The notes below the pieces were generated by a model. It saw nothing but the letters and a program-made list of their open reading frames with translations, was not told the origin of the DNA and searched no databases. A stretch of DNA of 64,000 bases from Oxalobacter formigenes (GTDB lineage Bacteria; Pseudomonadota; Gammaproteobacteria; Burkholderiales; Burkholderiaceae_D): assembly GCF_002127965.1 (NCBI RefSeq), contig NZ_CP018787.1:2046001-2110000 (forward strand). The letters are read 5' to 3'. This document shows, piece after piece, positions 1 to 64,000 of the stretch; positions within the stretch are counted from its first letter, which is position 1; the number at the start of each line of letters is the position of its first letter. The translations under genes and the position numbers were made by a program.

Positions 1-74
1 AGATCGGGACGGAAAACCCGTTCGCACGAGACAAAAAAATTATTGCAATCGACCAGAGCGAGATTCTTTTCCAT
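1..74 (-). CDS. umuC: DNA polymerase V subunit UmuC, 5' end only
   Basis: Reading leftward from the ATG at 74, the first 24 codons match the start of a Y-family polymerase: a short beta strand followed by D-C-N-N-F-F-V-S-C-E-R-V-F-R-P-D, which is the metal-binding Asp plus the nearly invariant SCE.VFRP motif of UmuC. The gene leaves the window at position 1. It starts 31 bases after the umuD stop on the same strand, the standard umuDC order, so both should be co-transcribed from the LexA-controlled promoter upstream of umuD. Expected role: error-prone translesion synthesis after DNA damage. Only the N-terminus is visible, so integrity of the gene cannot be judged. Confidence 0.85.
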   Translation of the reverse strand, partial: MEKNLALVDCNNFFVSCERVFRPD

Positions 75-105
75 CGTTTTTCAAATCACCGTATGTTCAC
101 ACGTT

Positions 106-528
106 TCAAATCAGTTTGCGGATACTGGCCGTAACCACTCCCCATATCTGCAATTCACGTCCTTCCGTCAATTCAAGCGGCCGGTATTTTTCATTTTCCG
201 GCATCAGGCGAACCGTCCGTCCGCGCTTGTACAAACGCCTTACCAGATACTCCTGATCGGCCACCCCCAGCACGATATGGTTATGCTGTGGATCGATCGA
301 ACGGTCGACGACAATCGTATCCCCCTCATAAATGCCGATCCCTTCCATCGAATCCCCTTTCATGCGAAACAGGAAAGAAGAACAGGGATTGACCAGCAAT
401 TGCGCATTCAAATCGACCATCGTATTGGCTGAATCGGTATGCGGAATGGGAAAACCGGCGACAGAAGTATTTTCAATCCGGTTACGGGTAATGGAATCGG
501 ACAATTCCGGTGCCGGAGAGCGTCTCAT
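106..528 (-). CDS. umuD: UmuD-like S24 peptidase with Arg at the catalytic Lys position
   Basis: A 140-residue protein of the LexA/UmuD S24 family. From the ATG at 528 the numbering coincides with E. coli UmuD: scissile Ala24-Gly25, nucleophile Ser60 in a GDSM motif, and the general-base position 97 in an E-Y-L-V-x-R-L segment. At 97 the codon is AGG (Arg), where LexA, UmuD and CI carry Lys. Known family function: RecA-stimulated self-cleavage to UmuD', which activates polymerase V. The change predicts poor or pH-shifted cleavage (inference). A TTG start at 540 is possible, but the ATG has a GAGG site at proper spacing and gives exact family numbering. Confidence 0.9.
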   Translation of the reverse strand: MRRSPAPELSDSITRNRIENTSVAGFPIPHTDSANTMVDLNAQLLVNPCSSFLFRMKGDSMEGIGIYEGDTIVVDRSIDPQHNHIVLGVADQEYLVRRLYKRGRTVRLMPENEKYRPLELTEGRELQIWGVVTASIRKLI

Positions 529-542
529 AATGAACCTCAAAT

Positions 543-562
543 TACTGTAAATATATACAGTA
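543..562 (-). promoter_or_regulatory. LexA (SOS) box upstream of umuDC
   Basis: TACTGTAAATATATACAGTA is a near-perfect 20-base match to the LexA operator (CTGT-N8-ACAG core at 545-560 with the flanking TA). It ends 15 bases before the umuD ATG, so bound LexA would block the promoter or early transcription. This places umuDC under SOS control. Confidence 0.92.
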
Positions 563-739
563 AATTACCGCTCTTTTCAAAGATTAGCAAGTCTGCCTGT
601 CAGTTTTATGCAGGAAAAATAGTTACCGCAACGAAATGAAAACCCGGACTCCATCCATCAGGCAGGTCTTCAGGAATACCTTATTTTCAGGACGGATCGA
701 ACAAGCGGGTGAAGAAATAATACGAACTTTTTTCTGTAG

Positions 740-3028
740 CTAGCAACTGCCTTTTTTCATCACATCACTGAAATCTTCTGACGGCATTGGCCGGGCAAAA
801 TAAAAGCCCTGTGCGATGGAGCAGCCACAGTTCCTCATCAATTCGACATTTTCGATAAATTCGACGCCTTCCACCACAATCCGGATATTCAACTGCGTTG
901 CCATCTCCACGATCGTGGAGAAAATAATATTGCGCCGGCTGTTATCTTTTGATTCCTCGAGAAATCCCTTGTCAATTTTGAGCACATCGATCGGAACGTC
1001 TTTCAGCATGTTCAGCGATGAATAGCCCGAACCGAAATCATCCATCGAAATCGAAAAGCCATGAGAATGCATTTTCTCGGTGAAAACGTAAATATTGTCG
1101 ATATTGTCGAAAATGGCGCTTTCCGTCAGCTCGATTTCAATCAGGCTGGCCGGGACATTGTATTCTTCCCGCTTGCGGACAATCTGGTCAAGGAAGTCTT
1201 CATTCAAGAGATGCATGCGGGAGAAATTGACTGAAATCGGCACACAGGCAATACCGGCATCCAGATGAGCTCTCAGGAACTGAAGCACTTTTTCATAGAT
1301 CATCATGTCGATATCGACGATCATGCCCGTCTGTTCGCACATCGGGATAAACACACCGGGCGATATCATTTTTCCTTCCGGGCTACGCCAGCGTGCCAGT
1401 GCTTCACCACCCACCAGTTCACGGGTATCGATATTCACTTTAGGCTGAATGAAAGGAATGAATTCACCATTTTCAATACCCTGCTGCACAGCACGCTTGA
1501 GCTGCTCGTTACGGATATTGGCCTTGTCGAATTCTTCCGTATAGTAAGCGACATACCGGCCTAACGTCCCCTTGATTTCCTGTGCCGCCGTACAGGCCTT
1601 GTCCAGCATCAGGTTGATGCCTTCCGTCTTGTCGGTCACCGCATAAACACCGGCAGAAAAATACAGGATCAGCTCTTCATACTCAATGGAAGACAGCATT
1701 CTTTTAAGCCGTTCCTCACCGGCGTCGCGCAAAAGCGCGACATAATGGTCACTGGAAATCCGCGCGAGAACCTCACCCGGCATCAATTTTCCGGACACAT
1801 TTTCGTAAATATGTTTCAGCACCCGGTCGCCGAATTCAAACCCGTAGAATTTATTGATGTATTTGAAATTGTCGATGTCGAACTTCATGATGAAGAAGTT
1901 CGTCTCGTCCGTCGATTGCATGGCCGCAATGGCATCCACGACAAATTTGTTCACCGTATTGCCGCCGGTGATCGGATCGACAAACGCGATCCTTTCCAGA
2001 TTGGCGCGCTGCCTGTTCTTGTACCACAGGAAATACGTGATACTCGACGAGAAAATCAGAACGACAACCAGAAGGATGAAATAGAAGAGGTTGATGACGG
2101 TATTGCCGTTCGGCGACACCGTCATATAAGGCACAGACGTGATCAGGAACCAGTCATGGGCCTTGTCGATCGGCGTATAGGCAGAGAACAGTTTTCTGCC
2201 ACCGATCGTCGTTTCCATGAAACCGCTCCTGGCATGCTGGATATCGTCTTTCAGTTGTGAAGAAGCCTCCCGGTTTCCGGAACTGTAGAGGTCGCGATAA
2301 TAATTATCCGAGCTTCCCTGACATCCATCGTGATCGGTATGCAAAATGACATAGCCTTCACTATTGATGATATGCATGAACCCCTGCGAGGAGAACAGCG
2401 TCGGTGACGCCATCCTGTACATGGCGTCATGGGAGTAGAGATGCTGTACCGTACCGATGACCTTGTCTTCATACATCAGCGGCACGGAAATGATGAAAAC
2501 TTCAGTCCCATCGATCCGTGAAATGGATTTATCTGAAATATTGGCAGTCCCTTCACTGGCCAGACGGAAATACCGGCGTCCCGAAATATCGATAGTGCGG
2601 CCATTTCCCCACCGGATCACACCCTGTCTGTCAGCGATAAAAATGTCGTTTTTATTGTTTTGAAGGGAATATTCTTCGAGGAAACGGTCAATTTCCCCAT
2701 CACTGGTCATACCGGACGTTTTCAGATTGTCGGTAATCTGGTTCGAGATGACATCCAGATCCTTGATGTTCACCATCAACCGGCTGGTAATCGCATCCTT
2801 GTTTTGCGTCACAATCTCCATGAGATTGATCCTGACGTCGGAATCCAGCAGATTTTGCACGTGCCGCATGAGAAACACCACAACCACTGACAAAAAGATA
2901 TTTATCAGCAGCATGAAAATGGGCAAAGCCCTCTGGGCAAATTTTCCGTTTCTCATTGCGAATTCATGTCGCCCGGTATGTCCGGAAAGCGGTTCGGTCT
3001 TGTATCGATATTCAACGGTTTTACACAA
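740..3028 (-). CDS. Membrane sensor with Cache, degenerate GGDEF and intact EAL domain (c-di-GMP phosphodiesterase)
   Basis: 762 residues. A first membrane helix lies near residues 34-54, followed by a periplasmic region of about 250 residues with dCACHE character, a second helix near 308-333, then a GGDEF-like and an EAL domain. The cyclase signature is replaced by S-S-D-H-Y, so the GGDEF part is probably not catalytic and may sense GTP or be structural. The EAL part keeps E-A-L-A-R-W, the N-F-S-R and E-L-T-E-S motifs, D-D-F-G-S-G-Y-S-S-L, the L-K-I-D-K lysine and V-E-G-V-E, so c-di-GMP hydrolysis is expected. Ligand unknown. TTG at 3028 has a GTAGGTGA-like ribosome site; an ATG at 2956 is the alternative start. 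Monocistronic. Confidence 0.88.
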   Translation of the reverse strand: MCKTVEYRYKTEPLSGHTGRHEFAMRNGKFAQRALPIFMLLINIFLSVVVVFLMRHVQNLLDSDVRINLMEIVTQNKDAITSRLMVNIKDLDVISNQITDNLKTSGMTSDGEIDRFLEEYSLQNNKNDIFIADRQGVIRWGNGRTIDISGRRYFRLASEGTANISDKSISRIDGTEVFIISVPLMYEDKVIGTVQHLYSHDAMYRMASPTLFSSQGFMHIINSEGYVILHTDHDGCQGSSDNYYRDLYSSGNREASSQLKDDIQHARSGFMETTIGGRKLFSAYTPIDKAHDWFLITSVPYMTVSPNGNTVINLFYFILLVVVLIFSSSITYFLWYKNRQRANLERIAFVDPITGGNTVNKFVVDAIAAMQSTDETNFFIMKFDIDNFKYINKFYGFEFGDRVLKHIYENVSGKLMPGEVLARISSDHYVALLRDAGEERLKRMLSSIEYEELILYFSAGVYAVTDKTEGINLMLDKACTAAQEIKGTLGRYVAYYTEEFDKANIRNEQLKRAVQQGIENGEFIPFIQPKVNIDTRELVGGEALARWRSPEGKMISPGVFIPMCEQTGMIVDIDMMIYEKVLQFLRAHLDAGIACVPISVNFSRMHLLNEDFLDQIVRKREEYNVPASLIEIELTESAIFDNIDNIYVFTEKMHSHGFSISMDDFGSGYSSLNMLKDVPIDVLKIDKGFLEESKDNSRRNIIFSTIVEMATQLNIRIVVEGVEFIENVELMRNCGCSIAQGFYFARPMPSEDFSDVMKKGSC

Positions 3029-3241
3029 AAATCACCTACCTTGCAGAAACGATAGTTGATTGAATGAATTGTTGTTTACAGGCAAGCATCGCATAATAAC
3101 CCTGAAAAATCCAGAGTAATCCACTGGAAAATCAGGCTCCTCCCAACGTCAGGTGACAAGCAAAGCATGCTATAGTTGTTTTTTTACATTTCTTCCGGGC
3201 AACCCCTTCCCTTACACAAAAACGATACAGGGCCAAACACC

Positions 3242-4243
3242 ATGTTTAAAAAACTGCTCGCCTGCTTTTTATTATTGTTTTTATGCGTCGGATGTGACAA
3301 TGCGACCAAACCCAAACTCGGCATTTCTTTCGGTGTCGGCCCTGCCAAACGCTGGCCGGTGGAAATGAACCTGATGGTAGAACGCGCCAAAGAACTTGGC
3401 ATGGACGTCGATGCCCGACTCAACAAAACCGATACGCCGAAGACCCAGACCGAAGACTGTATCGACATGATCGACAATGGCATATCGACCCTGATTCTCG
3501 TCCCCCGCGATGCCAACAAAACCGACGAGATCCTGGACTATGCCCGGAAAAAGAACGTCAAGGTCCTGTTATATGCGAGAACCATACTCGGCAAAAACCT
3601 CGACTTCTTCGTCGGTTACGACACATACAAGATCGGACAGAGCCTTGGCTCGCACCTTTCCGAAAAAACCTATAAAGGTTCCGTTGCCATACTGAAGGGC
3701 GACGCCAACGATTTCAACGTCCCCCTGTTGAATGACGGTGCCATGAAATACTTCCAGCCACTGGTCGAGCAGGGTGACCTGACAATCATCCTGGACGAAT
3801 ACATCGACGGATGGAATCCCGAAATTGCCCGCAAAAAACTCACGGCCGCCATCAAAAAGAACAACCATCAGGTCGATGCCATATTTGCCCATAATGACAT
3901 CATGGCCGGTGTCGCTGCCGAGGTCGTGAAGGAACTCGGCATCAAAAACCACGTCGTCATCGTCGGCATGGACGCCGAACTGCCTGCCATCAAACGGCTC
4001 GTCAACGGCACGCAGGACGCCACAGTCTATATGGATCTGAAAGCCATGGCCGTCACCGCCGCAAACGAAGCGTACAATCTGGCCACTAACAAACCCACCA
4101 ACGTCAATGCCGCCTTCGACAACAAAAGCGCTTCGACTATCAAGGCCTACCTCGTGAACGGCAAAATCATCACCCGCGAAAACATCGACAGGCAACTCAT
4201 CGATACGGGTGTCTATACACGGGAAGAGGTTTACGGGAAATAG
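3242..4243 (+). CDS. Periplasmic sugar-type substrate-binding lipoprotein
   Basis: 333 residues beginning at the ATG at 3242. The N-terminus is a lipoprotein signal ending in L-C-V-G-C, so the mature protein should be lipid-anchored. The rest is a type I periplasmic binding fold of the ribose/xylose-binding group: an early G-I-S-F-G strand, I-D-N-G-I-S-T-L-I-L-V-P-R-D, then F-A-H-N-D-I-M-A-G and V-G-M-D-A-E in the second lobe. No permease or ATPase gene is adjacent, so it is an orphan receptor that may serve a transporter or a chemoreceptor encoded elsewhere. Its last 13 codons recur in degraded form at 6005-6046. Confidence 0.85.
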   Translation: MFKKLLACFLLLFLCVGCDNATKPKLGISFGVGPAKRWPVEMNLMVERAKELGMDVDARLNKTDTPKTQTEDCIDMIDNGISTLILVPRDANKTDEILDYARKKNVKVLLYARTILGKNLDFFVGYDTYKIGQSLGSHLSEKTYKGSVAILKGDANDFNVPLLNDGAMKYFQPLVEQGDLTIILDEYIDGWNPEIARKKLTAAIKKNNHQVDAIFAHNDIMAGVAAEVVKELGIKNHVVIVGMDAELPAIKRLVNGTQDATVYMDLKAMAVTAANEAYNLATNKPTNVNAAFDNKSASTIKAYLVNGKIITRENIDRQLIDTGVYTREEVYGK

Positions 4244-4314
4244 GCGGGATCACTGAAAACAAAAAAAAGTACATCCGGATTTTTCCAGTTATATTGACAA
4301 AAAGAAAAAGAAAA

Positions 4315-4340
4315 AAAGCGCGCCTATAAGGCGCGCTTTT
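4315..4340. terminator. Bidirectional intrinsic terminator
   Basis: A perfect 11-bp stem with a 3-base loop (AAAGCGCGCCT / AGGCGCGCTTT), with A-rich sequence on the left and a T run on the right. It lies between the convergent ends of the binding-protein gene and the tail-fibre gene and could serve both. Confidence 0.8.
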
Positions 4341-4406
4341 CTTAATGAATTTCCGAAAAATCCGTTGCTTCGAAAAAAGCATTTTATATTTGTATTTCAG
4401 CCATGA

Positions 4407-5840
4407 TTACGCGCCCTGACCACATGCGTACCAGCGCGTATCGATAAATATTTTCGCATTGTTGGTTTTAGCTGATGTTGTTGTCAAACTATAAAAACTT
4501 GAGTAGCCATCAAATTGATATGCAGACGTATTTCCGCCGATGTTTTTCAATATGCTGTAGGCCTTGGAAGAGTACGGTTTTAAAAACGTTAATGTAACAA
4601 TCTCATTCGCAGGCGCTGTATTTATTACCCCGCCCTGCTCCAGCCACCCGTCCGACCACTTCCGGTACCAGTTCGTGCCGTCGCTATAGGCATCGACGAC
4701 ATACCTGATCGGTTTGCTGTCGATGACCTTGTCCAGTTTTCCATCCACTTCATTCGCCAGTCCGGTAATGTCGATCAGGCCGGGATTGCTGGCAGCGTCG
4801 AAAACCTTGATGCATGGGAGCAAGGTCAATGCGGGCGGCTGGACGGTGTCGGAAGCGCCGTAGATTTGATTTGAACGGGAGGCGTCAAAACTACAGCGGC
4901 GAGCATTAACCGCGCGACTATCACCGCCGAGGCTAAGATCATTGCCAGCAATTTCAAACGCACCGTTAAAAAACGGTGGCGTAGCTGATGGTACTCTTTC
5001 AAATTCACCTTTTATATTCGGCAACCCCGCCTCCACCTTCTGCCCGGGTGTGCGGCTCCCCTGCGCAAACCGGTCAATCAGATCCGGCAGGTTGAAGCTG
5101 GTTTGTCCATCCCCTTCTCCGAAGGTGGTACCGATGGTGGCATAGAGTTCAGCATAGGTTTCCCTCCCCACTGCCCTTCCGTCTGCCTTCAGGTAGCCTG
5201 CTGGCGGGGTTGGCATGGCGAAGTATTCGATGGTTCCGATGGGGACACCGTTTAGCGGGCTGATTCCTTTGGCGGGGTTTTGGAGTACCCATTTGTCGAG
5301 TGCCTCGTCATATTGCAGTTCGAGCCAGTGCCCGGCTCCGGCGATGTCGCCTTCTTCCAGTGGCAGGTTGTTGCCTTTGACGATTTCTTTTGCTCCGGTC
5401 TGGTCGGCCTGAAAGCTTGGGGTTTTACTGGTGTTTTTCTGTTTTGCGCGTACGAGGACGGTTTTTCCGGAAGCAAGGTGTTTCAATATGGGGGTGAAGG
5501 TGGCGGTCAGGGCATCGGCTTCTCCCTGCGCTTCGGCGGCAAGAGTAGAACTGATGGTGCGGATGGCGGTTTCAAAGTGCTGTTTCAAGGTATCGATGTC
5601 GCCATTATCGAGGATGTCCTGTTCGCTTTTTTCAGCGGTAAATCCGGCAACGGCAGCGGCAATGCTGGTGGCTTGCCGCAGGGCCTTGTTGACTTCGTTG
5701 GATCTTGCAAGGCCTTTTCGGAAGCCTTCTTTCAGGGCGATCGATTTCTCGTATTCTTCCTGTGTCTGGACGATGGCATTGGCGCCGGTGGCAAAGGGTT
5801 TGAACTGGTTTTCTGGTATTGTATTTTCTGTTGCAGACAT
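4407..5840 (-). CDS. Orphan phage-type tail fibre protein with collar domain (copy 1)
   Basis: 477 residues. The N-terminus (to about 190) is a variable, Ala/Gln-rich phage tail-fibre region. The middle carries the tail collar domain (P-x-G-T-I-E-Y-F-A, G-Y-L-K-A-D-G-R, F-N-L-P-D-L-I-D-R-F-A-Q-G-S). The C-terminus has the W-Y-R-K-W-S-D-G-W-L-E-Q-G-G segment and ends W-Y-A-C-G-Q-G. The same middle and end occur in the gene at 9363-10535. No phage structural gene lies nearby, so this is a solitary fibre cassette, perhaps a reservoir for fibre exchange or a relic. It is preceded by a terminator-like hairpin that ends just before its ribosome site. Confidence 0.85.
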   Translation of the reverse strand: MSATENTIPENQFKPFATGANAIVQTQEEYEKSIALKEGFRKGLARSNEVNKALRQATSIAAAVAGFTAEKSEQDILDNGDIDTLKQHFETAIRTISSTLAAEAQGEADALTATFTPILKHLASGKTVLVRAKQKNTSKTPSFQADQTGAKEIVKGNNLPLEEGDIAGAGHWLELQYDEALDKWVLQNPAKGISPLNGVPIGTIEYFAMPTPPAGYLKADGRAVGRETYAELYATIGTTFGEGDGQTSFNLPDLIDRFAQGSRTPGQKVEAGLPNIKGEFERVPSATPPFFNGAFEIAGNDLSLGGDSRAVNARRCSFDASRSNQIYGASDTVQPPALTLLPCIKVFDAASNPGLIDITGLANEVDGKLDKVIDSKPIRYVVDAYSDGTNWYRKWSDGWLEQGGVINTAPANEIVTLTFLKPYSSKAYSILKNIGGNTSAYQFDGYSSFYSLTTTSAKTNNAKIFIDTRWYACGQGA

Positions 5841-5852
5841 ATCATTTCTCCA

Positions 5853-5886
5853 TAAAAAAAGACCCCACCTTTTGCAAGATGAGGTC
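5853..5886 (-). terminator. Terminator-like leader hairpin directly upstream of tail fibre copy 1
   Basis: Read on the minus strand: an 11-bp G-U tolerant stem (GACCTCATCTT / AAGGTGGGGTC) with a GCAA loop, then seven T, then ATGGAGAAATGAT and the start codon at 5840. The T run ends about 12 bases before the start, so the hairpin either ends an upstream transcript or acts as a leader attenuator. Confidence 0.7.
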
Positions 5887-6004
5887 TGTCAAGTCGTTAA
5901 GCGGACGCACTTATTGCCGCAGAGAAATATTACTTCACGGAAATTTTTCGGTCAGCCCGTGCAACAGAAATATTTCCAAAATACAACACCGGGCAGACAT
6001 TCCC

Positions 6005-6046
6005 GAAACCGGGGTTTATACACGGGAAGAGGTTTATGGAAAGTAA
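6005..6046 (+). pseudogene. 3' remnant of a binding-protein gene paralogue
   Basis: These 42 bases encode E-T-G-V-Y-T-R-E-E-V-Y-G-K and a stop. They repeat the last 13 codons and stop of the lipoprotein gene ending at 4243 (D-T-G-V-Y-T-R-E-E-V-Y-G-K) with about eight base differences, mainly silent. No matching upstream coding sequence survives. The tail-fibre cassette lies exactly between the two copies, which suggests a duplicated or disrupted paralogue, or a cassette inserted between repeats. Confidence 0.6.
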
Positions 6047-6098
6047 TTGAAACCAATAAAAACCCTGAACGGATCTTGCATTTCATATCTCATTGTTT

Positions 6099-7595
6099 TC
6101 ACTGCCAGCCACCCTGCCTGCCGCTGTCCGGTCTGTCGTTGCCACCGGCTTTTTGCCGGACAGCATTGAACGCGTTCAGGGTTTTTTCACGGGCTTGTCT
6201 GTGATCCACGACCGGATCGGGATAATCGAGGACGACATGATTCTTTTTCGCCCAAAGCTGAGGGGTATGAATATCGCCTTCCGGAACGTCTTTCAATTCA
6301 GGGAGCCAACGACGGACATAATGGCCTGCCGGATCGAATTTCTGTCCCTGAGTCACCGGATTGAAAATGCGGAACCATGGCATGGCGTCCACACCCGTTG
6401 AAGCCGACCATTGCCACCCGCCGTTATTGGCAGGCAGATTGCCGTCAATCAGTTGCGACATGAAATAGCGTTCTCCCTTGCGCCAGTCGACGAGCAGGTC
6501 TTTCACCAGAAAACTCGCCACAATCATCCTCAGCCGATTGTGCATCCATCCGGTTTCCTTCAATTCCCGCATCGCGGCGTCGACAATCGGATAACCCGTT
6601 CTGCCCTCCACCCACGCCCTGAAATCCGCCTCGTTCGCATTCCAGACGATACGATCCGTCCACTCGAGAAAAGGTTCATAACGGCACAGGCGGGGAAAAG
6701 CGGCAATCAGATGATAATAAAATTCGCGCCAGACAAGTTCATTCAACCAGACAGCGCCACCCCCTTTCGATTGCCAGATGGCATCGGGCACTTCCGCAAG
6801 CAACGCATTCAGGCACTGGCGGGGAGACAGGACACCGATAGCAAGGTAAGCGGACACACGGCTTGTCCCGTCCAGATCGGGACGATCGCGCGTCTTGTCG
6901 TAATCGTGTACTTTCTCCCTGCAGAAATTCTCCAGCAATGCGATCGCAGCCTCTTCCCCAGGCGTATATTCCGCCCCGAAGGATACTTTTTCATATGGAA
7001 AAAATGGCGAAGAAGACCCCTTGATCCGGGTAACATGAAGACGCCGCTCCGGTTGCGGCAAACTGCCCGTATCGGCTGACCCCAATTTTTCCAGAAAAGT
7101 CCGTTTGAACGGTGTGAACACCCTGTACATCTCGCCCTGCCGGTTATTCGCCGCACCCGGCGGCAACAGCAGGCAATCGTCATACCGGTTCAGGGACGTC
7201 TCTTGTGGCAAATTGTCTTCCAGCCAGCGATCCCGTCGCTGCTCGTTCAATTCATACTGATTGTTGAAAAACACGTCATCGATTTGCTCGCGACGGCAAA
7301 AATCGATGACGAAACGGGCCGCATCATCGAAATTGCCGCAAACATGGCAAACCAGCGGGATACCAATCCTTTCAAGACCTTCCGAGAGTTTTTCCAAATG
7401 CCTGTGCATGAAAGCAACCTGCCTCTCCGATACACCATGTTCTTCCCATTGTGAAAGCGGTGCCGTAAAAAGCGCGTAAACGGTGGCATCCTTATCCTCG
7501 CAGGCAGCAGCCAAAGCCTTATTGTCCGTCAGTCGCAAATCCTGACGGAACCAGACAAGATGCTTTCGGGACGGGTTACCGGCTTGTTTTTTCAT
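6099..7595 (-). CDS. phrB: Deoxyribodipyrimidine photolyase (class I CPD photolyase)
   Basis: 498 residues, full length for the family. The N-terminal alpha/beta antenna domain starts with L-V-W-F-R-Q-D-L-R-L-T-D-N and contains F-F-N-N-Q-Y-E. The C-terminal helical FAD domain contains G-T-S-R-V-S-A-Y-L-A-I-G, W-L-N-E-L-V-W-R-E-F-Y, G-Y-P-I-V-D-A-A-M-R-E-L, W-M-H-N-R-L-R-M and N-N-G-G-W-Q-W-S-A-S-T-G, the signature around the flavin and the Trp electron chain. It repairs cyclobutane pyrimidine dimers using blue light. Monocistronic; no LexA box seen in front of it. Confidence 0.95.
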   Translation of the reverse strand: MKKQAGNPSRKHLVWFRQDLRLTDNKALAAACEDKDATVYALFTAPLSQWEEHGVSERQVAFMHRHLEKLSEGLERIGIPLVCHVCGNFDDAARFVIDFCRREQIDDVFFNNQYELNEQRRDRWLEDNLPQETSLNRYDDCLLLPPGAANNRQGEMYRVFTPFKRTFLEKLGSADTGSLPQPERRLHVTRIKGSSSPFFPYEKVSFGAEYTPGEEAAIALLENFCREKVHDYDKTRDRPDLDGTSRVSAYLAIGVLSPRQCLNALLAEVPDAIWQSKGGGAVWLNELVWREFYYHLIAAFPRLCRYEPFLEWTDRIVWNANEADFRAWVEGRTGYPIVDAAMRELKETGWMHNRLRMIVASFLVKDLLVDWRKGERYFMSQLIDGNLPANNGGWQWSASTGVDAMPWFRIFNPVTQGQKFDPAGHYVRRWLPELKDVPEGDIHTPQLWAKKNHVVLDYPDPVVDHRQAREKTLNAFNAVRQKAGGNDRPDSGRQGGWQ

Positions 7596-7780
7596 GTATG
7601 ACAGTCAATATCGGGCAGGAAGAGCCATATATACCGCTTATTGACCAAACCGGGAATGATTTTTTATAAATGACCCGATCATTCCCTTCTGTACCTGAAC
7701 AGGGCTGAAGATGACGCACAGAACTATTGAATATAAATTACCCGGATGCATACGCTCAGCTTAAATGCTGAAGAAAACAC

Positions 7781-7786
7781 TATAAT
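7781..7786 (+). promoter_or_regulatory. Possible -10 box for pnuT-thiN
   Basis: TATAAT about 110 bases before the likely transporter start. No convincing -35 hexamer at 16-18 bases. I searched this leader by eye for the TPP riboswitch signature (CTGAGA and the ACCTGATC-type motif) and did not see it. The rest of the stretch 7596-7897 shows nothing else I can name. Confidence 0.3.
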
Positions 7787-7897
7787 GATCCCCTTCCTGC
7801 CATGACGACAACAGGAAAAGAATTGTTTTCGAAGACCTCTTGCCTGACAGAACCGGTCCCGACCACAGTACCGTCATGGCGACAGATAACGATTTTC

Positions 7898-8464
7898 ATG
7901 ACTGAATTTTTACAAACACACTGGATTGAAATGGCCGGAACCATTTTCGGCCTGATCTACCTGTATTTTGAATACAGGGCATCGATGCTGATGTGGCCGT
8001 CTGGTCTCTTCATGGCCTCCTTTTATGTGTACATCTTTTCCATGAGCGGATTCTATTCGGGCGCTGCAATCAATGTGTACTACATCATCATGGGAATATA
8101 CGGCTGGCTCGTCTGGCATAAAAAAACACAGGAATCCGGCACATTGCGCAATATGCGAAACCCCGTCCACTATGCGCTGGTGGTCGCATCCGTTGCCATA
8201 CTGTGGGGAGCCCTGTCGCTGATCCTGAAACAAACCGACAGCACCGTTTTCATCGTGGACGCATTAATCACCTCGCTGTCCCTTGTCGCGATGTGGATGC
8301 TCACGCAACGGTATGTGCAGCAGTGGATACTGCTGATTGTGGCAAACGTGATTTCCGTCTTTGCCTATGCTTCTGCACAGCTCTATTTCACCGGCTTCAT
8401 GTATACCGTCTATGCCGTCGCTTCCATCGCGGCGTATTTTCACTGGAAAAAAATGGCAGAATGA
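7898..8464 (+). CDS. pnuT: PnuC-family transporter, probably thiamine uptake (PnuT-like)
   Basis: 188 residues with about seven hydrophobic helices and the PnuC-family features W-x-E-M-A-G and Y-x-E-Y-R-A-S near the N-terminus and Y-G-W-L-V-W-H-K-K in the middle. PnuC proteins move vitamins by facilitated diffusion coupled to phosphorylation inside the cell. The next gene overlaps by four bases (ATGA) and encodes thiamine pyrophosphokinase, so the likely substrate is thiamine rather than nicotinamide riboside. The start at 7898 (M-T-E-F-L-Q-T) fits the family; an upstream ATG at 7802 would add an unlikely polar extension. Confidence 0.85.
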   Translation: MTEFLQTHWIEMAGTIFGLIYLYFEYRASMLMWPSGLFMASFYVYIFSMSGFYSGAAINVYYIIMGIYGWLVWHKKTQESGTLRNMRNPVHYALVVASVAILWGALSLILKQTDSTVFIVDALITSLSLVAMWMLTQRYVQQWILLIVANVISVFAYASAQLYFTGFMYTVYAVASIAAYFHWKKMAE

Positions 8465-9117
8465 GACACTATCTTCTTCCCCGCAAAAACCTTACGCCAG
8501 ACGCCATCATCGTCGCAAACGGACAATTTCCAACTCATCCCGTTCCACTTTCATTACTCGAAACAGGCGGGCCTGTCGTCTGTTGCGACGGTGCATTGAA
8601 AAAGCTTCTCAATGCCAATGTCATGCCCACCATCGTTATCGGCGACTGTGACTCGCTGTCTGAACAGGACAGGATTCAATACGCCTCCATGATTTGCCGG
8701 ATTACTGAACAGGAATCGAATGACCTGACCAAGGCGGTACGCTATTGTGTGGAACAGGGCTGGAAAGATCTGGTGATCCTCGGGGCAACCGGCGGCCGCG
8801 AGGATCACACCATCGCCAACATCAGCCTGCTTGCGGACTACCTCGACATCACGCGGGAAGTATGGATGGTATCAGACTACGGCGTGATGAATGCCATTTC
8901 CGAAGAGGCGACTTTCGAAAGCTGGCCCGGACAACAGGTATCCATTTTCTCCATCGAGCAAGCCCCCATGAGCAGCGAAAACCTGAAATACGGTTTCAAT
9001 GGCGCCGTCTTCACCAATTGGTGGCAGGCCACGCTGAACGAATCGTTAAACGATACCTTTACGCTGCGTGTATCGGGCAAAACGATCGTTTACCGTACAT
9101 TCACGGAGGCGATCTAG
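8461..9117 (+). CDS. thiN: Thiamine pyrophosphokinase
   Basis: 218 residues. The conserved motifs of bacterial TPK are present in order: C-D-G-A, I-G-D-C-D-S, the E-S-N-D-L-T-K-A metal/substrate motif and G-A-T-G-G-R-E-D-H-T-I-A-N. It converts thiamine to thiamine diphosphate with ATP and thereby traps thiamine imported by the PnuT-like protein encoded immediately upstream (start and stop codons overlap, implying translational coupling). Together the two genes form a thiamine salvage unit. Confidence 0.9.
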   Translation: MRHYLLPRKNLTPDAIIVANGQFPTHPVPLSLLETGGPVVCCDGALKKLLNANVMPTIVIGDCDSLSEQDRIQYASMICRITEQESNDLTKAVRYCVEQGWKDLVILGATGGREDHTIANISLLADYLDITREVWMVSDYGVMNAISEEATFESWPGQQVSIFSIEQAPMSSENLKYGFNGAVFTNWWQATLNESLNDTFTLRVSGKTIVYRTFTEAI

Positions 9118-9362
9118 GCTTCTTCTCTCTATGTCAGAAACACTCATTTCGCTGTTTTGAACCGGCAGAATGCCAGACCGGACAACAGCATTCTTTTATT
9201 CTGCCGCCAGCCTGTAAAACCGGATTCATTCACACGCTCGAATTCGCAATCGTCGCCGGTGACCTTGAGCTTGTTCCGGTCATGCTTCCAGTTTCCCCAA
9301 GATCACTGGAATTTGGCAAATTCCGGTTTTACAGTTCATGATTGTTCTTTGACTTTATCCGT

Positions 9363-10535
9363 TCATGATTGCGTTCCCTGACCACAGGCATACCATTTGA
9401 CATATCCGCTGACCCAATCATTCCCTCCTACATAAAAACCGGTAGTCGTCATGTTCTTGTCGTTATTTCCATCGAGCAACACTGTTGGCGGTGTCCCGTA
9501 AGGACGACCGGTTGGTGTGAGTTGCACATTATAATCAGTATCAGCATAAGGCCTTGAGAGCGTGATACGGCCATATGCACTGGTAAAAGGTCCCGAGAAG
9601 CCGCCCTGTTCAAGCCAGCCGTCGGACCATTTCCGATACCAATTGGTGCCGTCGTTATACGTCTCTGTGACATGTTTATGAGCTGCCAACTCATTGGCAA
9701 GGCCGGTAATATCGATCAGGCCGGGATCAGTCACTGCATCGAAAGCCTTGATGCAGGGTAACAAGGTCAACGCAGGTGGCTGAACGGTAGCAGATGCACC
9801 ATAAATCGAATTGGAACGGCCAGCGTCGAAACTAATCGAACCCAGAACGCTCCCGCCTGTCCAGCTGCTTTCGGCAATGGCCTTGTTGGTTAGATTTCCT
9901 TTCGATGTCAAAGCCCCCGGATTAGACGTTCCCGCAATCGGCCACTCTCCTCCGAACGTAAATGCCGTGTCTGCCGGAGACGGATTGTTTATCGTACCGG
10001 TGATGTTCGGCAACCCCGCCTCAATCTTCTGTCCCGGCGTCATACTACCCTGTGCGAAACGTCCGGCCAGATCCGGCAGATTGAATGTCGTTTCCCCATT
10101 TCCGGCACCGAACGTCGTCCCGATAGCGGCAAAGAGTTGAGGCCAGGTTTCCCTTCCCACTTCAGCCCCATCGGCCCTGAGATAGCCTGCCGGGGGTGTT
10201 GTCATGGCAAAAAATTCTATGGTTCCGACAGGCGTTCCTCTTTTGGCAATCTCCTGTTCCAGTTCGTCTGTCTTGCTTTCAAACAGGGTCTGGTCAACCT
10301 TGTTTTTCATCGTTTCTTCGAGGGTTTCCTGATCAGCTTTGGCTTCTATTTTGTCGCTCAGCACTTTCAGGTCGATTCCGAGTGCCTGACGCGCAGTTTC
10401 CTTGTCGGCACTGTCTTCCCCCAGCAGCTCATTCAGGTAATCCCTCAGTCTTCCGAGGGCTTCTTTCATTTCTCCTGTTGTCGTATGAGGTGTTTTCGAA
10501 CCCGACAAGAGTCCTTTTTCCGGCAGTTTTGTCAT
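9363..10535 (-). CDS. Orphan phage-type tail fibre protein with collar domain (copy 2)
   Basis: 390 residues. A short helical N-terminus (to about 105) differs from copy 1. The collar domain (G-T-I-E-F-F-A-M-T-T-P-P-A-G-Y-L-R-A-D-G, F-N-L-P-D-L-A-G-R-F-A-Q-G-S) and the segment Y-N-D-G-T-N-W-Y-R-K-W-S-D-G-W are nearly the same. The distal region before the final W-Y-A-C-G-Q-G differs, as expected for host-contact tips under diversifying selection. Again no phage genes adjoin. Even the bases around the stop codon resemble copy 1 (CATGATT.CG..CCCTGACCACA), so the two are copies of one cassette. Confidence 0.85.
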   Translation of the reverse strand: MTKLPEKGLLSGSKTPHTTTGEMKEALGRLRDYLNELLGEDSADKETARQALGIDLKVLSDKIEAKADQETLEETMKNKVDQTLFESKTDELEQEIAKRGTPVGTIEFFAMTTPPAGYLRADGAEVGRETWPQLFAAIGTTFGAGNGETTFNLPDLAGRFAQGSMTPGQKIEAGLPNITGTINNPSPADTAFTFGGEWPIAGTSNPGALTSKGNLTNKAIAESSWTGGSVLGSISFDAGRSNSIYGASATVQPPALTLLPCIKAFDAVTDPGLIDITGLANELAAHKHVTETYNDGTNWYRKWSDGWLEQGGFSGPFTSAYGRITLSRPYADTDYNVQLTPTGRPYGTPPTVLLDGNNDKNMTTTGFYVGGNDWVSGYVKWYACGQGTQS

Positions 10536-10551
10536 CTCTTTCTTTTCTCCA

Positions 10552-10584
10552 TAAAAAAAGACCCCTCTTCACAGAAGAGAGGTC
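10552..10584 (-). terminator. Terminator-like leader hairpin directly upstream of tail fibre copy 2
   Basis: Minus strand: stem GACCTCTCTTC / GAAGAGGGGTC, loop TGT, then seven T and ATGGAGAAAAG in front of the start at 10535. Same layout and same GACC-ended stem as in front of copy 1, so the leader is part of the conserved cassette. Confidence 0.7.
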
Positions 10585-10695
10585 TTAAAAGTTTCAATAT
10601 TGGACGCAATATGGGCGTCAGTGAAATAATAACGTGCAAAAAAATTTCGGTCAGCTTGAATCTTTCACAATCGTTTACTGGCAAACGGTTTTGAC

Positions 10696-13600
10696 TTACC
10701 AGCTTACCTTAATGCCAGCCAGACCACCGACGCTCTTGTAATTGTCTTCCCCTTTCTGCATGCGAACCTGCGCCCATGCATTGGTATTTTTATTTAAAAC
10801 GACCTCAAACCCGGCCTTTAGCTCGGCGACGTTCTTCGGCAAAGCCGAATCGAAACTTTCGTCCCCGATACGGATCGTCGACGCTTTATTGTTATGCAAC
10901 CAGTTCAGCTCCGCATAAGGCTGCCAGCGGCTGCCGGCACCGGTACCGTTCCCGAAGAAACGCGCGCCCAGACGGGTCGAAATCCCGTCTTCATGGCTGT
11001 TTTCAATGACCGTTCCATTATTTTCAATGACGTCATTACCGTGATAACGGGTGTAGATGACCTGCACCTGAGGCTGGACATAGAAACGGTAATCATTGGT
11101 CGACCAGGCGTTGAACGTCCAGCCGCCCTCGACCGATCCACTCCATGCCCGGCTGTTGTACCGCTGTTCGGCCAGCTCGTCACCTTTCACCTTGTTCCTG
11201 AACCAGCCGTGCTGTATCCAGCCATCCAGATATGGGCCGTCCGCTCCTGCCTTGCCATCGGCAAACCAGGTGGCATACAGTCCCGCGTTGTAACCGGTCA
11301 GGTCACTGTCCGCCCGGTAAGCCTGACCGTCAGTCAGGCTGCGGCTTCGAAGCGTCCCGTAACCGGCCATCGCACCGACACGCCAGTTATTGATATCTTC
11401 GGTACTCCGGTAAAAATCACCGCCGACCTGAACCTTGTTGCTCCAGCGCCGCTGCTCGATCTGGCCTGCCGCACGGCCCGTGCCGTAACCGGCTTCCACA
11501 TAGCTCCAGAAAGCCGGTGCGTTTTTGCTGGCGACCTTGCCTTCAGAGAAGGCACTTTCCCCCATCCGGTCGTGCAGCGTATGCCGGAACATGGTCTGCG
11601 CGGCATCGCGGTTAGCCAGATACGCCCCGATTTCCGGACGGATCACAGGCGTCGGATCGTTGCGCGTGGAACGCAGGTACCAATCCCCGTCATCCGGATT
11701 GTCGATACTGCCCTTGTAAAGGCGGTAATCGTAAGCCCCTTGAACCACACGGCTGCCCAGATAAAAATTCCCGTCAGACGCGCCGTCGACCTGAACGATC
11801 TGGATACCGTTATGCGTATCGGCGCCCAGCCCTCCCTTGTTGTTCACAAGCACCGCTGTCGAACCGGACGTGTTGCCTTCAACAACCAGCTTGTCCGTTG
11901 CCGACGTATCGTCGCCCAAAACCGTGTTGAGCATCAATGTGCCCCCACCGGTAAAATTGCCCTGTACCCTGAGAACGTTCCCGACAGCCGCACCGCCGAG
12001 GTGGATCGCCCCGCTATTGGTCAGGCCGCCTGCAATCGTCAATGTCCCCGTTGTGGCGCTTCTCAGCAATTCCGACCCGTTTCCGACCGCCAGTGTCCCG
12101 AAGTTGAAGACGCTGCCACCGATCGAACCGTAACCGGCCAGTGTGGCCCCTTCGGCAATCCTGACGTCCCCGCTTCCCGACAGTGCACTGGCAGCATTGT
12201 CCATGACAAGCGAACCGTGCGTGATTTCAGTGCCACCGCTATGGGCATATTCGGAACTGACGCGGATAATGCCATCGCCTTCCTTGACCAGTTTGCCCGA
12301 GCCGCTCATGGCATTCGTGAATGTCCAGTCGCCATCGCTGTGAAGCACAAGATTCCCGTTATTGGCAACCGTCGCCGTTCCCAGCTGGGAACCGGCAGAA
12401 GCGGACAACGTCGTGCCCGACCCGATATTGACACTGCCCGAGAAAGCAGAATTGTCTGCCGAGAAATTCATATTGCTGCCATCGGCAAGTGTCACCGCTC
12501 CTGCCCCATTCAACCGGTTTGCCAGCGTCCCCTGCGCACCGGAGAACTGAAGCTGTCCTGCCAGACTGATGTCACCCGACCCCAGCCCTTTGGTCGACAA
12601 CAGTTGGGCAGTTACCCCGCTCTGGATATCCACGGCAGCGGAAAGGTTTTCATTGGCGTTGGCAACGACCAGCGTCCCGCCGGTCAGATGCAGGTTACCC
12701 GCTCCGGAAAGGATGCCGTTACTGTTTCCGCCTGCCGTCACCGTCAGTGAACCTCCACCCAGATCGAGTGTCGATCCGTCCTCCCCGTTCAATTCACCAA
12801 CCGTCTGCGTATGGCCGTTCATATTGACCGTAGCGCTGTTCTTGATGTTCAGCGCGCTGGTCTGGCCGAATACATTGTTCGTGCCCATATTCAGCGTCCC
12901 GCTCGCTGCGGTTGTCTGGCCGCCGTAATCGTTGGCGGCATTGACCAGCGTAATGCTATTGTCGTTCGCCCGGAACTCGAAATTGCCCGCCCCGGTCAGT
13001 TTCGCACCGAAGTTTGCGTCAGGAGCCGTCGTCGAATCCAGTATCGCGTTCGTCTGGCTTTCCAGCGTCTTCAGGACATAACCACCGAAGAGCCCCGTCA
13101 TATTGTCGGCCTTCTTGTCCGTAATAACAGCCATATACCCATACGTCGCGCGCAAGTCATCGTTTCCGAAACCGTCCGTCGTCACGACGGTCTTGTCCTG
13201 CGGGGCAACACCATCCATCAGGAGTTCCAGCTGGGTTCCCACGGAACTGACCGAATCCGCCCTGACAATGGCAATACTGTTATTCGCGTTGATATCCCCC
13301 TGCAGCAAAAGATTGCCGCTTCTGTCCGGTTCCGGATTCAGGGTGCCCCCCACATAATTCACCGTTCCCGGTACCGCTGGAGAATCATCCGCATTCACAT
13401 CCAGATAACCGACCGTCAGCACATTGACGTTCGTGCCGTTTTTGAGCGTGGTATTCAGTTGGCCACCACCGAAAGTCAGGTTGCCGATCGTCCGGTCTCC
13501 ATCCATCGTGACGGTCGCGTTTTCGCCCAGATCGAGCGTCGCCTGTGACAGCGCGGCCGTGTTCGCGTCGCCCAGCGTCATGCTCCCCTTGTCGAAATTC

Positions 13601-16600
13601 ATCTTGCCGGTGAAACGGCTGCCTGCGCCGGAAGCGAAATCGAACGTATCCGTTTCAGAACCCATCGCAACCTGCAATTGCCCGTCACCTTCGAGCCGGT
13701 TATTGAACGTATAGGCATTCCCGTTCGGACTATCGACCAGCAGGGTTCCCTGCGACGCGATATTGACCGTTCCGCTGCCGGGCGTTCCCGCTCCCGTCAA
13801 ACGAAGCGTCCCGTCGCTGACCTGCGTACCGCCGTCATACGTATTGTTTCCGGTCAGGGTGAGTGTACCGTTACCGGCCTGTTCCACCTGTCCCGTCCCG
13901 CTGATGACACCACCGTAGGCCAGATTGTCACTCCGGTTGAAAACGACACTGCCCGCATTGGCGATATCGCCCGTAATGCTTCCGCCCGTTCCGCCATTGC
14001 CGATCGCAAGCGTTCCCGCATTGACCGACGTCGTGCCGGTATAAGTCTGGTCGGCCGTCAGTGTCAGGACGCCATTGCCCTCTTTGCTCATGCTTCCGTT
14101 GCCGCTGATGACGCCGCCAAAAGCGATATCGTCGCTCCGGTTGAAAACGACTCCACCGGCATTTGCAATATCGCCGATAATGATGCCGTTTGTTCCGCCA
14201 TCCCCGATTTGAAGCGTCCCGGCATTCACTTCCGTCCCACCCGTATAGGCGTTGACCCCGGTCAGGGTCAGCGTTCCGTTACCATCCTTCACGAGGTTCC
14301 CACTGCCATTGACCACACCGCCGTAAGCGATATCGTCACTCCGGTTGAAAATGACCGAACCTTCATTGGCGATGTTGCCCGCATAACTGCCCGTTGTGCC
14401 GCCATTGCCTATCTGCAAGCTTCCCGACGCGACTGTTGTCGCACCCGTAAAGGTATTTTCCCCCGTCAGAGTCAGCGTTCCTCCTGTCAGATCGACCGTT
14501 CCCGTATCCCCTGCGATAACACCACCGAAGTCTCCGCCGTTTGAAACCGTCAGATTCCCGCTATTGACGTTCAGGCTACCCGCACCACCCAAAGCCCTGA
14601 CCGTCTGTGTCTTGCCGTTCATATCCATCGTGGCTCCGGCCGCGATATCCAGCAGGCTGGTATTGCCCAGCGCATGATCAGTACCCAATTGCAGGGTTCC
14701 GCTATTGACCGTCGTGCTGCCGGTATAGTCGTTAGTCGTATTGGCGAGGATAATCTTGTCGGTCGCATTGATCGCCAGATTGCCGCTTCCCGTGATCTTG
14801 GCCTTCATGTCGTTGGCACCGTCAGGGGTCGTCTCGTCACCCGAGAACGTCAATGTCTGGTTCGCCAGAATATCCAGCTGCGTCAGGCCATAATTGAGAT
14901 ACACACCATCGTTCCCGCTGCCGGTTGTCAAACCGTAATTGTAGGAAGCGTCCGCCACCTTGACGTTGTTTTCGACGACCCCGACCACCTGATTTGCCGC
15001 CAGTGCATTGCCGTTCAGGTCGGCCAGCTGGATATTGCTGATATCGCCCGTCACATGACCGGCAGAAATCAGTTTCGACGACACGTTCCCGTCGTCCTGC
15101 TGCAACAGCTTGGAACCGCCAGACGCAGGCGGATTGCTTTCCCCTGCCGCCGACATGTCCACCCGTATCTGGCCGCCGTTCAAGGCAAGATTATTCGTGC
15201 TGATCGTGCCGTTCGGATTTTCTTCCGGAGTCGTAAAGCCATCCCATGCCAGGCTGCCCCCGTTCAGGTTCAGGTTGCCGATCGCCTGTTCTCCATCCCC
15301 GACCGTTGTCACGTTCCCGTTATTCAACTGCAGGGAAGCATTCGCCAGAACCTGCGTATTCGCACCGGACAATCCAAACGAACTCTTGCCAAGCGAGAGC
15401 GTTCCGGTAAATCCGTTATTCGCCGCATTACTGAAACTGAACACATCGCTGCCGGAAGCCATCGTCACATTCAGGTCGCCCGCTCCGGACAAGGCATTGT
15501 TGAATGCATAATTCCCCGCTTGCGCGTTCAGGTTCAAATCGCCAGCAAGCGAAACGCTGCCATTCCCCAGATTGCCCGGTGTGCTGATATTGGCGCTGCC
15601 CGTAACATTCCATGTACCGGAAAAAACCGGATTGCTTACACCCAGCGTGATATTGCTGCCCAGCACGGAAACGGTCGATCCGGCAAAACCGAAAATGGAA
15701 TTGTCGAAAACCCCGTTATTGAATCCGAGCTGAAGTGTCGTCGTATCGGCCAGCGAGATCGTGCCGGTTCCGGCCGCATTTTCCTGCAGCAAGGCCAGTG
15801 TGCCGTTATTGACAACAGTGGTGCCCGCATAAGCGTTCTCCGCTGTCAGGGTCAGCTTTCCGTTGCCTGACTTGTCCAGACTGCCGCTTCCGGTAATCAC
15901 GCCGCCAAAAGTGATGTCGTCACCGCGGTTGAACGCCAGCTTGCCGTTATTGGTGACATCGCCTGCAATGCTGCCGCTTGTCCCGCCATTGCCCACGGCA
16001 AGCGTTCCGGCATTGATCTGTGTACCACCGCCATAAGTATTGTTGCCCGTCAGCGTCAGCGTTCCGGTGCTACTCTTGACCAGATTGCCGTCGCCACTGA
16101 TCACCCCGCCATACTCCGAACTGTCGCTGCGGTTGAACGCCACCGTGCCACCGGCAACAATATTGCCCGCATAACTGCCGGACGTGCCGCCACTGCCGAT
16201 CTGCAACAGGCCGGAAGTCTGCGTCGTCGTGCCGGTAAAGGTATTGGCTCCCGACAAAATCAGGTCACCCCCTGCAAGAGTCAACGCCCCTGCATTGCCA
16301 CTCATGACGCCACTGAAATACCCTCCATTGGAAACCGTCAGATTCCCGCCATTGACGTTCAAACTGCCCGCCCCGACCAGCGAGTCGACCGTTTGCGTCT
16401 TGCCATTGATATCCGTGCTGGCACCGTCGGCGATCGTCAGGAGGCTGGTATTGCCCAGTGCATGATCGGTTCCCAATTGCAGCGTACCCGTATTGACCGA
16501 GGTATTGCCGGAATAATCGTTATTGGCGTTCGCAAGAATGATCGTGCCGGTCGCGTCAATGGCAAGATTGCCGCTTCCGGTAATCTTCGCCTTCATGTCG

Positions 16601-19365
16601 TTCGCCCCCGCAGGCGTTGTCGCATCCCCCGACAGAGTCAGCGTCCGGTTGTTTTGCAAATCCAGCTGCGTCAGCCGGTAACTCGTAAACAGCCCGTTAT
16701 TGCCCGGCGAATCCGACACGCTCGTCAAACCATACGCATAACTGGCAACCGCTACCGTATTACCGTCCTGCTGGACATTCGACTGGACCGTGCCTGAAAC
16801 CGATCCCGACAAATCCTGCAAGACCAGATTCGAGGCCGAACCCTGTACCGTATTCGCACCGATCAAAAGCTGGTTCGTATTGCCATCATCCTGCTGCAAA
16901 AGCGGTTTCGCCGAAATGGCCGACGTGTCCGCATTGACCTGAACCGTTCCCGAGCCCAGATTCAGCACACCCGTCTGGATCACGCCGGTCGGCAAATTCG
17001 GGAACCGCAGCAATCCGCCGTTCAACTCCATATTGCCAACCGCCTGCGTCCCCGCCCCGACGTTCGTCGTACTGCCCGCATTCAGCCGCAACGTCGAATT
17101 GCCGAGCACCGCCGTATTCGTTCCCGACAAACTGAACGTACCGTCATTCAACTCGACCGTCCCGGCAAACGCCGTGCCTGCCGAACTGGCAAAGTCAAAC
17201 GTGTTCGTCCCCGAAGCCAGTCCCACCTTCAGCAACCCCGTCCCAAGCAGCGCATTGCCGAAACTGACATTCCCACTTGCAGGACTGTCGATTTCTAGCG
17301 TGCCGTTCGCATTCACCGTTGCAGAACCACTGCCCAGCGTCCCGTTTTCCGTCAACACCAGCGTTCCGGCATTCACAACCGTCCCATCGGTATAGCCCTG
17401 TACGGTCGGCAACAACAGCGTGCCTGCTCCGTTCTTGACCAGTTTCGCCGTCCCGCTAATGGGTGCTTCCAGCCTCAGCTCTTCTGCATTGCCACTGCTA
17501 TCGAGCCCGATCGTCGCATTAACGCTCGTCCCTGCATAAGCCGCTTTCAATGCACTGGATGAATTCAGCGTGCCATACCCCGTCAGATTCACCGTTCCGT
17601 TCACGGCATTACCCAGCGCAATAGCCGCGGAATCCAGCATCAGCGTGCCGCCTTCCACATCCAGAGAGGTTCCATTGTTGAGATTCAACGTCGCCACCTT
17701 CAGCGTCCCGGAATTTTCCCCTTTCAGCGTTGCTCCGCTCTTCAGGTCGAACGTGCCGAACGTCGTCCGCCCATACTTTACCCCGTCAGCCACCGTAAAC
17801 GTGCCGCCGTTGACTGTCGTATTGACGTTGATATCCGTATCGTAAGCCGTCGAGACCCCGTTATCCCCATAAAAAGCCGTCTCGCCCGTGCCGTTCTGGT
17901 TAAGCGTCAGCGTGCCACCGGCAACCAGCGACAGCGGGTCGTAAAAACGGATTGCATTGCCCTGCGACCCGTCAAGGTTGAGCGTATTGGACGTTTCCCA
18001 GTAAATCGCATTCGGCGTGCCCGTTCCCTCGACCGGCTTGTAGAAGGCATAAGAGTTGCCCGTATCCAGCGTCCTGTTTTCAGACACGAAAGTCGACCCC
18101 TGACGATTCCCCCTGAATACGATATCGCCCGTGTTCGCATTGATATTCAACGACCCTTTACGGATGTAAATCGCCCCGCCCAGCGTCTTGGCGGAGTTAT
18201 TCGTGAATTCAGCTGCCCCTGCAATATTGGCGGAACCGCCCTGCGCATTCAGGAAAATCGCGCCACCGTATCCACTGCCGTTCAAGGAATAAACATAATT
18301 GTTATTGAACGTCGAATGCCCGTTCATAAACAGATTGTAATTGTGAGTACCTGCTTCCCTCGACTGGTTCAAACCGATAGCCCCGCCCTGCGCATTATTG
18401 TAGGCCGTGGTTTTCAGGTCATTGACGAAATTGCCGTCAAACGTGGCGTCGCCATTAAACGTAATCGACGTTCCCGTTGTCCCGGCAGAAGCGATAAACC
18501 CCATATGAATCGCCCCGCCGCTGGCGCTGCGGTCAGTGTAATGGTTCGGGAAATCCTGCGTCGCCCCCATAATGCTGTAGGTGTAATTGTTCGTGAAACT
18601 CGTGTCCCCATTGAACACCAGCGTCCCGTTCCCGCCCCACATATCGATCGCGCCGCCGTAATGACCCGTATGGTTATTATTGAACAGCGTCGTCCCGTTG
18701 AAATTCACCGTCGGCGCCGCATCCGGATAAATCGCCATCGCCCCGCTGTAATTGGCCCCCCAGTTCGAATCGAACGTGACATTATTCAAAAAATTCATCG
18801 TCCCCGAACTGATCCCGATTGTCCCCGACTGGTCGGCCAGACCATGATTTCCCTTGAAAACGACCCCTTTCGCACCCCCGTCGATATTCGTGACACTGTT
18901 CACCCGCTGCGAAATGATCGGGCCATAATTGCCCGAGGCATACAGGTTGAAATTCGTCGGTCCGATATTCTGGAAAGTCGTCCCGTTGAAATCGAAATTC
19001 GTCGTAATCCCTGCCGAGCCGATCCAGAAAAGCGAATCTCGCACCCCGGCAAACGTCTGCGTCTCGACCACCGCGTCATTAATCGCCAGAGACCCGTTAT
19101 TGCGGCTGAAGTAAAAATAAACCCCCGTCGCCGGCCCGAACGTGATCTTGTGCCCGTTCCCGTTGATTTTCAGGTTATTCGTGTTCGTTGAAGCATACGT
19201 AAACGCCGTATTCCAGGAAACATCTCCCAGAAGATTCAGGTCGTATTGCCCCTTGCTGAGATACCCGCTGACCAGATCGTCACCAGACTGCACCGAAATC
19301 TGACCATAAGCCGGAAAAGCCAAAGAAAGTGCGATCACCACGCACGACGCGGAGGGTAGTTTCAT
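10696..19365 (-). CDS. Giant type Va autotransporter adhesin with beta-helix repeats
   Basis: 2889 residues. A cleavable signal peptide is at 1-22 (ends P-A-Y-G-Q). The first ~450 residues hold several G-G-A-I / F-x-x-N motifs like chlamydial polymorphic membrane proteins. The long middle has autotransporter-associated beta-strand repeats (T-L-x-L-T-G-x-N-T-Y-x-G-G-T) of about 57 residues, five containing F-N-R-S/G-D. A much larger duplicated block contains T-T-P-x-G-A-N-D-M-K-A-K-I-T-G-S-G-N-L. The last ~280 residues form the outer-membrane barrel (F-W-S-Y-V-E-A-G-Y-G start; final residues K-V-S-W, aromatic end). No obvious protease triad. Probable surface adhesin; ligand unknown. Single gene. 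Confidence 0.93.
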   Translation of the reverse strand: MKLPSASCVVIALSLAFPAYGQISVQSGDDLVSGYLSKGQYDLNLLGDVSWNTAFTYASTNTNNLKINGNGHKITFGPATGVYFYFSRNNGSLAINDAVVETQTFAGVRDSLFWIGSAGITTNFDFNGTTFQNIGPTNFNLYASGNYGPIISQRVNSVTNIDGGAKGVVFKGNHGLADQSGTIGISSGTMNFLNNVTFDSNWGANYSGAMAIYPDAAPTVNFNGTTLFNNNHTGHYGGAIDMWGGNGTLVFNGDTSFTNNYTYSIMGATQDFPNHYTDRSASGGAIHMGFIASAGTTGTSITFNGDATFDGNFVNDLKTTAYNNAQGGAIGLNQSREAGTHNYNLFMNGHSTFNNNYVYSLNGSGYGGAIFLNAQGGSANIAGAAEFTNNSAKTLGGAIYIRKGSLNINANTGDIVFRGNRQGSTFVSENRTLDTGNSYAFYKPVEGTGTPNAIYWETSNTLNLDGSQGNAIRFYDPLSLVAGGTLTLNQNGTGETAFYGDNGVSTAYDTDINVNTTVNGGTFTVADGVKYGRTTFGTFDLKSGATLKGENSGTLKVATLNLNNGTSLDVEGGTLMLDSAAIALGNAVNGTVNLTGYGTLNSSSALKAAYAGTSVNATIGLDSSGNAEELRLEAPISGTAKLVKNGAGTLLLPTVQGYTDGTVVNAGTLVLTENGTLGSGSATVNANGTLEIDSPASGNVSFGNALLGTGLLKVGLASGTNTFDFASSAGTAFAGTVELNDGTFSLSGTNTAVLGNSTLRLNAGSTTNVGAGTQAVGNMELNGGLLRFPNLPTGVIQTGVLNLGSGTVQVNADTSAISAKPLLQQDDGNTNQLLIGANTVQGSASNLVLQDLSGSVSGTVQSNVQQDGNTVAVASYAYGLTSVSDSPGNNGLFTSYRLTQLDLQNNRTLTLSGDATTPAGANDMKAKITGSGNLAIDATGTIILANANNDYSGNTSVNTGTLQLGTDHALGNTSLLTIADGASTDINGKTQTVDSLVGAGSLNVNGGNLTVSNGGYFSGVMSGNAGALTLAGGDLILSGANTFTGTTTQTSGLLQIGSGGTSGSYAGNIVAGGTVAFNRSDSSEYGGVISGDGNLVKSSTGTLTLTGNNTYGGGTQINAGTLAVGNGGTSGSIAGDVTNNGKLAFNRGDDITFGGVITGSGSLDKSGNGKLTLTAENAYAGTTVVNNGTLALLQENAAGTGTISLADTTTLQLGFNNGVFDNSIFGFAGSTVSVLGSNITLGVSNPVFSGTWNVTGSANISTPGNLGNGSVSLAGDLNLNAQAGNYAFNNALSGAGDLNVTMASGSDVFSFSNAANNGFTGTLSLGKSSFGLSGANTQVLANASLQLNNGNVTTVGDGEQAIGNLNLNGGSLAWDGFTTPEENPNGTISTNNLALNGGQIRVDMSAAGESNPPASGGSKLLQQDDGNVSSKLISAGHVTGDISNIQLADLNGNALAANQVVGVVENNVKVADASYNYGLTTGSGNDGVYLNYGLTQLDILANQTLTFSGDETTPDGANDMKAKITGSGNLAINATDKIILANTTNDYTGSTTVNSGTLQLGTDHALGNTSLLDIAAGATMDMNGKTQTVRALGGAGSLNVNSGNLTVSNGGDFGGVIAGDTGTVDLTGGTLTLTGENTFTGATTVASGSLQIGNGGTTGSYAGNIANEGSVIFNRSDDIAYGGVVNGSGNLVKDGNGTLTLTGVNAYTGGTEVNAGTLQIGDGGTNGIIIGDIANAGGVVFNRSDDIAFGGVISGNGSMSKEGNGVLTLTADQTYTGTTSVNAGTLAIGNGGTGGSITGDIANAGSVVFNRSDNLAYGGVISGTGQVEQAGNGTLTLTGNNTYDGGTQVSDGTLRLTGAGTPGSGTVNIASQGTLLVDSPNGNAYTFNNRLEGDGQLQVAMGSETDTFDFASGAGSRFTGKMNFDKGSMTLGDANTAALSQATLDLGENATVTMDGDRTIGNLTFGGGQLNTTLKNGTNVNVLTVGYLDVNADDSPAVPGTVNYVGGTLNPEPDRSGNLLLQGDINANNSIAIVRADSVSSVGTQLELLMDGVAPQDKTVVTTDGFGNDDLRATYGYMAVITDKKADNMTGLFGGYVLKTLESQTNAILDSTTAPDANFGAKLTGAGNFEFRANDNSITLVNAANDYGGQTTAASGTLNMGTNNVFGQTSALNIKNSATVNMNGHTQTVGELNGEDGSTLDLGGGSLTVTAGGNSNGILSGAGNLHLTGGTLVVANANENLSAAVDIQSGVTAQLLSTKGLGSGDISLAGQLQFSGAQGTLANRLNGAGAVTLADGSNMNFSADNSAFSGSVNIGSGTTLSASAGSQLGTATVANNGNLVLHSDGDWTFTNAMSGSGKLVKEGDGIIRVSSEYAHSGGTEITHGSLVMDNAASALSGSGDVRIAEGATLAGYGSIGGSVFNFGTLAVGNGSELLRSATTGTLTIAGGLTNSGAIHLGGAAVGNVLRVQGNFTGGGTLMLNTVLGDDTSATDKLVVEGNTSGSTAVLVNNKGGLGADTHNGIQIVQVDGASDGNFYLGSRVVQGAYDYRLYKGSIDNPDDGDWYLRSTRNDPTPVIRPEIGAYLANRDAAQTMFRHTLHDRMGESAFSEGKVASKNAPAFWSYVEAGYGTGRAAGQIEQRRWSNKVQVGGDFYRSTEDINNWRVGAMAGYGTLRSRSLTDGQAYRADSDLTGYNAGLYATWFADGKAGADGPYLDGWIQHGWFRNKVKGDELAEQRYNSRAWSGSVEGGWTFNAWSTNDYRFYVQPQVQVIYTRYHGNDVIENNGTVIENSHEDGISTRLGARFFGNGTGAGSRWQPYAELNWLHNNKASTIRIGDESFDSALPKNVAELKAGFEVVLNKNTNAWAQVRMQKGEDNYKSVGGLAGIKVSW

Positions 19366-19614
19366 TTTTCAGGAAGTTTGTAGATGGACGAAGCTTTATC
19401 TTCGACCTTCCCGATAATGAAGGGCTAGACTTAGGACAAGGAAAGGGGCGGGGCGGGTTGAGGTGGGGCAGGAGAATAGAAAAGGGTTAAATTTATTAAA
19501 CTACTTAAAAGGTTTTAAATCTCTCGAAAATAAATAATAAAAGAATAAAATACTCACCCAAGTATAATTTTGACAATGCAATAAATTTATTTTGTTTAGC
19601 CAAAAATAAAAAAT
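19366..19614. other. Non-coding boundary, entry into AT-rich island
   Basis: About 250 bases without a gene. Base composition falls sharply from about 19480 leftward-to-rightward into the AT-rich operon. It should contain the autotransporter promoter near 19370-19440; I see no clear hexamers, attachment repeat or insertion-sequence end. Confidence 0.5.
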
Positions 19615-21378
19615 TTAATTTAAATTTCCTAAATACATAGATGTATTATCTCTATTAAAAGCAGGCTCCCATTTCTCATCATTATTATCAATATTATAAT
19701 GATAAGAAGTAGATGAAAATATTATCTGAGCATCTTTATCTGAAGCTAAATTTTTTAAATTAATCATAAAATTATTAATATCTTCTTCATGAATCTCATG
19801 TTGCCTAGGCGTATCCAATATTAAAAAACGGAATTGTCTATTTTTATCATTGAGATATAGCTCAAAAAAAGCAGCGCGAACAGCTAATATTACTCTTACT
19901 TTTGTGCTTCCCTTTATAGAATTAATTTTTTCTTTTCCAAATATAATTTTTAGATCATTCTCTACAATTATATCACGAGAAATGTTTTTAGTACCTAATA
20001 TATCTAACCACTTTATAATAAACTCTTTAAATTTTAATCTTATTTTAGTATATTCAATATCAGAAACACCAACATTTGCAGACATAGAACCTATTAAATC
20101 TAATATTTTATCTCTTTCAACAATTTTATTAAAATAAGATGTTTTATATTTATTTACCACCTCAATAGACTTTCGTTCTCGCTCCAACTCAAAGATTTCT
20201 TCTGTCAACCTTCCAATCACATCTACCAACGATTTAATATCATCCCTTAATTCGATATTTCTAATCTGCTCTTCTAACTCAGAAATATTACTTTGAATAT
20301 TATTTAAAAAATTGGATAATTCTTTGATTTTTTCATTAATAAAGTGAGAATTCGACTCAAGATCTTTTATTTGGTCTTTTAAATATAACAAATTCTTTGC
20401 ATAAGATTCCGAACTCACGGTAAATAATTTGCAATCTATATTACTACATATATCTTTAAAAGAAGCAAACAATTTACGAGATTCTTCATTTAAATTTAAT
20501 GTATCAATTTCCACTTCAATTTCATTTTTTATTCTTTCTATACCATTAACTCTAGATTGATAGCTATAGATTTGTTTTTGCACATTCTTAACATCAGAAT
20601 ACTTTGAAACTAATAATTCCTCAAGATTATTTAATACGCTTCCCTTTATATCTCGAGTTGTTCTCAATTTACTTAAATCTTCGCGTCTTTTTTCAATTTC
20701 ATCAGCTAAATACTTTTCTGTTTTATTATCATTTATATTAATTTCAATATTTTCAATCATTCCTCTTATATTTACAATACTTTCATCAAGCATCTTTAAT
20801 GTTTCATTGAGTTTCAGTAAATTTTTTTTACTATCAAATGAATTTTTTGGCAAAAATCCTAGAGCCAAACGAAACATTTCTGAAAATTGATCCTTAATGA
20901 AATTTGCTTGCGCGGTTTTATAATATTCCTGATATCCATAATCTTGGTCAAGATAGAATAATGGTAGAAATGTTGATAAATAAGGTTGTGTTTTTTTATT
21001 AGATGTAGAAATAAGATTTGAATATTCAATACCGGCAATATTGAATATAAATTTCGAGTATTCAGACTCAGTGTCAAATTCAATAATTTCATTATCATTT
21101 TGAATGACACTCACAAAGAAATTTCTATCAATTACTCTTGTTAAAGAATATATTTTTTCTTTATTTTCAAAGACTAGTGATACAGATTCACATTTTTCTG
21201 ATATATCTTCACGGAATTTTATAGGATATCCTAAACAAAATACAATAGACAAAATTATAGGCGTTTTACCTCTTCCATTTGGAGCATATAGAAAAGTAAT
21301 ATCACTGCCAAAATTTAATATCTCTGATTTCCACCCATGTTCACCACGCGGATTAACACGTAAGCTTAACAGTTTCAT
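19615..21378 (-). CDS. SMC/Rad50-like ATPase of a Lamassu-type defence operon (LmuB-like)
   Basis: 587 residues. P-loop Y-A-P-N-G-R-G-K-T at about residue 32-40. The centre (about 180-430) is strongly helical, charged and coiled-coil-like with a possible hinge near the Cys-containing D-I-C-S-N-I-D-C-K. A C-terminal ABC half has F-L-I-L-D-T-P-R-Q-H-E as Walker B and D-loop, with Thr following the Asp as is common in ABC-three-component ATPases. Such ATPases sense DNA ends or foreign DNA and license the partner nuclease. Last gene of the operon, touching the stop of the middle gene. Very AT-rich, unlike neighbours, implying transfer. Confidence 0.85.
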   Translation of the reverse strand: MKLLSLRVNPRGEHGWKSEILNFGSDITFLYAPNGRGKTPIILSIVFCLGYPIKFREDISEKCESVSLVFENKEKIYSLTRVIDRNFFVSVIQNDNEIIEFDTESEYSKFIFNIAGIEYSNLISTSNKKTQPYLSTFLPLFYLDQDYGYQEYYKTAQANFIKDQFSEMFRLALGFLPKNSFDSKKNLLKLNETLKMLDESIVNIRGMIENIEININDNKTEKYLADEIEKRREDLSKLRTTRDIKGSVLNNLEELLVSKYSDVKNVQKQIYSYQSRVNGIERIKNEIEVEIDTLNLNEESRKLFASFKDICSNIDCKLFTVSSESYAKNLLYLKDQIKDLESNSHFINEKIKELSNFLNNIQSNISELEEQIRNIELRDDIKSLVDVIGRLTEEIFELERERKSIEVVNKYKTSYFNKIVERDKILDLIGSMSANVGVSDIEYTKIRLKFKEFIIKWLDILGTKNISRDIIVENDLKIIFGKEKINSIKGSTKVRVILAVRAAFFELYLNDKNRQFRFLILDTPRQHEIHEEDINNFMINLKNLASDKDAQIIFSSTSYHYNIDNNDEKWEPAFNRDNTSMYLGNLN

Positions 21379-21857
21379 TAAATCCCCAATTCGATTTGTT
21401 TCTCAGTTCTGATATTACGATAATTACGTTGGACCATCATTAAAGTAAGAGATAAATTGTTTGTATCTCTTTTTGCGGCATTAAGAACTTTTTTTCCTTT
21501 TTTTGTAGAAGAAATTATTTTAGAAATATCATCAATATCAATTAATTCTGCAGCTTCAAGAAAAGTCAATGCTCGAACAGTTCTTATTCTCAAATTAGCA
21601 GACCATCCTAAATACTGACTTTTTCCTTTAAATCCAACCAATGTACGTTCAAGGCACTCACCAACTAGTTGTCCGATTTCTGTATAGCGTGGTTTTGATT
21701 TTGCTGTAGAAATTATAAGTATCACCATAGCTATGAATGGCAAATGAAAAAGCACCTCGTTACTTAACAAAGAAGATTCTCTATTTTCATACTCTAATGA
21801 GCCAAAACTGCTAATATTTAAGTTCTTTGCTAATGAAAAAAATTCATCAAATTTCAT
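21378..21857 (-). CDS. Small middle component of the Lamassu-type operon (LmuC-like)
   Basis: 159 residues with no motif I can name. It is mostly helical, with a hydrophobic stretch near L-P-F-I-A-M-V-I-L-I-I-S-T and a C-terminal basic tail. It overlaps the upstream nuclease gene by four bases and the downstream ATPase gene by one, so the three are translationally coupled. By position and size it corresponds to LmuC/DdmB or to the middle component of ABC-three-component systems, which bridges nuclease and ATPase. That role is inferred from context, not from sequence similarity I can verify. Confidence 0.7.
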   Translation of the reverse strand: MKFDEFFSLAKNLNISSFGSLEYENRESSLLSNEVLFHLPFIAMVILIISTAKSKPRYTEIGQLVGECLERTLVGFKGKSQYLGWSANLRIRTVRALTFLEAAELIDIDDISKIISSTKKGKKVLNAAKRDTNNLSLTLMMVQRNYRNIRTEKQIELGI

Positions 21858-23032
21858 CGAGCCTCTCCACGCACCAATACTGAAAAAAATCCTCCAAGAA
21901 GTAAACTTACCGTTATTGATTCATCTATTTTTTTATCTAACAAATCAATATGTAGCTCTTCGATTTCTTTTTTCAAGATATCCAGATTATAATAGTTTTG
22001 ATGCCATTTTTTACAAATTCTAGATAGACTAGCCATCATAAAATTAAACTCAAATTCAGCAATAATATTACGTTTTTCCCTGACCCACACATCCCAATTA
22101 ACTTTTTGTTCCGCGCAAAAATTGATCATTTCTTCATCAGCACCAGATTCTTTTAACTTCCTATATAAAATCGAAGCATTTTTTAAGGCTTTCGTATCAC
22201 CACCATTAGATAATGAGTAATAAGCATTCTTTGATATACTTAAAATTGTAAGTAAATCATCTATTCCTATTCCCGCTTTATTATCAAGTTCTACTTCAGA
22301 AATATCATTTATTCTTGCAAATGACTTCTTTTCAACAAGATCAATTAAATTTTTAATAATTTTTTCAATTTCTGACTGAGTAAGATCAATTTCACTATAA
22401 TGATATATAGCACTTCTAGCCTCTTCTGTCAGCCCAGTAGAGTCAGGATCAAGATACGAAACCCCAGGCATAAAAACTAACTTTTTGAGATGTTTCTCAA
22501 TGACATCAACAGTAATAGGATTTTTTATTTCAAATACATCATTGAAATTATCAACTATGAATTTAAGATGTTTATTTTCAAATGAATCACTTTCTAGTTC
22601 ACTTATGATGTTTTCAACCGCATCTTTTAGTTGGACATTTGTCATAAATGTTACTTTATTACATGTGTCCTCAAAATTTATTGAATGTATGATTAACCTA
22701 CCTACAAAGCTATCACGTACACCTTCCAATGTTCTTTTATTTTTTTGTTGTTTTCTCTCATTAAGAGCAAGAATATCCGAAACTGACCATTGATAGTTTC
22801 TTTTTGCTTTTGTTTTAACTTGATAGAAATCATATGTAAAATTATCTGCCGATTTTTTTCTAACTACAAAATCATCATGATAATCACAGTACACACGATC
22901 AGTGTCTTTTCCATTAAGGATAGATAGGCATGCAATACTTGCCGCGCGAAATTGAGCTCTAAAGCGTGCAATCGTATCTCGCCCATTGTTTTCTCTAGGC
23001 TCAATTTCATGCAACTTGATTAGTTTTGTCAT
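21854..23032 (-). CDS. Cap4/DUF4297-type DNA nuclease of a Lamassu-type defence operon (LmuA-like)
   Basis: 392 residues from the ATG at 23032. The first ~200 residues look like the DUF4297/Cap4 restriction-fold nuclease: R-D-T-I-A-R-F-R-A-Q-F-R-A near the N-terminus, acidic Y-C-D-Y-H-D-D-F at 48-55 and the catalytic-looking Y-Q-V-K at 70-73 (PD-(D/E)xK type with Gln, usual in this family). The C-terminal half is helical and probably binds partners. Family role: non-specific dsDNA cleavage once the SMC-like partner detects phage or plasmid DNA. First gene of the operon; strongly AT-rich. Confidence 0.82.
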   Translation of the reverse strand: MTKLIKLHEIEPRENNGRDTIARFRAQFRAASIACLSILNGKDTDRVYCDYHDDFVVRKKSADNFTYDFYQVKTKAKRNYQWSVSDILALNERKQQKNKRTLEGVRDSFVGRLIIHSINFEDTCNKVTFMTNVQLKDAVENIISELESDSFENKHLKFIVDNFNDVFEIKNPITVDVIEKHLKKLVFMPGVSYLDPDSTGLTEEARSAIYHYSEIDLTQSEIEKIIKNLIDLVEKKSFARINDISEVELDNKAGIGIDDLLTILSISKNAYYSLSNGGDTKALKNASILYRKLKESGADEEMINFCAEQKVNWDVWVREKRNIIAEFEFNFMMASLSRICKKWHQNYYNLDILKKEIEELHIDLLDKKIDESITVSLLLGGFFSVLVRGEAR

Positions 23033-23044
23033 ATGACAATACAA

Positions 23045-23240
23045 GTATTTTATGAAGAAAGGTTACTAAAGGCATCTGTTTTGCCCATCACATGTTCTTA
23101 TAAAGACTAGCATTAAATCTGAACTATTTCTATGATTCATCTGCTATTTTTCTTGTATTTTTACCTATACCGATAACAAACTGTTCAATTTACAAACGTC
23201 TTTCTTGCAATAAACTATCCAATCAAGTAAATTCATGAAC
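23045..23240. other. AT-rich upstream region of the defence operon
   Basis: Promoter region of the minus-strand defence genes; AT-rich and without a credible gene. The composition returns to the host level at about 23240, which I take as the right edge of the transferred segment. No flanking direct repeat was recognised. Confidence 0.5.
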
Positions 23241-23289
23241 GGAGCCGTATGGAAGCGGCTCTGGGGGTCTGAATAATCTCCTATTTCCT

Positions 23290-23640
23290 ATCTCGGTTAG
23301 CAACCGATACCGTGCTACCGACGTTCGCCAACGTTGCGGTGTAATCTACCGCTTCGTTGGTTGCGGCGGTCGCACATTTTTATGTGCAAAAACAAAATGA
23401 AAAAGCTTCCAACAAAACATAATCGTTTTTGTTGATTAGCTCGTAAACACTGGATAGTGGTACTGAATATACCCCTGGCTACTGCGTTTGCGAGTTGATT
23501 GCAAACGTTCGTTTGTCCGTCGGTTTGTGACGGGCGGGTGTCTGTGAATAAAATACCTCTCCGGAGGGAATAAGCAGGCAGCGTAGTTAGGACTGTATTC
23601 AACGCCCGCCCGACCCCTCGTAAGGTCATAACCTTTAACG
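23290..23640 (+). ncRNA. Unassigned structured intergenic sequence, possible RNA
   Basis: GC-rich, non-coding, with several helices. There is a hairpin TCGGTT-AGC-AACCGA, a stem CCAACG..GCGGT / ACCGC..CGTTGG, and GCACAT-TTTT-ATGTGC. A long-range helix CGGGCGGGTGT (about 23535) / ACGCCCGCCCG (about 23602) continues with GAATA / TATTC and encloses CCTC-TCCG-GAGG, a UNCG-type tetraloop hairpin. It matches none of the common RNAs I compared by memory (tmRNA, RNase P, 6S, SRP). It could equally be a 5' leader of the small gene that follows. Confidence 0.35.
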
Positions 23641-23650
23641 GACGAACACC

Positions 23651-23887
23651 ATGCATACCGCCGACACGGACAGTACCGACCCCATTTTCATCGCCGACTT
23701 CGGCGAAAGCCCTTCGGTTTTCATCAATGGAAAAGAAGAACCCATCTACCGTTATGCCGTCTGGAGCGAGAAGAAAATAAAGATCATCGAATATGGAGAC
23801 GATCTGGACTATTTGCGTAAAAAATACGGCTACGACATACGTATTCGGGTTCTGAACTACACGGCATTTCCGGATGAACCGGTCTGA
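23651..23887 (+). CDS. Small acidic protein of unknown function
   Basis: 78 residues, acidic, no signal or membrane segment, with alternating strands (I-F-I-A-D-F, P-S-V-F-I-N-G, R-Y-A-V-W-S, I-K-I-I-E-Y) that suggest a small beta-rich fold. Not recognised. There is only a weak ribosome site. A long minus-strand reading frame covers the same bases but has no start signal and reads through the structured region, so I prefer this strand. It stands alone downstream of the structured intergenic sequence. Confidence 0.5.
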   Translation: MHTADTDSTDPIFIADFGESPSVFINGKEEPIYRYAVWSEKKIKIIEYGDDLDYLRKKYGYDIRIRVLNYTAFPDEPV

Positions 23888-24064
23888 TTGACCCGTTTTT
23901 CCGCTCAATTCGTCGCTTTGTGAACAACGAATTCCCAGTATTTATGCGGGTTTGCAGACGAAAAACGGTTTTTGTTTAACATTTAATGATAAACTGGATC
24001 TGCGGCAGTGGGCTGGTGCGCGATCGTCTATGTCCCAGATTGATCCCCTCTCGCTGTCGCACCC

Positions 24065-24092
24065 AAAAAACGGTCATGTATGCCGTTTTTAT
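24065..24092. terminator. Probable bidirectional terminator downstream of the toxin-antitoxin pair
   Basis: AAAAACGG and CCGTTTTT arms around a 9-base centre, with A run and T run on the two sides, some 55 bases past the antitoxin stop. The remainder of 23888-24144 has no gene I can support. Confidence 0.5.
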
Positions 24093-24144
24093 GTCAAACG
24101 ATCCGCTCAGCCTCATTCCAGATTTCCACTGCATTCCCCTTTGA

Positions 24145-24429
24145 TCAGTGCCTTGCCAGTTTCCGCAATATTTCCGGATGTGTTTCGGCGACACGGAGAA
24201 GCGTTTTGGCTGCACCGGACGGATTGCGTTTTCCCTGTTCCCATGCCTGTAATGTGCGGACAGAAACGCCCATCAACTTGGCAAAGGCCGGTTGGGACAT
24301 GTTGACCTTGTTCCGCGCCCGGGTGATATCGGAAACGACAACAACCGTTTTTCTGGCTGCTTTTTTCTCTTTCATCTGTTTGGCAGATTCCAGAAGATCC
24401 TCGCAAAACGCATTCATTTCCTTATCCAT
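24145..24429 (-). CDS. Xre-family antitoxin (NadS/HigA-like)
   Basis: 94 residues. The C-terminal two thirds is a helix-turn-helix: D-I-T-R-A-R-N-K-V-N-M-S-Q-P-A-F-A-K-L-M-G-V-S then R-T-L-Q-A-W-E-Q-G-K-R-N-P-S-G-A-A, typical of antitoxins paired with RelE/HigB toxins. It overlaps the toxin gene by eight bases. It is expected to neutralise the toxin and, with it, to repress the operon through the palindrome at 24742-24760. The toxin-first gene order is the HigBA-type arrangement. Confidence 0.88.
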   Translation of the reverse strand: MDKEMNAFCEDLLESAKQMKEKKAARKTVVVVSDITRARNKVNMSQPAFAKLMGVSVRTLQAWEQGKRNPSGAAKTLLRVAETHPEILRKLARH

Positions 24430-24733
24430 TGATAAGCTCCTTCAATTTCAACAGTACATTAGGCGGCAAATTGTCGAATTTGGACTTTGAATAGGCAATC
24501 AGTAGCCAGATTTCCCCATCGTCAAGCATATTGTAATAAATCACTCGGGTACCGCCGCTTTTTCCCATACCGCTACGTTTCCACCGGACTTTCCGGACAC
24601 CAGCGGCACGCGGTACTACATCGCCAGCCAAAGGATTGTTCGCGATCCAGCTGACAAATTCCAGCCTTTCTTCTTCAGTCCATATATTACTGATGTGTTT
24701 CTGGAAAATATCGGTTTCAATAACGGTATACAT
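24422..24733 (-). CDS. RelE/HigB-type toxin
   Basis: 103 residues from the ATG at 24733. It has the RelE-fold layout: N-terminal helices, then A-G-V-R-K-V-R-W, R-V-I-Y-Y, and W-L-L-I-A-Y-S-K-S-K-F-D-N-L, the usual end of the HigB/RelE group that cleaves mRNA on the ribosome. Overlaps the antitoxin gene. A start two codons earlier (24739) is possible. Confidence 0.88.
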   Translation of the reverse strand: MYTVIETDIFQKHISNIWTEEERLEFVSWIANNPLAGDVVPRAAGVRKVRWKRSGMGKSGGTRVIYYNMLDDGEIWLLIAYSKSKFDNLPPNVLLKLKELING

Positions 24734-24741
24734 AAGCATAA

Positions 24742-24760
24742 TATACTACTTGGTAGTATA
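24742..24760. promoter_or_regulatory. Operator palindrome of the toxin-antitoxin operon
   Basis: TATACTAC-TTG-GTAGTATA, a perfect inverted repeat with 8-base arms, directly upstream of the toxin start and overlapping the likely -10 region; the expected autoregulatory site of the HTH antitoxin. Confidence 0.7.
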
Positions 24761-24954
24761 GCAAAAAAGGATTTCCCTAACAGGAGGGCAATTTGGGTAT
24801 CCGGAAAATCATACCGCGTCAGAATACTTCGGTCAGCTTGTATGTTATCAATCTGTTTTATCAAATAGAGCGATGCAGGCTTTTAAAATTTACTGCTGGT
24901 TTGTAAAAAAAGACGCCCCAAAAAAAAGCCATTGCAAAGCCGGTTCCTTTCAGA

Positions 24955-25026
24955 AATAAAAAAACCACAAATCATCAATGATTTGTGGTTTTGCATTCAT
25001 GGCATGAGGGGAATTTGCAGCAACCC
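24955..25026 (-). other. tRNA-3'-end-like relic with downstream hairpin terminator
   Basis: Minus strand: a segment ending CCCCTCATGCCA (25000-25026) is followed after 7 bases by a 15-bp perfect hairpin (AAAACCACAAATCAT arms, 24961-24992) and T7-ATTTC. The layout and bases closely parallel the true tRNA-Ser 3' end plus hairpin at 26144-26214 (both contain the CAAATCATT / AATGATTTG arms and TTTATTTC). The T-loop is disrupted, so this is not a functional tRNA; it may be an old attachment-site relic. Confidence 0.4.
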
Positions 25027-25071
25027 GAACTATTCCATTAACAGCCTGAATGAATTTGTCTTTTCCTGCAA

Positions 25072-25257
25072 TTACGCAGCATTCCATCCTGTCATATTCA
25101 TGAGCGCAATGTTGGCCCGGCGTTCAATGTCACATTCACTTGAACAGAATTCATGTGGAACCTGATTGATTTCTATGGTCACAGAGTTGCAATCGCTATT
25201 GATAAGTGCGCCGCAGTTATCGCAGACAGCATTGCTCATTTCGTTTGAATTTTTCAT
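25072..25257 (-). CDS. Small zinc-binding protein (C4 type), unknown function
   Basis: 61 residues starting at 25257 behind a strong AGGAGGTAAAA ribosome site. C-D-N-C-G near the N-terminus and F-C-S-S-E-C near the middle form a four-Cys zinc site of treble-clef/TRASH appearance. The upstream cold-shock gene on the same strand ends 57 bases earlier with an intrinsic terminator whose T run finishes about 20 bases before this ribosome site, so expression depends on read-through or on its own promoter. Confidence 0.65.
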   Translation of the reverse strand: MKNSNEMSNAVCDNCGALINSDCNSVTIEINQVPHEFCSSECDIERRANIALMNMTGWNAA

Positions 25258-25284
25258 TTTTACCTCCTGACACGTGAACATTAA

Positions 25285-25308
25285 AAAAGCCCCTTTCAAG
25301 GGGCTTTT
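25285..25308 (-). terminator. Terminator of the cold-shock gene
   Basis: Perfect 11-bp stem AAAAGCCCCTT / AAGGGGCTTTT with a 2-base apex, followed on the minus strand by a T run; seven bases beyond the cold-shock stop codon. Confidence 0.85.
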
Positions 25309-25314
25309 GCTGGC

Positions 25315-25518
25315 TTACATCGGCTGGATGTTTTTCGCCTGCGGCCCCTTTTGGCCAACGCCCGATTCAAACTTCACTTTCTGGCCTTCTTCGAGAGACT
25401 TGAAGCCGCCCGCCTGAATTTCAGAAAAATGAGCAAAAAGATCAGCGCCGTTATTGTCCGGTGTGATGAAACCAAAACCTTTGGAATTATTGAACCACTT
25501 GACAGTACCTGTTTCCAT
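25315..25518 (-). CDS. cspA: Cold-shock protein, CspA family
   Basis: 67 residues, the usual length. It starts [10 protein letters not shown] and has both RNA-binding motifs: K-G-F-G-F-I (RNP1) and D-L-F-A-H-F (RNP2). It binds single-stranded RNA/DNA and acts as RNA chaperone. The upstream part of the same frame (to 25725) is not coding; it should be the long 5' leader typical of cold-shock mRNAs. The ATG at 25518 has an AAGGAATT site in front. Confidence 0.93.
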
Positions 25519-26143
25519 TTCGGAATTCCTTAAAAAATAAATGAAGGGCATTTGCCCGGGAGCAAGATAATCAAGGAAGACTGAATGAGACGATGAAGAT
25601 ACTGTGTAAACAGTGCGACGAAGCTGACTGAATCTGGGACTTGAAAATATTGAAGGGTCATCATAACACAGAAATCGGGTTTGACGACTTTTTATTGAGG
25701 CTGGCTGTTCTGGATCAATTTTCAATTAGCTGTGCGGAAATCGTTGTAGACTGATTTGTTCTGATGCATGTCTTCACCTTGCACCTCGGAAACTTGTCAG
25801 CTTAAAGAAGATTCATTATTATTTAACTGCTGTGTTCGGGAGTGAGCTAATACAAGACCTGAAAAGGAAATAGGCTCGGCCTTTGGTCACTTGGGTTTTA
25901 GAACTCCTGACAAGCATGCAGGTGGATAATTCCTCTGTCTGCCTTGTCGGCTTCTGAAATAGAAACTCCGCATCTTCAGTCTGAAGCCTGTTTCCTGTTT
26001 TTGCATTCTCCCTATTGGCGCTATCGCCACTCAGAAATATTCCGGTATCCGAAAATTCAAATCGTTCTTGCAACGGCAAAGAACCTGAACGAGTGGGAAT
26101 AGCACTTTCGCACAAATCTTTTTCAAAATCCTTTTCGGGAAAT
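25519..26143. other. Gene-free stretch upstream of cspA
   Basis: About 620 bases. The part next to cspA is expected to be its long leader and promoter. I see no supportable gene further right; a 98-codon minus-strand frame lacks a ribosome site and any recognisable feature. Confidence 0.5.
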
Positions 26144-26182
26144 AAAAAAGCCGCAAATCATTTTCCAATGATTTGCGGCTTT
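26144..26182 (-). terminator. Terminator of the interrupted tRNA-Ser gene
   Basis: Minus strand: 16-bp perfect stem (AAAGCCGCAAATCATT arms) with a TTCC-type 4-base loop and a T6 run, 7 bases beyond the tRNA 3' end. It is host DNA left of the prophage. Confidence 0.85.
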
Positions 26183-26188
26183 ATATTC

Positions 26189-26214
26189 TGGCGGAGAGAG
26201 GGGGATTCGAACCC
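26189..26214 (-). other. Prophage attachment site: 3' end of a tRNA-Ser gene
   Basis: On the minus strand these bases read as the T-arm and acceptor end of a tRNA-Ser: GGGTTCGAATCCCCC, TCTCTCC, discriminator G and CCA. The 5' acceptor strand, D-arm and anticodon are missing. The T-stem mismatches at the base just outside (26215), which fits a crossover at this point. The complete tRNA should lie at the other, unseen end of the prophage. Only a fragment, so not a functional tRNA here. Confidence 0.85.
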
Positions 26215-26369
26215 GCGTTAAGCCGCACGAATACTTGCTTACGCAAGCATATTGCATTAAAGCTGCAATCCTATTTTTTATCCCCGTTTTCAGTTGATAA
26301 GATTGTGCATAACATCGGTAACCTGTTGCTTTGCTGCGTTCGCTTTGACGTGCCCGGAAATGAGGCAGA

Positions 26370-26530
26370 TGTACGATATTTTCGTACAACTCAGTTATTG
26401 AGAATTTCTCAATAGCTCGACCTTTTTACTGACATCAGCAAAATGGTCTCCACACTCCACTTATTAAGTATTCTTTAACAACTGAACCTGTAAGCAATTT
26501 TTACGTGTTCAGTTATTCGGAATTTCCGAA
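26370..26530. repeat. Three short palindromes near the attachment site
   Basis: TGTACGA-TATTT-TCGTACA (26370-26388), TATTGAGAA-T-TTCTCAATA (26396-26414) and TTCGGAA-T-TTCCGAA (26516-26530). The last two sit in a shared context CAGTTATT..GAATTTC..AA, with the arm bases changed on both sides together (GA/TC to CG/CG). No gene lies in 26215-26562. They could be recombinase or excisionase arm sites, repressor sites or RNA hairpins after dinD. Confidence 0.5.
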
Positions 26531-26562
26531 ACACTGATCTTCCTGCGACCATTTCTCGCCTA

Positions 26563-27405
26563 TCATTTTAAAGGCTTCTTTTTTTGTGAATCTATTTTCT
26601 TCATTTCTTTTGAGGCTGATTTAATGCGTTTTTTTACATCATTGATATTTTCTTCAAGCGGCAGATTTTCAGGCTCTAAACCACCAGACCGCAGCATAAC
26701 ATTTCTGACTTCTGTCCCGACGCTCTTTGCAGTCTGACTTAGATTTTTCAGTCCCTTTACATTATTGTTTTTTATGCGCTCCGTTGTTTGAGTGACTCTG
26801 AAAAGATTAGCGGCAAGCTCTGACTTTCCCATGAAATCATACAAAGTTTTGTTTTTTTCGATTGTCATCCCTTTGTAACGAATTAAATCGTTAAGCGACA
26901 TATTGTATAAGCCTCTGTATCCAGCATCTCTGAAAATGCCGAACTCTCTGGATTGCAGACCTGCTGACATAGCGACACCACTGAGGAATCGTTCCCCATC
27001 TTTCAATTCATTTCTGACCTCAATCCGTTCCACGCTGTCATGATGAATAGCTTGTTCAACTAGCGCATCTGCAATTCCAGCCAATACGGTTTTCGCTTGT
27101 AATACTTCAGGCTTTCTGGAATCAGCATTCATTGTTATAAGGAAACATGCAAATCGTGTGAGCTTGTATGTGCTTACATCTTTCCCGTCAAATCTATATT
27201 TCATTTCCATGAAATTTTCCATAACAGGAACGTTCAATGATGCGCATGCGGAGATGGAGCGGTTGACTACTCTGTTGAACGAAGTCCATGAGTCATACCC
27301 TAATTTCTGCATGAATTCATGTGCAATCCAGTACCGAATTCCGTTCTGGTGCGACAAATCTTCAAATTTTTGGATATCAAAATCTTCTTGCATGATATTG
27401 TCCAC
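26563..27405 (-). CDS. dinD: DinD-like DNA damage-inducible protein
   Basis: 280 residues. The N-terminal half resembles a Bro-N type domain (I-R-Y-W-I-A-H-E-F-M-Q-K-L-G-Y, K-L-T-R-F-A-C-F-L-I). The centre carries the DinD signature R-N-E-L-K-D, F-G-I-F-R-D-A-G-Y-R-G-L-Y, then K-T-L-Y-D-F-M-G-K-S-E-L-A-A-N-L-F-R-x-T-Q-T. E. coli DinD inhibits RecA-mediated strand exchange. It sits at the extreme left end of the prophage after the lysis genes, a usual place for moron genes. I see no LexA box in front. An ATG four codons downstream is an alternative start. Confidence 0.85.
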   Translation of the reverse strand: MDNIMQEDFDIQKFEDLSHQNGIRYWIAHEFMQKLGYDSWTSFNRVVNRSISACASLNVPVMENFMEMKYRFDGKDVSTYKLTRFACFLITMNADSRKPEVLQAKTVLAGIADALVEQAIHHDSVERIEVRNELKDGERFLSGVAMSAGLQSREFGIFRDAGYRGLYNMSLNDLIRYKGMTIEKNKTLYDFMGKSELAANLFRVTQTTERIKNNNVKGLKNLSQTAKSVGTEVRNVMLRSGGLEPENLPLEENINDVKKRIKSASKEMKKIDSQKKKPLK

Positions 27406-27513
27406 TTAGTTATTAACTTATTTGAGTATAAGGTTTTTCATCCCGTTTTTGGTAGTAATAAATTTACTTTTTCTATTCTCTCCCGACCGCGGAATTCCGC
27501 GAACGGAATTAAT

Positions 27514-27993
27514 TCAATCAGTTATAGCAGATTTCACCGCATTATACTGATCAATGCACAGGTTCAAATCCCGGATTGCGGTGTCTCCGTCTCGTCCGAC
27601 AGCGAGAATACTTTCAGCAGTCGCTGGGTCAAGTTCGGCTCTCGTTTCTCGATCATCAGTGCCGGAATGTCCGGCTTCGGACACGTCGACACACGCACTG
27701 GCGGGGACTGACACCCGGACAGTACCGCGATTGATACGAGCAAGCAGATCATCGTATTTTCGTTTTTCATTGTCATTTTCTTTCTTTGTCTGGATCTGCA
27801 TTTGACTGACTGTCTCTTTCAGATTCCGGTTTTCTTCCATTGCTTTTTCGAGGCGTTCTGTTTCTTGTCGCGCCTGCGATTCATTCATCTGGCTTTCGCT
27901 GGCTTCCCATTGCAGATGGCACAGCCAGTAACCGGCTAGGCATCCCGCAATCAATGCAAGGGTTCCTGTAATCAGACAACTTTTTAAACTCAT
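27514..27993 (-). CDS. Rz-like inner-membrane spanin
   Basis: 159 residues from the ATG at 27993. One N-terminal membrane helix (C-L-I-T-G-T-L-A-L-I-A-G-C-L-A-G-Y) is followed by a long charged coiled-coil (about 35-85) and a C-terminal domain ending I-R-D-L-N-L-C-I-D-Q-Y-N, as in lambda Rz. It spans the periplasm and, with the nested Rz1, fuses the membranes at the last step of lysis. Overlaps the lysozyme gene by four bases. Confidence 0.85.
   Translation of the reverse strand: MSLKSCLITGTLALIAGCLAGYWLCHLQWEASESQMNESQARQETERLEKAMEENRNLKETVSQMQIQTKKENDNEKRKYDDLLARINRGTVRVSVPASACVDVSEAGHSGTDDRETRAELDPATAESILAVGRDGDTAIRDLNLCIDQYNAVKSAITD
27564..27776 (-). CDS. Rz1-like outer-membrane spanin lipoprotein, nested inside Rz
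   Basis: 70 residues in another frame entirely within the Rz gene. A signal with lipobox V-L-S-G-C at about residue 22 is followed by a Pro-containing mature part (Q-S-P-P-V-R, P-K-P-D-I-P). This is the classical nested Rz/Rz1 layout of lambdoid phages. The ATG at 27770 (M-K-N-E-N) is an alternative start. Confidence 0.85.
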   Translation of the reverse strand: MTMKNENTMICLLVSIAVLSGCQSPPVRVSTCPKPDIPALMIEKREPNLTQRLLKVFSLSDETETPQSGI

Positions 27994-28454
27994 ACTTCCC
28001 CCATGCACATGCGGTATTCTTTTTCTCTTCGGTTGACCAACCCCGGCAATACTTTTCCGCCAGCCTTGTTCCAGCGCTTTATCTCACGGCACGATCCGGT
28101 GTAGTCGCCCGCGTTAAGCCTCCTGACTAAAGTCGAACCACAAAAATTCTTTGCCCCGATGTTGTACGCAAGGGAAACGTAGGCATCAAATTCGTGCTGA
28201 TACAGTGGGACTTTAATGCACTGGCGTATATCGTCAGCGTGACGGTTCGCGCTGGTCAGCAGTTGAACCAGTGCGCGATCGGGCGTTGTCCTGCTTTTCA
28301 TGGTCACGCCTTTCGTTTCTCCGTAACCGACAGTCGGCACGCCGACAGCGTCTTTATAGGCCTCACCCCGATATCCTTCGTTCAAAGCGATAGAGACCAA
28401 AAGACTGGCGGAAATGCCAAGTGCGCCGACGCCCATACGAAATTTATTTGACAT
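27990..28454 (-). CDS. Phage lysozyme (GH24), SAR-type endolysin
   Basis: 154 residues from the ATG at 28454. The N-terminus has a weakly hydrophobic Gly/Ala/Ser-rich segment (G-V-G-A-L-G-I-S-A-S-L-L-V-S-I-A-L) of the signal-anchor-release type. The T4-type triad follows: Glu in N-E-G-Y, Asp in K-D-A-V-G and Thr in V-P-T-V-G-Y-G. It cleaves peptidoglycan glycan strands. It overlaps the holin-like gene upstream by being adjacent on the same strand, in the usual holin-lysozyme-Rz order. Confidence 0.9.
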   Translation of the reverse strand: MSNKFRMGVGALGISASLLVSIALNEGYRGEAYKDAVGVPTVGYGETKGVTMKSRTTPDRALVQLLTSANRHADDIRQCIKVPLYQHEFDAYVSLAYNIGAKNFCGSTLVRRLNAGDYTGSCREIKRWNKAGGKVLPGLVNRREKEYRMCMGEV

Positions 28455-28456
28455 GA

Positions 28457-28714
28457 TCAGCCACCTTTGTGAGGCCAGTTCGTCAGTGCGAACCAGATTG
28501 CATAAATCCCAGAGGCTACACTCCCCATCCAGATCACGACCTTTCCGAACCACTTGAGCATCTTAGCCGTGCCTGCACCAGCTCGAAACATTTCTACGAG
28601 TTCCGACGTGTCCGCTTTGATCGACTCGATCTGTTCAGATTGCCGTGCGTCATTCGACTTGATCTCTTTGATATCAGCTTCGAGTTTTGCAACCCGTTCT
28701 GAAAGTTCGATCAT
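28457..28714 (-). CDS. Holin-like membrane protein with N-terminal coiled coil
   Basis: 85 residues: a charged helical N-terminus of about 45 residues (E-R-V-A-K-L-E-A-D-I-K-E-I-K) and one C-terminal membrane helix (V-V-I-W-M-G-S-V-A-S-G-I-Y-A-I-W-F-A-L). This resembles the XhlA/holin-accessory layout. Directly upstream of the lysozyme, so it is the best holin candidate in the prophage. Confidence 0.7.
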   Translation of the reverse strand: MIELSERVAKLEADIKEIKSNDARQSEQIESIKADTSELVEMFRAGAGTAKMLKWFGKVVIWMGSVASGIYAIWFALTNWPHKGG

Positions 28715-28956
28715 ATTTTTTTCCTCAATTCTTCAGGCAACTGTTTGCGATAAAGTTCCGACTCAAAAGCCGTCTTGCAATGATCAGGTTGCCAGAAAAA
28801 AATACAGTCAATTACGCAACGCAAAAACCGCCAGCCATTGCCCTCATCGCGCTTGCGCCATGCCGCACTTGATATCGTTTCATCCGCCCAGCCACCGAAA
28901 AGCGTATTGACGAGCTGATCGAACGCAATCGGTATTTGTTCAAACCGTCTGCTCAT
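28711..28956 (-). CDS. Conserved small prophage protein, unknown function
   Basis: 81 residues: R-R-F-E-Q-I-P-I-A-F-D-Q-L-V-N-T-L-F-G-G-W-A-D-E-T-I-S-S at the start, then W-R-F-L-R-C-V-I-D and a C-terminal Pro/Glu/Arg tail. This type is widespread next to lysis genes in prophages of Gram-negatives. No catalytic motif. Overlaps the neighbours on both sides by 4 and 17 bases, so translation is coupled. Confidence 0.7.
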   Translation of the reverse strand: MSRRFEQIPIAFDQLVNTLFGGWADETISSAAWRKRDEGNGWRFLRCVIDCIFFWQPDHCKTAFESELYRKQLPEELRKKI

Positions 28957-29677
28957 CGTTTACCTCGCCGTAAATAGACTGGTTGCTTTGTTCGATAAAA
29001 GTGACCGGTGTGTCAGTGTTACATGATGCCTCCGTTGCCGACTGCCCCCCTGTAATGTCAGGTTCAGGTTCAAACGTGATAACAATCGCCTCCAGCGCTC
29101 CCGGCGTTTCGGCGGCATAAATCCGGTTGCGCAAGCCCCATTTCATTTGATAAAGCGCCTCTGCATGATCGATCACCTCCAGCCGCATTGTTTTCAGTTG
29201 GGGCAAATTGACGGTATGAAACGTATTGTCATACGCACAGAAATGAACCGTCTCCCGATCCGTTTCTTCCAGCGCCACGATGAGGTTTGAAATATTGCGT
29301 GCCGCCGTCTTGTCCGCATTAATCTCGAAACCGGCAGATGAGGTGCAATGGGCTGTTTCTGCCGCTGTTGTAAATGCGGTGTTCAATTCGGCCAGTTTGG
29401 CGGCCTTGGCTTCTTCAAATGTCGGTACATAAGGCGCATTGATCTCATCGTATTTCGCTTGCCAGATTTCAACGTAGGAATTGACTTCACTGGTATAGCT
29501 GCTGATTTCGTGATTGCTGATTTTCCCATCGTCTGAAACGATTTCAAGGCTGCCTTTTCCACCATGCCATTGCAGTGCGTGCAGTCCGGGTATATGAGTC
29601 TTAAAATCACAAATTAAACCAATTCCGTTGACGATAATAGTCTTGTCTGACGGTATGACTGTTACATGATCTTTCAT
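28940..29677 (-). CDS. Tail fibre-associated protein with DUF4376-like domain
   Basis: 245 residues. The centre (F-E-E-A-K-A-A-K-L-A-E-L-N-T-A-F, F-E-I-N-A-D-K-T-A-A-R-N-I-S, L-Y-Q-M-K-W-G-L-R-N) resembles the DUF4376 domain common in proteins next to fibre genes. It may be a fibre assembly factor or part of the distal fibre. It follows the collar-type fibre gene after 10 bases. Confidence 0.65.
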   Translation of the reverse strand: MKDHVTVIPSDKTIIVNGIGLICDFKTHIPGLHALQWHGGKGSLEIVSDDGKISNHEISSYTSEVNSYVEIWQAKYDEINAPYVPTFEEAKAAKLAELNTAFTTAAETAHCTSSAGFEINADKTAARNISNLIVALEETDRETVHFCAYDNTFHTVNLPQLKTMRLEVIDHAEALYQMKWGLRNRIYAAETPGALEAIVITFEPEPDITGGQSATEASCNTDTPVTFIEQSNQSIYGEVNDEQTV

Positions 29678-29687
29678 GTTTTTTCCT

Positions 29688-30239
29688 TTACAGTTTCATA
29701 ATGAATGCCAATGCATAAAACGGCGGCAACGTCGGGACAGAACCGGATATGCTGTGTGAGTGGGGTAGAGAACCGCCAGTATTTTTTACAGATGCGAACG
29801 GAGAGTAACTGGAAGAGCTACTGTCTGTAGTAGCAATATTGGGTCCTATTGCGTCTGCGTAGGCTTGGCCAACGGTATGGTTGTGACTTGGCATCTGATC
29901 AACCGTCAGCGTTGTTGCCCCGGTTACTCCATTGATTGACGAAGAGGCTGCCCCGCCGGTTTCACCTACTGCATAACTACCACCTGCGCCAACAATGAAT
30001 TTATCTCTCATGTCCGGCGTACCGTTTTCGCCATTGCATAATGTCCATCCTGACGGTATCGCATTTGCTGCGCCAGACCACATGCTGATAATTCCAGATG
30101 GGATCAGATTCAGCTTCTGGCCGTTCGACCCGAGCAATTCATTGAGATAAAGCAGTAGCTTATTCAGCGTGACCTTGAAATCGCCTTCTGTGATTCCCGT
30201 ACCCGTGAATTCAATGATTTCCGGTAATTGATTATCCAT
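29688..30239 (-). CDS. Prophage tail fibre protein with collar domain
   Basis: 183 residues from the ATG at 30239 (GGGGAAAT site). A short helical N-terminus precedes the collar domain (I-P-S-G-W-T-L-C-N-G-E-N-G-T-P-D-M-R-D-K-F-I-V-G-A-G) and a His/Ser-rich tip ending P-P-F-Y-A-L-A-F-I-M-K. Lacks the W-Y-R-K-W-S-D-G-W segment of the two orphan fibre genes at 4.4 and 9.4 kb. Overlaps no gene; follows the tip protein. Confidence 0.82.
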   Translation of the reverse strand: MDNQLPEIIEFTGTGITEGDFKVTLNKLLLYLNELLGSNGQKLNLIPSGIISMWSGAANAIPSGWTLCNGENGTPDMRDKFIVGAGGSYAVGETGGAASSSINGVTGATTLTVDQMPSHNHTVGQAYADAIGPNIATTDSSSSSYSPFASVKNTGGSLPHSHSISGSVPTLPPFYALAFIMKL

Positions 30240-30250
30240 ATTTCCCCTTT

Positions 30251-32866
30251 TTAGTTTTTCCACATCAATGCTGTTTCATCCGCATTCCACATCAGTTTGC
30301 TTTCATCCGGATTCCACATATAATCCGATCCGGAAGAATAAGCGACCATCGCCCACGGGCCGACCGCGATTCCCGCTGCACATACCCGGAAATAAGTTGC
30401 ATTTCCATAAAGTGCAATACATGAGAAATTCGGCGCAGAACTCTCGCCAGATCGTGTCCATGTCTTCATGTCTGACGACTGTTCAATGTAGTAATACTCC
30501 GCCCAGGGCGACGGCTCCCACGACAAAACGGCTCGCTCCGATGCGTTAGGCATCGATCTGACGATCAGTCCGGTCAGAATTGGCCGCATTTGTGTTATCG
30601 GCAACTGGGTATGCGTCGTTTCCGGCGGAATGTTTCCAGTATCAGCCAGATGCACCGCGTCGTCTTCACCAACAAGTTCAATCTCAACCTTGTTGACCCC
30701 TCTCGGCTTTAATGACAAGGCCCGAGCCGGTTGTCGCCATGTCTCGCCCCATCCGAATGCCGTATGTGTCGGCTCGCTTGTGTCACCGGTTCTGATCGTG
30801 AAGTCTGGTTCCGAACCTTCGGCGATGACGCACTGGTTTTCTGCTTCGCCTTGTGTGACGGCTGCTGGACCAAAGACTGACCCGTTCGGCCTGCGAAGTG
30901 CGATGTAATGGGTTTCGCCTGCTTTCCACGTCAAAGGCTCTGTGAGCGTCAGAACTCGCGTTTCTGGGTCATATGCCATCACGCTGGCAGACTGCCCCCA
31001 TTGCGGCATATCGTGTGCAACGATGCACAGATCTCCCATCGTCGGGATAAACCCTTCCATTTCAGTGGACAGGGTAATCACGCGACGCCGGAACCGGTTA
31101 CATGCAGCCATGTACATGCCTTCACGCCACGCCTGATCCCGGTTTGTGACACCCAGCAATTTCACCGTAACGGGTTTTTCAGCGATGGAATCCGGCATCT
31201 TTGCTTTCACCGTTTTCCATTTCCAGATTCGTGCATCGAAATATTCGATATCCACCGCGTCGGCGGTCTCTTCTGTCGGCATCAGGTACTGAACCTTGAA
31301 TGACCCCTTCACGATATTGCGCATCGTAAACATGCCGGATGGAACGCTTTGCGGCTGGTCACGAATAATGCGAACCATGCCGCCCTGTCTGAACGGTTTG
31401 GCGCGCCCTGCCCGTGCTATCGTTGTTAATGCTTCCCATACCGTCGTTTTGGTATCGAAACGGATATCAATGTAATCTCCCCGTCCTGTCCATATCCTGT
31501 CCAGCTCATATAACGCTGGCAGATCAATTCGCCCATCGTTCAGTTTCGCGCTGTATTCGGCTTTGCAGGCATCAGCAAATGCCCATGCGATCGATCGGGT
31601 GGCCACAGGAGCCGACCATCCTGTTTCAGGATTCCAGACTGGTAATTTGCGAGTAGCAATAACATTGATTTTCCGGCTGGCCTGCTGACTGATATTATTC
31701 GTCGCACGGATCCGGACAGCCAGAAGCGTCATACCCGGATAGACCGTTCCGGCATCTTCAAGATACGCCCGAAGCGATGCCCAGCATATTTCATGACCGG
31801 CCCTGCTATTCGTGTTTTTCGTGTCTGTACGGGTAATTCTCGCTTCATAACGGCCCGGGGAAACGGTGTATCGGTAACTCCGGCGCTGTGGGGTTGATGT
31901 CGCTGCCTTGATGACTTCCGAACCCAATACCGTCCAGTCACTTAAAGCGGTACCGTAATCATCGATCAGACGGGCTTCACAACGAAATGACACGCTCATT
32001 TCACTCAACGTGCCGCTATCATTCGCCCAGTACAAACCTCGTGTACAGACAACATCGAATGCCAGCATATTGGCTGTGGTATCCGCTTCGTTGGCGACAA
32101 ACGCACCAAGTGGCGTACCCGTTAACATTTCCTGTCCGGACACTTCTCCGGACGTTTCGACATTCGCCGGGAAAAGCGTCAATTTCGCGCCCGGTGGGAT
32201 AACTTCCGTGCTGACTTCGGCAAACTGGTTAATATCCGTATCTTCGATGCGGATTGTCTCGATGTCGTATTCACCCTGCCCGATGCAGAAAAGCTGATAC
32301 AGATATTGTTCGTTTCCGCTATATTCAACATACGGCGAAGCCGCGAAATCCGGCCACGAAATATGACGGCCGTACTGCACTGGAATTGGCTCACCGATCC
32401 GGGCACTGTTGCCTTGTGACGAGACAGAATAGGTCGGACTGGCGGATTCCGTGGATGCAATCGAACCCGACGATGTTTTAGCCGGGATCAGGACGTTGAC
32501 CAGTGCGGCGCCAACAATACCGATGGCGGCTGTTACGAAAGTGGTCGCAAGCTTCCCGAATTCTAGGGCAGAACCAATAACCCCTCCAACATATGGCGCA
32601 AATACCATCACGGCTAACATCAGAATCATGCGCAAAGGGTTGGAACCACCTCCGCCTTGCGGCAAGACAAGGAACTGGACGATATCGGTTTCTGCGATTT
32701 CGCGTGTCCAGTATTTGCGAAGAATGACTTCGCCGTTGACCAGACAAATATACGGTTTTGAAATCACAGGTGCCAAATCACAGATTCGGCTTCCATTGAC
32801 TGCCTTGATTCTTTGCACGTCTTTACCGGGGTTCCACGGATTGTGATGTACAGCGATTATTGACAT
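30251..32866 (-). CDS. Tail tip / host specificity protein (gpJ-like, TipJ family)
   Basis: 871 residues. The N-terminus has hydrophobic segments (G-G-G-G-S-N-P-L-R-M-I-L-M-L-A-V-M, V-T-A-A-I-G-I-V-G-A-A-L) as in central tail-hub proteins. The middle is beta-rich with R-Y-T-V-S-P-G-R-Y-E-A-R, and a fibronectin-like region lies near the end (about 760-840). It builds the tail tip that contacts the receptor. Preceded by a terminator-like hairpin just before its GGGAAA ribosome site. Confidence 0.85.
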   Translation of the reverse strand: MSIIAVHHNPWNPGKDVQRIKAVNGSRICDLAPVISKPYICLVNGEVILRKYWTREIAETDIVQFLVLPQGGGGSNPLRMILMLAVMVFAPYVGGVIGSALEFGKLATTFVTAAIGIVGAALVNVLIPAKTSSGSIASTESASPTYSVSSQGNSARIGEPIPVQYGRHISWPDFAASPYVEYSGNEQYLYQLFCIGQGEYDIETIRIEDTDINQFAEVSTEVIPPGAKLTLFPANVETSGEVSGQEMLTGTPLGAFVANEADTTANMLAFDVVCTRGLYWANDSGTLSEMSVSFRCEARLIDDYGTALSDWTVLGSEVIKAATSTPQRRSYRYTVSPGRYEARITRTDTKNTNSRAGHEICWASLRAYLEDAGTVYPGMTLLAVRIRATNNISQQASRKINVIATRKLPVWNPETGWSAPVATRSIAWAFADACKAEYSAKLNDGRIDLPALYELDRIWTGRGDYIDIRFDTKTTVWEALTTIARAGRAKPFRQGGMVRIIRDQPQSVPSGMFTMRNIVKGSFKVQYLMPTEETADAVDIEYFDARIWKWKTVKAKMPDSIAEKPVTVKLLGVTNRDQAWREGMYMAACNRFRRRVITLSTEMEGFIPTMGDLCIVAHDMPQWGQSASVMAYDPETRVLTLTEPLTWKAGETHYIALRRPNGSVFGPAAVTQGEAENQCVIAEGSEPDFTIRTGDTSEPTHTAFGWGETWRQPARALSLKPRGVNKVEIELVGEDDAVHLADTGNIPPETTHTQLPITQMRPILTGLIVRSMPNASERAVLSWEPSPWAEYYYIEQSSDMKTWTRSGESSAPNFSCIALYGNATYFRVCAAGIAVGPWAMVAYSSGSDYMWNPDESKLMWNADETALMWKN

Positions 32867-32877
32867 GTTTTTCCCAT

Positions 32878-32902
32878 AAAAAAACCGCCTTAAAAGGCGG
32901 TT
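32878..32902. terminator. Terminator-like hairpin between tip gene and lipoprotein gene
   Basis: AACCGCCTT-AA-AAGGCGGTT with an A run on the left (T7 on the minus strand). On the minus strand it ends about 12 bases before the tip-protein start; on the plus strand it lies upstream of the lipoprotein gene. Confidence 0.75.
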
Positions 32903-32946
32903 ATTGCGTGTTAATATTGAAATAAAACAATTAAAAGGCTTTGATC

Positions 32947-33435
32947 ATGAAAAAACTGATTGTCGTTATTTTTCTATCTCTAATTCTTTCAGGATGCACA
33001 ACATATCGCCCGCAATATGATGCCGACTATGAAAAGGCGGTATCAGCCGTGATTGACAAAAGTTCTGAAACCATCAAGTTTAATGATCATGCTATTTGGC
33101 ACCCTAATAGATCAACTATCCCAACCGTTTTTCCTATCCCCACCCCAATTGAGGGAAACATGGTTATAACAGACAAAACACTATATTTTCTCGAATGGGA
33201 TTCTGATTCAAATGCATACAATATTGTAAAGAAACTACCCATTACTGATATTCAGAATGTAAAAATCACGACGTTTGGGTTAAACCGCCAACTCGCAATA
33301 CAATCTAAAAACAATAATTTCGATCTTTTCTCTTATACATCTCATATCAAAAGAAACGGAGATATGAATATTGAAGTTTTAAATTACATAAACTCCCTCA
33401 TTAAAAAATCACCGGTGGTGCCAGAACGTCATTAA
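32947..33435 (+). CDS. Lipoprotein moron inside the tail operon
   Basis: 162 residues from the ATG at 32947. The lipoprotein signal ends L-I-L-S-G-C-T-T. The mature part is beta-rich (V-I-T-D-K-T-L-Y-F-L-E-W-D, I-T-D-I-Q-N-V-K-I) with a possible PH-like character; otherwise not recognised. It is on the opposite strand to all surrounding tail genes, richer in A+T, and its 3' end overlaps the next tail gene by 27 bases. These are marks of a lysogen-expressed moron, perhaps altering the cell surface (for example superinfection exclusion). Confidence 0.7.
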   Translation: MKKLIVVIFLSLILSGCTTYRPQYDADYEKAVSAVIDKSSETIKFNDHAIWHPNRSTIPTVFPIPTPIEGNMVITDKTLYFLEWDSDSNAYNIVKKLPITDIQNVKITTFGLNRQLAIQSKNNNFDLFSYTSHIKRNGDMNIEVLNYINSLIKKSPVVPERH

Positions 33436-33795
33436 TCCCCATCCGTCCAATGCCAGCGCCTGCCGCGTCTGGCATACAACGCCCATTCCTTGCGCACAGT
33501 GCAATACCTTCCCGCCGTCAACATTTACCCACATGCCAATGTGCGATGGGTACCGGTTTCGCTGCATTAAGACAGCATCGCCGTCCTTCGGGTCCGTTAC
33601 TTCAAACCAGTTTGACCGTTCATCATGCGTTTCCATCGTCGTGATGACTTGCCGAAGATCAAGCGCGTCAACATCGACCGCCGGAACGTCTCGACCGTAA
33701 TACGTTGCCTGACAATGCCGGAAAAACGCCCAGCAGTCCCATTCTCCGGATACCCACGGCATCCCGATATATTCTGTAATTTGTGCTGGTGTCAT
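33409..33795 (-). CDS. NlpC/P60-like tail assembly peptidase
   Basis: 128 residues. Catalytic Cys in E-W-D-C-W-A-F near residue 20, His in P-S-H-I-G-M-W-V near 85 and a following H-C-A-Q-G, the NlpC/P60 Cys-His layout of the lambda gpK type. It acts at the tail tip and may open peptidoglycan during DNA entry. Between the gpL-like and tip genes, as in lambda. Confidence 0.85.
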   Translation of the reverse strand: MTPAQITEYIGMPWVSGEWDCWAFFRHCQATYYGRDVPAVDVDALDLRQVITTMETHDERSNWFEVTDPKDGDAVLMQRNRYPSHIGMWVNVDGGKVLHCAQGMGVVCQTRQALALDGWGLMTFWHHR

Positions 33796-34316
33796 GACGA
33801 TAAGGACGGAAACTGGTCCAGTGTGTAGGTTTTTCTTGGATAAGCCGTTTTCGACAAGTCAGCGAATCCGGCACGTGCTGTGACACGGAAAACGTCTGTC
33901 TCAACCGTGTTGATCACCATTGTCATGGGCGGATCGTTTTGTGGGCCGGACGGGTCAGACATCAGGTAAATCCGGTATGTAATCTCGATCAGGTAAGGCG
34001 TTCTGACCGCTGCTTCAATGCTGGTCACAATTTCACGACTGACGTTATCGATCGTCAGCACGATTTCGGGCTTTCCGCTTTCTGCGATTTCAGGTAATTC
34101 CAGATCGAATGCATACGGCAGGAATTCAACGGCTTCACCAGCGTTTTCAGGAGCTGACGCTTCCAGCGTTCCAGTAAACGACTTGTGGTCACGGACGACA
34201 CGAAGCGGCTGCGTGAAGGCCGGATGACGCATTTCTATCGTGTAAACGATAATCTCATCATCCGGAGCACTGGCATAGGCCTCTTTGATCGCTTCTTTCA
34301 GTGTGGTATCAGTCAA
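33792..34316 (-). CDS. Minor tail protein, DUF1833 family (gpL-like position)
   Basis: 174 residues, beta-rich: V-Y-T-I-E-M-R-H-P-A-F-T-Q-P-L-R-V-V at the start, F-E/L-P-Y-A-F-D-L-E-L-P in the middle and F-R-V-T-A-R-A-G-F-A-D-L at the end, features of DUF1833 tail proteins. Overlaps the peptidase gene by four bases and the preceding minor tail gene by eight. Confidence 0.8.
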   Translation of the reverse strand: MTDTTLKEAIKEAYASAPDDEIIVYTIEMRHPAFTQPLRVVRDHKSFTGTLEASAPENAGEAVEFLPYAFDLELPEIAESGKPEIVLTIDNVSREIVTSIEAAVRTPYLIEITYRIYLMSDPSGPQNDPPMTMVINTVETDVFRVTARAGFADLSKTAYPRKTYTLDQFPSLSS

Positions 34317-34704
34317 GATATTCCTCCAGTTCTTCAGACGTCATTACCGACATGTCGCGTACTTCAAGCGTGGCAGACACGTTATAAATCCCTTTTGCGG
34401 CCAGCTCAACGGTATAAGGACCTACAAACCGGCAATCGGTTTCCGTCATTCCCATACCGTTATCAACCTCCATTACAAACCACGCTGTCCCATCGAATAT
34501 CGTATGTTTGAACCACGCTTCAAATACCTTGAATTCAAGGCGTTGCATAATCCATTTAACAGATAGTTGCGTCGGCATACTGGCGCTTAACCGGCGCTGC
34601 CGTGCTGGCCCGGTCTCCATCTCTGTCCGGACTGTCGCGTTTTGCGGACTGATCTTGTACCCATCCACGGCACATGCCGGAATCATCTTGGGTATGTTAG
34701 CCAT
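34309..34704 (-). CDS. Minor tail protein (gpM-like position)
   Basis: 131 residues. L-S-V-K-W-I-M-Q-R-L-E-F-K-V-F-E-A-W-F-K-H-T followed by a beta-rich end is typical of small tail-tip proteins located between tape measure and DUF1833 protein. Its first codon shares a base with the tape-measure stop, so the genes are coupled. Confidence 0.75.
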   Translation of the reverse strand: MANIPKMIPACAVDGYKISPQNATVRTEMETGPARQRRLSASMPTQLSVKWIMQRLEFKVFEAWFKHTIFDGTAWFVMEVDNGMGMTETDCRFVGPYTVELAAKGIYNVSATLEVRDMSVMTSEELEEYLD

Positions 34705-37412
34705 CAGTACGCCCCCGCTGCACGGCTCGCGCCAAAGTTACGCATGATGGCTTTGGATACAGATCCGTCGTTCTCGATGTCTTTGGTGACAATATTAACG
34801 ATCATCGCGTTTCCGTCGAAGTCAGCACTTGAAGACGTTATTTCCTGCCTTGTCCCCTCGTTTTTATGATTGATCTGGATGCTCATGCTTCCCCCTCCGC
34901 CCAGCATATTGTTCGGAATAATCGTGCCAGATGATGGCGGCGTAAACAGCTCCGGGCCACGTTCGCCGACAAGATAGGTCTGGCCGCCTGATACGGGGCC
35001 ACCAAGTGCTTTTTTGCCCACATATGGTTTATCACCGAATATTTCGTTATAGGCATATTCAGAACCGGGTCCATCCCCAAATTTGTATTCAAAAACACCA
35101 CCAAGTGTTTTTCCGAGAACAGACGTTAACCCGTCGGCTAGACTGGAAATCATTTTCTTTGCCTGAATCCTTGCAAGATCAGCAATAATCGAGTTGGCCA
35201 GATCACTAAAAGACAGTTTTCCCGTAGTGACGAATTTCACCCAGACGTTTTCCATTTCCCTGAAAGTGTTTGTCAGCGTGTCACCGATAGATTTTCCTGT
35301 CTCTTCTGCTTTTTCCCGATAATCCTGCATGGATTTTCCGAGGTTGACCCATGGATCGTTATTCACGTCATATTTTTTCTGGATCAATTCCAGATTGGCC
35401 TGTTTCGATGCTTCGCCGATCTGTTTTATTTTTTCGATTTCTGCAGAAAGAACATCAACGTTTTTTTCGCCGATCTCAAGAGTTGTTCGCTTGATGGCTT
35501 CCTGTGTTTCAAGATCAACCCTTCTTGCTTCAGTCAGTTTTTGAATTTCAATCGTGCTTTTACCGATCAGGTCTATTTCAAATTGCCGACTTTCGGTTTC
35601 GTTATTCCGGCGATACTCAAACTCTTTTATGTCTTTTCTGAATTTCAGGACAACATTCAGCTGACGCTCTTTCTCGATCAGCTCATCCAGATTTTTTGCG
35701 GCATCAATGTAATTCTGTTTTTGTGTACCCGTTAATGCGCTTCGCTTCTCTGATGCTCTTTGTGCGTCAGAGAACCGTCCAAAGGTCACATCGAATTCAG
35801 CCATTGCCTCTTTTGACGACTTGATTTTTCCTTCAAATTTTTCAAAATTGGCAATGCCATATTCAAGCCCTGCCGTGTCGCGCCCCATTTGATCCCATGC
35901 CTTGTCAAACGGGTCTGTATCAATCGCTTTCTTCTCTTTTGGAGCCGCCACCCATGATTTTCCTTTTTCAAGAGGATCACGTGCTGCCTGCGCCTGCCGT
36001 CCGTCAGCCGCAAAAGCCATTTTTATACGCTTTCCGACCTTGTCAGCTCGCTCACCAACTTCATCAAGGTTATTTATTATTCGGTTGCCTGCCTTATCCC
36101 ATCCTTCCGACACCGCTTTTGCTGCTCCCGTCCAATCACCTGATTCCAACAGTGTTCCGCCGTGAGCCAAGCCTGACAAGAGATCAAAGATAGCCCCAAA
36201 AATTCCGGTTACGAGTTTGTAAACGCCATAAATTGCAGTCGCAAAGGTCTGCAATATCGTATTAATGGTAGCGATAGAGTACCGAAATATAGAAACAATC
36301 TTCGGCCAGCCGTTCTGGAATATTTCAGCAAACTCAGTTAACACAGGCATTACCTGATCTGCCCATGCCCGGCTAAAACCGTCGGCCGTCATTTTTGCTT
36401 CATTTTTGAAGGTGCGCATGGCATCCTGATAAGCGGTGACGGCCTCTTGTGTCTCTCCTCCGATGCCGAGATTGTATTCGTTCAGCCTGTCGCTTGCTTT
36501 TCCAAGCTCTTCCTCTGTTACACTCAAATACTGATTGATTTCAGACAAGGAGCCAATACCGATTGCTGTGGCCGCCTGATTTCTGTTCCATCCGTCCGTA
36601 TATTCTTCCAGAACCTCAGATGCACTGGCGATCAGCTCTTCAACAGAGCCATGCGCTACACCGAGTCTGTCCAATTCTTTGACGTTGCTATTCATCGCGG
36701 CTTCGGCTTTCGTATAGACAGTTGTGTAGCCGTCCATACCAATACCCATCGCAGACAGTGCAGCTGCCGTTCCAGATGCTTCGTTCGCTGTCATATGCAT
36801 TGCAGTTTGCAACTTGTTCAATGCATCAACGGACTTGATAACGTCATCTATGCTTTCCGATTTGTAGCTCTCACCCGTAAATAGACCAGCGACAAATTGA
36901 AATCCAGCCTTTATCGCATCAATGGCATAGCCGATCACTTTTATAATCGCCCATATCGCGCCAAGTCCGATAGCTGACAGGACAGCACCGATAAGCACGC
37001 CAATGGCAACTGCTTTTGCTGTCGCCCATCCATCCATCCGCTGGCTATCATCCTCCATTGCCTTGTTGGCAGAGCTTATCCCCTCCTTTATTGATTTTGT
37101 CATTTCCGTACCGATTCCGGCAAAGATTGACTCTCCGAGTTTTTGCGCTGCATTACTAATTGCATCAAATGCAGTCTCTGATTTATCAGCTGCATTTTTA
37201 GCGCCATCAGCAACCGCATCGATTTCGTTTTTCATCGACGCAGTTGCCTTTTTTACATCGTTGGCGGCCTTATCTGTCCCATTCCGAAACTTGTCTATTG
37301 ACACAACAGCTGCCGACCAGCCAGAAGAAGCCGCATCTTTAACCGCATCCATCGCATCGGAAAATGGCCGGTAATTCGCACTGACTGTTGTTGATAAAGT
37401 GCCGAGTGACAT
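34704..37412 (-). CDS. Tail tape measure protein
   Basis: 902 residues, long, helical and Ala/Lys-rich, with central hydrophobic segments (A-K-A-V-A-I-G-V-L-I-G-A-V-L-S-A-I-G-L-G, and another near A-I-Y-G-V-Y-K-L-V-T-G-I-F-G). The C-terminal part contains W-V-K-F-V-T-T-G-K-L-S-F-S-D-L-A-N-S-I-I-A-D-L-A-R-I-Q of lambda-H-type tape measures. It sets tail length and takes part in DNA ejection. Confidence 0.93.
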   Translation of the reverse strand: MSLGTLSTTVSANYRPFSDAMDAVKDAASSGWSAAVVSIDKFRNGTDKAANDVKKATASMKNEIDAVADGAKNAADKSETAFDAISNAAQKLGESIFAGIGTEMTKSIKEGISSANKAMEDDSQRMDGWATAKAVAIGVLIGAVLSAIGLGAIWAIIKVIGYAIDAIKAGFQFVAGLFTGESYKSESIDDVIKSVDALNKLQTAMHMTANEASGTAAALSAMGIGMDGYTTVYTKAEAAMNSNVKELDRLGVAHGSVEELIASASEVLEEYTDGWNRNQAATAIGIGSLSEINQYLSVTEEELGKASDRLNEYNLGIGGETQEAVTAYQDAMRTFKNEAKMTADGFSRAWADQVMPVLTEFAEIFQNGWPKIVSIFRYSIATINTILQTFATAIYGVYKLVTGIFGAIFDLLSGLAHGGTLLESGDWTGAAKAVSEGWDKAGNRIINNLDEVGERADKVGKRIKMAFAADGRQAQAARDPLEKGKSWVAAPKEKKAIDTDPFDKAWDQMGRDTAGLEYGIANFEKFEGKIKSSKEAMAEFDVTFGRFSDAQRASEKRSALTGTQKQNYIDAAKNLDELIEKERQLNVVLKFRKDIKEFEYRRNNETESRQFEIDLIGKSTIEIQKLTEARRVDLETQEAIKRTTLEIGEKNVDVLSAEIEKIKQIGEASKQANLELIQKKYDVNNDPWVNLGKSMQDYREKAEETGKSIGDTLTNTFREMENVWVKFVTTGKLSFSDLANSIIADLARIQAKKMISSLADGLTSVLGKTLGGVFEYKFGDGPGSEYAYNEIFGDKPYVGKKALGGPVSGGQTYLVGERGPELFTPPSSGTIIPNNMLGGGGSMSIQINHKNEGTRQEITSSSADFDGNAMIVNIVTKDIENDGSVSKAIMRNFGASRAAGAY

Positions 37413-37420
37413 TTTTTACC

Positions 37421-38059
37421 TCACGCTACAATAACTTCACCATCAATTCGCAGCTCCGCCGAACCGCCAATAACTTCGTCAACTGCACCGGATTCAGGCA
37501 TCGCACGAACGTATGCGCCAAAAGATGCAACCTTTCCATTTGGATAAGTCAGTTTGTAATTCAACCGGCTTGCTGCCGCTTTTGAGGCTCTCATGGCGTT
37601 CTGTCCAGCATCTTCATAATCCGGGTTGATATCAAAAGATATCGATCCAAAATCTTGAAGTCCCAATCTGATTTCACGTGCTTTAGAACGCAAATGCGTT
37701 ACATCGACTTCCGCTGCCTGACCGTCAAAACCAGACCAATTTTTTACGTTTGCAACGGATGTATAGGCTTTTTGCAAGGCACTTGCTGCCAAACCTTCAA
37801 TATCCTTTCCGGTTGTATTGACCTGAATCGCAAAGGTTCCGGCTGTAGCATTGGTTGCGACAAAACTCTGGTTATTTATTTCGCTGGCATTTGCCCCCGT
37901 AAATCCGGATAGAGTAACGACCGTTCCATTTTTTACACCTGCAGCTGTGAGAATCGTCGGGTTTCCGACAACGATACCTGTTACAGCTATCGTTGTTCCG
38001 GAACCGGTTTCAATTTGTAAATCTGTGCCTTGGGCGGATATTGCCGAACTTTGAGTCAT
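37421..38059 (-). CDS. Major tail tube protein
   Basis: 212 residues from the ATG at 38059 behind GGAGAAAAAT. Beta-rich with an inserted Ig-like or F5/8-like small domain (about 25-90), then the tube core (D-V-T-H-L-R-S-K-A-R-E, G-S-I-S-F-D-I-N-P-D). Position between tail chaperone and terminator genes fits the siphovirus tube protein. A terminator-like hairpin ends 11 bases before its start codon. Confidence 0.85.
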   Translation of the reverse strand: MTQSSAISAQGTDLQIETGSGTTIAVTGIVVGNPTILTAAGVKNGTVVTLSGFTGANASEINNQSFVATNATAGTFAIQVNTTGKDIEGLAASALQKAYTSVANVKNWSGFDGQAAEVDVTHLRSKAREIRLGLQDFGSISFDINPDYEDAGQNAMRASKAAASRLNYKLTYPNGKVASFGAYVRAMPESGAVDEVIGGSAELRIDGEVIVA

Positions 38060-38069
38060 ATTTTTCTCC

Positions 38070-38092
38070 AAAAAAATACCGCCCTAAGGCGG
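38070..38092 (-). terminator. Terminator-like hairpin directly upstream of the tail tube gene
   Basis: Minus strand: CCGCC-TTAG-GGCGG, then TATTTTTTT and GGAGAAAAATATG. It lies just beyond the tail-chaperone stop at 38094. Confidence 0.7.
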
Positions 38093-38093
38093 C

Positions 38094-38443
38094 TTATTTA
38101 TCTGCTCGTACTACTTTGAGACCTTTAAATTGCTGTGCAATCAGCTTTTCCGTGATTTGGTCAGCGTCCAACTTTTCCTCATTTTTACGGCCGACCCAAA
38201 GTGTGAAATCCTCTGGTTTATACGGCTTTCTGACTTTTTTTACATCACGATTGATATTTGCAAGCGTTGCTAACGCCTGTCCGTGTCGCAAATCCTCTGC
38301 AAATTCACCGAATGGCTCAAGCATGAAAAATTCTTGCCATTCCAGGATTTCAGCATGTGGGATATGCTCCACTTCCCCGATTGTTTTACCAAGGGCCAGC
38401 GCAAGTCGAAATAAAAACCTGCGTTCAGGGTTTGCCCTTAAAT
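38094..38443 (-). CDS. gpT-like extension of the tail assembly chaperone (made by -1 frameshift)
   Basis: In the -1 frame relative to the G-like gene, an open frame continues from the slippery site at 38444-38450 to the stop at 38094, adding about 116 residues: H-L-R-A-N-P-E-R-R-F-L-F-R-L-A-L-A-L-G-K-T, then H-A-E-I-L-E-W-Q-E-F-F-M-L-E-P-F-G, the typical DUF4035/gpT sequence. The segment before residue E-H-I-P has no start codon of its own, which supports expression as a G-T fusion. It helps load tail protein onto the tape measure and is not in the virion. Confidence 0.85.
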
Positions 38444-38779
38444 GTTTTTTTCGTCGTTAATAAATCCATTCAGTTTCAAAACACGCTGTGTCAGATTGTG
38501 AATTAACGTATTTGCACAGTCTCTCATCCGGTCAATATCGCCATCACAAAAAACACGGCTTCCATCGCTATCGACAATCGACGTAACGATCATTTTTGTG
38601 CCGAACAGGTCATTGCTTTGATCACCTTCCTTTTTTTCAGACGATAACCCTGAATCCTTTCTGATCTGCGAAATCTCACGTTCAGAAAGTTGTTTTACAA
38701 ATAAGCCATTAAAACCGTCGATATCGATCTCTTCAGTCTTCGGGCGATACATTTCAAAAAGCGCTTCTTTATTAAACAT
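38438..38779 (-). CDS. Tail assembly chaperone (gpG-like)
   Basis: 113 residues from the ATG at 38779 (AAAGGAAATTTT in front). Acidic and helical, with E-R-E-I-S-Q-I-R-K-D and a long C-terminal helix ending I-N-D-E-K-N-I. The last codons contain the heptamer A-AAA-AAC in the correct phase for -1 frameshifting into the T frame. Upstream in-frame codons to 38866 overlap the preceding gene and lack a ribosome site. Confidence 0.85.
   Translation of the reverse strand: MFNKEALFEMYRPKTEEIDIDGFNGLFVKQLSEREISQIRKDSGLSSEKKEGDQSNDLFGTKMIVTSIVDSDGSRVFCDGDIDRMRDCANTLIHNLTQRVLKLNGFINDEKNI
38444..38450 (-). promoter_or_regulatory. -1 programmed frameshift heptamer A AAA AAC
   Basis: Zero-frame codons are GAA AAA AAC ATT TAA, so the A_AAA_AAC heptamer is exactly in phase and the zero-frame stop follows after one more codon. 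Slipping leads into the gpT-like frame. Same logic as lambda G/GT. Confidence 0.85.
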
Positions 38780-38789
38780 AAAATTTCCT

Positions 38790-39137
38790 TTATTCATTGC
38801 TCCAAATTGAAAAATCCTGACGATGCCGGTAAAGTTTTGTTTCCGGTTCGTAGGCCGTGCCATCACTCAAAAAAATAACGGTCATATCGCTTTCAAATAA
38901 AGCATTCCTGACCGTTTTCTGTAATTCGTTCCTTTCTTTTGGCGTTCTCGCATAAACGTCGATCTGAAAGCGTTTTTTTGAGACGCCCTGATCTCCCATC
39001 AAACACGTATCACGCGCTCCGGAAATTTGTGTATAAACAATGTACGGGACACCTTCGCCTACCCCGACGCTGTCATAGATATCAATTCCATCCAATGCAG
39101 CGCGTATCACTGACACGATTTTCATTTCAATTGTCAT
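38790..39137 (-). CDS. Tail completion protein, DUF3168 family
   Basis: 115 residues: P-Y-I-V-Y-T-Q-I-S-G, F-Q-I-D-V-Y-A-R-T and the terminal R-H-R-Q-D-F-S-I-W are characteristic of the tail terminator group that caps the tail tube. Overlaps the HK97-gp10-type gene by 11 bases. Confidence 0.82.
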   Translation of the reverse strand: MTIEMKIVSVIRAALDGIDIYDSVGVGEGVPYIVYTQISGARDTCLMGDQGVSKKRFQIDVYARTPKERNELQKTVRNALFESDMTVIFLSDGTAYEPETKLYRHRQDFSIWSNE

Positions 39138-39471
39138 GAATAGCGTCCTGTATTGTTTTTTTCATAGTAGAAAAAACTGCACTTTTGGATGTGTCTATTG
39201 CTGGCCTGAAAAAAGGCTTCGCCGCCATCTTGCTTGTCCCAAACTCGACAAAGCCAGCGTGATCACTATCCGAATAAACAGATACGACTGTCCCGTTTTT
39301 TGCCGTTTTGATGCTGTCTCGCAATTCGCCAGTATCTGATGGCGCCCTGTTTCTTATTTCTTTTTTAACCGCATCAGCAGACAGAGACACACCAGCAGAA
39401 ATGCTTTCACGCACCTTTTTCTTCAGTTTGTCGATTTCCCGATTAAGTCGGACAAGGTCTTTATCCATCAC
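39127..39471 (-). CDS. HK97 gp10-type head-tail/tail completion protein
   Basis: 114 residues. N-terminal helix, R-A-P-S-D-T-G-E-L-R-D-S-I, H-A-G-F-V-E-F-G-T-S-K-M-A-A-K-P-F-F-R-P-A: the diagnostic gp10 sequence. Small adaptor between head and tail. Confidence 0.88.
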   Translation of the reverse strand: MMDKDLVRLNREIDKLKKKVRESISAGVSLSADAVKKEIRNRAPSDTGELRDSIKTAKNGTVVSVYSDSDHAGFVEFGTSKMAAKPFFRPAIDTSKSAVFSTMKKTIQDAIHDN

Positions 39472-39781
39472 TCACCCCTTTTTTGCACATGAGCGTCATC
39501 ATCGTGTTTTTGTCGGCGTTCAAGATTGCTATCACGTCATAAGTTTCTCCTTCGAATTTAATCCGAATTTTTATATTGATATCCGATCTCTTCCTGATGA
39601 TGATTCGAGTAGTGACTTCGTTTTTAATGCTCTGCGCTGCAATAAACTCCCGCCCAGTCATGTCTGATACAGAGGCCCATACCGTGCAGTATTCAATCCA
39701 TTGCAAAGAGGCACCAAATTCATCTTTCACCTCAACCATCTTTTCAATGATGACTCGCCGGTTCAGTTCCCCTGCTCTCAT
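39461..39781 (-). CDS. Head closure protein (phage head-tail joining family)
   Basis: 106 residues. It begins M-R-A-G-E-L-N-R-R-V-I-I-E and continues Q-W-I-E-Y-C-T-V-W-A-S-V, the SPP1-gp16/HK97-gp9-like head closure signature. Overlaps the next gene by 11 bases. Confidence 0.85.
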   Translation of the reverse strand: MRAGELNRRVIIEKMVEVKDEFGASLQWIEYCTVWASVSDMTGREFIAAQSIKNEVTTRIIIRKRSDINIKIRIKFEGETYDVIAILNADKNTMMTLMCKKGVSDG

Positions 39782-39782
39782 G

Positions 39783-40124
39783 TCACACCCCGGGATTAAT
39801 ACGGTAATGATTCAAAATGGACTTCGCACCATTCGGTAACTCGCAGGCGGACACACCCACAATGACATCTTCCCTGTTCGTATACAGATGGCCTGTGATG
39901 AGCAAAATGGCCGCGTTGATGGCATCGTTTACAATCATCGGATTATTTCCGGCGGTGCCAGTTGCCACCGCCTCATCAAGCATGGCCTGATCATCGTAAA
40001 CAGTCCGGTTCATATAATCGGTCACAGTCTGTTTCGCGGCAGAGAGATATAACGCCATCATTTCCGAATCGAAGGATTCTGCGCGACAGTGCGCCATCGC
40101 CTGGGACAAACTGACGAAAGCCAT
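39783..40124 (-). CDS. Head-tail connector (gp6-like)
   Basis: 113 residues, helical, with M-A-L-Y-L-S-A-A-K-Q-T-V-T-D-Y-M-N-R and a long helical A-I-N-A-A-I-L-L-I-T-G-H-L-Y-T-N-R-E, the usual HK97-gp6-like adaptor. Shares one base with the stop of the gene before. Confidence 0.82.
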   Translation of the reverse strand: MAFVSLSQAMAHCRAESFDSEMMALYLSAAKQTVTDYMNRTVYDDQAMLDEAVATGTAGNNPMIVNDAINAAILLITGHLYTNREDVIVGVSACELPNGAKSILNHYRINPGV

Positions 40125-40360
40125 TATTTACCCTCGTTTTTCTTCTTGCCAGACGTTGCAGGCGCTTTTGATTCAGCCGCTGCCTGTTCCAGTTCTGGCG
40201 GGGTTTCTGCCGGGTTTTCTGCGCTGCCTGATGCCTCAAGCGCCCCTAATTCAGCCGCTGCCTGTTCCAGTTCTGGCGGGCATTCTTCGTCTTTTGCAAA
40301 GACGGTTGGATAGATGTCACCTGTCTTCACGCCCCGAAACGCTTTTATAAATTTCGCCAT
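40124..40360 (-). CDS. Small capsid-adjacent protein with internal repeat
   Basis: 78 residues from the ATG at 40360. N-terminal part K-F-I-K-A-F-R-G-V-K-T-G-D-I-Y-P-T-V-F looks folded. The rest is low-complexity, with P-P-E-L-E-Q-A-A-A-E twice and a Lys-rich end. Phages often have a small protein of this kind between capsid and connector genes (Rho-N or decoration-like), but I cannot assign it. The duplication is also present at base level (40171-40202 and 40249-40280). Confidence 0.6.
   Translation of the reverse strand: MAKFIKAFRGVKTGDIYPTVFAKDEECPPELEQAAAELGALEASGSAENPAETPPELEQAAAESKAPATSGKKKNEGK
40171..40280. repeat. 32-base direct repeat inside the small capsid-adjacent gene
   Basis: Two copies (40171-40202, 40249-40280) with the same bases, 78 bases apart, hence in frame (26 codons). 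Points to recent in-frame duplication. Confidence 0.8.
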
Positions 40361-40372
40361 GTTTTCACCTAT

Positions 40373-40399
40373 AAAAAAAGCAGGGGGCAAACCCCCTGC
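40373..40399 (-). terminator. Terminator-like hairpin directly upstream of the small capsid-adjacent gene
   Basis: Minus strand: GCAGGGGG-TTTG-CCCCCTGC, then T7 and ATAGGTGAAAACATG. It follows the capsid stop at 40408 by only a few bases. Confidence 0.8.
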
Positions 40400-40407
40400 G
40401 TTACTGA

Positions 40408-41640
40408 TTAAGCGCCCGCCGCAACTTTCAATGCTCGCAGTGGTTGCGGGTCAAGCAAGCCGCCACCGACACGCTTGGTTGTGTAGAAAGAAACGTACGG
40501 CTTGTTGGTATATGGATCGCGGAGAACGCGAACACCAATACGGTCAAGGATCATGTAGCCTTTATTAAAGTCACCAAACATGATTGGCAGTGCATTCGCT
40601 GCAACGTCTGGCATATCCGGGATTTCAGTGATCGGGAAATTGCATAGTGTGGCCGGTTGTCCGGCGACATAGGACGGCTGCCACAGGTAATTTCCCTGCC
40701 CGTCTTTCAATTTTCGGACAAAACCCTGCGTCTTGCGGTTCATGGTGAACCTGGCATTGCCGGTGTAAACGCTCGGCAAGTCATAGATAAGGTCAATAAT
40801 GCCGTCCGCCGTAATAGCTGTTGCAGAACCACTATTCACAGCCGCAATTGCGCCATAGGGATGTTTCGCCGCATTAGTTCCACCGGTGACATACGTCAGA
40901 ATGCCGGTCGGTTTATTTGTGCCATTGCCTGATACAAAAGCAGCTCCTTCCTGAAAGGCGAATTCCTGCTGTACTTCTCCTGCAAGCCATGTCTCAATAT
41001 CGATTTCAGCGTCATCCAGAATCTGCTGTGTTGCTGCTGGATTGGCATAAATCTCACCAGTGGTATATTCCAGTTCTGCGAACGTCGGATTGGATGTCGC
41101 TGGACGTGCTGCCGTTTCGCCAACCCATCCGGAAGTGGCTCCCTTCAGGTTAAACAGTTTCTTGAAATTGGCCTTGGATGTCGGTTGTACAAAGCAAATC
41201 TGGCGCATTGGTGACACAAGAACCAGCTTGTCAGCAATGGTACGATCCCATTCGCTTGGAGCCAGATAACCGCCTTCATCAGATGCGCCTTTATTCAGGG
41301 CCGCCTGAATTTCTCCTTTTTTGAAGTGGGCATTGAAAGCGTCCGTATATTCTGCGTCCCTGACTTTACGTCCGCCGACACTGGCATTTTGAGAAGCAGC
41401 AATTTTTACATGTGCGTCCTCGATTTCTTTTTGGAGGCGGTCAATGTCGGCATTGATTCTGTCGACTTTCAGTGCCTGAAGCGCATCATCGTGCCCTTTT
41501 TTGAGCGAGTCAATTTGTTTGGTATGCTCTGCCTTGAACGTATCGAAAGCTTTATTGACTTCATCAACAAGCGCCCTGACTTCGGATGTGCCTGCCTCGG
41601 CTCGTACGTCGACTAAACCGCGAATAATTTGTACTGTCAT
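40408..41640 (-). CDS. Major capsid protein, HK97 family
   Basis: 410 residues. The N-terminal ~100 residues are a charged coiled coil (delta/scaffold domain, K-A-E-H-T-K-Q-I-D-S-L-K). The HK97 fold then has S-D-E-G-G-Y-L-A-P-S-E-W-D, S-P-M-R-Q-I-C, A-R-F-T-M-N-R-K-T, G-D-F-N-K-G-Y-M-I-L-D-R and a terminal A-L-K-V-A. The scaffold is probably removed by the protease encoded just upstream. Confidence 0.95.
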   Translation of the reverse strand: MTVQIIRGLVDVRAEAGTSEVRALVDEVNKAFDTFKAEHTKQIDSLKKGHDDALQALKVDRINADIDRLQKEIEDAHVKIAASQNASVGGRKVRDAEYTDAFNAHFKKGEIQAALNKGASDEGGYLAPSEWDRTIADKLVLVSPMRQICFVQPTSKANFKKLFNLKGATSGWVGETAARPATSNPTFAELEYTTGEIYANPAATQQILDDAEIDIETWLAGEVQQEFAFQEGAAFVSGNGTNKPTGILTYVTGGTNAAKHPYGAIAAVNSGSATAITADGIIDLIYDLPSVYTGNARFTMNRKTQGFVRKLKDGQGNYLWQPSYVAGQPATLCNFPITEIPDMPDVAANALPIMFGDFNKGYMILDRIGVRVLRDPYTNKPYVSFYTTKRVGGGLLDPQPLRALKVAAGA

Positions 41641-41660
41641 TTTTCTGTCCTTTTATGTAT

Positions 41661-41687
41661 AAAAAAACCGCCCAATGAGGCGGTTTT
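41661..41687 (-). terminator. Terminator-like hairpin directly upstream of the capsid gene
   Basis: Minus strand: CCGCC-TCATTG-GGCGG, then T7, ATACATAAAAGGACAG and the capsid start; also a T run on the opposite strand. Lies in the 65-base protease-capsid gap. Confidence 0.75.
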
Positions 41688-41705
41688 CATTCAGTGTTTG
41701 AGTGT

Positions 41706-42539
41706 TTAGTTTTTCATGCTATGCAACAGTGACTTGATCAGTGCTGTTGCTTCAGTGCCAGCGCACGGCTTGGCAGGTTCGGCAGCGCACGGCGTACCGC
41801 TTTCAAAAAGCGACTTCAAAGCTCCCCGACGGGCGCTTCTCGAATATCCCGCCTTCGCCATCGCCGCTTCAATCATTGCGAGTGGTTTCTTCCTTCCGGC
41901 TCCTTCGCTGTGGACAGATTCAACGGATATCTTTCCCGTCGCGAAGCCATCTTCTATTGCCTGATCGGCTGATAACCACGTCTCTTTATCCATCATTTCC
42001 GAGACAAATTTTTTGTCTAAGCCAGATCTGCTTGCGTAAAGGGATGCCATTGCGTCGTCAAACGGGGTCATGAGTGCGGACGCTTCGGCTAAATCATGGC
42101 GGTTTCCAACTGCCACGGCCCAAGCGTTGTGAATCATCAGAAACGCGCCCTCCCCCATCAGAATTTCATCGCCAGCCATCGCAATGACTGAAGCAGCGGA
42201 CGCCGCAAGACTAAGAACCCGGCAAGTTACTTTTCCCTTGTGCTCTCTCAACTGGTTATAGATAGCGACGCCTTCGAAGAAATTTCCACCCGGTGAATTG
42301 ATATCGACGACAATATCCGAACCTTCAGCATTGCGGAGAACGGCTGCAATGCGTTTTGCCGTAATTCCCCCGCCTTCCATGTTCTCACCGATAGTATCCA
42401 ATATCGATATCGTGGCTGCGCTTTCAGTTGCAGATTTAACATCCGGTAACCATCTGTCAACCGCGTCGGGGCGTAAATCAAACTGGGCTGCCGAAAGCTT
42501 GAAATCAGACTTTATTTCTGGCAATACAATCAAACTCAT
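41706..42539 (-). CDS. ClpP-like prohead maturation protease
   Basis: 277 residues of the S14/S49-type phage protease. I-N-S-P-G-G-N-F-F-E-G (oxyanion region), Ser114 in L-A-A-S-A-A-S and His136 in M-I-H-N-A-W. It cuts the capsid scaffold during head maturation. Overlaps the portal gene by four bases. Confidence 0.92.
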   Translation of the reverse strand: MSLIVLPEIKSDFKLSAAQFDLRPDAVDRWLPDVKSATESAATISILDTIGENMEGGGITAKRIAAVLRNAEGSDIVVDINSPGGNFFEGVAIYNQLREHKGKVTCRVLSLAASAASVIAMAGDEILMGEGAFLMIHNAWAVAVGNRHDLAEASALMTPFDDAMASLYASRSGLDKKFVSEMMDKETWLSADQAIEDGFATGKISVESVHSEGAGRKKPLAMIEAAMAKAGYSRSARRGALKSLFESGTPCAAEPAKPCAGTEATALIKSLLHSMKN

Positions 42540-43765
42540 TGTTTTCCTTTCTGTGTCATCGGGTTCCTTAATTCGTCCGCCGAAGAATCGTTTGACCGTG
42601 GGAGGTCGACTACTTCGCGAACTTCATTAGGAGTCATCCACGGCGCTTGTCCGCCAGCTCCCAACGCTTTGCTAAGGAAGTTTGCCTGTTCCGTCATCGA
42701 GCCGCGCAGCAACGCCGCCTCGTTGAACTGAAACTGATACTGCTCCATTTCTTCTTCTGTCAGCAATACTCTGACAAGTGCCTGCTCCCACGCAGTAAAC
42801 CAGGGCGCTAACGTGTACTGGACAAGAAAAATACCCAGCTGGCTTATCCCGCTGCCCCATGAAGTGTCATCCATCATTAAAAGCGGCCTTGGAACGCCAT
42901 AAAGTCTGGCCACTTCCTCAATCTGGTGATTACGGTTTTCTATCTGCTGCGCGTCCGCTGCCGTGCTGCTAAATTTGACGACTTTCCCGCCGCCTTCAAT
43001 AACCATAAATTTCCCGACGTTTTCAGCGCCGGTATAATTTTCCTCCATTGAAGTTTTTATGCGATCGTATGCGGTTTCACTCAGATTATTCGGAAATTCC
43101 AGTGCTCCACCAGCCATATTTCCGGTGTTGAATACTCTAGACGCAGCACGTTCTGCATCTTGCGCCAGCTTGATGGCTTCAGCCCCCAATTTAACGGGAG
43201 CCAACCCGATTAGTCCGTCTGTCGTAAGTCCCCTGAGATGAAAGACCTCGGACGATTCCAGCCGAACCGTATTACCTGATGGCGTCGTCCAGTCATAATG
43301 GACATTCCAATCATCGCTCTGTTTCGGCACACAAGTTCCCAATTTCATCGGGATCATGCAAATTGGACGCCCAGCCGACCGAATCACCCGCGCATAACCG
43401 TTACCGGACAAAAGCGCATGAGTTTGCATCATGCTTTTAAATTCAAACGGTGTTTGCCATTTGTTTGGGCGTCTTTTTACAAGCCGATAGGCTGGATGAT
43501 TTCCAGCAAGCGTTTTGTCTGGTGATGTTGAAATCAGGTTAAGGGGTAATCTACCTATGCTGTTTGAAATGACTGAAATTGCCCGCATGCAAGCCGTATT
43601 TTTCAAGGCATCATTGGATGCGCCACCTTTTACCCCGACGCGTAAAAATTCAAGAAACTCAGGGTCGTCTAAAAATTGCGGAGCCGCCAAAGAACCCTCA
43701 GCAGAAACTCTTCTTTCCGGCTCTGCCGCAATTGGCTTTTGCCTGAAAAAATCAAGTAATCCCAT
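42536..43765 (-). CDS. Portal protein, HK97 family
   Basis: 409 residues. K-N-T-A-C-M-R-A-I-S-V-I-S-N-S-I-G near the start, N-G-Y-A-R-V-I-R, Y-G-V-P-R-P-L-L and a helical crown at the end (E-E-M-E-Q-Y-Q-F-Q-F-N). Forms the dodecameric DNA gate at one capsid vertex. Confidence 0.93.
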   Translation of the reverse strand: MGLLDFFRQKPIAAEPERRVSAEGSLAAPQFLDDPEFLEFLRVGVKGGASNDALKNTACMRAISVISNSIGRLPLNLISTSPDKTLAGNHPAYRLVKRRPNKWQTPFEFKSMMQTHALLSGNGYARVIRSAGRPICMIPMKLGTCVPKQSDDWNVHYDWTTPSGNTVRLESSEVFHLRGLTTDGLIGLAPVKLGAEAIKLAQDAERAASRVFNTGNMAGGALEFPNNLSETAYDRIKTSMEENYTGAENVGKFMVIEGGGKVVKFSSTAADAQQIENRNHQIEEVARLYGVPRPLLMMDDTSWGSGISQLGIFLVQYTLAPWFTAWEQALVRVLLTEEEMEQYQFQFNEAALLRGSMTEQANFLSKALGAGGQAPWMTPNEVREVVDLPRSNDSSADELRNPMTQKGKQ

Positions 43766-43774
43766 GCACTTCCC

Positions 43775-45463
43775 CTAAACGAATCTCAATCCGCGATCTT
43801 CATAAACTGATTTTCCGCTCGTTGGATTCATGTTCATGAGTGATACCGCATTAAAAACCGCCATCAGCGGATCAATTTTTGCCTTGCCTGATGCCTGTTT
43901 TGTGATCAGAATGGCGTTCCCTCTATCTTCAACCCGGGCATTTCCAACGCACCATGCCATTATTGGCTGGCCTGCGTGGACCAGTTCTCCGCCTGCAACT
44001 TTTCTTTCTGTCGTCTTGATCGCGCCGTTCAACTTCCATCCTTGCGGGACTGCCACCATCTGATCAATGCCGAATCCTCTTCCGTCGGATGTCAGTTCAT
44101 TGATAATGTCGCCGATCCCGGCAGAATCAACACCCAGGAATTTATCCGCTGCCAACAAACCTGTATCCCGCACGTAGCAGATCATGTCTGAAACATCAGA
44201 AATATCATCGCCGGGGTTAGTGACTATCGTTAAATCACCCTGCTTTTCAAAGTCCAGTAATGCAGGGGCAATTTCTTTTCGTCTTTCCAGCGCAATCCGG
44301 TGCGCCCATGCGTGTACCCACACAAGCCATTTGCGCGTTTCTTTTTCTCGTCCGATAAACGCTAACCCGAGCAGGTCATCAAGACCCCCGCCATCAATAC
44401 CGCAAACAATTACTTCGCTTCGATTAATCAGGTCATCGAGTGATGTCAGATTTTTGTCTTGTTCGGCCTCCCAAAAATCGGCACCAGCCCACCTGTCCGA
44501 TTGCAGGTTTAACCCAATCTCGACATTTAAATGTTTTGCCAAAAAACCGCGTAATGATTCCTCGCCTGCTGATTTTGCTTTCTCAAATTCCCGATTCAAA
44601 AACTCGACATCTACGGATGCGCCAAGGTTCGGATTTGTAATGTAAAAGTTTTCCGGGTTGAGGTATTGTTTTTCATCCCGCATTTCATTCGGGAACTCAT
44701 AAAGCACCGGCAGGAATTTATTATCATCAATCTTTCCGTCTCGAACATCCCTTGCGTATTGCAATTTCTGTCTGAACACTCCGGCCGGAGGCGCATCGGA
44801 TTGTGTCGTGAGGTAAATAACAAACCCTTCGGGACGTGATGCAAGGCCGCCACACGCTTCACGAAGCATGTTTTCAGCATTCGCCCTTTTCCCGAACAAC
44901 CATAATTCGTCAACCAGTATGCCTATCGCCTTTTTACCGCCAACGGTTTCACTGTCAGCAGCGACCACTTTTAATGTCGCTCCTGTTGTGCGATGGGTGA
45001 TAGTCCTGATGTGGTCTTGCACCTGAAGCAATGCGCTTAAGTCCTCGTCTGCGCGTACCATATCCCGCGCCGGATAAAAGGAGTTATTCGCAATCTCGAC
45101 AGTCGGGGCAAGAATAATAAACTCGCCGGACTGACGCCAATTCAAAATCAACGCTGTCAGCATGATTGCGGCGGCATCTGTTGATTTTCCATTCTTCTTG
45201 CTGATCAGCATCATGAATTCCTGAATCAGCCGCCTTCCACTTTCAGGATCATATGCGCCAAAAATACTGGAGACGAAATCAGTTACCCACGGTCTGGATA
45301 CTTCGGCCATTGTCGGCATACCGGGAGCGTCAACCATTCGCAAACTCCCGAATACATTGAGCGCCTCGCTTGCCTCTGATTCAAATAACGGCGAAAAAGG
45401 AATAAGCGATTGCCCAGCAACAATTCTTGTTTTCCAGTCATGGCATGCTGTCGTCCATTCCAT
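43775..45463 (-). CDS. Terminase large subunit
   Basis: 562 residues. The ATPase domain has Walker A-like I-S-K-K-N-G-K-S-T (about 98-106), I-L-A-P-T-V-E-I-A and Walker B I-G-I-L-V-D-E-L-W. The RNase-H-like nuclease has V-C-G-I-D-G-G-G and later G-V-D-S-A-G. Packages and cuts phage DNA. Follows the small subunit after three bases. Confidence 0.94.
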   Translation of the reverse strand: MEWTTACHDWKTRIVAGQSLIPFSPLFESEASEALNVFGSLRMVDAPGMPTMAEVSRPWVTDFVSSIFGAYDPESGRRLIQEFMMLISKKNGKSTDAAAIMLTALILNWRQSGEFIILAPTVEIANNSFYPARDMVRADEDLSALLQVQDHIRTITHRTTGATLKVVAADSETVGGKKAIGILVDELWLFGKRANAENMLREACGGLASRPEGFVIYLTTQSDAPPAGVFRQKLQYARDVRDGKIDDNKFLPVLYEFPNEMRDEKQYLNPENFYITNPNLGASVDVEFLNREFEKAKSAGEESLRGFLAKHLNVEIGLNLQSDRWAGADFWEAEQDKNLTSLDDLINRSEVIVCGIDGGGLDDLLGLAFIGREKETRKWLVWVHAWAHRIALERRKEIAPALLDFEKQGDLTIVTNPGDDISDVSDMICYVRDTGLLAADKFLGVDSAGIGDIINELTSDGRGFGIDQMVAVPQGWKLNGAIKTTERKVAGGELVHAGQPIMAWCVGNARVEDRGNAILITKQASGKAKIDPLMAVFNAVSLMNMNPTSGKSVYEDRGLRFV

Positions 45464-45466
45464 TGA

Positions 45467-45805
45467 TTACTTCCCAACTATTTTTAAAGACGGCGGCGCT
45501 TTCGGGGCAAAACGTCCTGTTGCCACTTTTTTTGCCGTCTCGTCCTTTGCTTCTTTTTTACCGCCATCGTGCGTCTTGGTATGCAGATATTGCGCCGCTG
45601 CAATTGCAGCCCTAACTCTCAATGCCGGGTCAACAGCAGGATTGTTCTGAACGATCAGGAGAAATTCAAGCGGATCACGCTTCTTGCCGTCCATCAGTTC
45701 AGCAGTGCTGTTTTCAGAATTCAAAACATTTGATGTTTCTTTGTTTTTCGGCTTGCGACCAGCACCCACACGAGCGCCGCCACTTCGCCCTATTGCGCCA
45801 GCCAT
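45467..45805 (-). CDS. Terminase small subunit-like protein
   Basis: 112 residues from the ATG at 45805 (AAAAGGAAATCAA in front). N-terminal G-A-R-V-G-A-G-R-K-P-K motif, helical centre A-L-R-V-R-A-A-I-A-A-A-Q-Y and a basic tail; position right before the large subunit gives the assignment. It should recognise the packaging site. Confidence 0.75.
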   Translation of the reverse strand: MAGAIGRSGGARVGAGRKPKNKETSNVLNSENSTAELMDGKKRDPLEFLLIVQNNPAVDPALRVRAAIAAAQYLHTKTHDGGKKEAKDETAKKVATGRFAPKAPPSLKIVGK

Positions 45806-45884
45806 TTGATTTCCTTTTGAAATGGGGGTTTTTTTCTGCGAATGGGAGCCAACGGGGTCTTTCAATCGAAAAAGTTAAAACTTT

Positions 45885-46235
45885 TCACTCCCCCCCGCCC
45901 ATTGAAAACTTTGCGTTCTCTTCTTTCTGTTTATCGCTGCTGTGGTGTTTGTCACATAAGGATTGCCAGTTTGAACTATCCCAGAAGAGCGCCTTATCAC
46001 CCCTGTGAGGTATCTTGTGATCAACAACTGTGGCTTGTCTGACAGTTCCTTCAGCCGTACACATAGCGCACAATGGATTTGCCAGAAGGAATCTTTCCCT
46101 TGCCTTTCGCCATGCGTGTCCATATCCTCGGCTTGCCGCGCTCTGGTCGCTTGTTCTCCACGATCCAGGGACGATGCGTGATAGTTTATTCTCCGCTGGC
46201 GCTACTTGAGGCTTTAATGATTTCAGGCGAGCCAC
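45885..46235 (-). CDS. Phage HNH endonuclease
   Basis: 116 residues from GTG at 46235; a longer frame would run into the tRNA and is unlikely. Y-G-H-A-W-R-K-A-R-E-R, C-A-M-C then V-V-D-H-K-I-P-H, N-W-Q-S-L-C-D-K-H-H-S-S-D-K: a typical HNH site with zinc cysteines. Next to the terminase genes in many siphoviruses, where it supports packaging cleavage. Confidence 0.85.
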   Translation of the reverse strand: MARLKSLKPQVAPAENKLSRIVPGSWRTSDQSAASRGYGHAWRKARERFLLANPLCAMCTAEGTVRQATVVDHKIPHRGDKALFWDSSNWQSLCDKHHSSDKQKEENAKFSMGGGE

Positions 46236-46252
46236 GATATAGATGTTTGAAT

Positions 46253-46329
46253 TGGTATGCCGGGATGGATTTGAACCATCAGCCGTCAAATTATGAGTTT
46301 GAAGCTCTTACCACTTGAGCTACCGGCAC
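46253..46329 (-). tRNA. tRNA with anticodon CAT (Met or Ile2), phage-encoded
   Basis: Minus strand: acceptor GTGCCGG / CCGGCAT (one G-U pair), D-arm GCTC / GAGC, anticodon stem TCAAA / TTTGA with loop CTCATAA (anticodon CAT), five-base variable loop, T-arm GATGG-TTCAAAT-CCATC, discriminator A and encoded CCA (46253-46255). All arms pair. CAT may read Met, or Ile AUA if the C is lysidine-modified. Its start is 3 bases downstream of a terminator-like hairpin. Confidence 0.9.
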
Positions 46330-46331
46330 AT

Positions 46332-46355
46332 AAAAAAAGCCCCGATTAAGGGGCT
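46332..46355 (-). terminator. Terminator-like hairpin directly upstream of the tRNA
   Basis: Minus strand: AGCCCC-TTAATC-GGGGCT then T7, immediately before the tRNA 5' end. It would insulate the tRNA and terminase region from the genes to the right, or be read through by an antiterminated late transcript. Confidence 0.75.
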
Positions 46356-46454
46356 ATAGGGTCACACTTTTAAAAAACAAAAATACCCGACTGGTTAGGC
46401 CGAGCTTTCTGCTATATTAGCTAGTGTCTATCTCAACTAATATAAGGTAATTCT

Positions 46455-46619
46455 ATGTCAAATAATAATTCAGGAAATACTGATAACAAGCCAAGTGATA
46501 ATAGCAAAACAACACAAGAAAGCACTTCGCAATATAAGCGACAACCTGATACATCAAGAATGGTCTATGATTCCATTGACGGGCTGAAAAAACGCCCTCC
46601 ATCAGACAAGCAGAAATAG
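46455..46619 (+). CDS. Small hydrophilic protein on the opposite strand
   Basis: 54 residues, Asn/Ser/Lys-rich and apparently disordered at the start, ending Y-D-S-I-D-G-L-K-K-R-P-P. AAGGTAA precedes the ATG at proper distance, and a TATATT box lies upstream near 46412. It converges tail to tail with the membrane protein gene (stop codons one base apart). Unknown function; rightward expression from the lysogen is possible. Confidence 0.5.
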   Translation: MSNNNSGNTDNKPSDNSKTTQESTSQYKRQPDTSRMVYDSIDGLKKRPPSDKQK

Positions 46620-46620
46620 A

Positions 46621-47160
46621 CTACACTGCCATGTATGCAGCACTTGCGATTATTGCAATCAATGGTGAAACGATAGCAAGAATACGAATGTAGTCAAGCG
46701 TTTTTGCCATCGTTTCCAACATTGTTGATATCTCATTTATTGCATTTTCGAGAGCAGCTAATCGAATACGTTTAATCTTGCCAGCCTCTATTTCCTCATC
46801 GGTATCAGGATCTTTGTAAATTAAAAGCGCGGGACTTGATGACCCCAATTTTCTCTCCTTTGCCATCATGCACCGGCACAGTAGAACAATTGCCAAGATT
46901 GCCCAAAGTACTGAGAAAACAAGAAGTCCTGTCGAAATACATCCCCACGTTGATGACCTCAAATCATTAAGCAAAAGTAAAACCGCTCCAGCAGAACCAG
47001 AAAGCAGAATATTAAGCAATTTTTCACTGCCACCACGAAGAAACCCGTATGAAACGGTCATCGCTGCCATTGTTTCTTTTGCCTCTTCTGACGCGTATTC
47101 AACAATATCGTCTTTTGCTGAATAAAAGGCGTAAAAAGGAATTGAGTCTTTTTTCTTCAT
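46621..47160 (-). CDS. Prophage membrane protein, unknown function
   Basis: 179 residues. Two central hydrophobic helices (about 48-68 and 74-95) and one at the C-terminus (about 160-178), separated by a cytosolic charged part with a helical A-L-E-N-A-I-N-E-I-S-T-M-L-E-T-M. Not recognised. It lies behind two tandem terminators, so it probably has its own promoter or depends on antitermination. Superinfection exclusion is one possible role of such proteins, unproven here. Confidence 0.65.
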   Translation of the reverse strand: MKKKDSIPFYAFYSAKDDIVEYASEEAKETMAAMTVSYGFLRGGSEKLLNILLSGSAGAVLLLLNDLRSSTWGCISTGLLVFSVLWAILAIVLLCRCMMAKERKLGSSSPALLIYKDPDTDEEIEAGKIKRIRLAALENAINEISTMLETMAKTLDYIRILAIVSPLIAIIASAAYMAV

Positions 47161-47176
47161 CGCATGATTGTGACAT

Positions 47177-47203
47177 AAAAAAAGCCCCCGAATTTCGGAG
47201 GCT
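47177..47203 (-). terminator. Terminator-like hairpin directly upstream of the membrane protein gene
   Basis: Minus strand: AGCCTCCGAA-A-TTCGGGGGCT (one mismatch), T7, then ATGTCACAATCATGCG and the start at 47160. Confidence 0.75.
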
Positions 47204-47221
47204 CACTAAGAATTTAATTTA

Positions 47222-47242
47222 AAAAAAAGCCCGGTGGGCTGG
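47222..47242 (-). terminator. Terminator after the RelE/Xre/HicB operon
   Basis: Minus strand: AGCCC-ACC-GGGCT followed by T8. With 47177-47203 it forms a tandem pair. The stretch 47243-47402 holds nothing else I can name. Confidence 0.75.
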
Positions 47243-47402
47243 TACACCCTCCAAGCTTGAAAATTTAGGATATCGTTTTCGCTAAACGCACTAATGCACA
47301 ATATCTAATTTAGATGCCATTTTACGGCAAAAAGACGCATCTGTAAATATAAACATGGCTTTATTTACAGTTTGTTGACTTCGGTCAATTTTAATGCTGT
47401 GT

Positions 47403-47738
47403 TCAATGTCGTGTATGCTCTGCAACCGCTTCGACAACCAGATCATTCAAGCTCTTCCCGCTTGCCGCTGCCTTGATCGCAACCTCCGCATGCAATTCAG
47501 GAGACATCCGGATATTGAAACGGCCTGAATACGACTTGTACGGCTCAATACCCTTTTCTTTGCACATTTCAAGATAGACATCGAGAGACCGCTTCCCTTC
47601 TTTTTTCAGCCCATCAATGTCCGATGCGTAAAAATCAGCGCCGCCAGACAAGCCAAGAAATTCACCTCGAAACATTTCAATTTCCGGATCGTACTGGATA
47701 ACCGCCTTTTGCCCGTCAATGATCATAATATTGTTCAA
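47403..47738 (-). CDS. HicB-family ribbon-helix-helix antitoxin-like protein
   Basis: 111 residues. N-terminal partial RNase-H-like HicB fold (Y-D-P-E-I-E-M-F-R-G-E-F-L-G-L-S-G-G-A-D-F-Y-A). The C-terminal ribbon-helix-helix has F-N-I-R-M-S-P-E-L-H and A-A-A-S-G-K-S-L-N-D-L-V-V-E-A-V. No HicA gene adjoins. Instead it overlaps an Xre antitoxin gene by four bases, giving a three-gene unit. It may be a third regulator of that unit. An ATG four codons later (47726) is an alternative. Confidence 0.8.
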   Translation of the reverse strand: MNNIMIIDGQKAVIQYDPEIEMFRGEFLGLSGGADFYASDIDGLKKEGKRSLDVYLEMCKEKGIEPYKSYSGRFNIRMSPELHAEVAIKAAASGKSLNDLVVEAVAEHTRH

Positions 47739-48091
47739 AGAAATGCCTTATAAGAAATGTTGTATGCTTTCCCAATCCGCTTTGCCATATCCACAGAAAT
47801 AGGACGAACACCGTTTTCCATTTCTGAAACCCGTGTCTGTTGAATTCCAAGAACGGCCGCCAGTTGTTTTTGTGTAATCTCTTCTCTGGCCCGTAAACCA
47901 CGTAATGCCATGCCGGGATTAGCGTCTGGAAATACTTCGTCTATTGTGTAAAGCTTATCGCCTTCTTCGTTGACTGGTCGTATATCTGCCAGTTGCAATA
48001 GACTTGAAATAGCGTCACATATCTTTGACGCCATTTCTGTCGGTACGGTGAGACTGATTTCAGTCAATCCGTCCGTAATCTGCGTTTTCAT
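47735..48091 (-). CDS. Xre-family antitoxin
   Basis: 118 residues from the ATG at 48091. The C-terminal helix-turn-helix (I-T-Q-K-Q-L-A-A-V-L-G-I-Q-Q-T-R-V-S-E-M-E-N-G-V-R-P-I-S) follows an N-terminal Leu/Ile-rich part. Its start overlaps the end of the toxin gene. It neutralises the RelE-like toxin and probably represses the operon. Confidence 0.85.
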   Translation of the reverse strand: MKTQITDGLTEISLTVPTEMASKICDAISSLLQLADIRPVNEEGDKLYTIDEVFPDANPGMALRGLRAREEITQKQLAAVLGIQQTRVSEMENGVRPISVDMAKRIGKAYNISYKAFL

Positions 48092-48353
48092 GTGTGCCAA
48101 CATATCGTACCTCTATTAATCTGATTTCTCTATCTGTTACTTTCCATATAGCCACATAGCGTGGCTTCCCCTTATTCAGGTGGCAGTGATATACATCCTT
48201 CTTCCCAACAATCTTTCCGAAATGCGGCCATCCTGTTAATTCAGGCCCTCCCGCTGTCAAATCTTTTTCCAGCAAATACAATACATCCCTCATGCTTTTT
48301 GGGAGTTTGTCTTTTTGTTTCCGCGCTTTTCCTGTTGTGAGAACTTGCCACAT
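48060..48353 (-). CDS. RelE-family toxin
   Basis: 97 residues: L-P-K-S-M-R-D-V-L, L-T-G-W-P-H-F-G-K-I-V-G-K-K-D-V-Y-H-C-H-L, K-P-R-Y-V-A-I-W-K-V and the terminal I-E-V-R-Y-V-G-T-H-E-N-A-D-Y of the RelE/HigB-like cytotoxic group. First gene of the trio; AT-rich upstream region (48354-48450) with short A/T palindromic stretches where regulators may bind. Confidence 0.88.
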   Translation of the reverse strand: MWQVLTTGKARKQKDKLPKSMRDVLYLLEKDLTAGGPELTGWPHFGKIVGKKDVYHCHLNKGKPRYVAIWKVTDREIRLIEVRYVGTHENADYGRID

Positions 48354-48450
48354 AGAATATTTAAGTAATATATTATTTTTTAGATATTATATATCAATTT
48401 TGGATATATTCCAAGAAAGTCGTTTTAATTTTCACCAAGGTAATCAAAAT

Positions 48451-48470
48451 AAAAACCCGCCGAAGCGGGC
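48451..48470 (-). terminator. Terminator after the antirepressor gene
   Basis: Minus strand: CCCGC-TTCG-GCGGG (UUCG loop) then T5-ATTTT; just past the 23-codon reading frame. Confidence 0.8.
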
Positions 48471-48477
48471 ATAAAAT

Positions 48478-48549
48478 TCATATCGTCCAAAAAATCGTCA
48501 TCGCTACAACAAATAAAAACCACGACGTACTATCAATTACATGGCTCAT
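48478..48549 (-). CDS. 23-residue membrane peptide following ant
   Basis: A 24-codon frame whose ATG overlaps the antirepressor stop (ATGA). It encodes a single hydrophobic stretch (S-W-F-L-F-V-V-A-M-T-I-F-W-T-I). Size and shape resemble type I toxin-like or regulatory membrane peptides, but translational coupling is the only evidence. Confidence 0.35.
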   Translation of the reverse strand: MSHVIDSTSWFLFVVAMTIFWTI

Positions 48550-49259
48550 TTCGCACCTCGCAGTTTCAAAATGAGTGCGTCACGATGTTTGGCACGGTGA
48601 GATAAAGCTGTGATACAGGCCTGCGCGATTTCTTCAATAGTGGAGTCTTTCAGGCCGATATTGGTAGGGTCAGCAATAGCCTTTGCTAAACCATCGTATG
48701 GAGATGGGCGCGGCCTAACGCACACTCTTCCGTCATAGTCGATAGAAAGAAGGAAATCATGCTTCCAAATTGACATTGCCAATATTCCGATAAGCACTTC
48801 TTCCGGAACATCTACATCAGGACGACTCTTTCCTTTACTGACAGCATCGCGATATTTTTCAAAAAAATCTGATGCCGCTTCTCTTCCTTTTTGAAAGACG
48901 TTCTGATTTAGTAAATCAAATTCTGGTTGTTTGTGGTGAAGGTTTGTTTCTCTATCCAATACATCTAGTACCCATCGCCGGAATTCTTTTGCAATGGGTG
49001 TCCGGGAAAACATGGCGACAAGGTGTGCGCCTCGTAAACTAAAAACACGCCGTTCAGCCTTTAAATTCGCCGTGCTACCCAAATTGGGTAAGCGAGTCAT
49101 TTCGTCGGTAAATTCGTCTGAATTTCGGTTGTAAATTTTGGTTACGGCATTTTCGTTGGCATAGCCAAGCGCCGCAGCCAGTTGTGCAGATGAAATGTAA
49201 ATTCGATTGTTGATAGACTGGACGTTGAATGTAATGCCGCGGAATGCGAGATTAGACAT
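48546..49259 (-). CDS. ant: Phage antirepressor (P22 Ant N-terminal family)
   Basis: 237 residues from the ATG at 49259. The N-terminal Ant/Bro-like domain has F-R-G-I-T-F-N-V-Q, I-Y-I-S-S-A-Q-L-A-A-A-L-G-Y-A-N-E-N-A-V, R-N-S-D-E-F and R-V-F-S-L-R-G-A-H-L-V-A-M-F-S-R-T-P-I-A-K-E-F-R-R-W-V-L-D. Such proteins bind and inactivate phage repressors. The ribosome site GGAG is part of a target (49268-49275) complementary to the upstream C4-type RNA, so translation should be silenced in the lysogen. Confidence 0.88.
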   Translation of the reverse strand: MSNLAFRGITFNVQSINNRIYISSAQLAAALGYANENAVTKIYNRNSDEFTDEMTRLPNLGSTANLKAERRVFSLRGAHLVAMFSRTPIAKEFRRWVLDVLDRETNLHHKQPEFDLLNQNVFQKGREAASDFFEKYRDAVSKGKSRPDVDVPEEVLIGILAMSIWKHDFLLSIDYDGRVCVRPRPSPYDGLAKAIADPTNIGLKDSTIEEIAQACITALSHRAKHRDALILKLRGAK

Positions 49260-49267
49260 GATATAAC

Positions 49268-49307
49268 TCCGTACAAGTAGTTTGTTTTTCCACCTACCCC
49301 CGACCAA
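49268..49307 (-). promoter_or_regulatory. C4 target sites a' and b' overlapping the ant ribosome site
   Basis: Minus strand: TTGGTCG (49301-49307) and TGTACGGA (49268-49275), each exactly complementary to a segment of the C4-like RNA (CGACCAA at 49330-49336 and TCCGTACA at 49342-49349). The second includes part of the GGAG ribosome site of ant. Confidence 0.8.
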
Positions 49308-49309
49308 GA

Positions 49310-49386
49310 GGGTGGGCAGACCATGCAGGTTGGTCGACCGGTGTACGGAACCCGGCAAGCCCGAAGGCTTCCCGCATGACCCGCCC
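49310..49386 (-). ncRNA. c4: C4-type antisense RNA controlling ant
   Basis: Minus strand, same direction as ant. Closing helix GGGCGGG / CCCACCC, hairpin AAGCC-TTCG-GGCTT with a UUCG tetraloop, and a GACC / GGTC hairpin. The exposed segments TCCGTACA and CGACCAA can pair with the ant leader. Layout and bases agree with the C4 RNA of phages P1/P7, an RNA processed from the leader of the ant transcript that blocks its translation. I identify it from memory of that family and from the complementarity seen here. Confidence 0.82.
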
Positions 49387-49440
49387 ATTAAGGAGCCATG
49401 CTGTGGACGAAAAAATACCGCACTGGTGGCGGTTCGTCCG

Positions 49441-49462
49441 CCGTACACATTCGAGCGACCAA
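49441..49462 (-). promoter_or_regulatory. Second pair of C4 target-like sites upstream of C4
   Basis: Minus strand: TTGGTCG (49456-49462) and TGTACGG (49441-49447), same order as the ant-proximal pair, near the start of the predicted leader. Could pair with C4 and affect its processing, act as decoy or cause early termination. Confidence 0.65.
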
Positions 49463-49492
49463 GCCCGGCACCATTTTTTGTGGTGCATATGA

Positions 49493-49522
49493 AGGATAGC
49501 TTGATTGTTCTGATTGTGTCAA
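49493..49522 (-). promoter_or_regulatory. Promoter of the c4-ant transcript
   Basis: Minus strand: TTGACA (49517-49522), 18-base spacer, TATCCT (49493-49498). Consensus -35. Transcription should start near 49486, run through the second target pair, C4 and then ant. Confidence 0.7.
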
Positions 49523-49531
49523 CATAACAAC

Positions 49532-49762
49532 ATGATTGAAAAAATTAAAAATTGGTGGCGGGGGAAATACATACCTCCCCCCAAAAACGATCCTGATAGC
49601 CAAATTGTCTTTATCAGCCCGGGGCGCTACGAGAGACCGTTTCTGGCAAAGGTTTACGAGTTTATAAAATACAACCTGCCAAACGAAAAAGGCTGGTTCA
49701 TAAAGCTACTTGTTGGCGGTGCCGTCGCTTTTGCTATCGCTATCGTCAGCAAATCCCTTTGA
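49532..49762 (+). CDS. Small membrane protein divergent from ant
   Basis: 76 residues from the ATG at 49532. The basic N-terminus (I-E-K-I-K-N-W-W-R-G-K-Y-I-P-P-P) precedes a C-terminal membrane helix (L-L-V-G-G-A-V-A-F-A-I-A-I-V). Its promoter would overlap that of c4-ant on the other strand, and its 3' end overlaps the next minus-strand gene by 57 bases. Unknown function; might be expressed in the lysogen. Confidence 0.55.
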   Translation: MIEKIKNWWRGKYIPPPKNDPDSQIVFISPGRYERPFLAKVYEFIKYNLPNEKGWFIKLLVGGAVAFAIAIVSKSL

Positions 49763-49942
49763 AATAACCCCTATCTCCAAGCTATCAACATCCCAAAGCA
49801 GAAACTTCGCGCCCATCTCGTCCAACATGGAAATCTGGCTTATAACATTTTCTCTTTGTTCTGCTGTTAAAGGTTTGGTAGTCTTGACGATAATAATGTC
49901 TCCTGGACTCGCCTTTTTAACCTGATCAATAATTTTTTCCAT
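49706..49942 (-). CDS. Small phage protein of unknown function
   Basis: 78 residues if started at 49942 (94 if at 49990). The sequence (E-K-I-I-D-Q-V-K-K-A-S-P-G-D-I-I-I-V-K-T-T, R-E-N-V-I-S-Q-I-S-M-L-D-E-M-G-A-K-F) suggests an alpha/beta fold; the tail is acidic and disordered. Follows the Q-like gene; antisense overlap with the small membrane protein gene. Confidence 0.5.
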   Translation of the reverse strand: MEKIIDQVKKASPGDIIIVKTTKPLTAEQRENVISQISMLDEMGAKFLLWDVDSLEIGVISKGFADDSDSKSDGTANK

Positions 49943-49958
49943 ACTTTTATTAAATTCC

Positions 49959-50363
49959 TCAATACCAACGTGCAATATGATTGAGAGCATCTCGCACCAG
50001 ACGGTTATATTGGCTTTCAGATATCCGCAATACCCTTGCGCCGTCCATCCTACATTTTGCCTTTTCTCTCTTTTCGTTTACTGATGCCTTTCCTAGTACG
50101 TAAAGCAAAAATGCTTCCCTCTTTTTCTTGGGTACATTTCGAACGATATCTTCCATATCCTCGGCAGCTAGAACGTCAACAGGCGGGACATACTCGCAAA
50201 CACAGAGATCCCCGCGATCCGGAAGTTTTACAGCGTAACGCATGATGCAAGTGTAAGACTTCGGGTAAAACCTCTTATCCAATCCCCATCTGATCCAGTT
50301 ATCTAGTTCAGGCTTCAGCATTTTCATTACTTCCAATGTTTTTAATTGTTCGTAATTCTGCAT
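49959..50363 (-). CDS. Q-like late gene regulator (putative)
   Basis: 134 residues, GAGGG ribosome site. W-I-R-W-G-L-D near the N-terminus, then V-P-K-K-K-R-E-A-F-L-L-Y-V-L-G and a C-terminal R-I-S-E-S-Q-Y-N-R-L-V-R-D-A-L-N-H-I-A resembling region-4-type helix-turn-helix of phage antitermination / late activators. Its place between replication and packaging genes is that of lambda Q. An antiterminator here would explain how late genes are read through the many terminator-like hairpins downstream. Confidence 0.55.
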   Translation of the reverse strand: MQNYEQLKTLEVMKMLKPELDNWIRWGLDKRFYPKSYTCIMRYAVKLPDRGDLCVCEYVPPVDVLAAEDMEDIVRNVPKKKREAFLLYVLGKASVNEKREKAKCRMDGARVLRISESQYNRLVRDALNHIARWY

Positions 50364-50371
50364 TCAAACCC

Positions 50372-50482
50372 TCACAAGAAGTGGCCAACAATAAAACCCC
50401 AGACAAACCCGCTTGCCATCGACAAAAAAAACAAAATTAAAAGGCCGGATAGAAAATCGATGTTTGTATTTTTTTTATCCAT
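50372..50482 (-). CDS. 36-residue membrane protein
   Basis: The frame starts at the ATG at 50482 behind AAGGTAAGAA and encodes a polar start followed by one long hydrophobic helix (L-L-I-L-F-F-L-S-M-A-S-G-F-V-W-G-F-I-V-G). It fills the gap between the resolvase and Q-like genes on the same strand. Unknown function. Confidence 0.5.
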   Translation of the reverse strand: MDKKNTNIDFLSGLLILFFLSMASGFVWGFIVGHFL

Positions 50483-50492
50483 TTCTTACCTT

Positions 50493-50948
50493 TCAGAATT
50501 CTTGCTTAAGTGCATAACTTAAAAGGGCAAGCGCATCGGCATGGTTATCGTCTACTATGTTAAATCCTCGACGTTTTGCCTCGTTTATCATCGCCTCCTT
50601 GTCTGCGTTACCCTTCCCTGTCCAATATTTTTTAATGACGCCGACGCCAACCGGATGACATGGTATGTTTCGTGTCACACACAGCATTTCCAGAATCGCC
50701 AGATAGCCGCCGTATGCGTGTGCGGCGAGCACCCCTGCATGTGCCTTCACATCTTCAAAATAAACGATGTGCACACCATCCAAAGCCATCTGTGTCCATT
50801 CTTTAAATCGTGCCCATCGGATTGCTTGACGTTCTGTTTTCTTCGGTTTGAAATGTTGTGTCCCACCCGTAATCTTCCCGCCCCGCTCATATTTAGCCCA
50901 TCCAGTTTTGGTGCCGATGTCTATGGCAAGAATGTTCACTTCATTCAC
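50493..50948 (-). CDS. RuvC-like Holliday junction resolvase
   Basis: 151 residues. RNase-H-like fold with D-I-G-T-K-T-G-W-A at the N-terminus (first Asp), Y-F-E-D-V-K (Glu), and K-E-A-M-I-N-E-A followed by N-H-A-D-A-L-A-L-L (last two acids). All four catalytic acidic positions appear present. Resolves branched phage DNA before packaging. Overlaps the next gene by eight bases. Confidence 0.85.
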   Translation of the reverse strand: MNEVNILAIDIGTKTGWAKYERGGKITGGTQHFKPKKTERQAIRWARFKEWTQMALDGVHIVYFEDVKAHAGVLAAHAYGGYLAILEMLCVTRNIPCHPVGVGVIKKYWTGKGNADKEAMINEAKRRGFNIVDDNHADALALLSYALKQEF

Positions 50949-51195
50949 AATTTCGCCTTCTCTCGAGAAAATAGTTTTCGGGAAGCCCTACATCTGCAAG
51001 TAATTTTTTCGGGGAAATGTCTAAAACTGTGGCGACATTCAAAAACAAGCGGCTAGAAACTTTATATTTTCCTTTTTTGATTCGTGACATGCCACTGGCA
51101 TCCATCCCCGTCTTTCGCCACAGATCGGAAAAATCTTCACATCCCAGTCTGTTCCGAAGCTTTCGCAGTAACTCAAATTGATCTATCTCTTTCAT
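50941..51195 (-). CDS. Helix-turn-helix protein
   Basis: 84 residues: L-R-K-L-R-N-R-L-G-C-E-D-F-S-D-L-W-R-K-T-G-M-D-A-S-G-M-S-R-I-K-K-G-K-Y-K-V-S looks like a Cro/C1-type helix-turn-helix. Within the early-middle operon; overlaps both neighbours by a few bases. Target unknown. Confidence 0.65.
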   Translation of the reverse strand: MKEIDQFELLRKLRNRLGCEDFSDLWRKTGMDASGMSRIKKGKYKVSSRLFLNVATVLDISPKKLLADVGLPENYFLERRRNCE

Positions 51196-51458
51196 TTCTG
51201 CGGCCTCTTTTCAATCTTTCCTGTTATTTTTATTGGGAATCCACATTCAAAATCTGGATCTATAGTTTTCTGCATGAAACAGAACACATCGAACGCAAAT
51301 AAAGCTGCGTCGAAAACCCAGTTAGGACACCAATTTCTAACCTCAACTATCGGTGAGTCCGAAAGCGTGCAGTAAACCGGGGCAATAAAACAAAACATTC
51401 CGCAGTGGGTAAAATTTTCCTGAATTTCCTGCTCTGTCAGTCTATTAAAAATAGCCAT
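51192..51458 (-). CDS. Small phage protein of unknown function
   Basis: 88 residues, rich in Cys and aromatic residues (F-T-H-C-G-M-F-C-F-I-A-P-V-Y-C, N-W-C-P-N-W-V-F-D-A). Not recognised. Overlaps the adjacent genes by 4 and 14 bases, which supports its being translated. Confidence 0.55.
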   Translation of the reverse strand: MAIFNRLTEQEIQENFTHCGMFCFIAPVYCTLSDSPIVEVRNWCPNWVFDAALFAFDVFCFMQKTIDPDFECGFPIKITGKIEKRPQK

Positions 51459-51801
51459 TGCATCCCCTCGCTCTGAATAACCACTCGTCCATTTCTGTGC
51501 GTTTAAAATTCACCTGATCGCCGCTATTTCTGATTATTTCCCTCCGGCTGCCTTTTGATAGCCAATGATCTTTTGGAAAGATGTATTTCGGCTTTTTTGC
51601 GTCAATGCCGCGCCCTGCTCTGTAAACCGGCGCTACGTTATTTTTTACCGCTCTCCATGACACAACCCGGATTTGATCGCGCACTTCCCGAATTACTGAA
51701 CGTACAAAGCTTTGCGATCTGTCTAGCTCTTCCGCAATGTCTTTTACTGCCATCGGTTTTTCAGTAAGCAGCGATAAGATGAGTTTTTCTTTTTCTGTCA
51801 T
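51445..51801 (-). CDS. Winged helix-turn-helix phage protein
   Basis: 118 residues. N-terminal winged-helix (L-I-L-S-L-L-T-E-K-P-M-A-V-K-D-I-A-E-E-L-D-R-S-Q-S-F-V-R-S-V-I), C-terminal basic part with K-Y-I-F-P-K-D-H-W. Possibly a transcription regulator of the middle genes. Overlaps the P-like gene by four bases. Confidence 0.6.
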   Translation of the reverse strand: MTEKEKLILSLLTEKPMAVKDIAEELDRSQSFVRSVIREVRDQIRVVSWRAVKNNVAPVYRAGRGIDAKKPKYIFPKDHWLSKGSRREIIRNSGDQVNFKRTEMDEWLFRARGCNGYF

Positions 51802-52490
51802 GCCAGTTCCTTGATTGCTTCTTGCGCCCAGTTAACCGATATTGCCGGCAACGTTTCTCCGTTTGCCTTTCTTGCCATAATTTTCTTGGCCCACGCCAGC
51901 CCGGGTTGCTTTTTAAGGATCCCTGACGCGTTGAGATTTTCCAGCTCACGACTTGCCCTCTCTTTGTCTGTCTCGGTTTTCCCGGGTGCCGGCAACGCTT
52001 CCATTACAGCCGGAATATCTGGCCATCCGTTTTTTTGCAGCTCTTTCGACAGTGCGTTTTCCCACCGCGTTTTGATGTTTGAATATGTCTGATTCAGCAG
52101 GTCATGAGTCATTTTTGAGGCCGCCCAGAATATCGCCGGATGTGACCACTCGCCCTTTTCTCCCTTTCGCCGCGCCTCCATGCCATTAACTGCTTCGTAG
52201 TAGGCGACGGTCATGTCCAGTGATGGCCTGCACAATTCGATAAATTCGTTGAGTGTTGGCGGCCATTTCAGTTTCAGCATGGCTTCTACGCCTGATCTCA
52301 TTTCAACGCTGGTCAGTGTTGCCATACGTGTGCCCCAAAACTCTTTCAGTTTTTGCGGGTCAGTTCCCTGCCACTGATCCGAAAAGCGTTTTCCGAACGT
52401 CATCAACATACGGTCAAACAGGTCATCTATCCATTTTTTGGGTAGGGCCTCAGTGGGCCAGTGTGTTGATGTCGATAATGTTGTTGTCAT
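51798..52490 (-). CDS. Phage replication protein P (helicase loader type)
   Basis: 230 residues. W-I-D-D-L-F-D-R-M, F-W-G-T-R-M-A, W-P-P-T-L-N-E-F-I-E-L-C-R-P and Y-Y-E-A-V characterise the lambda-P-like family that brings host DnaB helicase to the origin. Directly downstream of the O-like gene with a 41-base overlap. Confidence 0.82.
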   Translation of the reverse strand: MTTTLSTSTHWPTEALPKKWIDDLFDRMLMTFGKRFSDQWQGTDPQKLKEFWGTRMATLTSVEMRSGVEAMLKLKWPPTLNEFIELCRPSLDMTVAYYEAVNGMEARRKGEKGEWSHPAIFWAASKMTHDLLNQTYSNIKTRWENALSKELQKNGWPDIPAVMEALPAPGKTETDKERASRELENLNASGILKKQPGLAWAKKIMARKANGETLPAISVNWAQEAIKELA

Positions 52491-53277
52491 GGTCGTAATC
52501 GCCGCGTGATTCGTTGAGTTTGTTTAGCCAGTCTGATGTCGCGCATTGTTTTGTTTTCTCCGGCGGTCGCCAGTCGGACAGGTAGTGTTCGTCCGGCCCG
52601 AAGAACGTCGACGGTTGTTTGATGTATTGCGGATGAACTCCGGTAGCACCGACGTAATGCGCATACCGCATTACCCCGTCGATCAACTCATCGGGCGTTA
52701 CTCCGTCATTGATTCTGGCTTTCCACGCTTTGAATGCAGATGGTTTGTTTGCCCCGGGACGTTTCGGGTAAAGGGAAAAGGCTTGTTCGAATTCATCCGG
52801 ATAAGCCTGTTTATTTTTTTTGCCCTGTTTTTCAACGTGGGGGACTATAGGGGGTTTATCTTTATTATCTTTTTTATTTATATCTTTATTATTGGGTACA
52901 GAAACTTGACTACCCCCTAGTACAGTTTCTTGACTACCTTTAACAAGTTTCTGGACGGGGGGTACAGTTTCTTGACTACCCGTACAGTTTCTTTCTATTG
53001 AGCGGTACGTGTTGAATTTGACTCCGTTTTTTATCGTTTCTTTTTTAACGATCAGGCCTTTTTTAACCAACGCTGCCAAGGCATCAATAATCCCCTGTCT
53101 GGATGCCCCAAGCGTATCTTGCAAATAGGATATGGAACCGCTGAAGCATCCTTTTGGGTCTTGTGAGTAGTTGTGTATGGCCGCATAAATAAACGCCTGA
53201 TAACCGCTTAATTTCAGGTCTGTCAGCATCCAGTCGAACACAACGAAATAACAGGTCTTTCGTTCTGGTTCACTCAT
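52450..53277 (-). CDS. Phage replication initiator (O-like), with origin iterons inside the gene
   Basis: 275 residues from the ATG at 53277. N-terminal winged helix (L-S-G-Y-Q-A-F-I-Y-A-A-I-H-N-Y, S-I-S-Y-L-Q-D-T-L-G-A-S-R-Q-G-I-I-D-A-L). The linker has repeated G-S-Q-E-T-V units encoded by the iterons, and the C-terminal part has F-E-Q-A-F-S-L-Y-P-K-R-P and Y-I-K-Q-P-S-T-F-F as in many phage DnaT/O-type proteins. It should bind its own iterons and recruit the P-like protein. Confidence 0.82.
   Translation of the reverse strand: MSEPERKTCYFVVFDWMLTDLKLSGYQAFIYAAIHNYSQDPKGCFSGSISYLQDTLGASRQGIIDALAALVKKGLIVKKETIKNGVKFNTYRSIERNCTGSQETVPPVQKLVKGSQETVLGGSQVSVPNNKDINKKDNKDKPPIVPHVEKQGKKNKQAYPDEFEQAFSLYPKRPGANKPSAFKAWKARINDGVTPDELIDGVMRYAHYVGATGVHPQYIKQPSTFFGPDEHYLSDWRPPEKTKQCATSDWLNKLNESRGDYDHDNNIIDINTLAH
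52896..52993. repeat. Iterons, candidate replication origin
   Basis: Five related copies of GTACAGTTTCTTGACTACC: 52896 (variant), 52920-52938 (exact), about 52942 (variant), 52962-52980 (exact) and 52982-52993 (partial), spaced 20-24 bases. Next to it is an A/T-only stretch (52856-52893). Placement inside the initiator gene copies lambda ori. Confidence 0.7.
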
Positions 53278-53582
53278 TTTGTACCCCTTCCCACTTCCAG
53301 AACCCCGGACAAAAACCACCACTCCACCGTTTTACGGTGCGCCTCTTCCCAGCGTTCAATGCGTTCCTGTTTATTCAATTTCGATCCCTGATCTATTTCT
53401 GAATGACACCCGTTGCATAGGTACGCAACGCGAAAATCGTATGCTTTAATACCTTTCCCTTTACCGTCTCTCAATTGGTTGCTATGAGCCGCGACAACCG
53501 TCCCATCGTTGACTTTTCCACAGCAAAAACACATCGGCGAATGCCGGGCCAGATCCAGCAGTTTTTTGTTCCGGTACATCAT
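53274..53582 (-). CDS. HNH-like zinc nuclease (DUF1364/Ref-like)
   Basis: 102 residues: C-F-C-C-G-K-V, V-V-A-A-H-S-N-Q-L-R-D-G-K-G, Y-L-C-N-G-C-H-S-E-I-D: two Cys pairs and His residues as in the RecA-dependent nuclease (Ref)/DUF1364 group encoded in the nin-like regions of lambdoid phages. Overlaps the initiator gene by four bases. Confidence 0.75.
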   Translation of the reverse strand: MMYRNKKLLDLARHSPMCFCCGKVNDGTVVAAHSNQLRDGKGKGIKAYDFRVAYLCNGCHSEIDQGSKLNKQERIERWEEAHRKTVEWWFLSGVLEVGRGTK

Positions 53583-54040
53583 GAAAATGCCAGGATGTTG
53601 TTAACCACGTTTTCAACGTCACCACGGGTCTGGTTGATAAAAATTCTCTTCAATAAAACGTCTATAACCGCGCTGTAGAGGCTTTCGAATTCATCTTCAT
53701 CCATATTTGCAAAACTGATGCTTTTCGCCCGAAGTTGAACGGATCCATCCATCCTGACAAATGTTTCGAAGTAACCTGCCAAAATAGTGATATCTTCCCG
53801 AAACTGCTTAAAATTCTTCTCGGCAATCTGACCGTGATATACAGCTTCCAGTGGTTTCCACGTGTCAAATCCATAGTTCAGCAAAGCGAAGAATTTTCGG
53901 AGAAACATGACATTTCTGGCGCGTGTAATTTTTGCCTTGAAGCCTTGCCCGACTTTGTGTTTTTTGAGATAGTCGGCTGAATCAGAATCAGCTGGAACCA
54001 GTGCGCCGGTCGGTGTTTTGGTGAGATAAATATCTGTCAC
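53579..54040 (-). CDS. DUF1367-like phage protein
   Basis: 153 residues from GTG at 54040, which overlaps the previous stop (GTGA) and has GGAGG in front. It has the DUF1367 layout: P-A-D-S-D-S-A-D-Y-L-K-K-H-K-V-G, R-A-R-N-V-M-F-L-R-K-F-F-A-L-L-N, F-R-E-D-I-T-I-L-A-G-Y. Function unknown; found in recombination/replication operons of lambdoid phages. Confidence 0.75.
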   Translation of the reverse strand: MTDIYLTKTPTGALVPADSDSADYLKKHKVGQGFKAKITRARNVMFLRKFFALLNYGFDTWKPLEAVYHGQIAEKNFKQFREDITILAGYFETFVRMDGSVQLRAKSISFANMDEDEFESLYSAVIDVLLKRIFINQTRGDVENVVNNILAFS

Positions 54041-54357
54041 ACCACCCTCCACACTTTAATGATCCGTGCGTGAGCGAGAGGAGCCTTGGCTTGGCAACAT
54101 TCGCCAGTCCATTCGATCAGCCATTTTCTTGCTGCCTCACGTGCGATAGCGCCCCATGCGTTGTGATGCCTCGGTTCAGCTATACCCAAGCAACGGCAAT
54201 GACGCCGGAACTCTTCGAGTACGAATTGCGGCGGACCCTCTTCTTTCCTGATCGCGCAGAACGTTTCCAGAACGTGCAAAATGTGCTCTGACCATCGCTC
54301 ATTACGCGACAGAACCAGCTTTATCCCTTTGTCTTTCAGTTGTTGACCTGTGAACAT
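54037..54357 (-). CDS. Phage protein of unknown function, nin-like region
   Basis: 106 residues. G-I-K-L-V-L-S-R-N-E-R-W at the start, F-R-R-H-C-R-C-L-G-I-A-E-P-R-H-H-N-A-W-G-A-I-A-R-E-A-A-R-K in the middle, W-T-G-E-C-C-Q-A-K-A-P-L-A-H-A-R at the end; helical and His/Cys-rich. Commonly seen next to DUF1367 genes. No function known to me. Confidence 0.65.
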   Translation of the reverse strand: MFTGQQLKDKGIKLVLSRNERWSEHILHVLETFCAIRKEEGPPQFVLEEFRRHCRCLGIAEPRHHNAWGAIAREAARKWLIEWTGECCQAKAPLAHARIIKVWRVV

Positions 54358-54433
54358 GCTTCCTCCGAAAAAGGAACCCCAGCCATGCTATGCTTATGAT
54401 TCCGCTCAATAACTTTCATGAAAGGGGTTCCTT

Positions 54434-54613
54434 ATGGACAAATACACATATAATGCGGCGAGAGCCATGCTTGACAAATTTCTAGAATCTCAACCTAACG
54501 CAACAGAAAAGAAATCCAGTAACTTGTCAGGATCAGAAGCAGCAAAATTCTGCACCGACTTCTTAGAACACTATGCAAATTGGCTAGAGAACACCTCAAA
54601 ATCTTGGGATTAA
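54434..54613 (+). CDS. Small protein on the opposite strand
   Basis: 59 residues behind AAAGGGGTTCC: D-K-Y-T-Y-N-A-A-R-A-M-L-D-K-F-L-E-S and K-F-C-T-D-F-L-E-H-Y-A-N-W-L-E-N, two amphipathic helices. It converges with the small minus-strand gene on its right and is opposite to the surrounding early genes. Could be a lysogeny-expressed moron. Unknown. Confidence 0.5.
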   Translation: MDKYTYNAARAMLDKFLESQPNATEKKSSNLSGSEAAKFCTDFLEHYANWLENTSKSWD

Positions 54614-54754
54614 TTTTGAAATAGCATTCAATTTCAGCATTTGTTTTTCTAGCAAACGCCGGGCTTCTTTAATTTTGTCCGGCGTTTCGCCACACAGAGC
54701 CATTTCACACAGCACATCCGTTATCTTTTGGTTCTGATATTCAGTTAATTTCAT
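54596..54754 (-). CDS. Small helical phage protein
   Basis: 52 residues from the ATG at 54754 behind AAGGAATAAAA. Entirely helical (K-I-K-E-A-R-R-L-L-E-K-Q-M-L-K-L-N). It follows the CII-like gene after 29 bases and overlaps the opposite small gene by 18 bases at the 3' ends. Unknown function. Confidence 0.5.
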   Translation of the reverse strand: MKLTEYQNQKITDVLCEMALCGETPDKIKEARRLLEKQMLKLNAISKLIPRF

Positions 54755-54783
54755 TTTTATTCCTTACGCTAAAAATTTTTCCA

Positions 54784-55113
54784 TCACTCACCATCTCCAT
54801 ATCCCTCAAGCTGATCTTCCATCCAGTTAGCAGCCATACGCATAGCTGCCGGAAACGCTTTCTGCATTTCTCGGCTAATTGGCATATCGTTGACGTCTGT
54901 AATCTTTAATTCACACGCCGTCAGTAACAGGAAAAACTGAAAAAAGCGGTCGTCATTTGTCCAACGGTTAACGGTTGAGTCATCCACCCCGATGCGCTCC
55001 GATGCAGTTACTTGCGTTACGTCTGCAAGTCGTTGCAGAAACTCCGCCCTGAGTTTTTGGGCTTTTCTGCGTGTCTTTGCATGTCGTTCTTGAGATACTG
55101 TTTCCGTTGTCAT
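54784..55113 (-). CDS. cII: CII-like transcription activator
   Basis: 109 residues from the ATG at 55113. A-S-E-R-I-G-V-D-D-S-T-V-N-R-W is the lambda CII-type DNA-reading helix pair, followed by F-F-Q-F-F-L-L-L-T-A-C-E-L as in CII. It lies directly after cro and before the replication genes, the position of cII, and overlaps cro by four bases. Expected to promote lysogeny. Confidence 0.8.
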   Translation of the reverse strand: MTTETVSQERHAKTRRKAQKLRAEFLQRLADVTQVTASERIGVDDSTVNRWTNDDRFFQFFLLLTACELKITDVNDMPISREMQKAFPAAMRMAANWMEDQLEGYGDGE

Positions 55114-55355
55114 TGATTTGTCCGTTTGTGGTTGTCGGCCAGCTCTGGCCATGTGTACATATAGTTGTTTGGGCGCAAATCTTTCCGAGTAACGATGCCA
55201 TTTGTAACGCGCTCTATTGCAGAGCAATGGTCGGCGGAAATCTTTCGTTTTTTGTCTCTCCAGAAACAAACGGTTTGAGGCGAGACACCAATGGCTTTAG
55301 CTAAAGCTGTGGCACTCCCCATGTGACGAATTGCAAGCAAAATATTTTTATCCAT
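55110..55355 (-). CDS. cro: Cro-like repressor
   Basis: 81 residues: M-G-S-A-T-A-L-A-K-A-I-G-V-S-P-Q-T-V-C-F-W-R-D-K-K-R-K-I-S, a Cro/YdaS-type helix-turn-helix, and R-K-D-L-R-P at the end. First gene of the leftward early operon, divergent from cI across the operator region. Confidence 0.85.
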   Translation of the reverse strand: MDKNILLAIRHMGSATALAKAIGVSPQTVCFWRDKKRKISADHCSAIERVTNGIVTRKDLRPNNYMYTWPELADNHKRTNQ

Positions 55356-55363
55356 AATTTAAT

Positions 55364-55424
55364 TCTACATTTGTAGATTAAATAAATCAACACTTGTGTT
55401 TTGTGTTTTTTCTACAAATGTTTA
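55364..55424. promoter_or_regulatory. Right operator region between cro and cI
   Basis: TCTACA-TT-TGTAGA (55364-55377), AACAC-TT-GTGTT (55389-55400) and half-site TCTACAAATGT (55411-55421). Same consensus as the cluster at 57872-57932, thus CI/Cro binding sites controlling the two divergent promoters. Confidence 0.8.
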
Positions 55425-55434
55425 AAGTTCAAAT

Positions 55435-56100
55435 ATGAGCCTCGGAAAACAAATAAAAAAATATCGCCAGCAACTGGATTGGACTCTTGAAAAACTAGAG
55501 GAAGAGTCTGGCGTCCCGAAAGGGACGATTAGTGCGCTTGAGGTAAGAGATAGCGACCGATCTAAATATGCACCTGAAATAGCGCGAGCTTTCGGCATAT
55601 CAGTAGATCAGTTAATGGATGAAAATATTGATGCTTCGGAGGCTGTGAATTCTCATGAGAAAAGCAAAGGCGATGACGAACATACCATCCGGCAGTTCAA
55701 CACTGGCGGAGGCATGGGAAACGGCCTAATCCTGCAAGAACAATCCGGAATTATTGAAAATTTCCGCGTTTCTTCAGCATGGCTTCATGCAAATATTAAA
55801 GGCCACTCATCTACCAAAAATCTTTGCATCGTAACTGGATATGGTGAGTCAATGAAACCGCTTTTTAACCCCGGCGATCCTGTTATTGTTGATTTGCAAA
55901 TAAAAGAATATGTCGGCGAATTCCCTTATTTTTTCCGCATAGAAAACGAGGGATTTATTAAGCGACTTCAACGAGTGCCTGGCGAAGGCTACCGTGTTTT
56001 ATCTGATAATCCAAAATACGAAACGTGGACAATTAAGCAAGGAATGGACTTTGAGATATTTGGCAAAGTCATCAAAGTATGGAAGAGCGAGGATTTTTGA
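55435..56100 (+). CDS. cI: CI-like prophage repressor
   Basis: 221 residues. N-terminal helix-turn-helix (L-D-W-T-L-E-K-L-E-E-E-S-G-V-P-K-G-T-I-S-A-L-E). C-terminal S24 domain with Ser139 in G-Y-G-E-S-M-K-P-L-F-N-P-G-D and Lys176 in G-F-I-K-R-L. The usual Ala-Gly cleavage pair is not seen in the linker; Gly-rich T-G-G-G-M-G-N-G (90-97) is the only candidate. It keeps the lytic operons off from the operator clusters on both sides. Confidence 0.9.
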   Translation: MSLGKQIKKYRQQLDWTLEKLEEESGVPKGTISALEVRDSDRSKYAPEIARAFGISVDQLMDENIDASEAVNSHEKSKGDDEHTIRQFNTGGGMGNGLILQEQSGIIENFRVSSAWLHANIKGHSSTKNLCIVTGYGESMKPLFNPGDPVIVDLQIKEYVGEFPYFFRIENEGFIKRLQRVPGEGYRVLSDNPKYETWTIKQGMDFEIFGKVIKVWKSEDF

Positions 56101-56151
56101 TTGGTTGTGATTGCACAAATTTGATAAGTGCATAAGGCGACAGAAGAGCGA

Positions 56152-56913
56152 ATGAGAGATACCATGTATATAGGGATTGCGAACGTAATCAATGGAACTG
56201 AAACGCCTGTCGGTGATGGTAAAACAGGCGCTGAAAGATGTGTGATTGTGTTGGAAGACGGGTCTCAACGTGCCGCAATCTTGAAAAAAGGAACATTAGG
56301 GCAAATAAAAGCTGAGTGCTTTTGCGCTCTACTTCTGAGAGCGTTAGGTCTTACAGTTCCTGATCCATACATTGTTTTTTTATCAAGTGAAGAAATTGCT
56401 TTTGCAAGTGCAGATTTAACTTATCCTAATTTAAAAAAACACCTCTCTGTTGACTTACTACCTGACGGGCCAGCAAAAGAAGCCGCAATTAACTGTATTT
56501 TGGAACTTGTAGCAAAATTTAAAAGTACGCCTCTCGCTTTATCGATTGATGAAGCAATTGATAATCGAGACAGAAATTTAGGAAATATACTGTGGGATGG
56601 TGAATCGGAGGCTTGGATTGATCATGCATATTGTCTTGGTGAAGGAGCGCTTGAAGGAATGGAGGACATCAATAAACTTGCCTGTATGATGCAACAATTA
56701 GGTATAGAAGAAAGAATTTCTCGATCCGCTATTGGACAGTCATTTGTAATAAGCGGGATATTAAGCGAAGTAATATTAAATGAAGTATCATCCGCTTTAT
56801 CGGAACATATTAATGTTGAAGATTCAGTTAAGTTTATTTCAAATCGACTCCCAACGTTACAACGTAGAATACTAGATCGATTTCCAAAAAACGATTTATT
56901 GGCGGGGTTATGA
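56152..56913 (+). CDS. HipA-like kinase encoded next to cI
   Basis: About 253 residues (starts at 56128, 56152 or 56164 possible). N-terminal small lobe (C-V-I-V-L-E-D-G-S-Q-R-A-A-I-L-K-K, with a K-A-E-C-F helix). The catalytic loop I-D-N-R-D-R-N-L-G-N-I-L and metal site W-I-D-H-A-Y are HipA/PI4K-like. HipA kinases phosphorylate translation factors; this short form lacks the usual N-terminal subdomain and has no HipB antitoxin beside it. It follows cI and is followed by an overlapping partner gene, so it is probably expressed in the lysogen, possibly as an exclusion or defence module (inference). Confidence 0.7.
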   Translation: MRDTMYIGIANVINGTETPVGDGKTGAERCVIVLEDGSQRAAILKKGTLGQIKAECFCALLLRALGLTVPDPYIVFLSSEEIAFASADLTYPNLKKHLSVDLLPDGPAKEAAINCILELVAKFKSTPLALSIDEAIDNRDRNLGNILWDGESEAWIDHAYCLGEGALEGMEDINKLACMMQQLGIEERISRSAIGQSFVISGILSEVILNEVSSALSEHINVEDSVKFISNRLPTLQRRILDRFPKNDLLAGL

Positions 56914-57761
56914 GCATAAATTCCACCCATCAAAAAGGATTTATACCGTGGAGAGCATTATTTTGGGAGCCAGTTTCAGGAACTGGTGAGCGGATGATGG
57001 TCGGGGTTATTTATTGCTTTAATGATGAGTGGAAAACTTCAAGAATATTGCGGGATGATATACTTGACAGCCTGTACGGAAAATCTTCTTCATCAGCTAA
57101 AAATATGATTGAATTTGGACTTAGCTTGTATCTTTCGACAGCTAAAGCAACAAATGAAATTAAATTTCTTGACACCCCGATGGCTGGACTGATGCCGGGG
57201 CCATATAGAGAAACTGTAGCATCTTCTGAATCAGATATTTTAAGAACTGCCGCCCTGATGCATTCAAGTTTAGCCAAACTTGATATTTTTGATGCCGAAG
57301 AAGAGTTTGACTCTCCACAACCTGAAGAAGTAAACAGGCGATTTAGTACGGAAATTCGAGAAAACGTTACCTCTAAACGCCCAGAGCTTCATCAATGGTT
57401 CAATAAAGGTAGCCCATTGATAACAAATGGCTCAATAGTTAAATTTGGCTTTTGCTCCCCTTCTGCCTTAATCCATTTCAGTTTGTTGCGCCCTGTAACA
57501 CAAAGTGCAAGTGTTAAAGACGCACGAGCAAAATTATGGGAACTTTCAAGAGCGTCAGATATTTCGGGAATAAAGAATGCTGCGTTGATTACTGCTATGC
57601 CAAACGAAAATGATCCAACTATCGGACCAAAACAACTTGAACAATTACTCAAATATAAAAAAGATATTGAAGATGAGGCTGATGCTGTAAACATGAGATT
57701 ACATGCTGTTTATAATGTCAACGAAGCTTCAGACAAGTTAATTGAAATGGCCGCAGCATAA
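56910..57761 (+). CDS. Partner protein of the HipA-like kinase, unknown function
   Basis: 283 residues. It starts with overlap of the kinase stop (ATGA), so the pair is translationally coupled. E-R-M-M-V-G-V-I-Y-C near the N-terminus recalls the layout of DUF3037-type partners of HipA-like kinases (V-N-V-G-V strand), but the protein is twice as long. The C-terminal third (L-E-Q-L-L-K-Y-K-K-D-I-E-D-E-A-D-A-V) is helical. Followed by an intrinsic terminator, so cI-kinase-partner form one rightward unit. Confidence 0.6.
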   Translation: MSINSTHQKGFIPWRALFWEPVSGTGERMMVGVIYCFNDEWKTSRILRDDILDSLYGKSSSSAKNMIEFGLSLYLSTAKATNEIKFLDTPMAGLMPGPYRETVASSESDILRTAALMHSSLAKLDIFDAEEEFDSPQPEEVNRRFSTEIRENVTSKRPELHQWFNKGSPLITNGSIVKFGFCSPSALIHFSLLRPVTQSASVKDARAKLWELSRASDISGIKNAALITAMPNENDPTIGPKQLEQLLKYKKDIEDEADAVNMRLHAVYNVNEASDKLIEMAAA

Positions 57762-57795
57762 ATCATTTTAATTTCTGTTTTTACTAAACAACCAC

Positions 57796-57820
57796 CCCAC
57801 CCCATTGCGGTGGGTTTTTT
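57796..57820 (+). terminator. Terminator of the cI operon
   Basis: CCCACC-CCATTGC-GGTGGG followed by six T, about 35 bases after the partner stop codon. Confidence 0.85.
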
Positions 57821-57871
57821 GTTGCCTGTTTGTTTTCCCTCCCCTAAAGAAATTGATTTGAGTCAAGGATT

Positions 57872-57932
57872 GTAGATTTTATCTACTTTGTTTTTCTACA
57901 TTTGTTGACTTTATATTTCTACAAATGTAGAA
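57872..57932. promoter_or_regulatory. Left operator region controlling the rightward early operon
   Basis: GTAGAT-TTT-ATCTAC (57872-57886), TCTACA-TT-TGTTGA (57895-57908) and TTCTACA-AA-TGTAGAA (57917-57932). Together with 55364-55424 they define a CI/Cro operator consensus TTCTACA-WW-TGTAGAA. The promoter of the operon that begins at 57969 must lie within it. Confidence 0.82.
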
Positions 57933-57968
57933 TTACCACATCGACACACACTTTCACAGGTGACAAAG

Positions 57969-58259
57969 ATGGGAACAGTAAGCGAATACAGTTTCACACC
58001 AGCAGGCCAAATCAAAAAGCAATTGGTCATCGCTTCGCAGATCAAGTCTCGCTCTGATATGACTTATCAGGACGACATCTTTGCCGAAACGACGCAAATT
58101 GCGGTTGCTGACAATCTCATTAGATATCTGACAGATGCGGACGTTTGCAATCTCATCAATGCGGTTCTCGCAGACGATAAAGACAAAGTTTTCTCTTCGG
58201 TTGAAAAACTGATTGATGAGTCTGTAAATGCCATTGCCGAATCCGAGCAAAACGACTGA
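57969..58259 (+). CDS. First protein of the rightward early operon, unknown function
   Basis: 96 residues from the ATG at 57969 (AGGTGA site). Polar, helical: P-A-G-Q-I-K-K-Q-L-V-I-A-S-Q-I-K-S-R-S, D-L-I-R-Y-L-T-D-A-D-V-C-N-L-I-N-A-V-L-type helices. Not recognised. It occupies the position of lambda N / cIII but has no Arg-rich N-like motif. Confidence 0.6.
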   Translation: MGTVSEYSFTPAGQIKKQLVIASQIKSRSDMTYQDDIFAETTQIAVADNLIRYLTDADVCNLINAVLADDKDKVFSSVEKLIDESVNAIAESEQND

Positions 58260-58318
58260 TTTCCTCCGATCTGGTTACCGGTTCCATGCCTGAAACCGGA
58301 CTTTTAAAGGGTGACGAA

Positions 58319-58528
58319 ATGTATAACGAAACAGCTTACGAATATCTCGGCGTTGCGAGCAATGCGATTGTTCAGGCTATTAACTGCCTGACACGCGAAG
58401 AAGAAAGACTCATTAAAGAGCAGGAAGAGTCTGCTGTTATTAGAACAAGAAAACAGCTTGATCGGCTCTATGTTTCGCGTGACGAAATCTCGGCAGTTAT
58501 GGAAGAACAAAAACGGGTGGCGCAATGA
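58319..58528 (+). CDS. Small coiled-coil early protein
   Basis: 69 residues from the ATG at 58319 (AAAGGGTGACGA in front): helical, R-E-E-E-R-L-I-K-E-Q-E-E-S-A-V-I-R-T-R-K-Q-L-D-R-L. Overlaps the repeat-protein gene by four bases. Unknown. Confidence 0.6.
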   Translation: MYNETAYEYLGVASNAIVQAINCLTREEERLIKEQEESAVIRTRKQLDRLYVSRDEISAVMEEQKRVAQ

Positions 58529-59292
58529 GCGACGAAAACAAAAAGTATGAACTCGTTAAAACAGATACCGTTACGACGTCAGGAAGAACACTGTACCGAA
58601 TCAGGGCTTTGGTTGCTATTGGTTTGCTCGTAGCCCCGGGAGATTTAGGCGGCTACATCGAAAATGTAAATAACCTTTCGGTCTATGGTGATGCTTGGGT
58701 CTCTGGTAACGCTTGGGTCTATGGTGATGCTTGGGTCTATGGTGATGCTTGGGTCTATGGTGATGCTCGGGTCTCTGGTAACGCTTGGGTCTATGGTGAT
58801 GCTCGGGTCTATGGTGATGCTTGGGTCTATGGTGATGCTCGGGTCTATGGTGATGCTTGGGTCTCTGGTAACGCTTGGGTCTATGGTGATGCTCGGGTCT
58901 ATGGTGATGCTCGGGTCTCTGGTGATGCTTGGGTCTATGGTGATGCTCGGGTCTATGGTGATGCTCGTGTGTCCGGCGATGCTCGTGTGTACGGCGATGC
59001 TCGTGTGTACGGCAATGCTCGTGTGTACGGCAATGCTCGTGTGTACGGCGATGCTCTGGTAAAGGAACGTTACGACATCCAATGGTTTTCAAACGTTGGC
59101 TCAGAAAGCGGAACTTTAACGGTCTGCAAAGCAAAGCGCGGTTTATTTGTTAGCCGAGGCTGTTTCTCTGGGACGCTCCCTCAATTTAAAAAAGCCGTCA
59201 AAGCGAAACACGGTGACAGCAAGATAGGCCGTCATTATGCAACGCTGATTAAGTCTATCGAAATCTGGTTTAGAGAGGAGAAGGCGAAATGA
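58525..59292 (+). CDS. Hexapeptide-repeat (left-handed beta-helix) phage protein
   Basis: 255 residues. N-terminal cap Y-R-I-R-A-L-V-A-I-G-L-L-V-A-P-G-D-L-G-G-Y-I-E. Then 21 consecutive hexapeptides of the form V-(Y/S)-G-(D/N)-A-(W/R) at residues 53-178, which must fold as a left-handed beta helix of seven turns. The C-terminal domain of about 75 residues (G-T-L-T-V-C-K-A-K-R-G-L-F-V-S-R-G-C-F) is separate and common to such phage proteins. Related proteins are frequent in prophage early operons; their function is unknown to me. Not an acetyltransferase by motif. Confidence 0.8.
   Translation: MSDENKKYELVKTDTVTTSGRTLYRIRALVAIGLLVAPGDLGGYIENVNNLSVYGDAWVSGNAWVYGDAWVYGDAWVYGDARVSGNAWVYGDARVYGDAWVYGDARVYGDAWVSGNAWVYGDARVYGDARVSGDAWVYGDARVYGDARVSGDARVYGDARVYGNARVYGNARVYGDALVKERYDIQWFSNVGSESGTLTVCKAKRGLFVSRGCFSGTLPQFKKAVKAKHGDSKIGRHYATLIKSIEIWFREEKAK
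58681..59058 (+). repeat. 21-unit tandem repeat of 18 bases
   Basis: Unit GTCTATGGTGATGCTTGG with few variants; the last units switch to GTGTACGGCGATGCTCGT, a codon-diverged sub-block. Being an exact multiple of three, unit gain or loss keeps the frame, so the helix length can vary by slippage. Long open frames on the minus strand here are by-products of the repeat. Confidence 0.9.
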
Positions 59293-59381
59293 GCAAGGCT
59301 ACTGAACTTTTATGTGGCATCGGATGGGGCTTGTTTATCGGCTTGTTCTGGATTGCGGGGGTGCTATGGAAAGGTTTGTAA
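59289..59381 (+). CDS. 30-residue membrane peptide
   Basis: The ATG overlaps the preceding stop (ATGA). It encodes one hydrophobic, Gly/Trp-rich helix (C-G-I-G-W-G-L-F-I-G-L-F-W-I-A-G-V-L-W). Unknown. Confidence 0.45.
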   Translation: MSKATELLCGIGWGLFIGLFWIAGVLWKGL

Positions 59382-59452
59382 GCGACGCATTCATATTTTT
59401 AGTTTTGTTTTCGCCTGTCCTGTTGTCAGGTCTGGGCTGGATAAAGGGGTAA
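59366..59452 (+). CDS. 28-residue membrane peptide
   Basis: Overlaps the previous small frame by 16 bases. One hydrophobic helix (F-I-F-L-V-L-F-S-P-V-L-L-S-G-L-G-W). GGGG lies near its end, serving the next gene. Unknown. Confidence 0.4.
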   Translation: MERFVSDAFIFLVLFSPVLLSGLGWIKG

Positions 59453-59456
59453 ATCA

Positions 59457-60086
59457 ATGAGCATTAGCACAATTATTCTTGGCGAATCAGGCACAGGAAA
59501 AACAACCAGCCTTCGCAATTTGAACCCTGATGAAGTTGCGCTTATTCAGGTTATTAAAAAACCGCTTCCGTTTCGTTCTGCTGGCTGGATGCCATATGTG
59601 ACGGATAGCTGGGAAAAAATTATCAAAGGCATGAATTTAGCTGTTGAGAAAGGCAGAAAAATTATTGTTATTGATGATTTTCAGTATGTTATGGCAAACG
59701 AATTCATGCGTCGTTCTCAAGAACGTGGATTCGATAAATTTACTGAAATCGGTAACCACGCATGGGAAATATTCAATGTTGCCGGAACCCTCCCTGATGA
59801 TGTTCGTGTTTATCTCCTGTCACACACTCAAGAAAGCGATAACGGCACAGTAAAGCTGAAAACCATAGGGAAGATGCTGGACGAGAAGATCACGCCAGAG
59901 GGCATGTTCACCATTGTTTTGCGCACTGTCGTTTCAGATGGACAGCACTTTTTCCGCACTCGTAATAGCGGAAATGACACCGTTAAAAGCCCTATCGGAT
60001 TGTTTGAAACAGACATCATCGATAATGATCTTGCATTCGTCGATAAGGAAATTTGCAATTATTACTCAATAGGAAATCAGTCATGA
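59457..60086 (+). CDS. Sak4-like ATPase (Rad51/RecA-type phage recombinase)
   Basis: 209 residues. Walker A G-E-S-G-T-G-K-T-T at 9-17, Walker B I-I-V-I-D-D-F-Q near 68, and L-L-S-H-T as sensor. Length and placement before an SSB-like gene and Gp157 fit phage Sak4 single-strand annealing recombinases. Supports recombination-dependent replication. Confidence 0.8.
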   Translation: MSISTIILGESGTGKTTSLRNLNPDEVALIQVIKKPLPFRSAGWMPYVTDSWEKIIKGMNLAVEKGRKIIVIDDFQYVMANEFMRRSQERGFDKFTEIGNHAWEIFNVAGTLPDDVRVYLLSHTQESDNGTVKLKTIGKMLDEKITPEGMFTIVLRTVVSDGQHFFRTRNSGNDTVKSPIGLFETDIIDNDLAFVDKEICNYYSIGNQS

Positions 60087-60700
60087 AATACACACTCGAC
60101 ACACAAGCCGCACGTCAGGCCAACACTACCGGACGCATTACAGAGACTGGCGCATATACCGGTATTTTCACCAAAGCAAAAAAAGTTGTTAGTCAGAAAG
60201 GCGTAATTGGAATTGAATTTTCATTTAAAGATGAATTTGATAACTCAGCCGATTATTTGACTGTCTGGACAGTCAGTAAAGATGGCAACCAGACGTATGG
60301 TTACAAGCAATTGATGGCGCTTATGACATGTCTGAGATTGAATGAAATTGCGTCACAAAGCGGATTAGTTGAAGAGTATGACTCTGTAGCAAAACAGGCT
60401 ATTAACGTTTCCGCCGAAGTCTATCCTGCGCTAATGAATAAACAAATTGGTGTTTTGTTACAAGCTGAAGAGTACGAAAAAAGTACAGGAGAAATTGGCC
60501 AACGCATGAATTTATTCGGTTTTTTTGATGCTGCCTCTCGTCTGACCGCTGTTGAAATTCTTGACAAAAAGACATCCCCTGAAGTGTTGGACAAAATGCT
60601 TGGAAGCATGCAACCCATAAAAAAACTGAAAAACACTAAACAAGCCGGAGTACAAGTAAATTCATCCAATTTTGATAATGAGATTCCGTCCTGGGTGTGA
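60083..60700 (+). CDS. ssDNA-binding-type early protein (DUF669-like)
   Basis: 205 residues from the ATG at 60083 (ATGA overlap with the recombinase). G-A-Y-T-G-I-F-T-K-A-K-K-V-V-S, G-I-E-F-S-F-K-D, L-T-V-W-T-V: an OB-fold-like strand pattern as in phage DUF669 / SSB-like partners of Sak4. Role inferred from context. Confidence 0.65.
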   Translation: MKYTLDTQAARQANTTGRITETGAYTGIFTKAKKVVSQKGVIGIEFSFKDEFDNSADYLTVWTVSKDGNQTYGYKQLMALMTCLRLNEIASQSGLVEEYDSVAKQAINVSAEVYPALMNKQIGVLLQAEEYEKSTGEIGQRMNLFGFFDAASRLTAVEILDKKTSPEVLDKMLGSMQPIKKLKNTKQAGVQVNSSNFDNEIPSWV

Positions 60701-60701
60701 C

Positions 60702-61205
60702 ATGACAAGCCTCTACCAACTTACTGCCGAACTTGAAGCCATGCGCCTGAAACTGATTGAAAACGGCGCAGATGAACAGACGATAGCCGACACTCTTGAC
60801 GGCGAAGCACTGGATTTTGACAACAAGATTTTGGCCTGTGCATACGCGAAGAAAGACCTTGAAGCCATTGCCGAAGGCAGGAAAGAAGCTGTCCGGGAGA
60901 TGCAGGAATCACTACGTGCAACGGAACGCCAGATTGAACGACTGGATGAATACATGATCACTGCAATGCTGACCGTTGACCGTCTGAACATACCCGGAAA
61001 GCATTTCAATGTTGATGTTAAGGGCAAAGCCCAGTCGGTCATTATCGACGATCCGGCATCAATACCACCGTTTTATTATCGGACGCCGGAGCCGAAAGCC
61101 CCTACCCCTGTTATTGACAAAAAGGCTATTGCCGACGCTATCAAACAGGGGGCGGTCGTACCCGGTGCAAAGTTGGATAACGGGAAAAGGCTGGTGATCA
61201 AATGA
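60702..61205 (+). CDS. Siphovirus Gp157 family protein
   Basis: 167 residues: L-Y-Q-L-T-A-E-L-E at the start, G-E-A-L-D-F-D-N-K, a long coiled coil (E-A-V-R-E-M-Q-E-S-L-R-A-T-E-R-Q-I-E-R-L), and I-P-P-F-Y-Y-R-T-P-E-P: the Gp157 signature. In Streptococcus phages this family is linked to phage resistance; in its own phage it accompanies recombination genes. Confidence 0.85.
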   Translation: MTSLYQLTAELEAMRLKLIENGADEQTIADTLDGEALDFDNKILACAYAKKDLEAIAEGRKEAVREMQESLRATERQIERLDEYMITAMLTVDRLNIPGKHFNVDVKGKAQSVIIDDPASIPPFYYRTPEPKAPTPVIDKKAIADAIKQGAVVPGAKLDNGKRLVIK

Positions 61206-61375
61206 AGATTAAAGACTGGCTGATGGATCAGCAGCAAGACGAGCCGATGAGCGAAGATGAGGAATACACGCCCCCAGCGGATGGTGGGGATATAACCACC
61301 GCAGTACAGGCTTTTTTAACTTCAAGTGACTGTACAGTTTCCTTTTTAAAAAATGAGTGCTTAACCGGGTATTAG
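61202..61375 (+). CDS. Small acidic early protein
   Basis: 57 residues; the ATG overlaps the stop of Gp157. Acidic (S-E-D-E-E-Y-T-P-P-A-D-G-G-D) with no motif. Near its end the DNA contains TGTACAGTTTCCTTTT, similar to the iteron core. Unknown. Confidence 0.5.
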   Translation: MKIKDWLMDQQQDEPMSEDEEYTPPADGGDITTAVQAFLTSSDCTVSFLKNECLTGY

Positions 61376-61716
61376 CCTCCGGTTGACATCCCGGAAAGAC
61401 GGGAACCGATATGAAAGCAGATTGCGAGATTTAGCAGGGTGTGCAACTTGTAGCTGACAGTAGTGAATGCGTTTTAAACAGATAACGATTCCGTCAGCGC
61501 AACTTGCAAATTGCAGTCTGCTCCCATGTCGGTAAATGCACAAGTAGTGATTGTGCGCGGATCATTTCCCATGACGCCCAAAACGCTAGCAGGGTTGCCG
61601 GAAATGGAAAAAAGACGGAGTACGCGACCCGTACTGAAGAAACGCCGCTTCTTAAAAAGGGAGCAAGTCGGAGATCACTGCCGACACCGACACAAATTAA
61701 ACAAACAGGAGACATT
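61376..61716. other. Gap without a convincing gene
   Basis: About 340 bases. A frame from the ATG at 61526 could encode 71 basic residues but lacks a good ribosome site, overlaps the next gene and has odd composition. The part 61376-61500 may carry a promoter; no clear hexamers seen. Confidence 0.4.
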
Positions 61717-62136
61717 ATGGGTGACAGAGCAAACATTGTGATGAAACAGAATCACAGTAACAGCAATACAGGCGAGATTTATTTTTACACCCACTGGGAC
61801 GGGTATCAGCTTCCAAAAATTTTACAAGATGCTCTTAAACGCGGACGCAGACGATGGGACGATGAATCATATCTTGCCAGAATCATCTTTTCAGAAATGA
61901 TTCAAGGCAATCTTGAAGGAGAAAACGGCTACGGGATCAGCGCCTATCTGACAGACAACGAATACGATCTTCTGGTTGTGGATGCCGAAACGCAGACTGT
62001 CACTATTCGTAAAGAAAGTGCCGAACCCGGCGAGGGATTTCCGATACCGTTCGAAAAATTTATTAGTTTAGACCTCACAAATGCCCCGTGGGAAATACTT
62101 CAGGAACTGAAAGAGGCCGAAGGAATCGGAGACTGA
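61717..62136 (+). CDS. Conserved early phage protein, unknown function
   Basis: 139 residues behind AGGAGA. M-G-D-R-A-N-I-V-M-K-Q, I-Y-F-Y-T-H-W-D-G-Y-Q-L-P, Y-L-A-R-I-I-F-S-E-M, G-Y-G-I-S-A-Y-L-T-D-N-E-Y: a well-defined soluble family seen in many phages and mobile elements, with no function known to me. Confidence 0.7.
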   Translation: MGDRANIVMKQNHSNSNTGEIYFYTHWDGYQLPKILQDALKRGRRRWDDESYLARIIFSEMIQGNLEGENGYGISAYLTDNEYDLLVVDAETQTVTIRKESAEPGEGFPIPFEKFISLDLTNAPWEILQELKEAEGIGD

Positions 62137-62138
62137 TC

Positions 62139-62225
62139 ATGGGGATTAAAGCAATAACTCGTCAGGTTTATTGGTCGGAGCGCCGAAATCGCAAGGAAAT
62201 AGAAGCAGGAAAGGTAGAGGTATGA
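62139..62225 (+). CDS. 28-residue basic peptide
   Basis: Begins two bases after the previous stop; basic (W-S-E-R-R-N-R-K-E-I-E-A-G-K). Its stop overlaps the next ATG. Coding is supported only by the tight spacing. Confidence 0.35.
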   Translation: MGIKAITRQVYWSERRNRKEIEAGKVEV

Positions 62226-62317
62226 GCATGGGGGACATTATATTTTTAACAACGTTACTTTTTGCGGTACTTGGCGCCCTTGCGCTTTCATTACCGGTCA
62301 ACCGATCATTTCTTTGA
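62222..62317 (+). CDS. 31-residue membrane peptide
   Basis: The ATG overlaps the previous stop (ATGA). One hydrophobic helix (I-I-F-L-T-T-L-L-F-A-V-L-G-A-L-A-L). Unknown. Confidence 0.4.
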   Translation: MSMGDIIFLTTLLFAVLGALALSLPVNRSFL

Positions 62318-62321
62318 GATT

Positions 62322-62534
62322 ATGATGAACGAATTTTTGGATAAATCACGCCCTGCAATGCCGTTAAATCGTTATGTATTTGCTGGGATATTTCAGGGTA
62401 GTTGCCCTCGGTGCGGAGGATTTCTTGTAGGTAAAAAAGATTGTGAATGTGGACAACGCATTTTCTGGGAAAAACAAGAAATTCATGTTTGGGATAAGGC
62501 GGGAAAGGAATTTTATGAAAACGCCCGAACCTGA
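62322..62534 (+). CDS. Small zinc-ribbon protein
   Basis: 70 residues (ATG at 62322, or 62325). C-P-R-C-G and C-E-C-G form a zinc ribbon in the centre, W-E-K-Q-E-I-H-V-W follows. Overlaps the next gene by 20 bases. Unknown role in the early operon. Confidence 0.6.
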   Translation: MMNEFLDKSRPAMPLNRYVFAGIFQGSCPRCGGFLVGKKDCECGQRIFWEKQEIHVWDKAGKEFYENART

Positions 62535-63030
62535 ATTACTGCCCTCTCCGCATGACGGAAGCAAAGTCAAATTTTGCGACGAATGCGATAGCGGCTGCCA
62601 CAGAATTATCGGCAATGGCATAGAGATAGACCTACTGCCAACAATTCGTCAAGGCGACAGCTTGGAGAACCGCAGAGCTATATGCGCTGAGCGATGGAAC
62701 GCCCGCGTTTACCCACCTCGATTTATACCAGAAACTCCGGCGCAGGTTCTGGAATGGCTATGCAGCAATTATCGCTCGTATGAAGCATTTCCAGATCCGC
62801 AAGATGACACCTACACTTTAACTGCACACGACATATTAAGCGCATTCTCGTGGTGGGACGAAGATGAATACCCGCCAGAGGTTCAGGCTGCGATTGATCG
62901 AAGCAAAAAAGAAAAAGTGAGTCTTATGCCGGGCGGCATTGGTGTATGTCCAAACTGTCTCGCAGATATTCACGATGAAATCACGCATTGCTGTCACTGC
63001 GGACAGCGACTGGATTGGAGCGAAGAATGA
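62515..63030 (+). CDS. Early protein with N-terminal Lar-like and C-terminal zinc ribbon
   Basis: 171 residues from the ATG at 62515. N-terminal F-C-D-E-C-D-S-G and R-R-A-I-C-A-E-R-W-N-A-R resemble Lar/restriction-alleviation-like zinc proteins (C..C..W-N-x-R), with the first cysteines altered. The C-terminus is C-P-N-C...C-C-H-C-G-Q-R-L-D-W-S-E-E, nearly the same as in the next gene. Lar relieves type I restriction; that role here is only a possibility. Confidence 0.6.
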   Translation: MKTPEPELLPSPHDGSKVKFCDECDSGCHRIIGNGIEIDLLPTIRQGDSLENRRAICAERWNARVYPPRFIPETPAQVLEWLCSNYRSYEAFPDPQDDTYTLTAHDILSAFSWWDEDEYPPEVQAAIDRSKKEKVSLMPGGIGVCPNCLADIHDEITHCCHCGQRLDWSEE

Positions 63031-63467
63031 CTAACGATGAAATCTACATCACTCACCCGGTTACCGGTGAATCGATGGATAAATCAATGTGCAAGCGCGT
63101 TATTACGCAGCTTTACGAACAACGCGAAGCATTGGAAAAGCAGATCGATGGACTGCATGATCAGATCATGAATTTGCCTTGCTTGGATCAGCCGGGCGTA
63201 GAACGTAATAGCCAGATTGCATACAAGACAGGACACAGAGATGCCAGACATGCTGCCGCTGAACTTGTGGCAATGATCGAGGCAGAAACCAAGAATGAAT
63301 CACCTGCGATTGAAAGAGATATACCTGTTCAACCGAAATTGATTACAGCAACGAGAGAGGATTTCGACGACACCTTTGAATGCCCATCATGCGCAAAGAG
63401 ATTTAGTTCTTTTGATGAGTTTGATTTTTGTCCTTGGTGCGGTCAGCGGCTGGATTGGAGCGAATGA
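63027..63467 (+). CDS. Early protein with coiled coil and C-terminal zinc ribbon
   Basis: 146 residues; ATGA overlap with the previous gene. Coiled coil about 25-55, then a C-terminal ribbon C-P-S-C...C-P-W-C-G-Q-R-L-D-W-S-E. The ending is shared with the gene before, so a zinc-ribbon module has been duplicated between neighbours. Confidence 0.6.
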   Translation: MTNDEIYITHPVTGESMDKSMCKRVITQLYEQREALEKQIDGLHDQIMNLPCLDQPGVERNSQIAYKTGHRDARHAAAELVAMIEAETKNESPAIERDIPVQPKLITATREDFDDTFECPSCAKRFSSFDEFDFCPWCGQRLDWSE

Positions 63468-63763
63468 TGGCCTGCAACATTACTAAACGCGACGGCATGA
63501 CCATCTTCATTTGCGGAAGTGAGTTGCCGCAGTGGGAAGTGTGTGCCGAATGCGGGGATGTCGCCGATATTCTATGCGACTACCCTGTTGGCGACGGCCT
63601 GACGTGCGACCGTAATCTATGTGCTGATTGCGCTGTCGAGGTCGCGCCGAACCTGCATTACTGTAAACCGCACTTTGAAATGTGGAAGCAATTCAAAGAA
63701 TCGGGAGGCGTTCGTGATGTTCTTCAGAACGTCGTTCCATTTTCGAGATTGGATCGTCCATGA
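63464..63763 (+). CDS. Cys-rich zinc-binding early protein
   Basis: 99 residues (first of two adjacent ATG codons). C-A-E-C-G, C-D-Y, C-D-R-N-L-C-A-D-C, Y-C-K-P-H: a cross-brace-like set of Cys/His ligands for two zinc ions. Overlaps both neighbours by four bases. Unknown function. Confidence 0.6.
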   Translation: MMACNITKRDGMTIFICGSELPQWEVCAECGDVADILCDYPVGDGLTCDRNLCADCAVEVAPNLHYCKPHFEMWKQFKESGGVRDVLQNVVPFSRLDRP

Positions 63764-64000
63764 CTGTAAAAAATTTACAAAAAGAAATCTCTCCGACTGT
63801 AAAAGAAATCATTGAGAAATGCAGAGGGTCTGATGAATTCGAGTCATTCGCATTTTTCGGATCCGTTGCACTGGAATTGTGGGCGATAAACCTGCAAATT
63901 TTAGATGAAGAAGATGGAAATAAATTACTTGATCATTTCACATCTGAAGTAAAAAAACGCTCTCAAGAACTTAAAGAAATTGCAAAGGCACCAAAATGGC
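63760..64000 (+). CDS. Early protein, 3' end beyond the window
   Basis: At least 80 codons open from the ATG at 63760 (ATGA overlap) to the right edge. Helical, acidic and Lys-rich (S-P-T-V-K-E-I-I-E-K-C, L-D-E-E-D-G-N-K-L-L-D-H-F). Not recognised. It shows that the rightward early operon continues, presumably to excisionase and integrase. Confidence 0.6.
   Translation, partial: MTVKNLQKEISPTVKEIIEKCRGSDEFESFAFFGSVALELWAINLQILDEEDGNKLLDHFTSEVKKRSQELKEIAKAPKW

Follow-up and report, generated by a model that had tools for sequence, protein, structure and literature searches.

The 64-kb stretch of Oxalobacter formigenes DNA analysed here (the window) carries, on its minus strand and within a prophage region, a C4 antisense RNA locus situated ahead of an antirepressor gene, ant. 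The locus has two sets of target sites for the RNA, one upstream (a1 and b1) and one downstream (a2 and b2), and its presence with both sets is confirmed by the observations described below. We consider it very probable that it acts as a C4 switch on ant in which a1 and b1 are functional as well, an estimate that leaves aside the termination step proposed further on. According to our best reading, C4 would block ant translation at a2/b2, as in phage P1, and would act on early termination at a1/b1, as has been reported for P4.

The locus adds a new member to an established family, whose upstream target pair is known but under-explained. The present analysis shows this second pair to be a general part of C4 loci, by which the ‘putative’ a1 and b1 sites of P1 gain a testable role. 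It also places three literatures, i.e. those on P1 C4, P4 CI-seqA and Gifsy-1 IsrK, on one map, a connection that is already partly in print. Of what is new here, the predicted attenuator under the control of C4 is the most useful.

Identification and fold of the C4 RNA

The Rfam C4 model (RF01695) matched the minus strand at 49392-49308 with 72.6 bits, where the cut-off is 45 (E 3.2e-12 in the 64-kb window), and the match covers model positions 1-87, end to end. The original prediction had described a C4-type RNA of 77 bases, folded and bearing a UUCG hairpin. The covariance-model search bears out its identity, and the fold is equally well supported, as the 77-base RNA (49386-49310) has a predicted folding energy of -42 kcal/mol (z -3.47) with the UUCG hairpin present. 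Because the P1 RNA begins 6 bases inside its model match, the start of the window RNA is placed at 49386, which agrees with the start originally assumed, and a mature RNA of approximately 49386-49310 is expected from the P1 comparison. The two segments that would recognise the targets were located by alignment to the C4 model and by their complementarity to the target sites. They occupy the places usual in C4 RNAs: a' (49336-49330) lies in the 3' junction and b' (49348-49342) in the loop of the second hairpin.

Target sites and promoter

Along the minus strand the elements follow in the order: promoter-like site, leader with a1 and b1, C4, a2, b2 and ant. The a' segment is exactly complementary to TTGGTCG at 49462-49456 (a1) and at 49307-49301 (a2), and b' is exactly complementary to TGTACGG at 49447-49441 (b1) and at 49275-49269 (b2). 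At b2 the complementarity to C4 comprises 8 bases, reaching 49268 (TGTACGGA, 49275-49268), and the site overlaps the GGAG at 49270-49267, read as the ribosome-binding site, just ahead of the ant ATG at 49259. The two segments reported earlier as matching the ant leader, one of them over the ribosome site, are these a2 and b2 sites; the second pair, said to lie upstream in the same order, was likewise recovered as exact matches, with the spacings originally given (a-b gaps of 8 bases upstream and 25 downstream). In 20,000 dinucleotide shuffles of both flanks, the pair of 7-mers appeared once upstream, once downstream and never on both sides. With one occurrence per 20,000 shuffles of the upstream flank, chance was rejected as an explanation of the upstream pair.

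The consensus promoter that had been proposed for the locus stood in part. TTGACA (49522-49517) and TATCCT (49498-49493) are indeed present with a spacer of 18 bases, which gives 10 of 12 consensus positions for the site as a whole (49522-49493), and the site ends 6 bases ahead of hairpin I of the leader (see below). However, sites scoring 10/12 number 3 in the region 48900-50600 against 3.1 expected, and as this equals the chance level, the promoter match alone proves nothing.

Conservation of both target pairs among C4 loci

The generality of the two target pairs was assessed in a set of 134 C4 loci with 132 distinct C4 sequences, composed of 21 matches in 60 relatives, the 116 matches above the cut-off that a search of 399 genomes of the order yielded (6 of them shared), and the loci of P1, P7 and Gifsy-1. 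In the 399-genome search 8 of the 124 matches were below the cut-off and were excluded; up to 10 candidates per genome were scored, and the C4 counts per genome in this search are lower bounds, to be read as ‘at least’. The set of 132 loci used for counting excludes the Bordetella phage (L027) and P4. Sites were defined as exact matches of at least 7 bases, lying no more than 200 bases upstream (a1, b1) or 100 bases downstream (a2, b2).

Both a1 and b1 were found upstream in 87 of the 132 loci, against 0.5 when C4s were swapped between loci (mean of 20 rounds), and both a2 and b2 were found downstream in 89 of the 132 (0.1 with swapped C4s, mean of 20 rounds). In the C4 alignment, the complementarity clusters in the a' and b' columns. 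Among loci in which both sites have at least 6 bases, the gap is 5-12 bases upstream in 103 of 106 and 16-30 bases downstream in 98 of 104, which makes the spacing asymmetry a rule of the family. A start codon follows b2 after 2-22 bases in 100 of 108 loci.

The upstream pair had originally been regarded as something special. This does not hold: P1 has putative a1/b1 sites, Rfam models them (RF03163), and most of the C4 loci examined carry the pair with the same compact spacing. The idea that the pair is peculiar to this prophage was consequently rejected, given the presence of both sites in 87 of 132 loci. The same survey bears on the suggestion that a1 and b1 are functionless relics of a duplication of the C4 targets, which would suit the word ‘putative’ attached to the upstream sites in the P1 record. 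We find this most improbable, as the upstream sites match the C4 of their own locus about as often as the downstream sites (87 versus 89 of 132), and the hairpins of the leader covary (see below).

Beyond a' and b', the 3' end of C4 (alignment columns 97-105) also showed a weaker excess of complementarity to the flank downstream of the same C4, with approximately 30 versus 15 matches per column. As for C4s residing in the same genome, where avoidance of a shared specificity among prophages was looked for, 1 of 225 within-genome pairs was alike in both a' and b', against 0.49 expected, and this lone pair consists of two identical C4s in one genome. On contig C65 of genome G009 two C4s of different specificity (360-444 and 1029-1113) lie on one strand within about 0.75 kb, as if antirepressor cassettes had been stacked. 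The genome that contains the window has a second C4 locus of its own (C1:1437145-1437232, minus strand), which differs in its a'/b' letters and sits between a Bro-N gene and a KilA-N gene.

The leader as an IsrK/seqA-like RNA

Judged by its sequence, the leader of the C4 locus resembles RNAs of the IsrK/seqA type. The isrK model (RF01394) matched it at 49486-49411 with 44.8 bits, below the cut-off of 50 (E 5.9e-9 for the 181 bases searched). The Rfam family c4-a1b1 (RF03163, ‘a1, b1 targets of C4 antisense RNA’) corresponds to the upstream pair of the window and occupies the same place, but the window leader scores 22.3 bits against its cut-off of 46.7, and a search of the whole genome with this model gave no match at E 0.01. 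The c4-a1b1 motif was published in 2010, with a table giving γ-Proteobacteria and phages as its range (PMC2864571). Folding of the window leader by itself was no better than that of its shuffles (z -1.11).

In the 399 genomes there are 56 isrK matches with E below 1e-5, and 55 of them lie directly 5' of a C4: 48 beside surveyed C4s and 7 more beside further C4s that exceed the cut-off. The sole match of this quality without an adjoining C4 is L154 (101-188, plus strand) in genome G095.

An alignment of 62 leaders, chosen by eye from 104, was submitted to RNAalifold, which predicted two hairpins and no others. These are hairpin I (49486-49468), which begins with the isrK match and is likely to lie near the 5' end of the RNA, and a hairpin with a1 in its loop (49467-49452). 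Both covary among the 62 leaders, since for 9 of the 10 predicted pairs both sides have changed in at least one sequence. Neither of the hairpins T and X, described in the next section, was predicted by RNAalifold from the 62 leaders. MAFFT shifts the terminator arms between rows, and for this reason T was tested locus by locus.

A predicted terminator/antiterminator switch

Two overlapping hairpins were proposed for the remainder of the window leader. Hairpin X (49442-49428), a putative antiterminator drawn from fold prediction, uses the last two bases of b1 in its 5' arm. Hairpin T together with its U run (49433-49410) is a putative terminator, in which a 5-pair stem (hairpin 49433-49417) is followed by AUUUUUU. 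A short isrK RNA ends at an intrinsic terminator; the window has a hairpin and a U run, but its T is predicted to be weak and C4-dependent, the stem being short, at approximately -6 to -7 kcal/mol.

In the fold prediction for the free window transcript ending on the U run, X forms with a value of 0.94 and T with 0.004. When a1 and b1 were barred from pairing, which is the sole way in which occupation of the sites by C4 was modelled, T rose to 0.97. The predicted switch hinges on occupation of the final three bases of b1. In a transcript extended past the U run, T and an outer stem around it are predicted to form with or without the block.

Of the 132 loci, 94 have a terminator-like hairpin with a U run no more than 70 bases 5' of C4, compared with 19.1 in shuffles. 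The switch was tested in 80 of the 132 loci, i.e. those which, among 112 with in-register target calls, have a terminator-like hairpin after b1. Blocking the sites raised T by 0.297 on average over these 80 loci, whereas the same-shaped block shifted 5' raised it by 0.009. With both sites blocked, T went up by over 0.2 in 33 of the 80 loci and down in 1, compared with 13 up and 7 down for random 7-base control blocks. A strict switch, with T passing from below 0.3 to above 0.7, was predicted in 21 of the 80 loci, where 3.9 were expected; among loci from the genus of the window it was predicted in 6 of the 11 that were usable. In 40 of the 80 loci T was already above 0.7 without C4, and T is predicted by default in Gifsy-1 and P4 too. 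The free value was low in 29 loci, 6 of which stay low under the block. An outer stem around T, with at least 5 paired bases, is present in 64 of 94 loci versus 42.6 with swapped partners, and in 20 versus 11.5 of the 45 loci without GTCCG; it may be regarded as moderately supported.

These fold predictions give the upstream target site the look of a transcription stop under RNA control. We rate the chances of a termination step exerted by C4 at a1/b1 as even. The wider proposal is that a1/b1 constitute a C4-driven attenuator here and in part of the C4 family, in which C4 at b1 would break the antiterminator and force the terminator; to this we would give a little under an even chance. If it is true, one small RNA shuts its own operon at both transcription and translation and sets its own level, and Gifsy-1 IsrK would have to be seen anew, as a leader that belongs to a C4 RNA and serves as its decoy partner. 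The original prediction had offered two possible roles for the upstream pair, competition for C4 or coupling to the RNA's own level. At the window locus, fold prediction would favour the coupling, brought about through termination.

Proposed mechanism

Taken together, we propose that the locus serves a prophage antirepressor gene as its immunity leader, made up of the promoter, the IsrK/seqA-like leader with a1/b1, C4, a2/b2 and ant. We infer that it is expressed, and that the read-through transcript would be cut, at the 5' end of C4 by RNase P if the P1 precedent applies, to yield the C4 RNA of about 77 bases. The a' and b' segments of this RNA would pair with a2 and b2 and cover the ant ribosome-binding site, as in P1, so that the antirepressor would not be made and the CI-type repressor would stay in force. 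C4 would pair with a1 and b1 as well, thereby breaking the antiterminator, which uses the end of b1, and allowing the terminator to form. By freeing the terminator, C4 would halt its own operon ahead of both C4 and ant. Such a step would parallel the control of early termination by the P4 CI RNA at seqA, as reported in PMC10111431.

Comparison with P1, P7, P4 and Acinetobacter

The P1 record places putative a1 (48255-48261) and b1 (48269-48276) upstream of c4 with a gap of 7, and the targets a2 (48423-48429) and b2 (48452-48459) downstream of it with a gap of 22. The immI loci of P1 and P7 (c4-icd-ant) share with the window the C4 RNA, the same order of the four sites, the position of b2 at a ribosome site and the antirepressor gene downstream. 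The compact upstream and wide downstream spacing is common to P1 (7 and 22) and the window (8 and 25). In P1 and P7, however, the icd gene stands between c4 and ant, whereas the window has no icd gene between C4 and ant and the start of ant adjoins b2 directly. P1 also has other a'/b' letters, and the window Ant is a Bro-N protein. The P1 terminator is predicted to be less dependent on C4, passing from 0.55 to 0.93 as compared with 0.02 to 0.98 in the window. The leaders of P1 and P7 exceed the cut-off of c4-a1b1 and remain below that of isrK. The P1 C4 RNA is reportedly processed by RNase P (in part after PMC5320573).

The P4 CI RNA with seqA/seqC scored 60.8 bits with isrK, 74.9 with C4 and 44.1 with c4-a1b1, the last being below the cut-off. 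It resembles the window locus in its isrK and C4 matches and in carrying a pair of exact targets on either side of C4, with gaps of 9 and 24. It differs in the longer distance between leader and C4, in its location inside the satellite's own immunity gene and in a terminator that is predicted by default (0.96). A paper of 2023 describes the detection of relatives of P4 CI and seqA with the C4 and isrK profiles (PMC10111431), and a table of 2025 gives C4 and isrK side by side in Xylella.

The C4-like sRNAs of Acinetobacter baumannii have the C4 fold in common with the window RNA. They differ in their number, with 21 C4-like copies in one genome, and their targets are not established in the source (PMC5320573). 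RNA-seq of A. baumannii gave more reads for the C4 part than for the region upstream, with a start at a GG motif (PMC5320573).

The Gifsy-1 isrK-orf45-anrP locus

The isrK-orf45-anrP locus of Gifsy-1 exceeded the cut-offs of isrK (79.3 bits), c4-a1b1 (48.1 bits) and C4 (69.0 bits). Its order of isrK, C4 and antirepressor gene is that of the window (where isrK scores 44.8 bits), but its terminator is predicted with or without C4 (0.995). In print, the locus is presented as an sRNA/mRNA with a small ORF, and the main text makes no mention of C4 (PMC4825925). A stable RNA, STnc1160, is described downstream of IsrK (PMC4825925); from the layout of isrK and C4, it would correspond to the C4 RNA. 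When the RNA start is set at 34316 of NC_010392, 11 of the 11 published bases agree, while other starts within 8 bases give at most 6. With this start G28 and G31 fall in a1, and within C4 a' they are partnered by C162 and C159.

The published Gifsy-1 mutant data may be read in terms of a C4 RNA with two target sets. Basal anrP expression was 4 in the wild type and 93 and 218 with a1 broken; the highest values, 484 and 926, were obtained with a' broken, and those with only the a1:a' pairing restored were 224 and 327 (PMC4825925). Such an order is expected of a C4 that acts on two target sets, as the double mutants leave a2 without its match.

The Gifsy-1 data also bear on another role for a1/b1, in which a short terminated leader RNA carrying both sites would act as a decoy, binding up C4 and freeing ant in the manner of the short IsrK supplied in trans on anrP. 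Besides the Rfam identification of isrK-orf45-anrP as a C4 locus, two published results point to it: IsrK in trans lifts an anrP translation fusion 139-fold and a transcription fusion 8-fold, and activation is lost when IsrK carries G28A or G31A, two changes located in a1 (PMC4825925). The 8-fold rise could reflect relief of termination or better translation of the message. The competition for C4 suggested originally would be in keeping with this trans-activation. However, the authors explain the activation by direct pairing of IsrK, which opens the orf45 ribosome site (PMC4825925), and for the short RNA of the window the prediction is poor termination when C4 is absent. Moreover, a constitutive orf45 RNA, which includes the C4 part, strengthened the growth arrest caused by IsrK, whereas a simple decoy predicts otherwise (PMC4825925). 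The stronger arrest fits neither the termination nor the decoy model simply, and it counts against the C4 reading of Gifsy-1. On balance we regard a mainly decoy role as possible but rather doubtful; it can coexist with termination control. A P4-like termination role for STnc1160 was raised by the authors themselves (PMC4825925). A full-text literature search, outside which most subscription journals lie, found no paper that treats the action of IsrK on anrP as a C4 matter.

ant and its prophage surroundings

The ant gene (48546-49259, minus strand) encodes a 237-aa antirepressor, which contains a Bro-N domain (PF02498, E 3.2e-10) and matches the phrog_5060 anti-repressor Ant (E 2.5e-34). Of five Ant relatives four are in betaproteobacterial records, and Bordetella phage matches were found as well. 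The window also contains genes for a terminase (43775-45463), a portal (42536-43765) and a major head protein (40408-41640), and a CII-like gene (54784-55269, minus strand) that is divergent from a CI-like S24 repressor gene (55435-56100, plus strand). As this repressor gene lies in the same prophage region as the C4 locus, the C4 RNA would be a second lock, which lends support to the earlier claim of an RNA-based lysogeny lock beside CI.

It might be supposed that this prophage carries the locus in a decayed or silent state. This seems quite unlikely, as the four target sites are all still exact and open, recognisable genes remain for Ant, the terminase, the portal, the major head protein and the CII-like and CI-like proteins.

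Downstream of ant, a close-set group of minus-strand genes (47403-48353) consists of a HicB-family gene (47403-47738), an HTH gene (47735-48103) and a small gene (48060-48353), and is possibly toxin-antitoxin-like. A tRNA gene identified by Rfam (46256-46329, minus strand) lies within the prophage region, on the stretch that separates the terminase genes from ant. Apart from the phage genes covered here, the window contains an open frame of 2889 aa (10696-19365, minus strand) with PATR autotransporter passenger repeats and an autochaperone domain.
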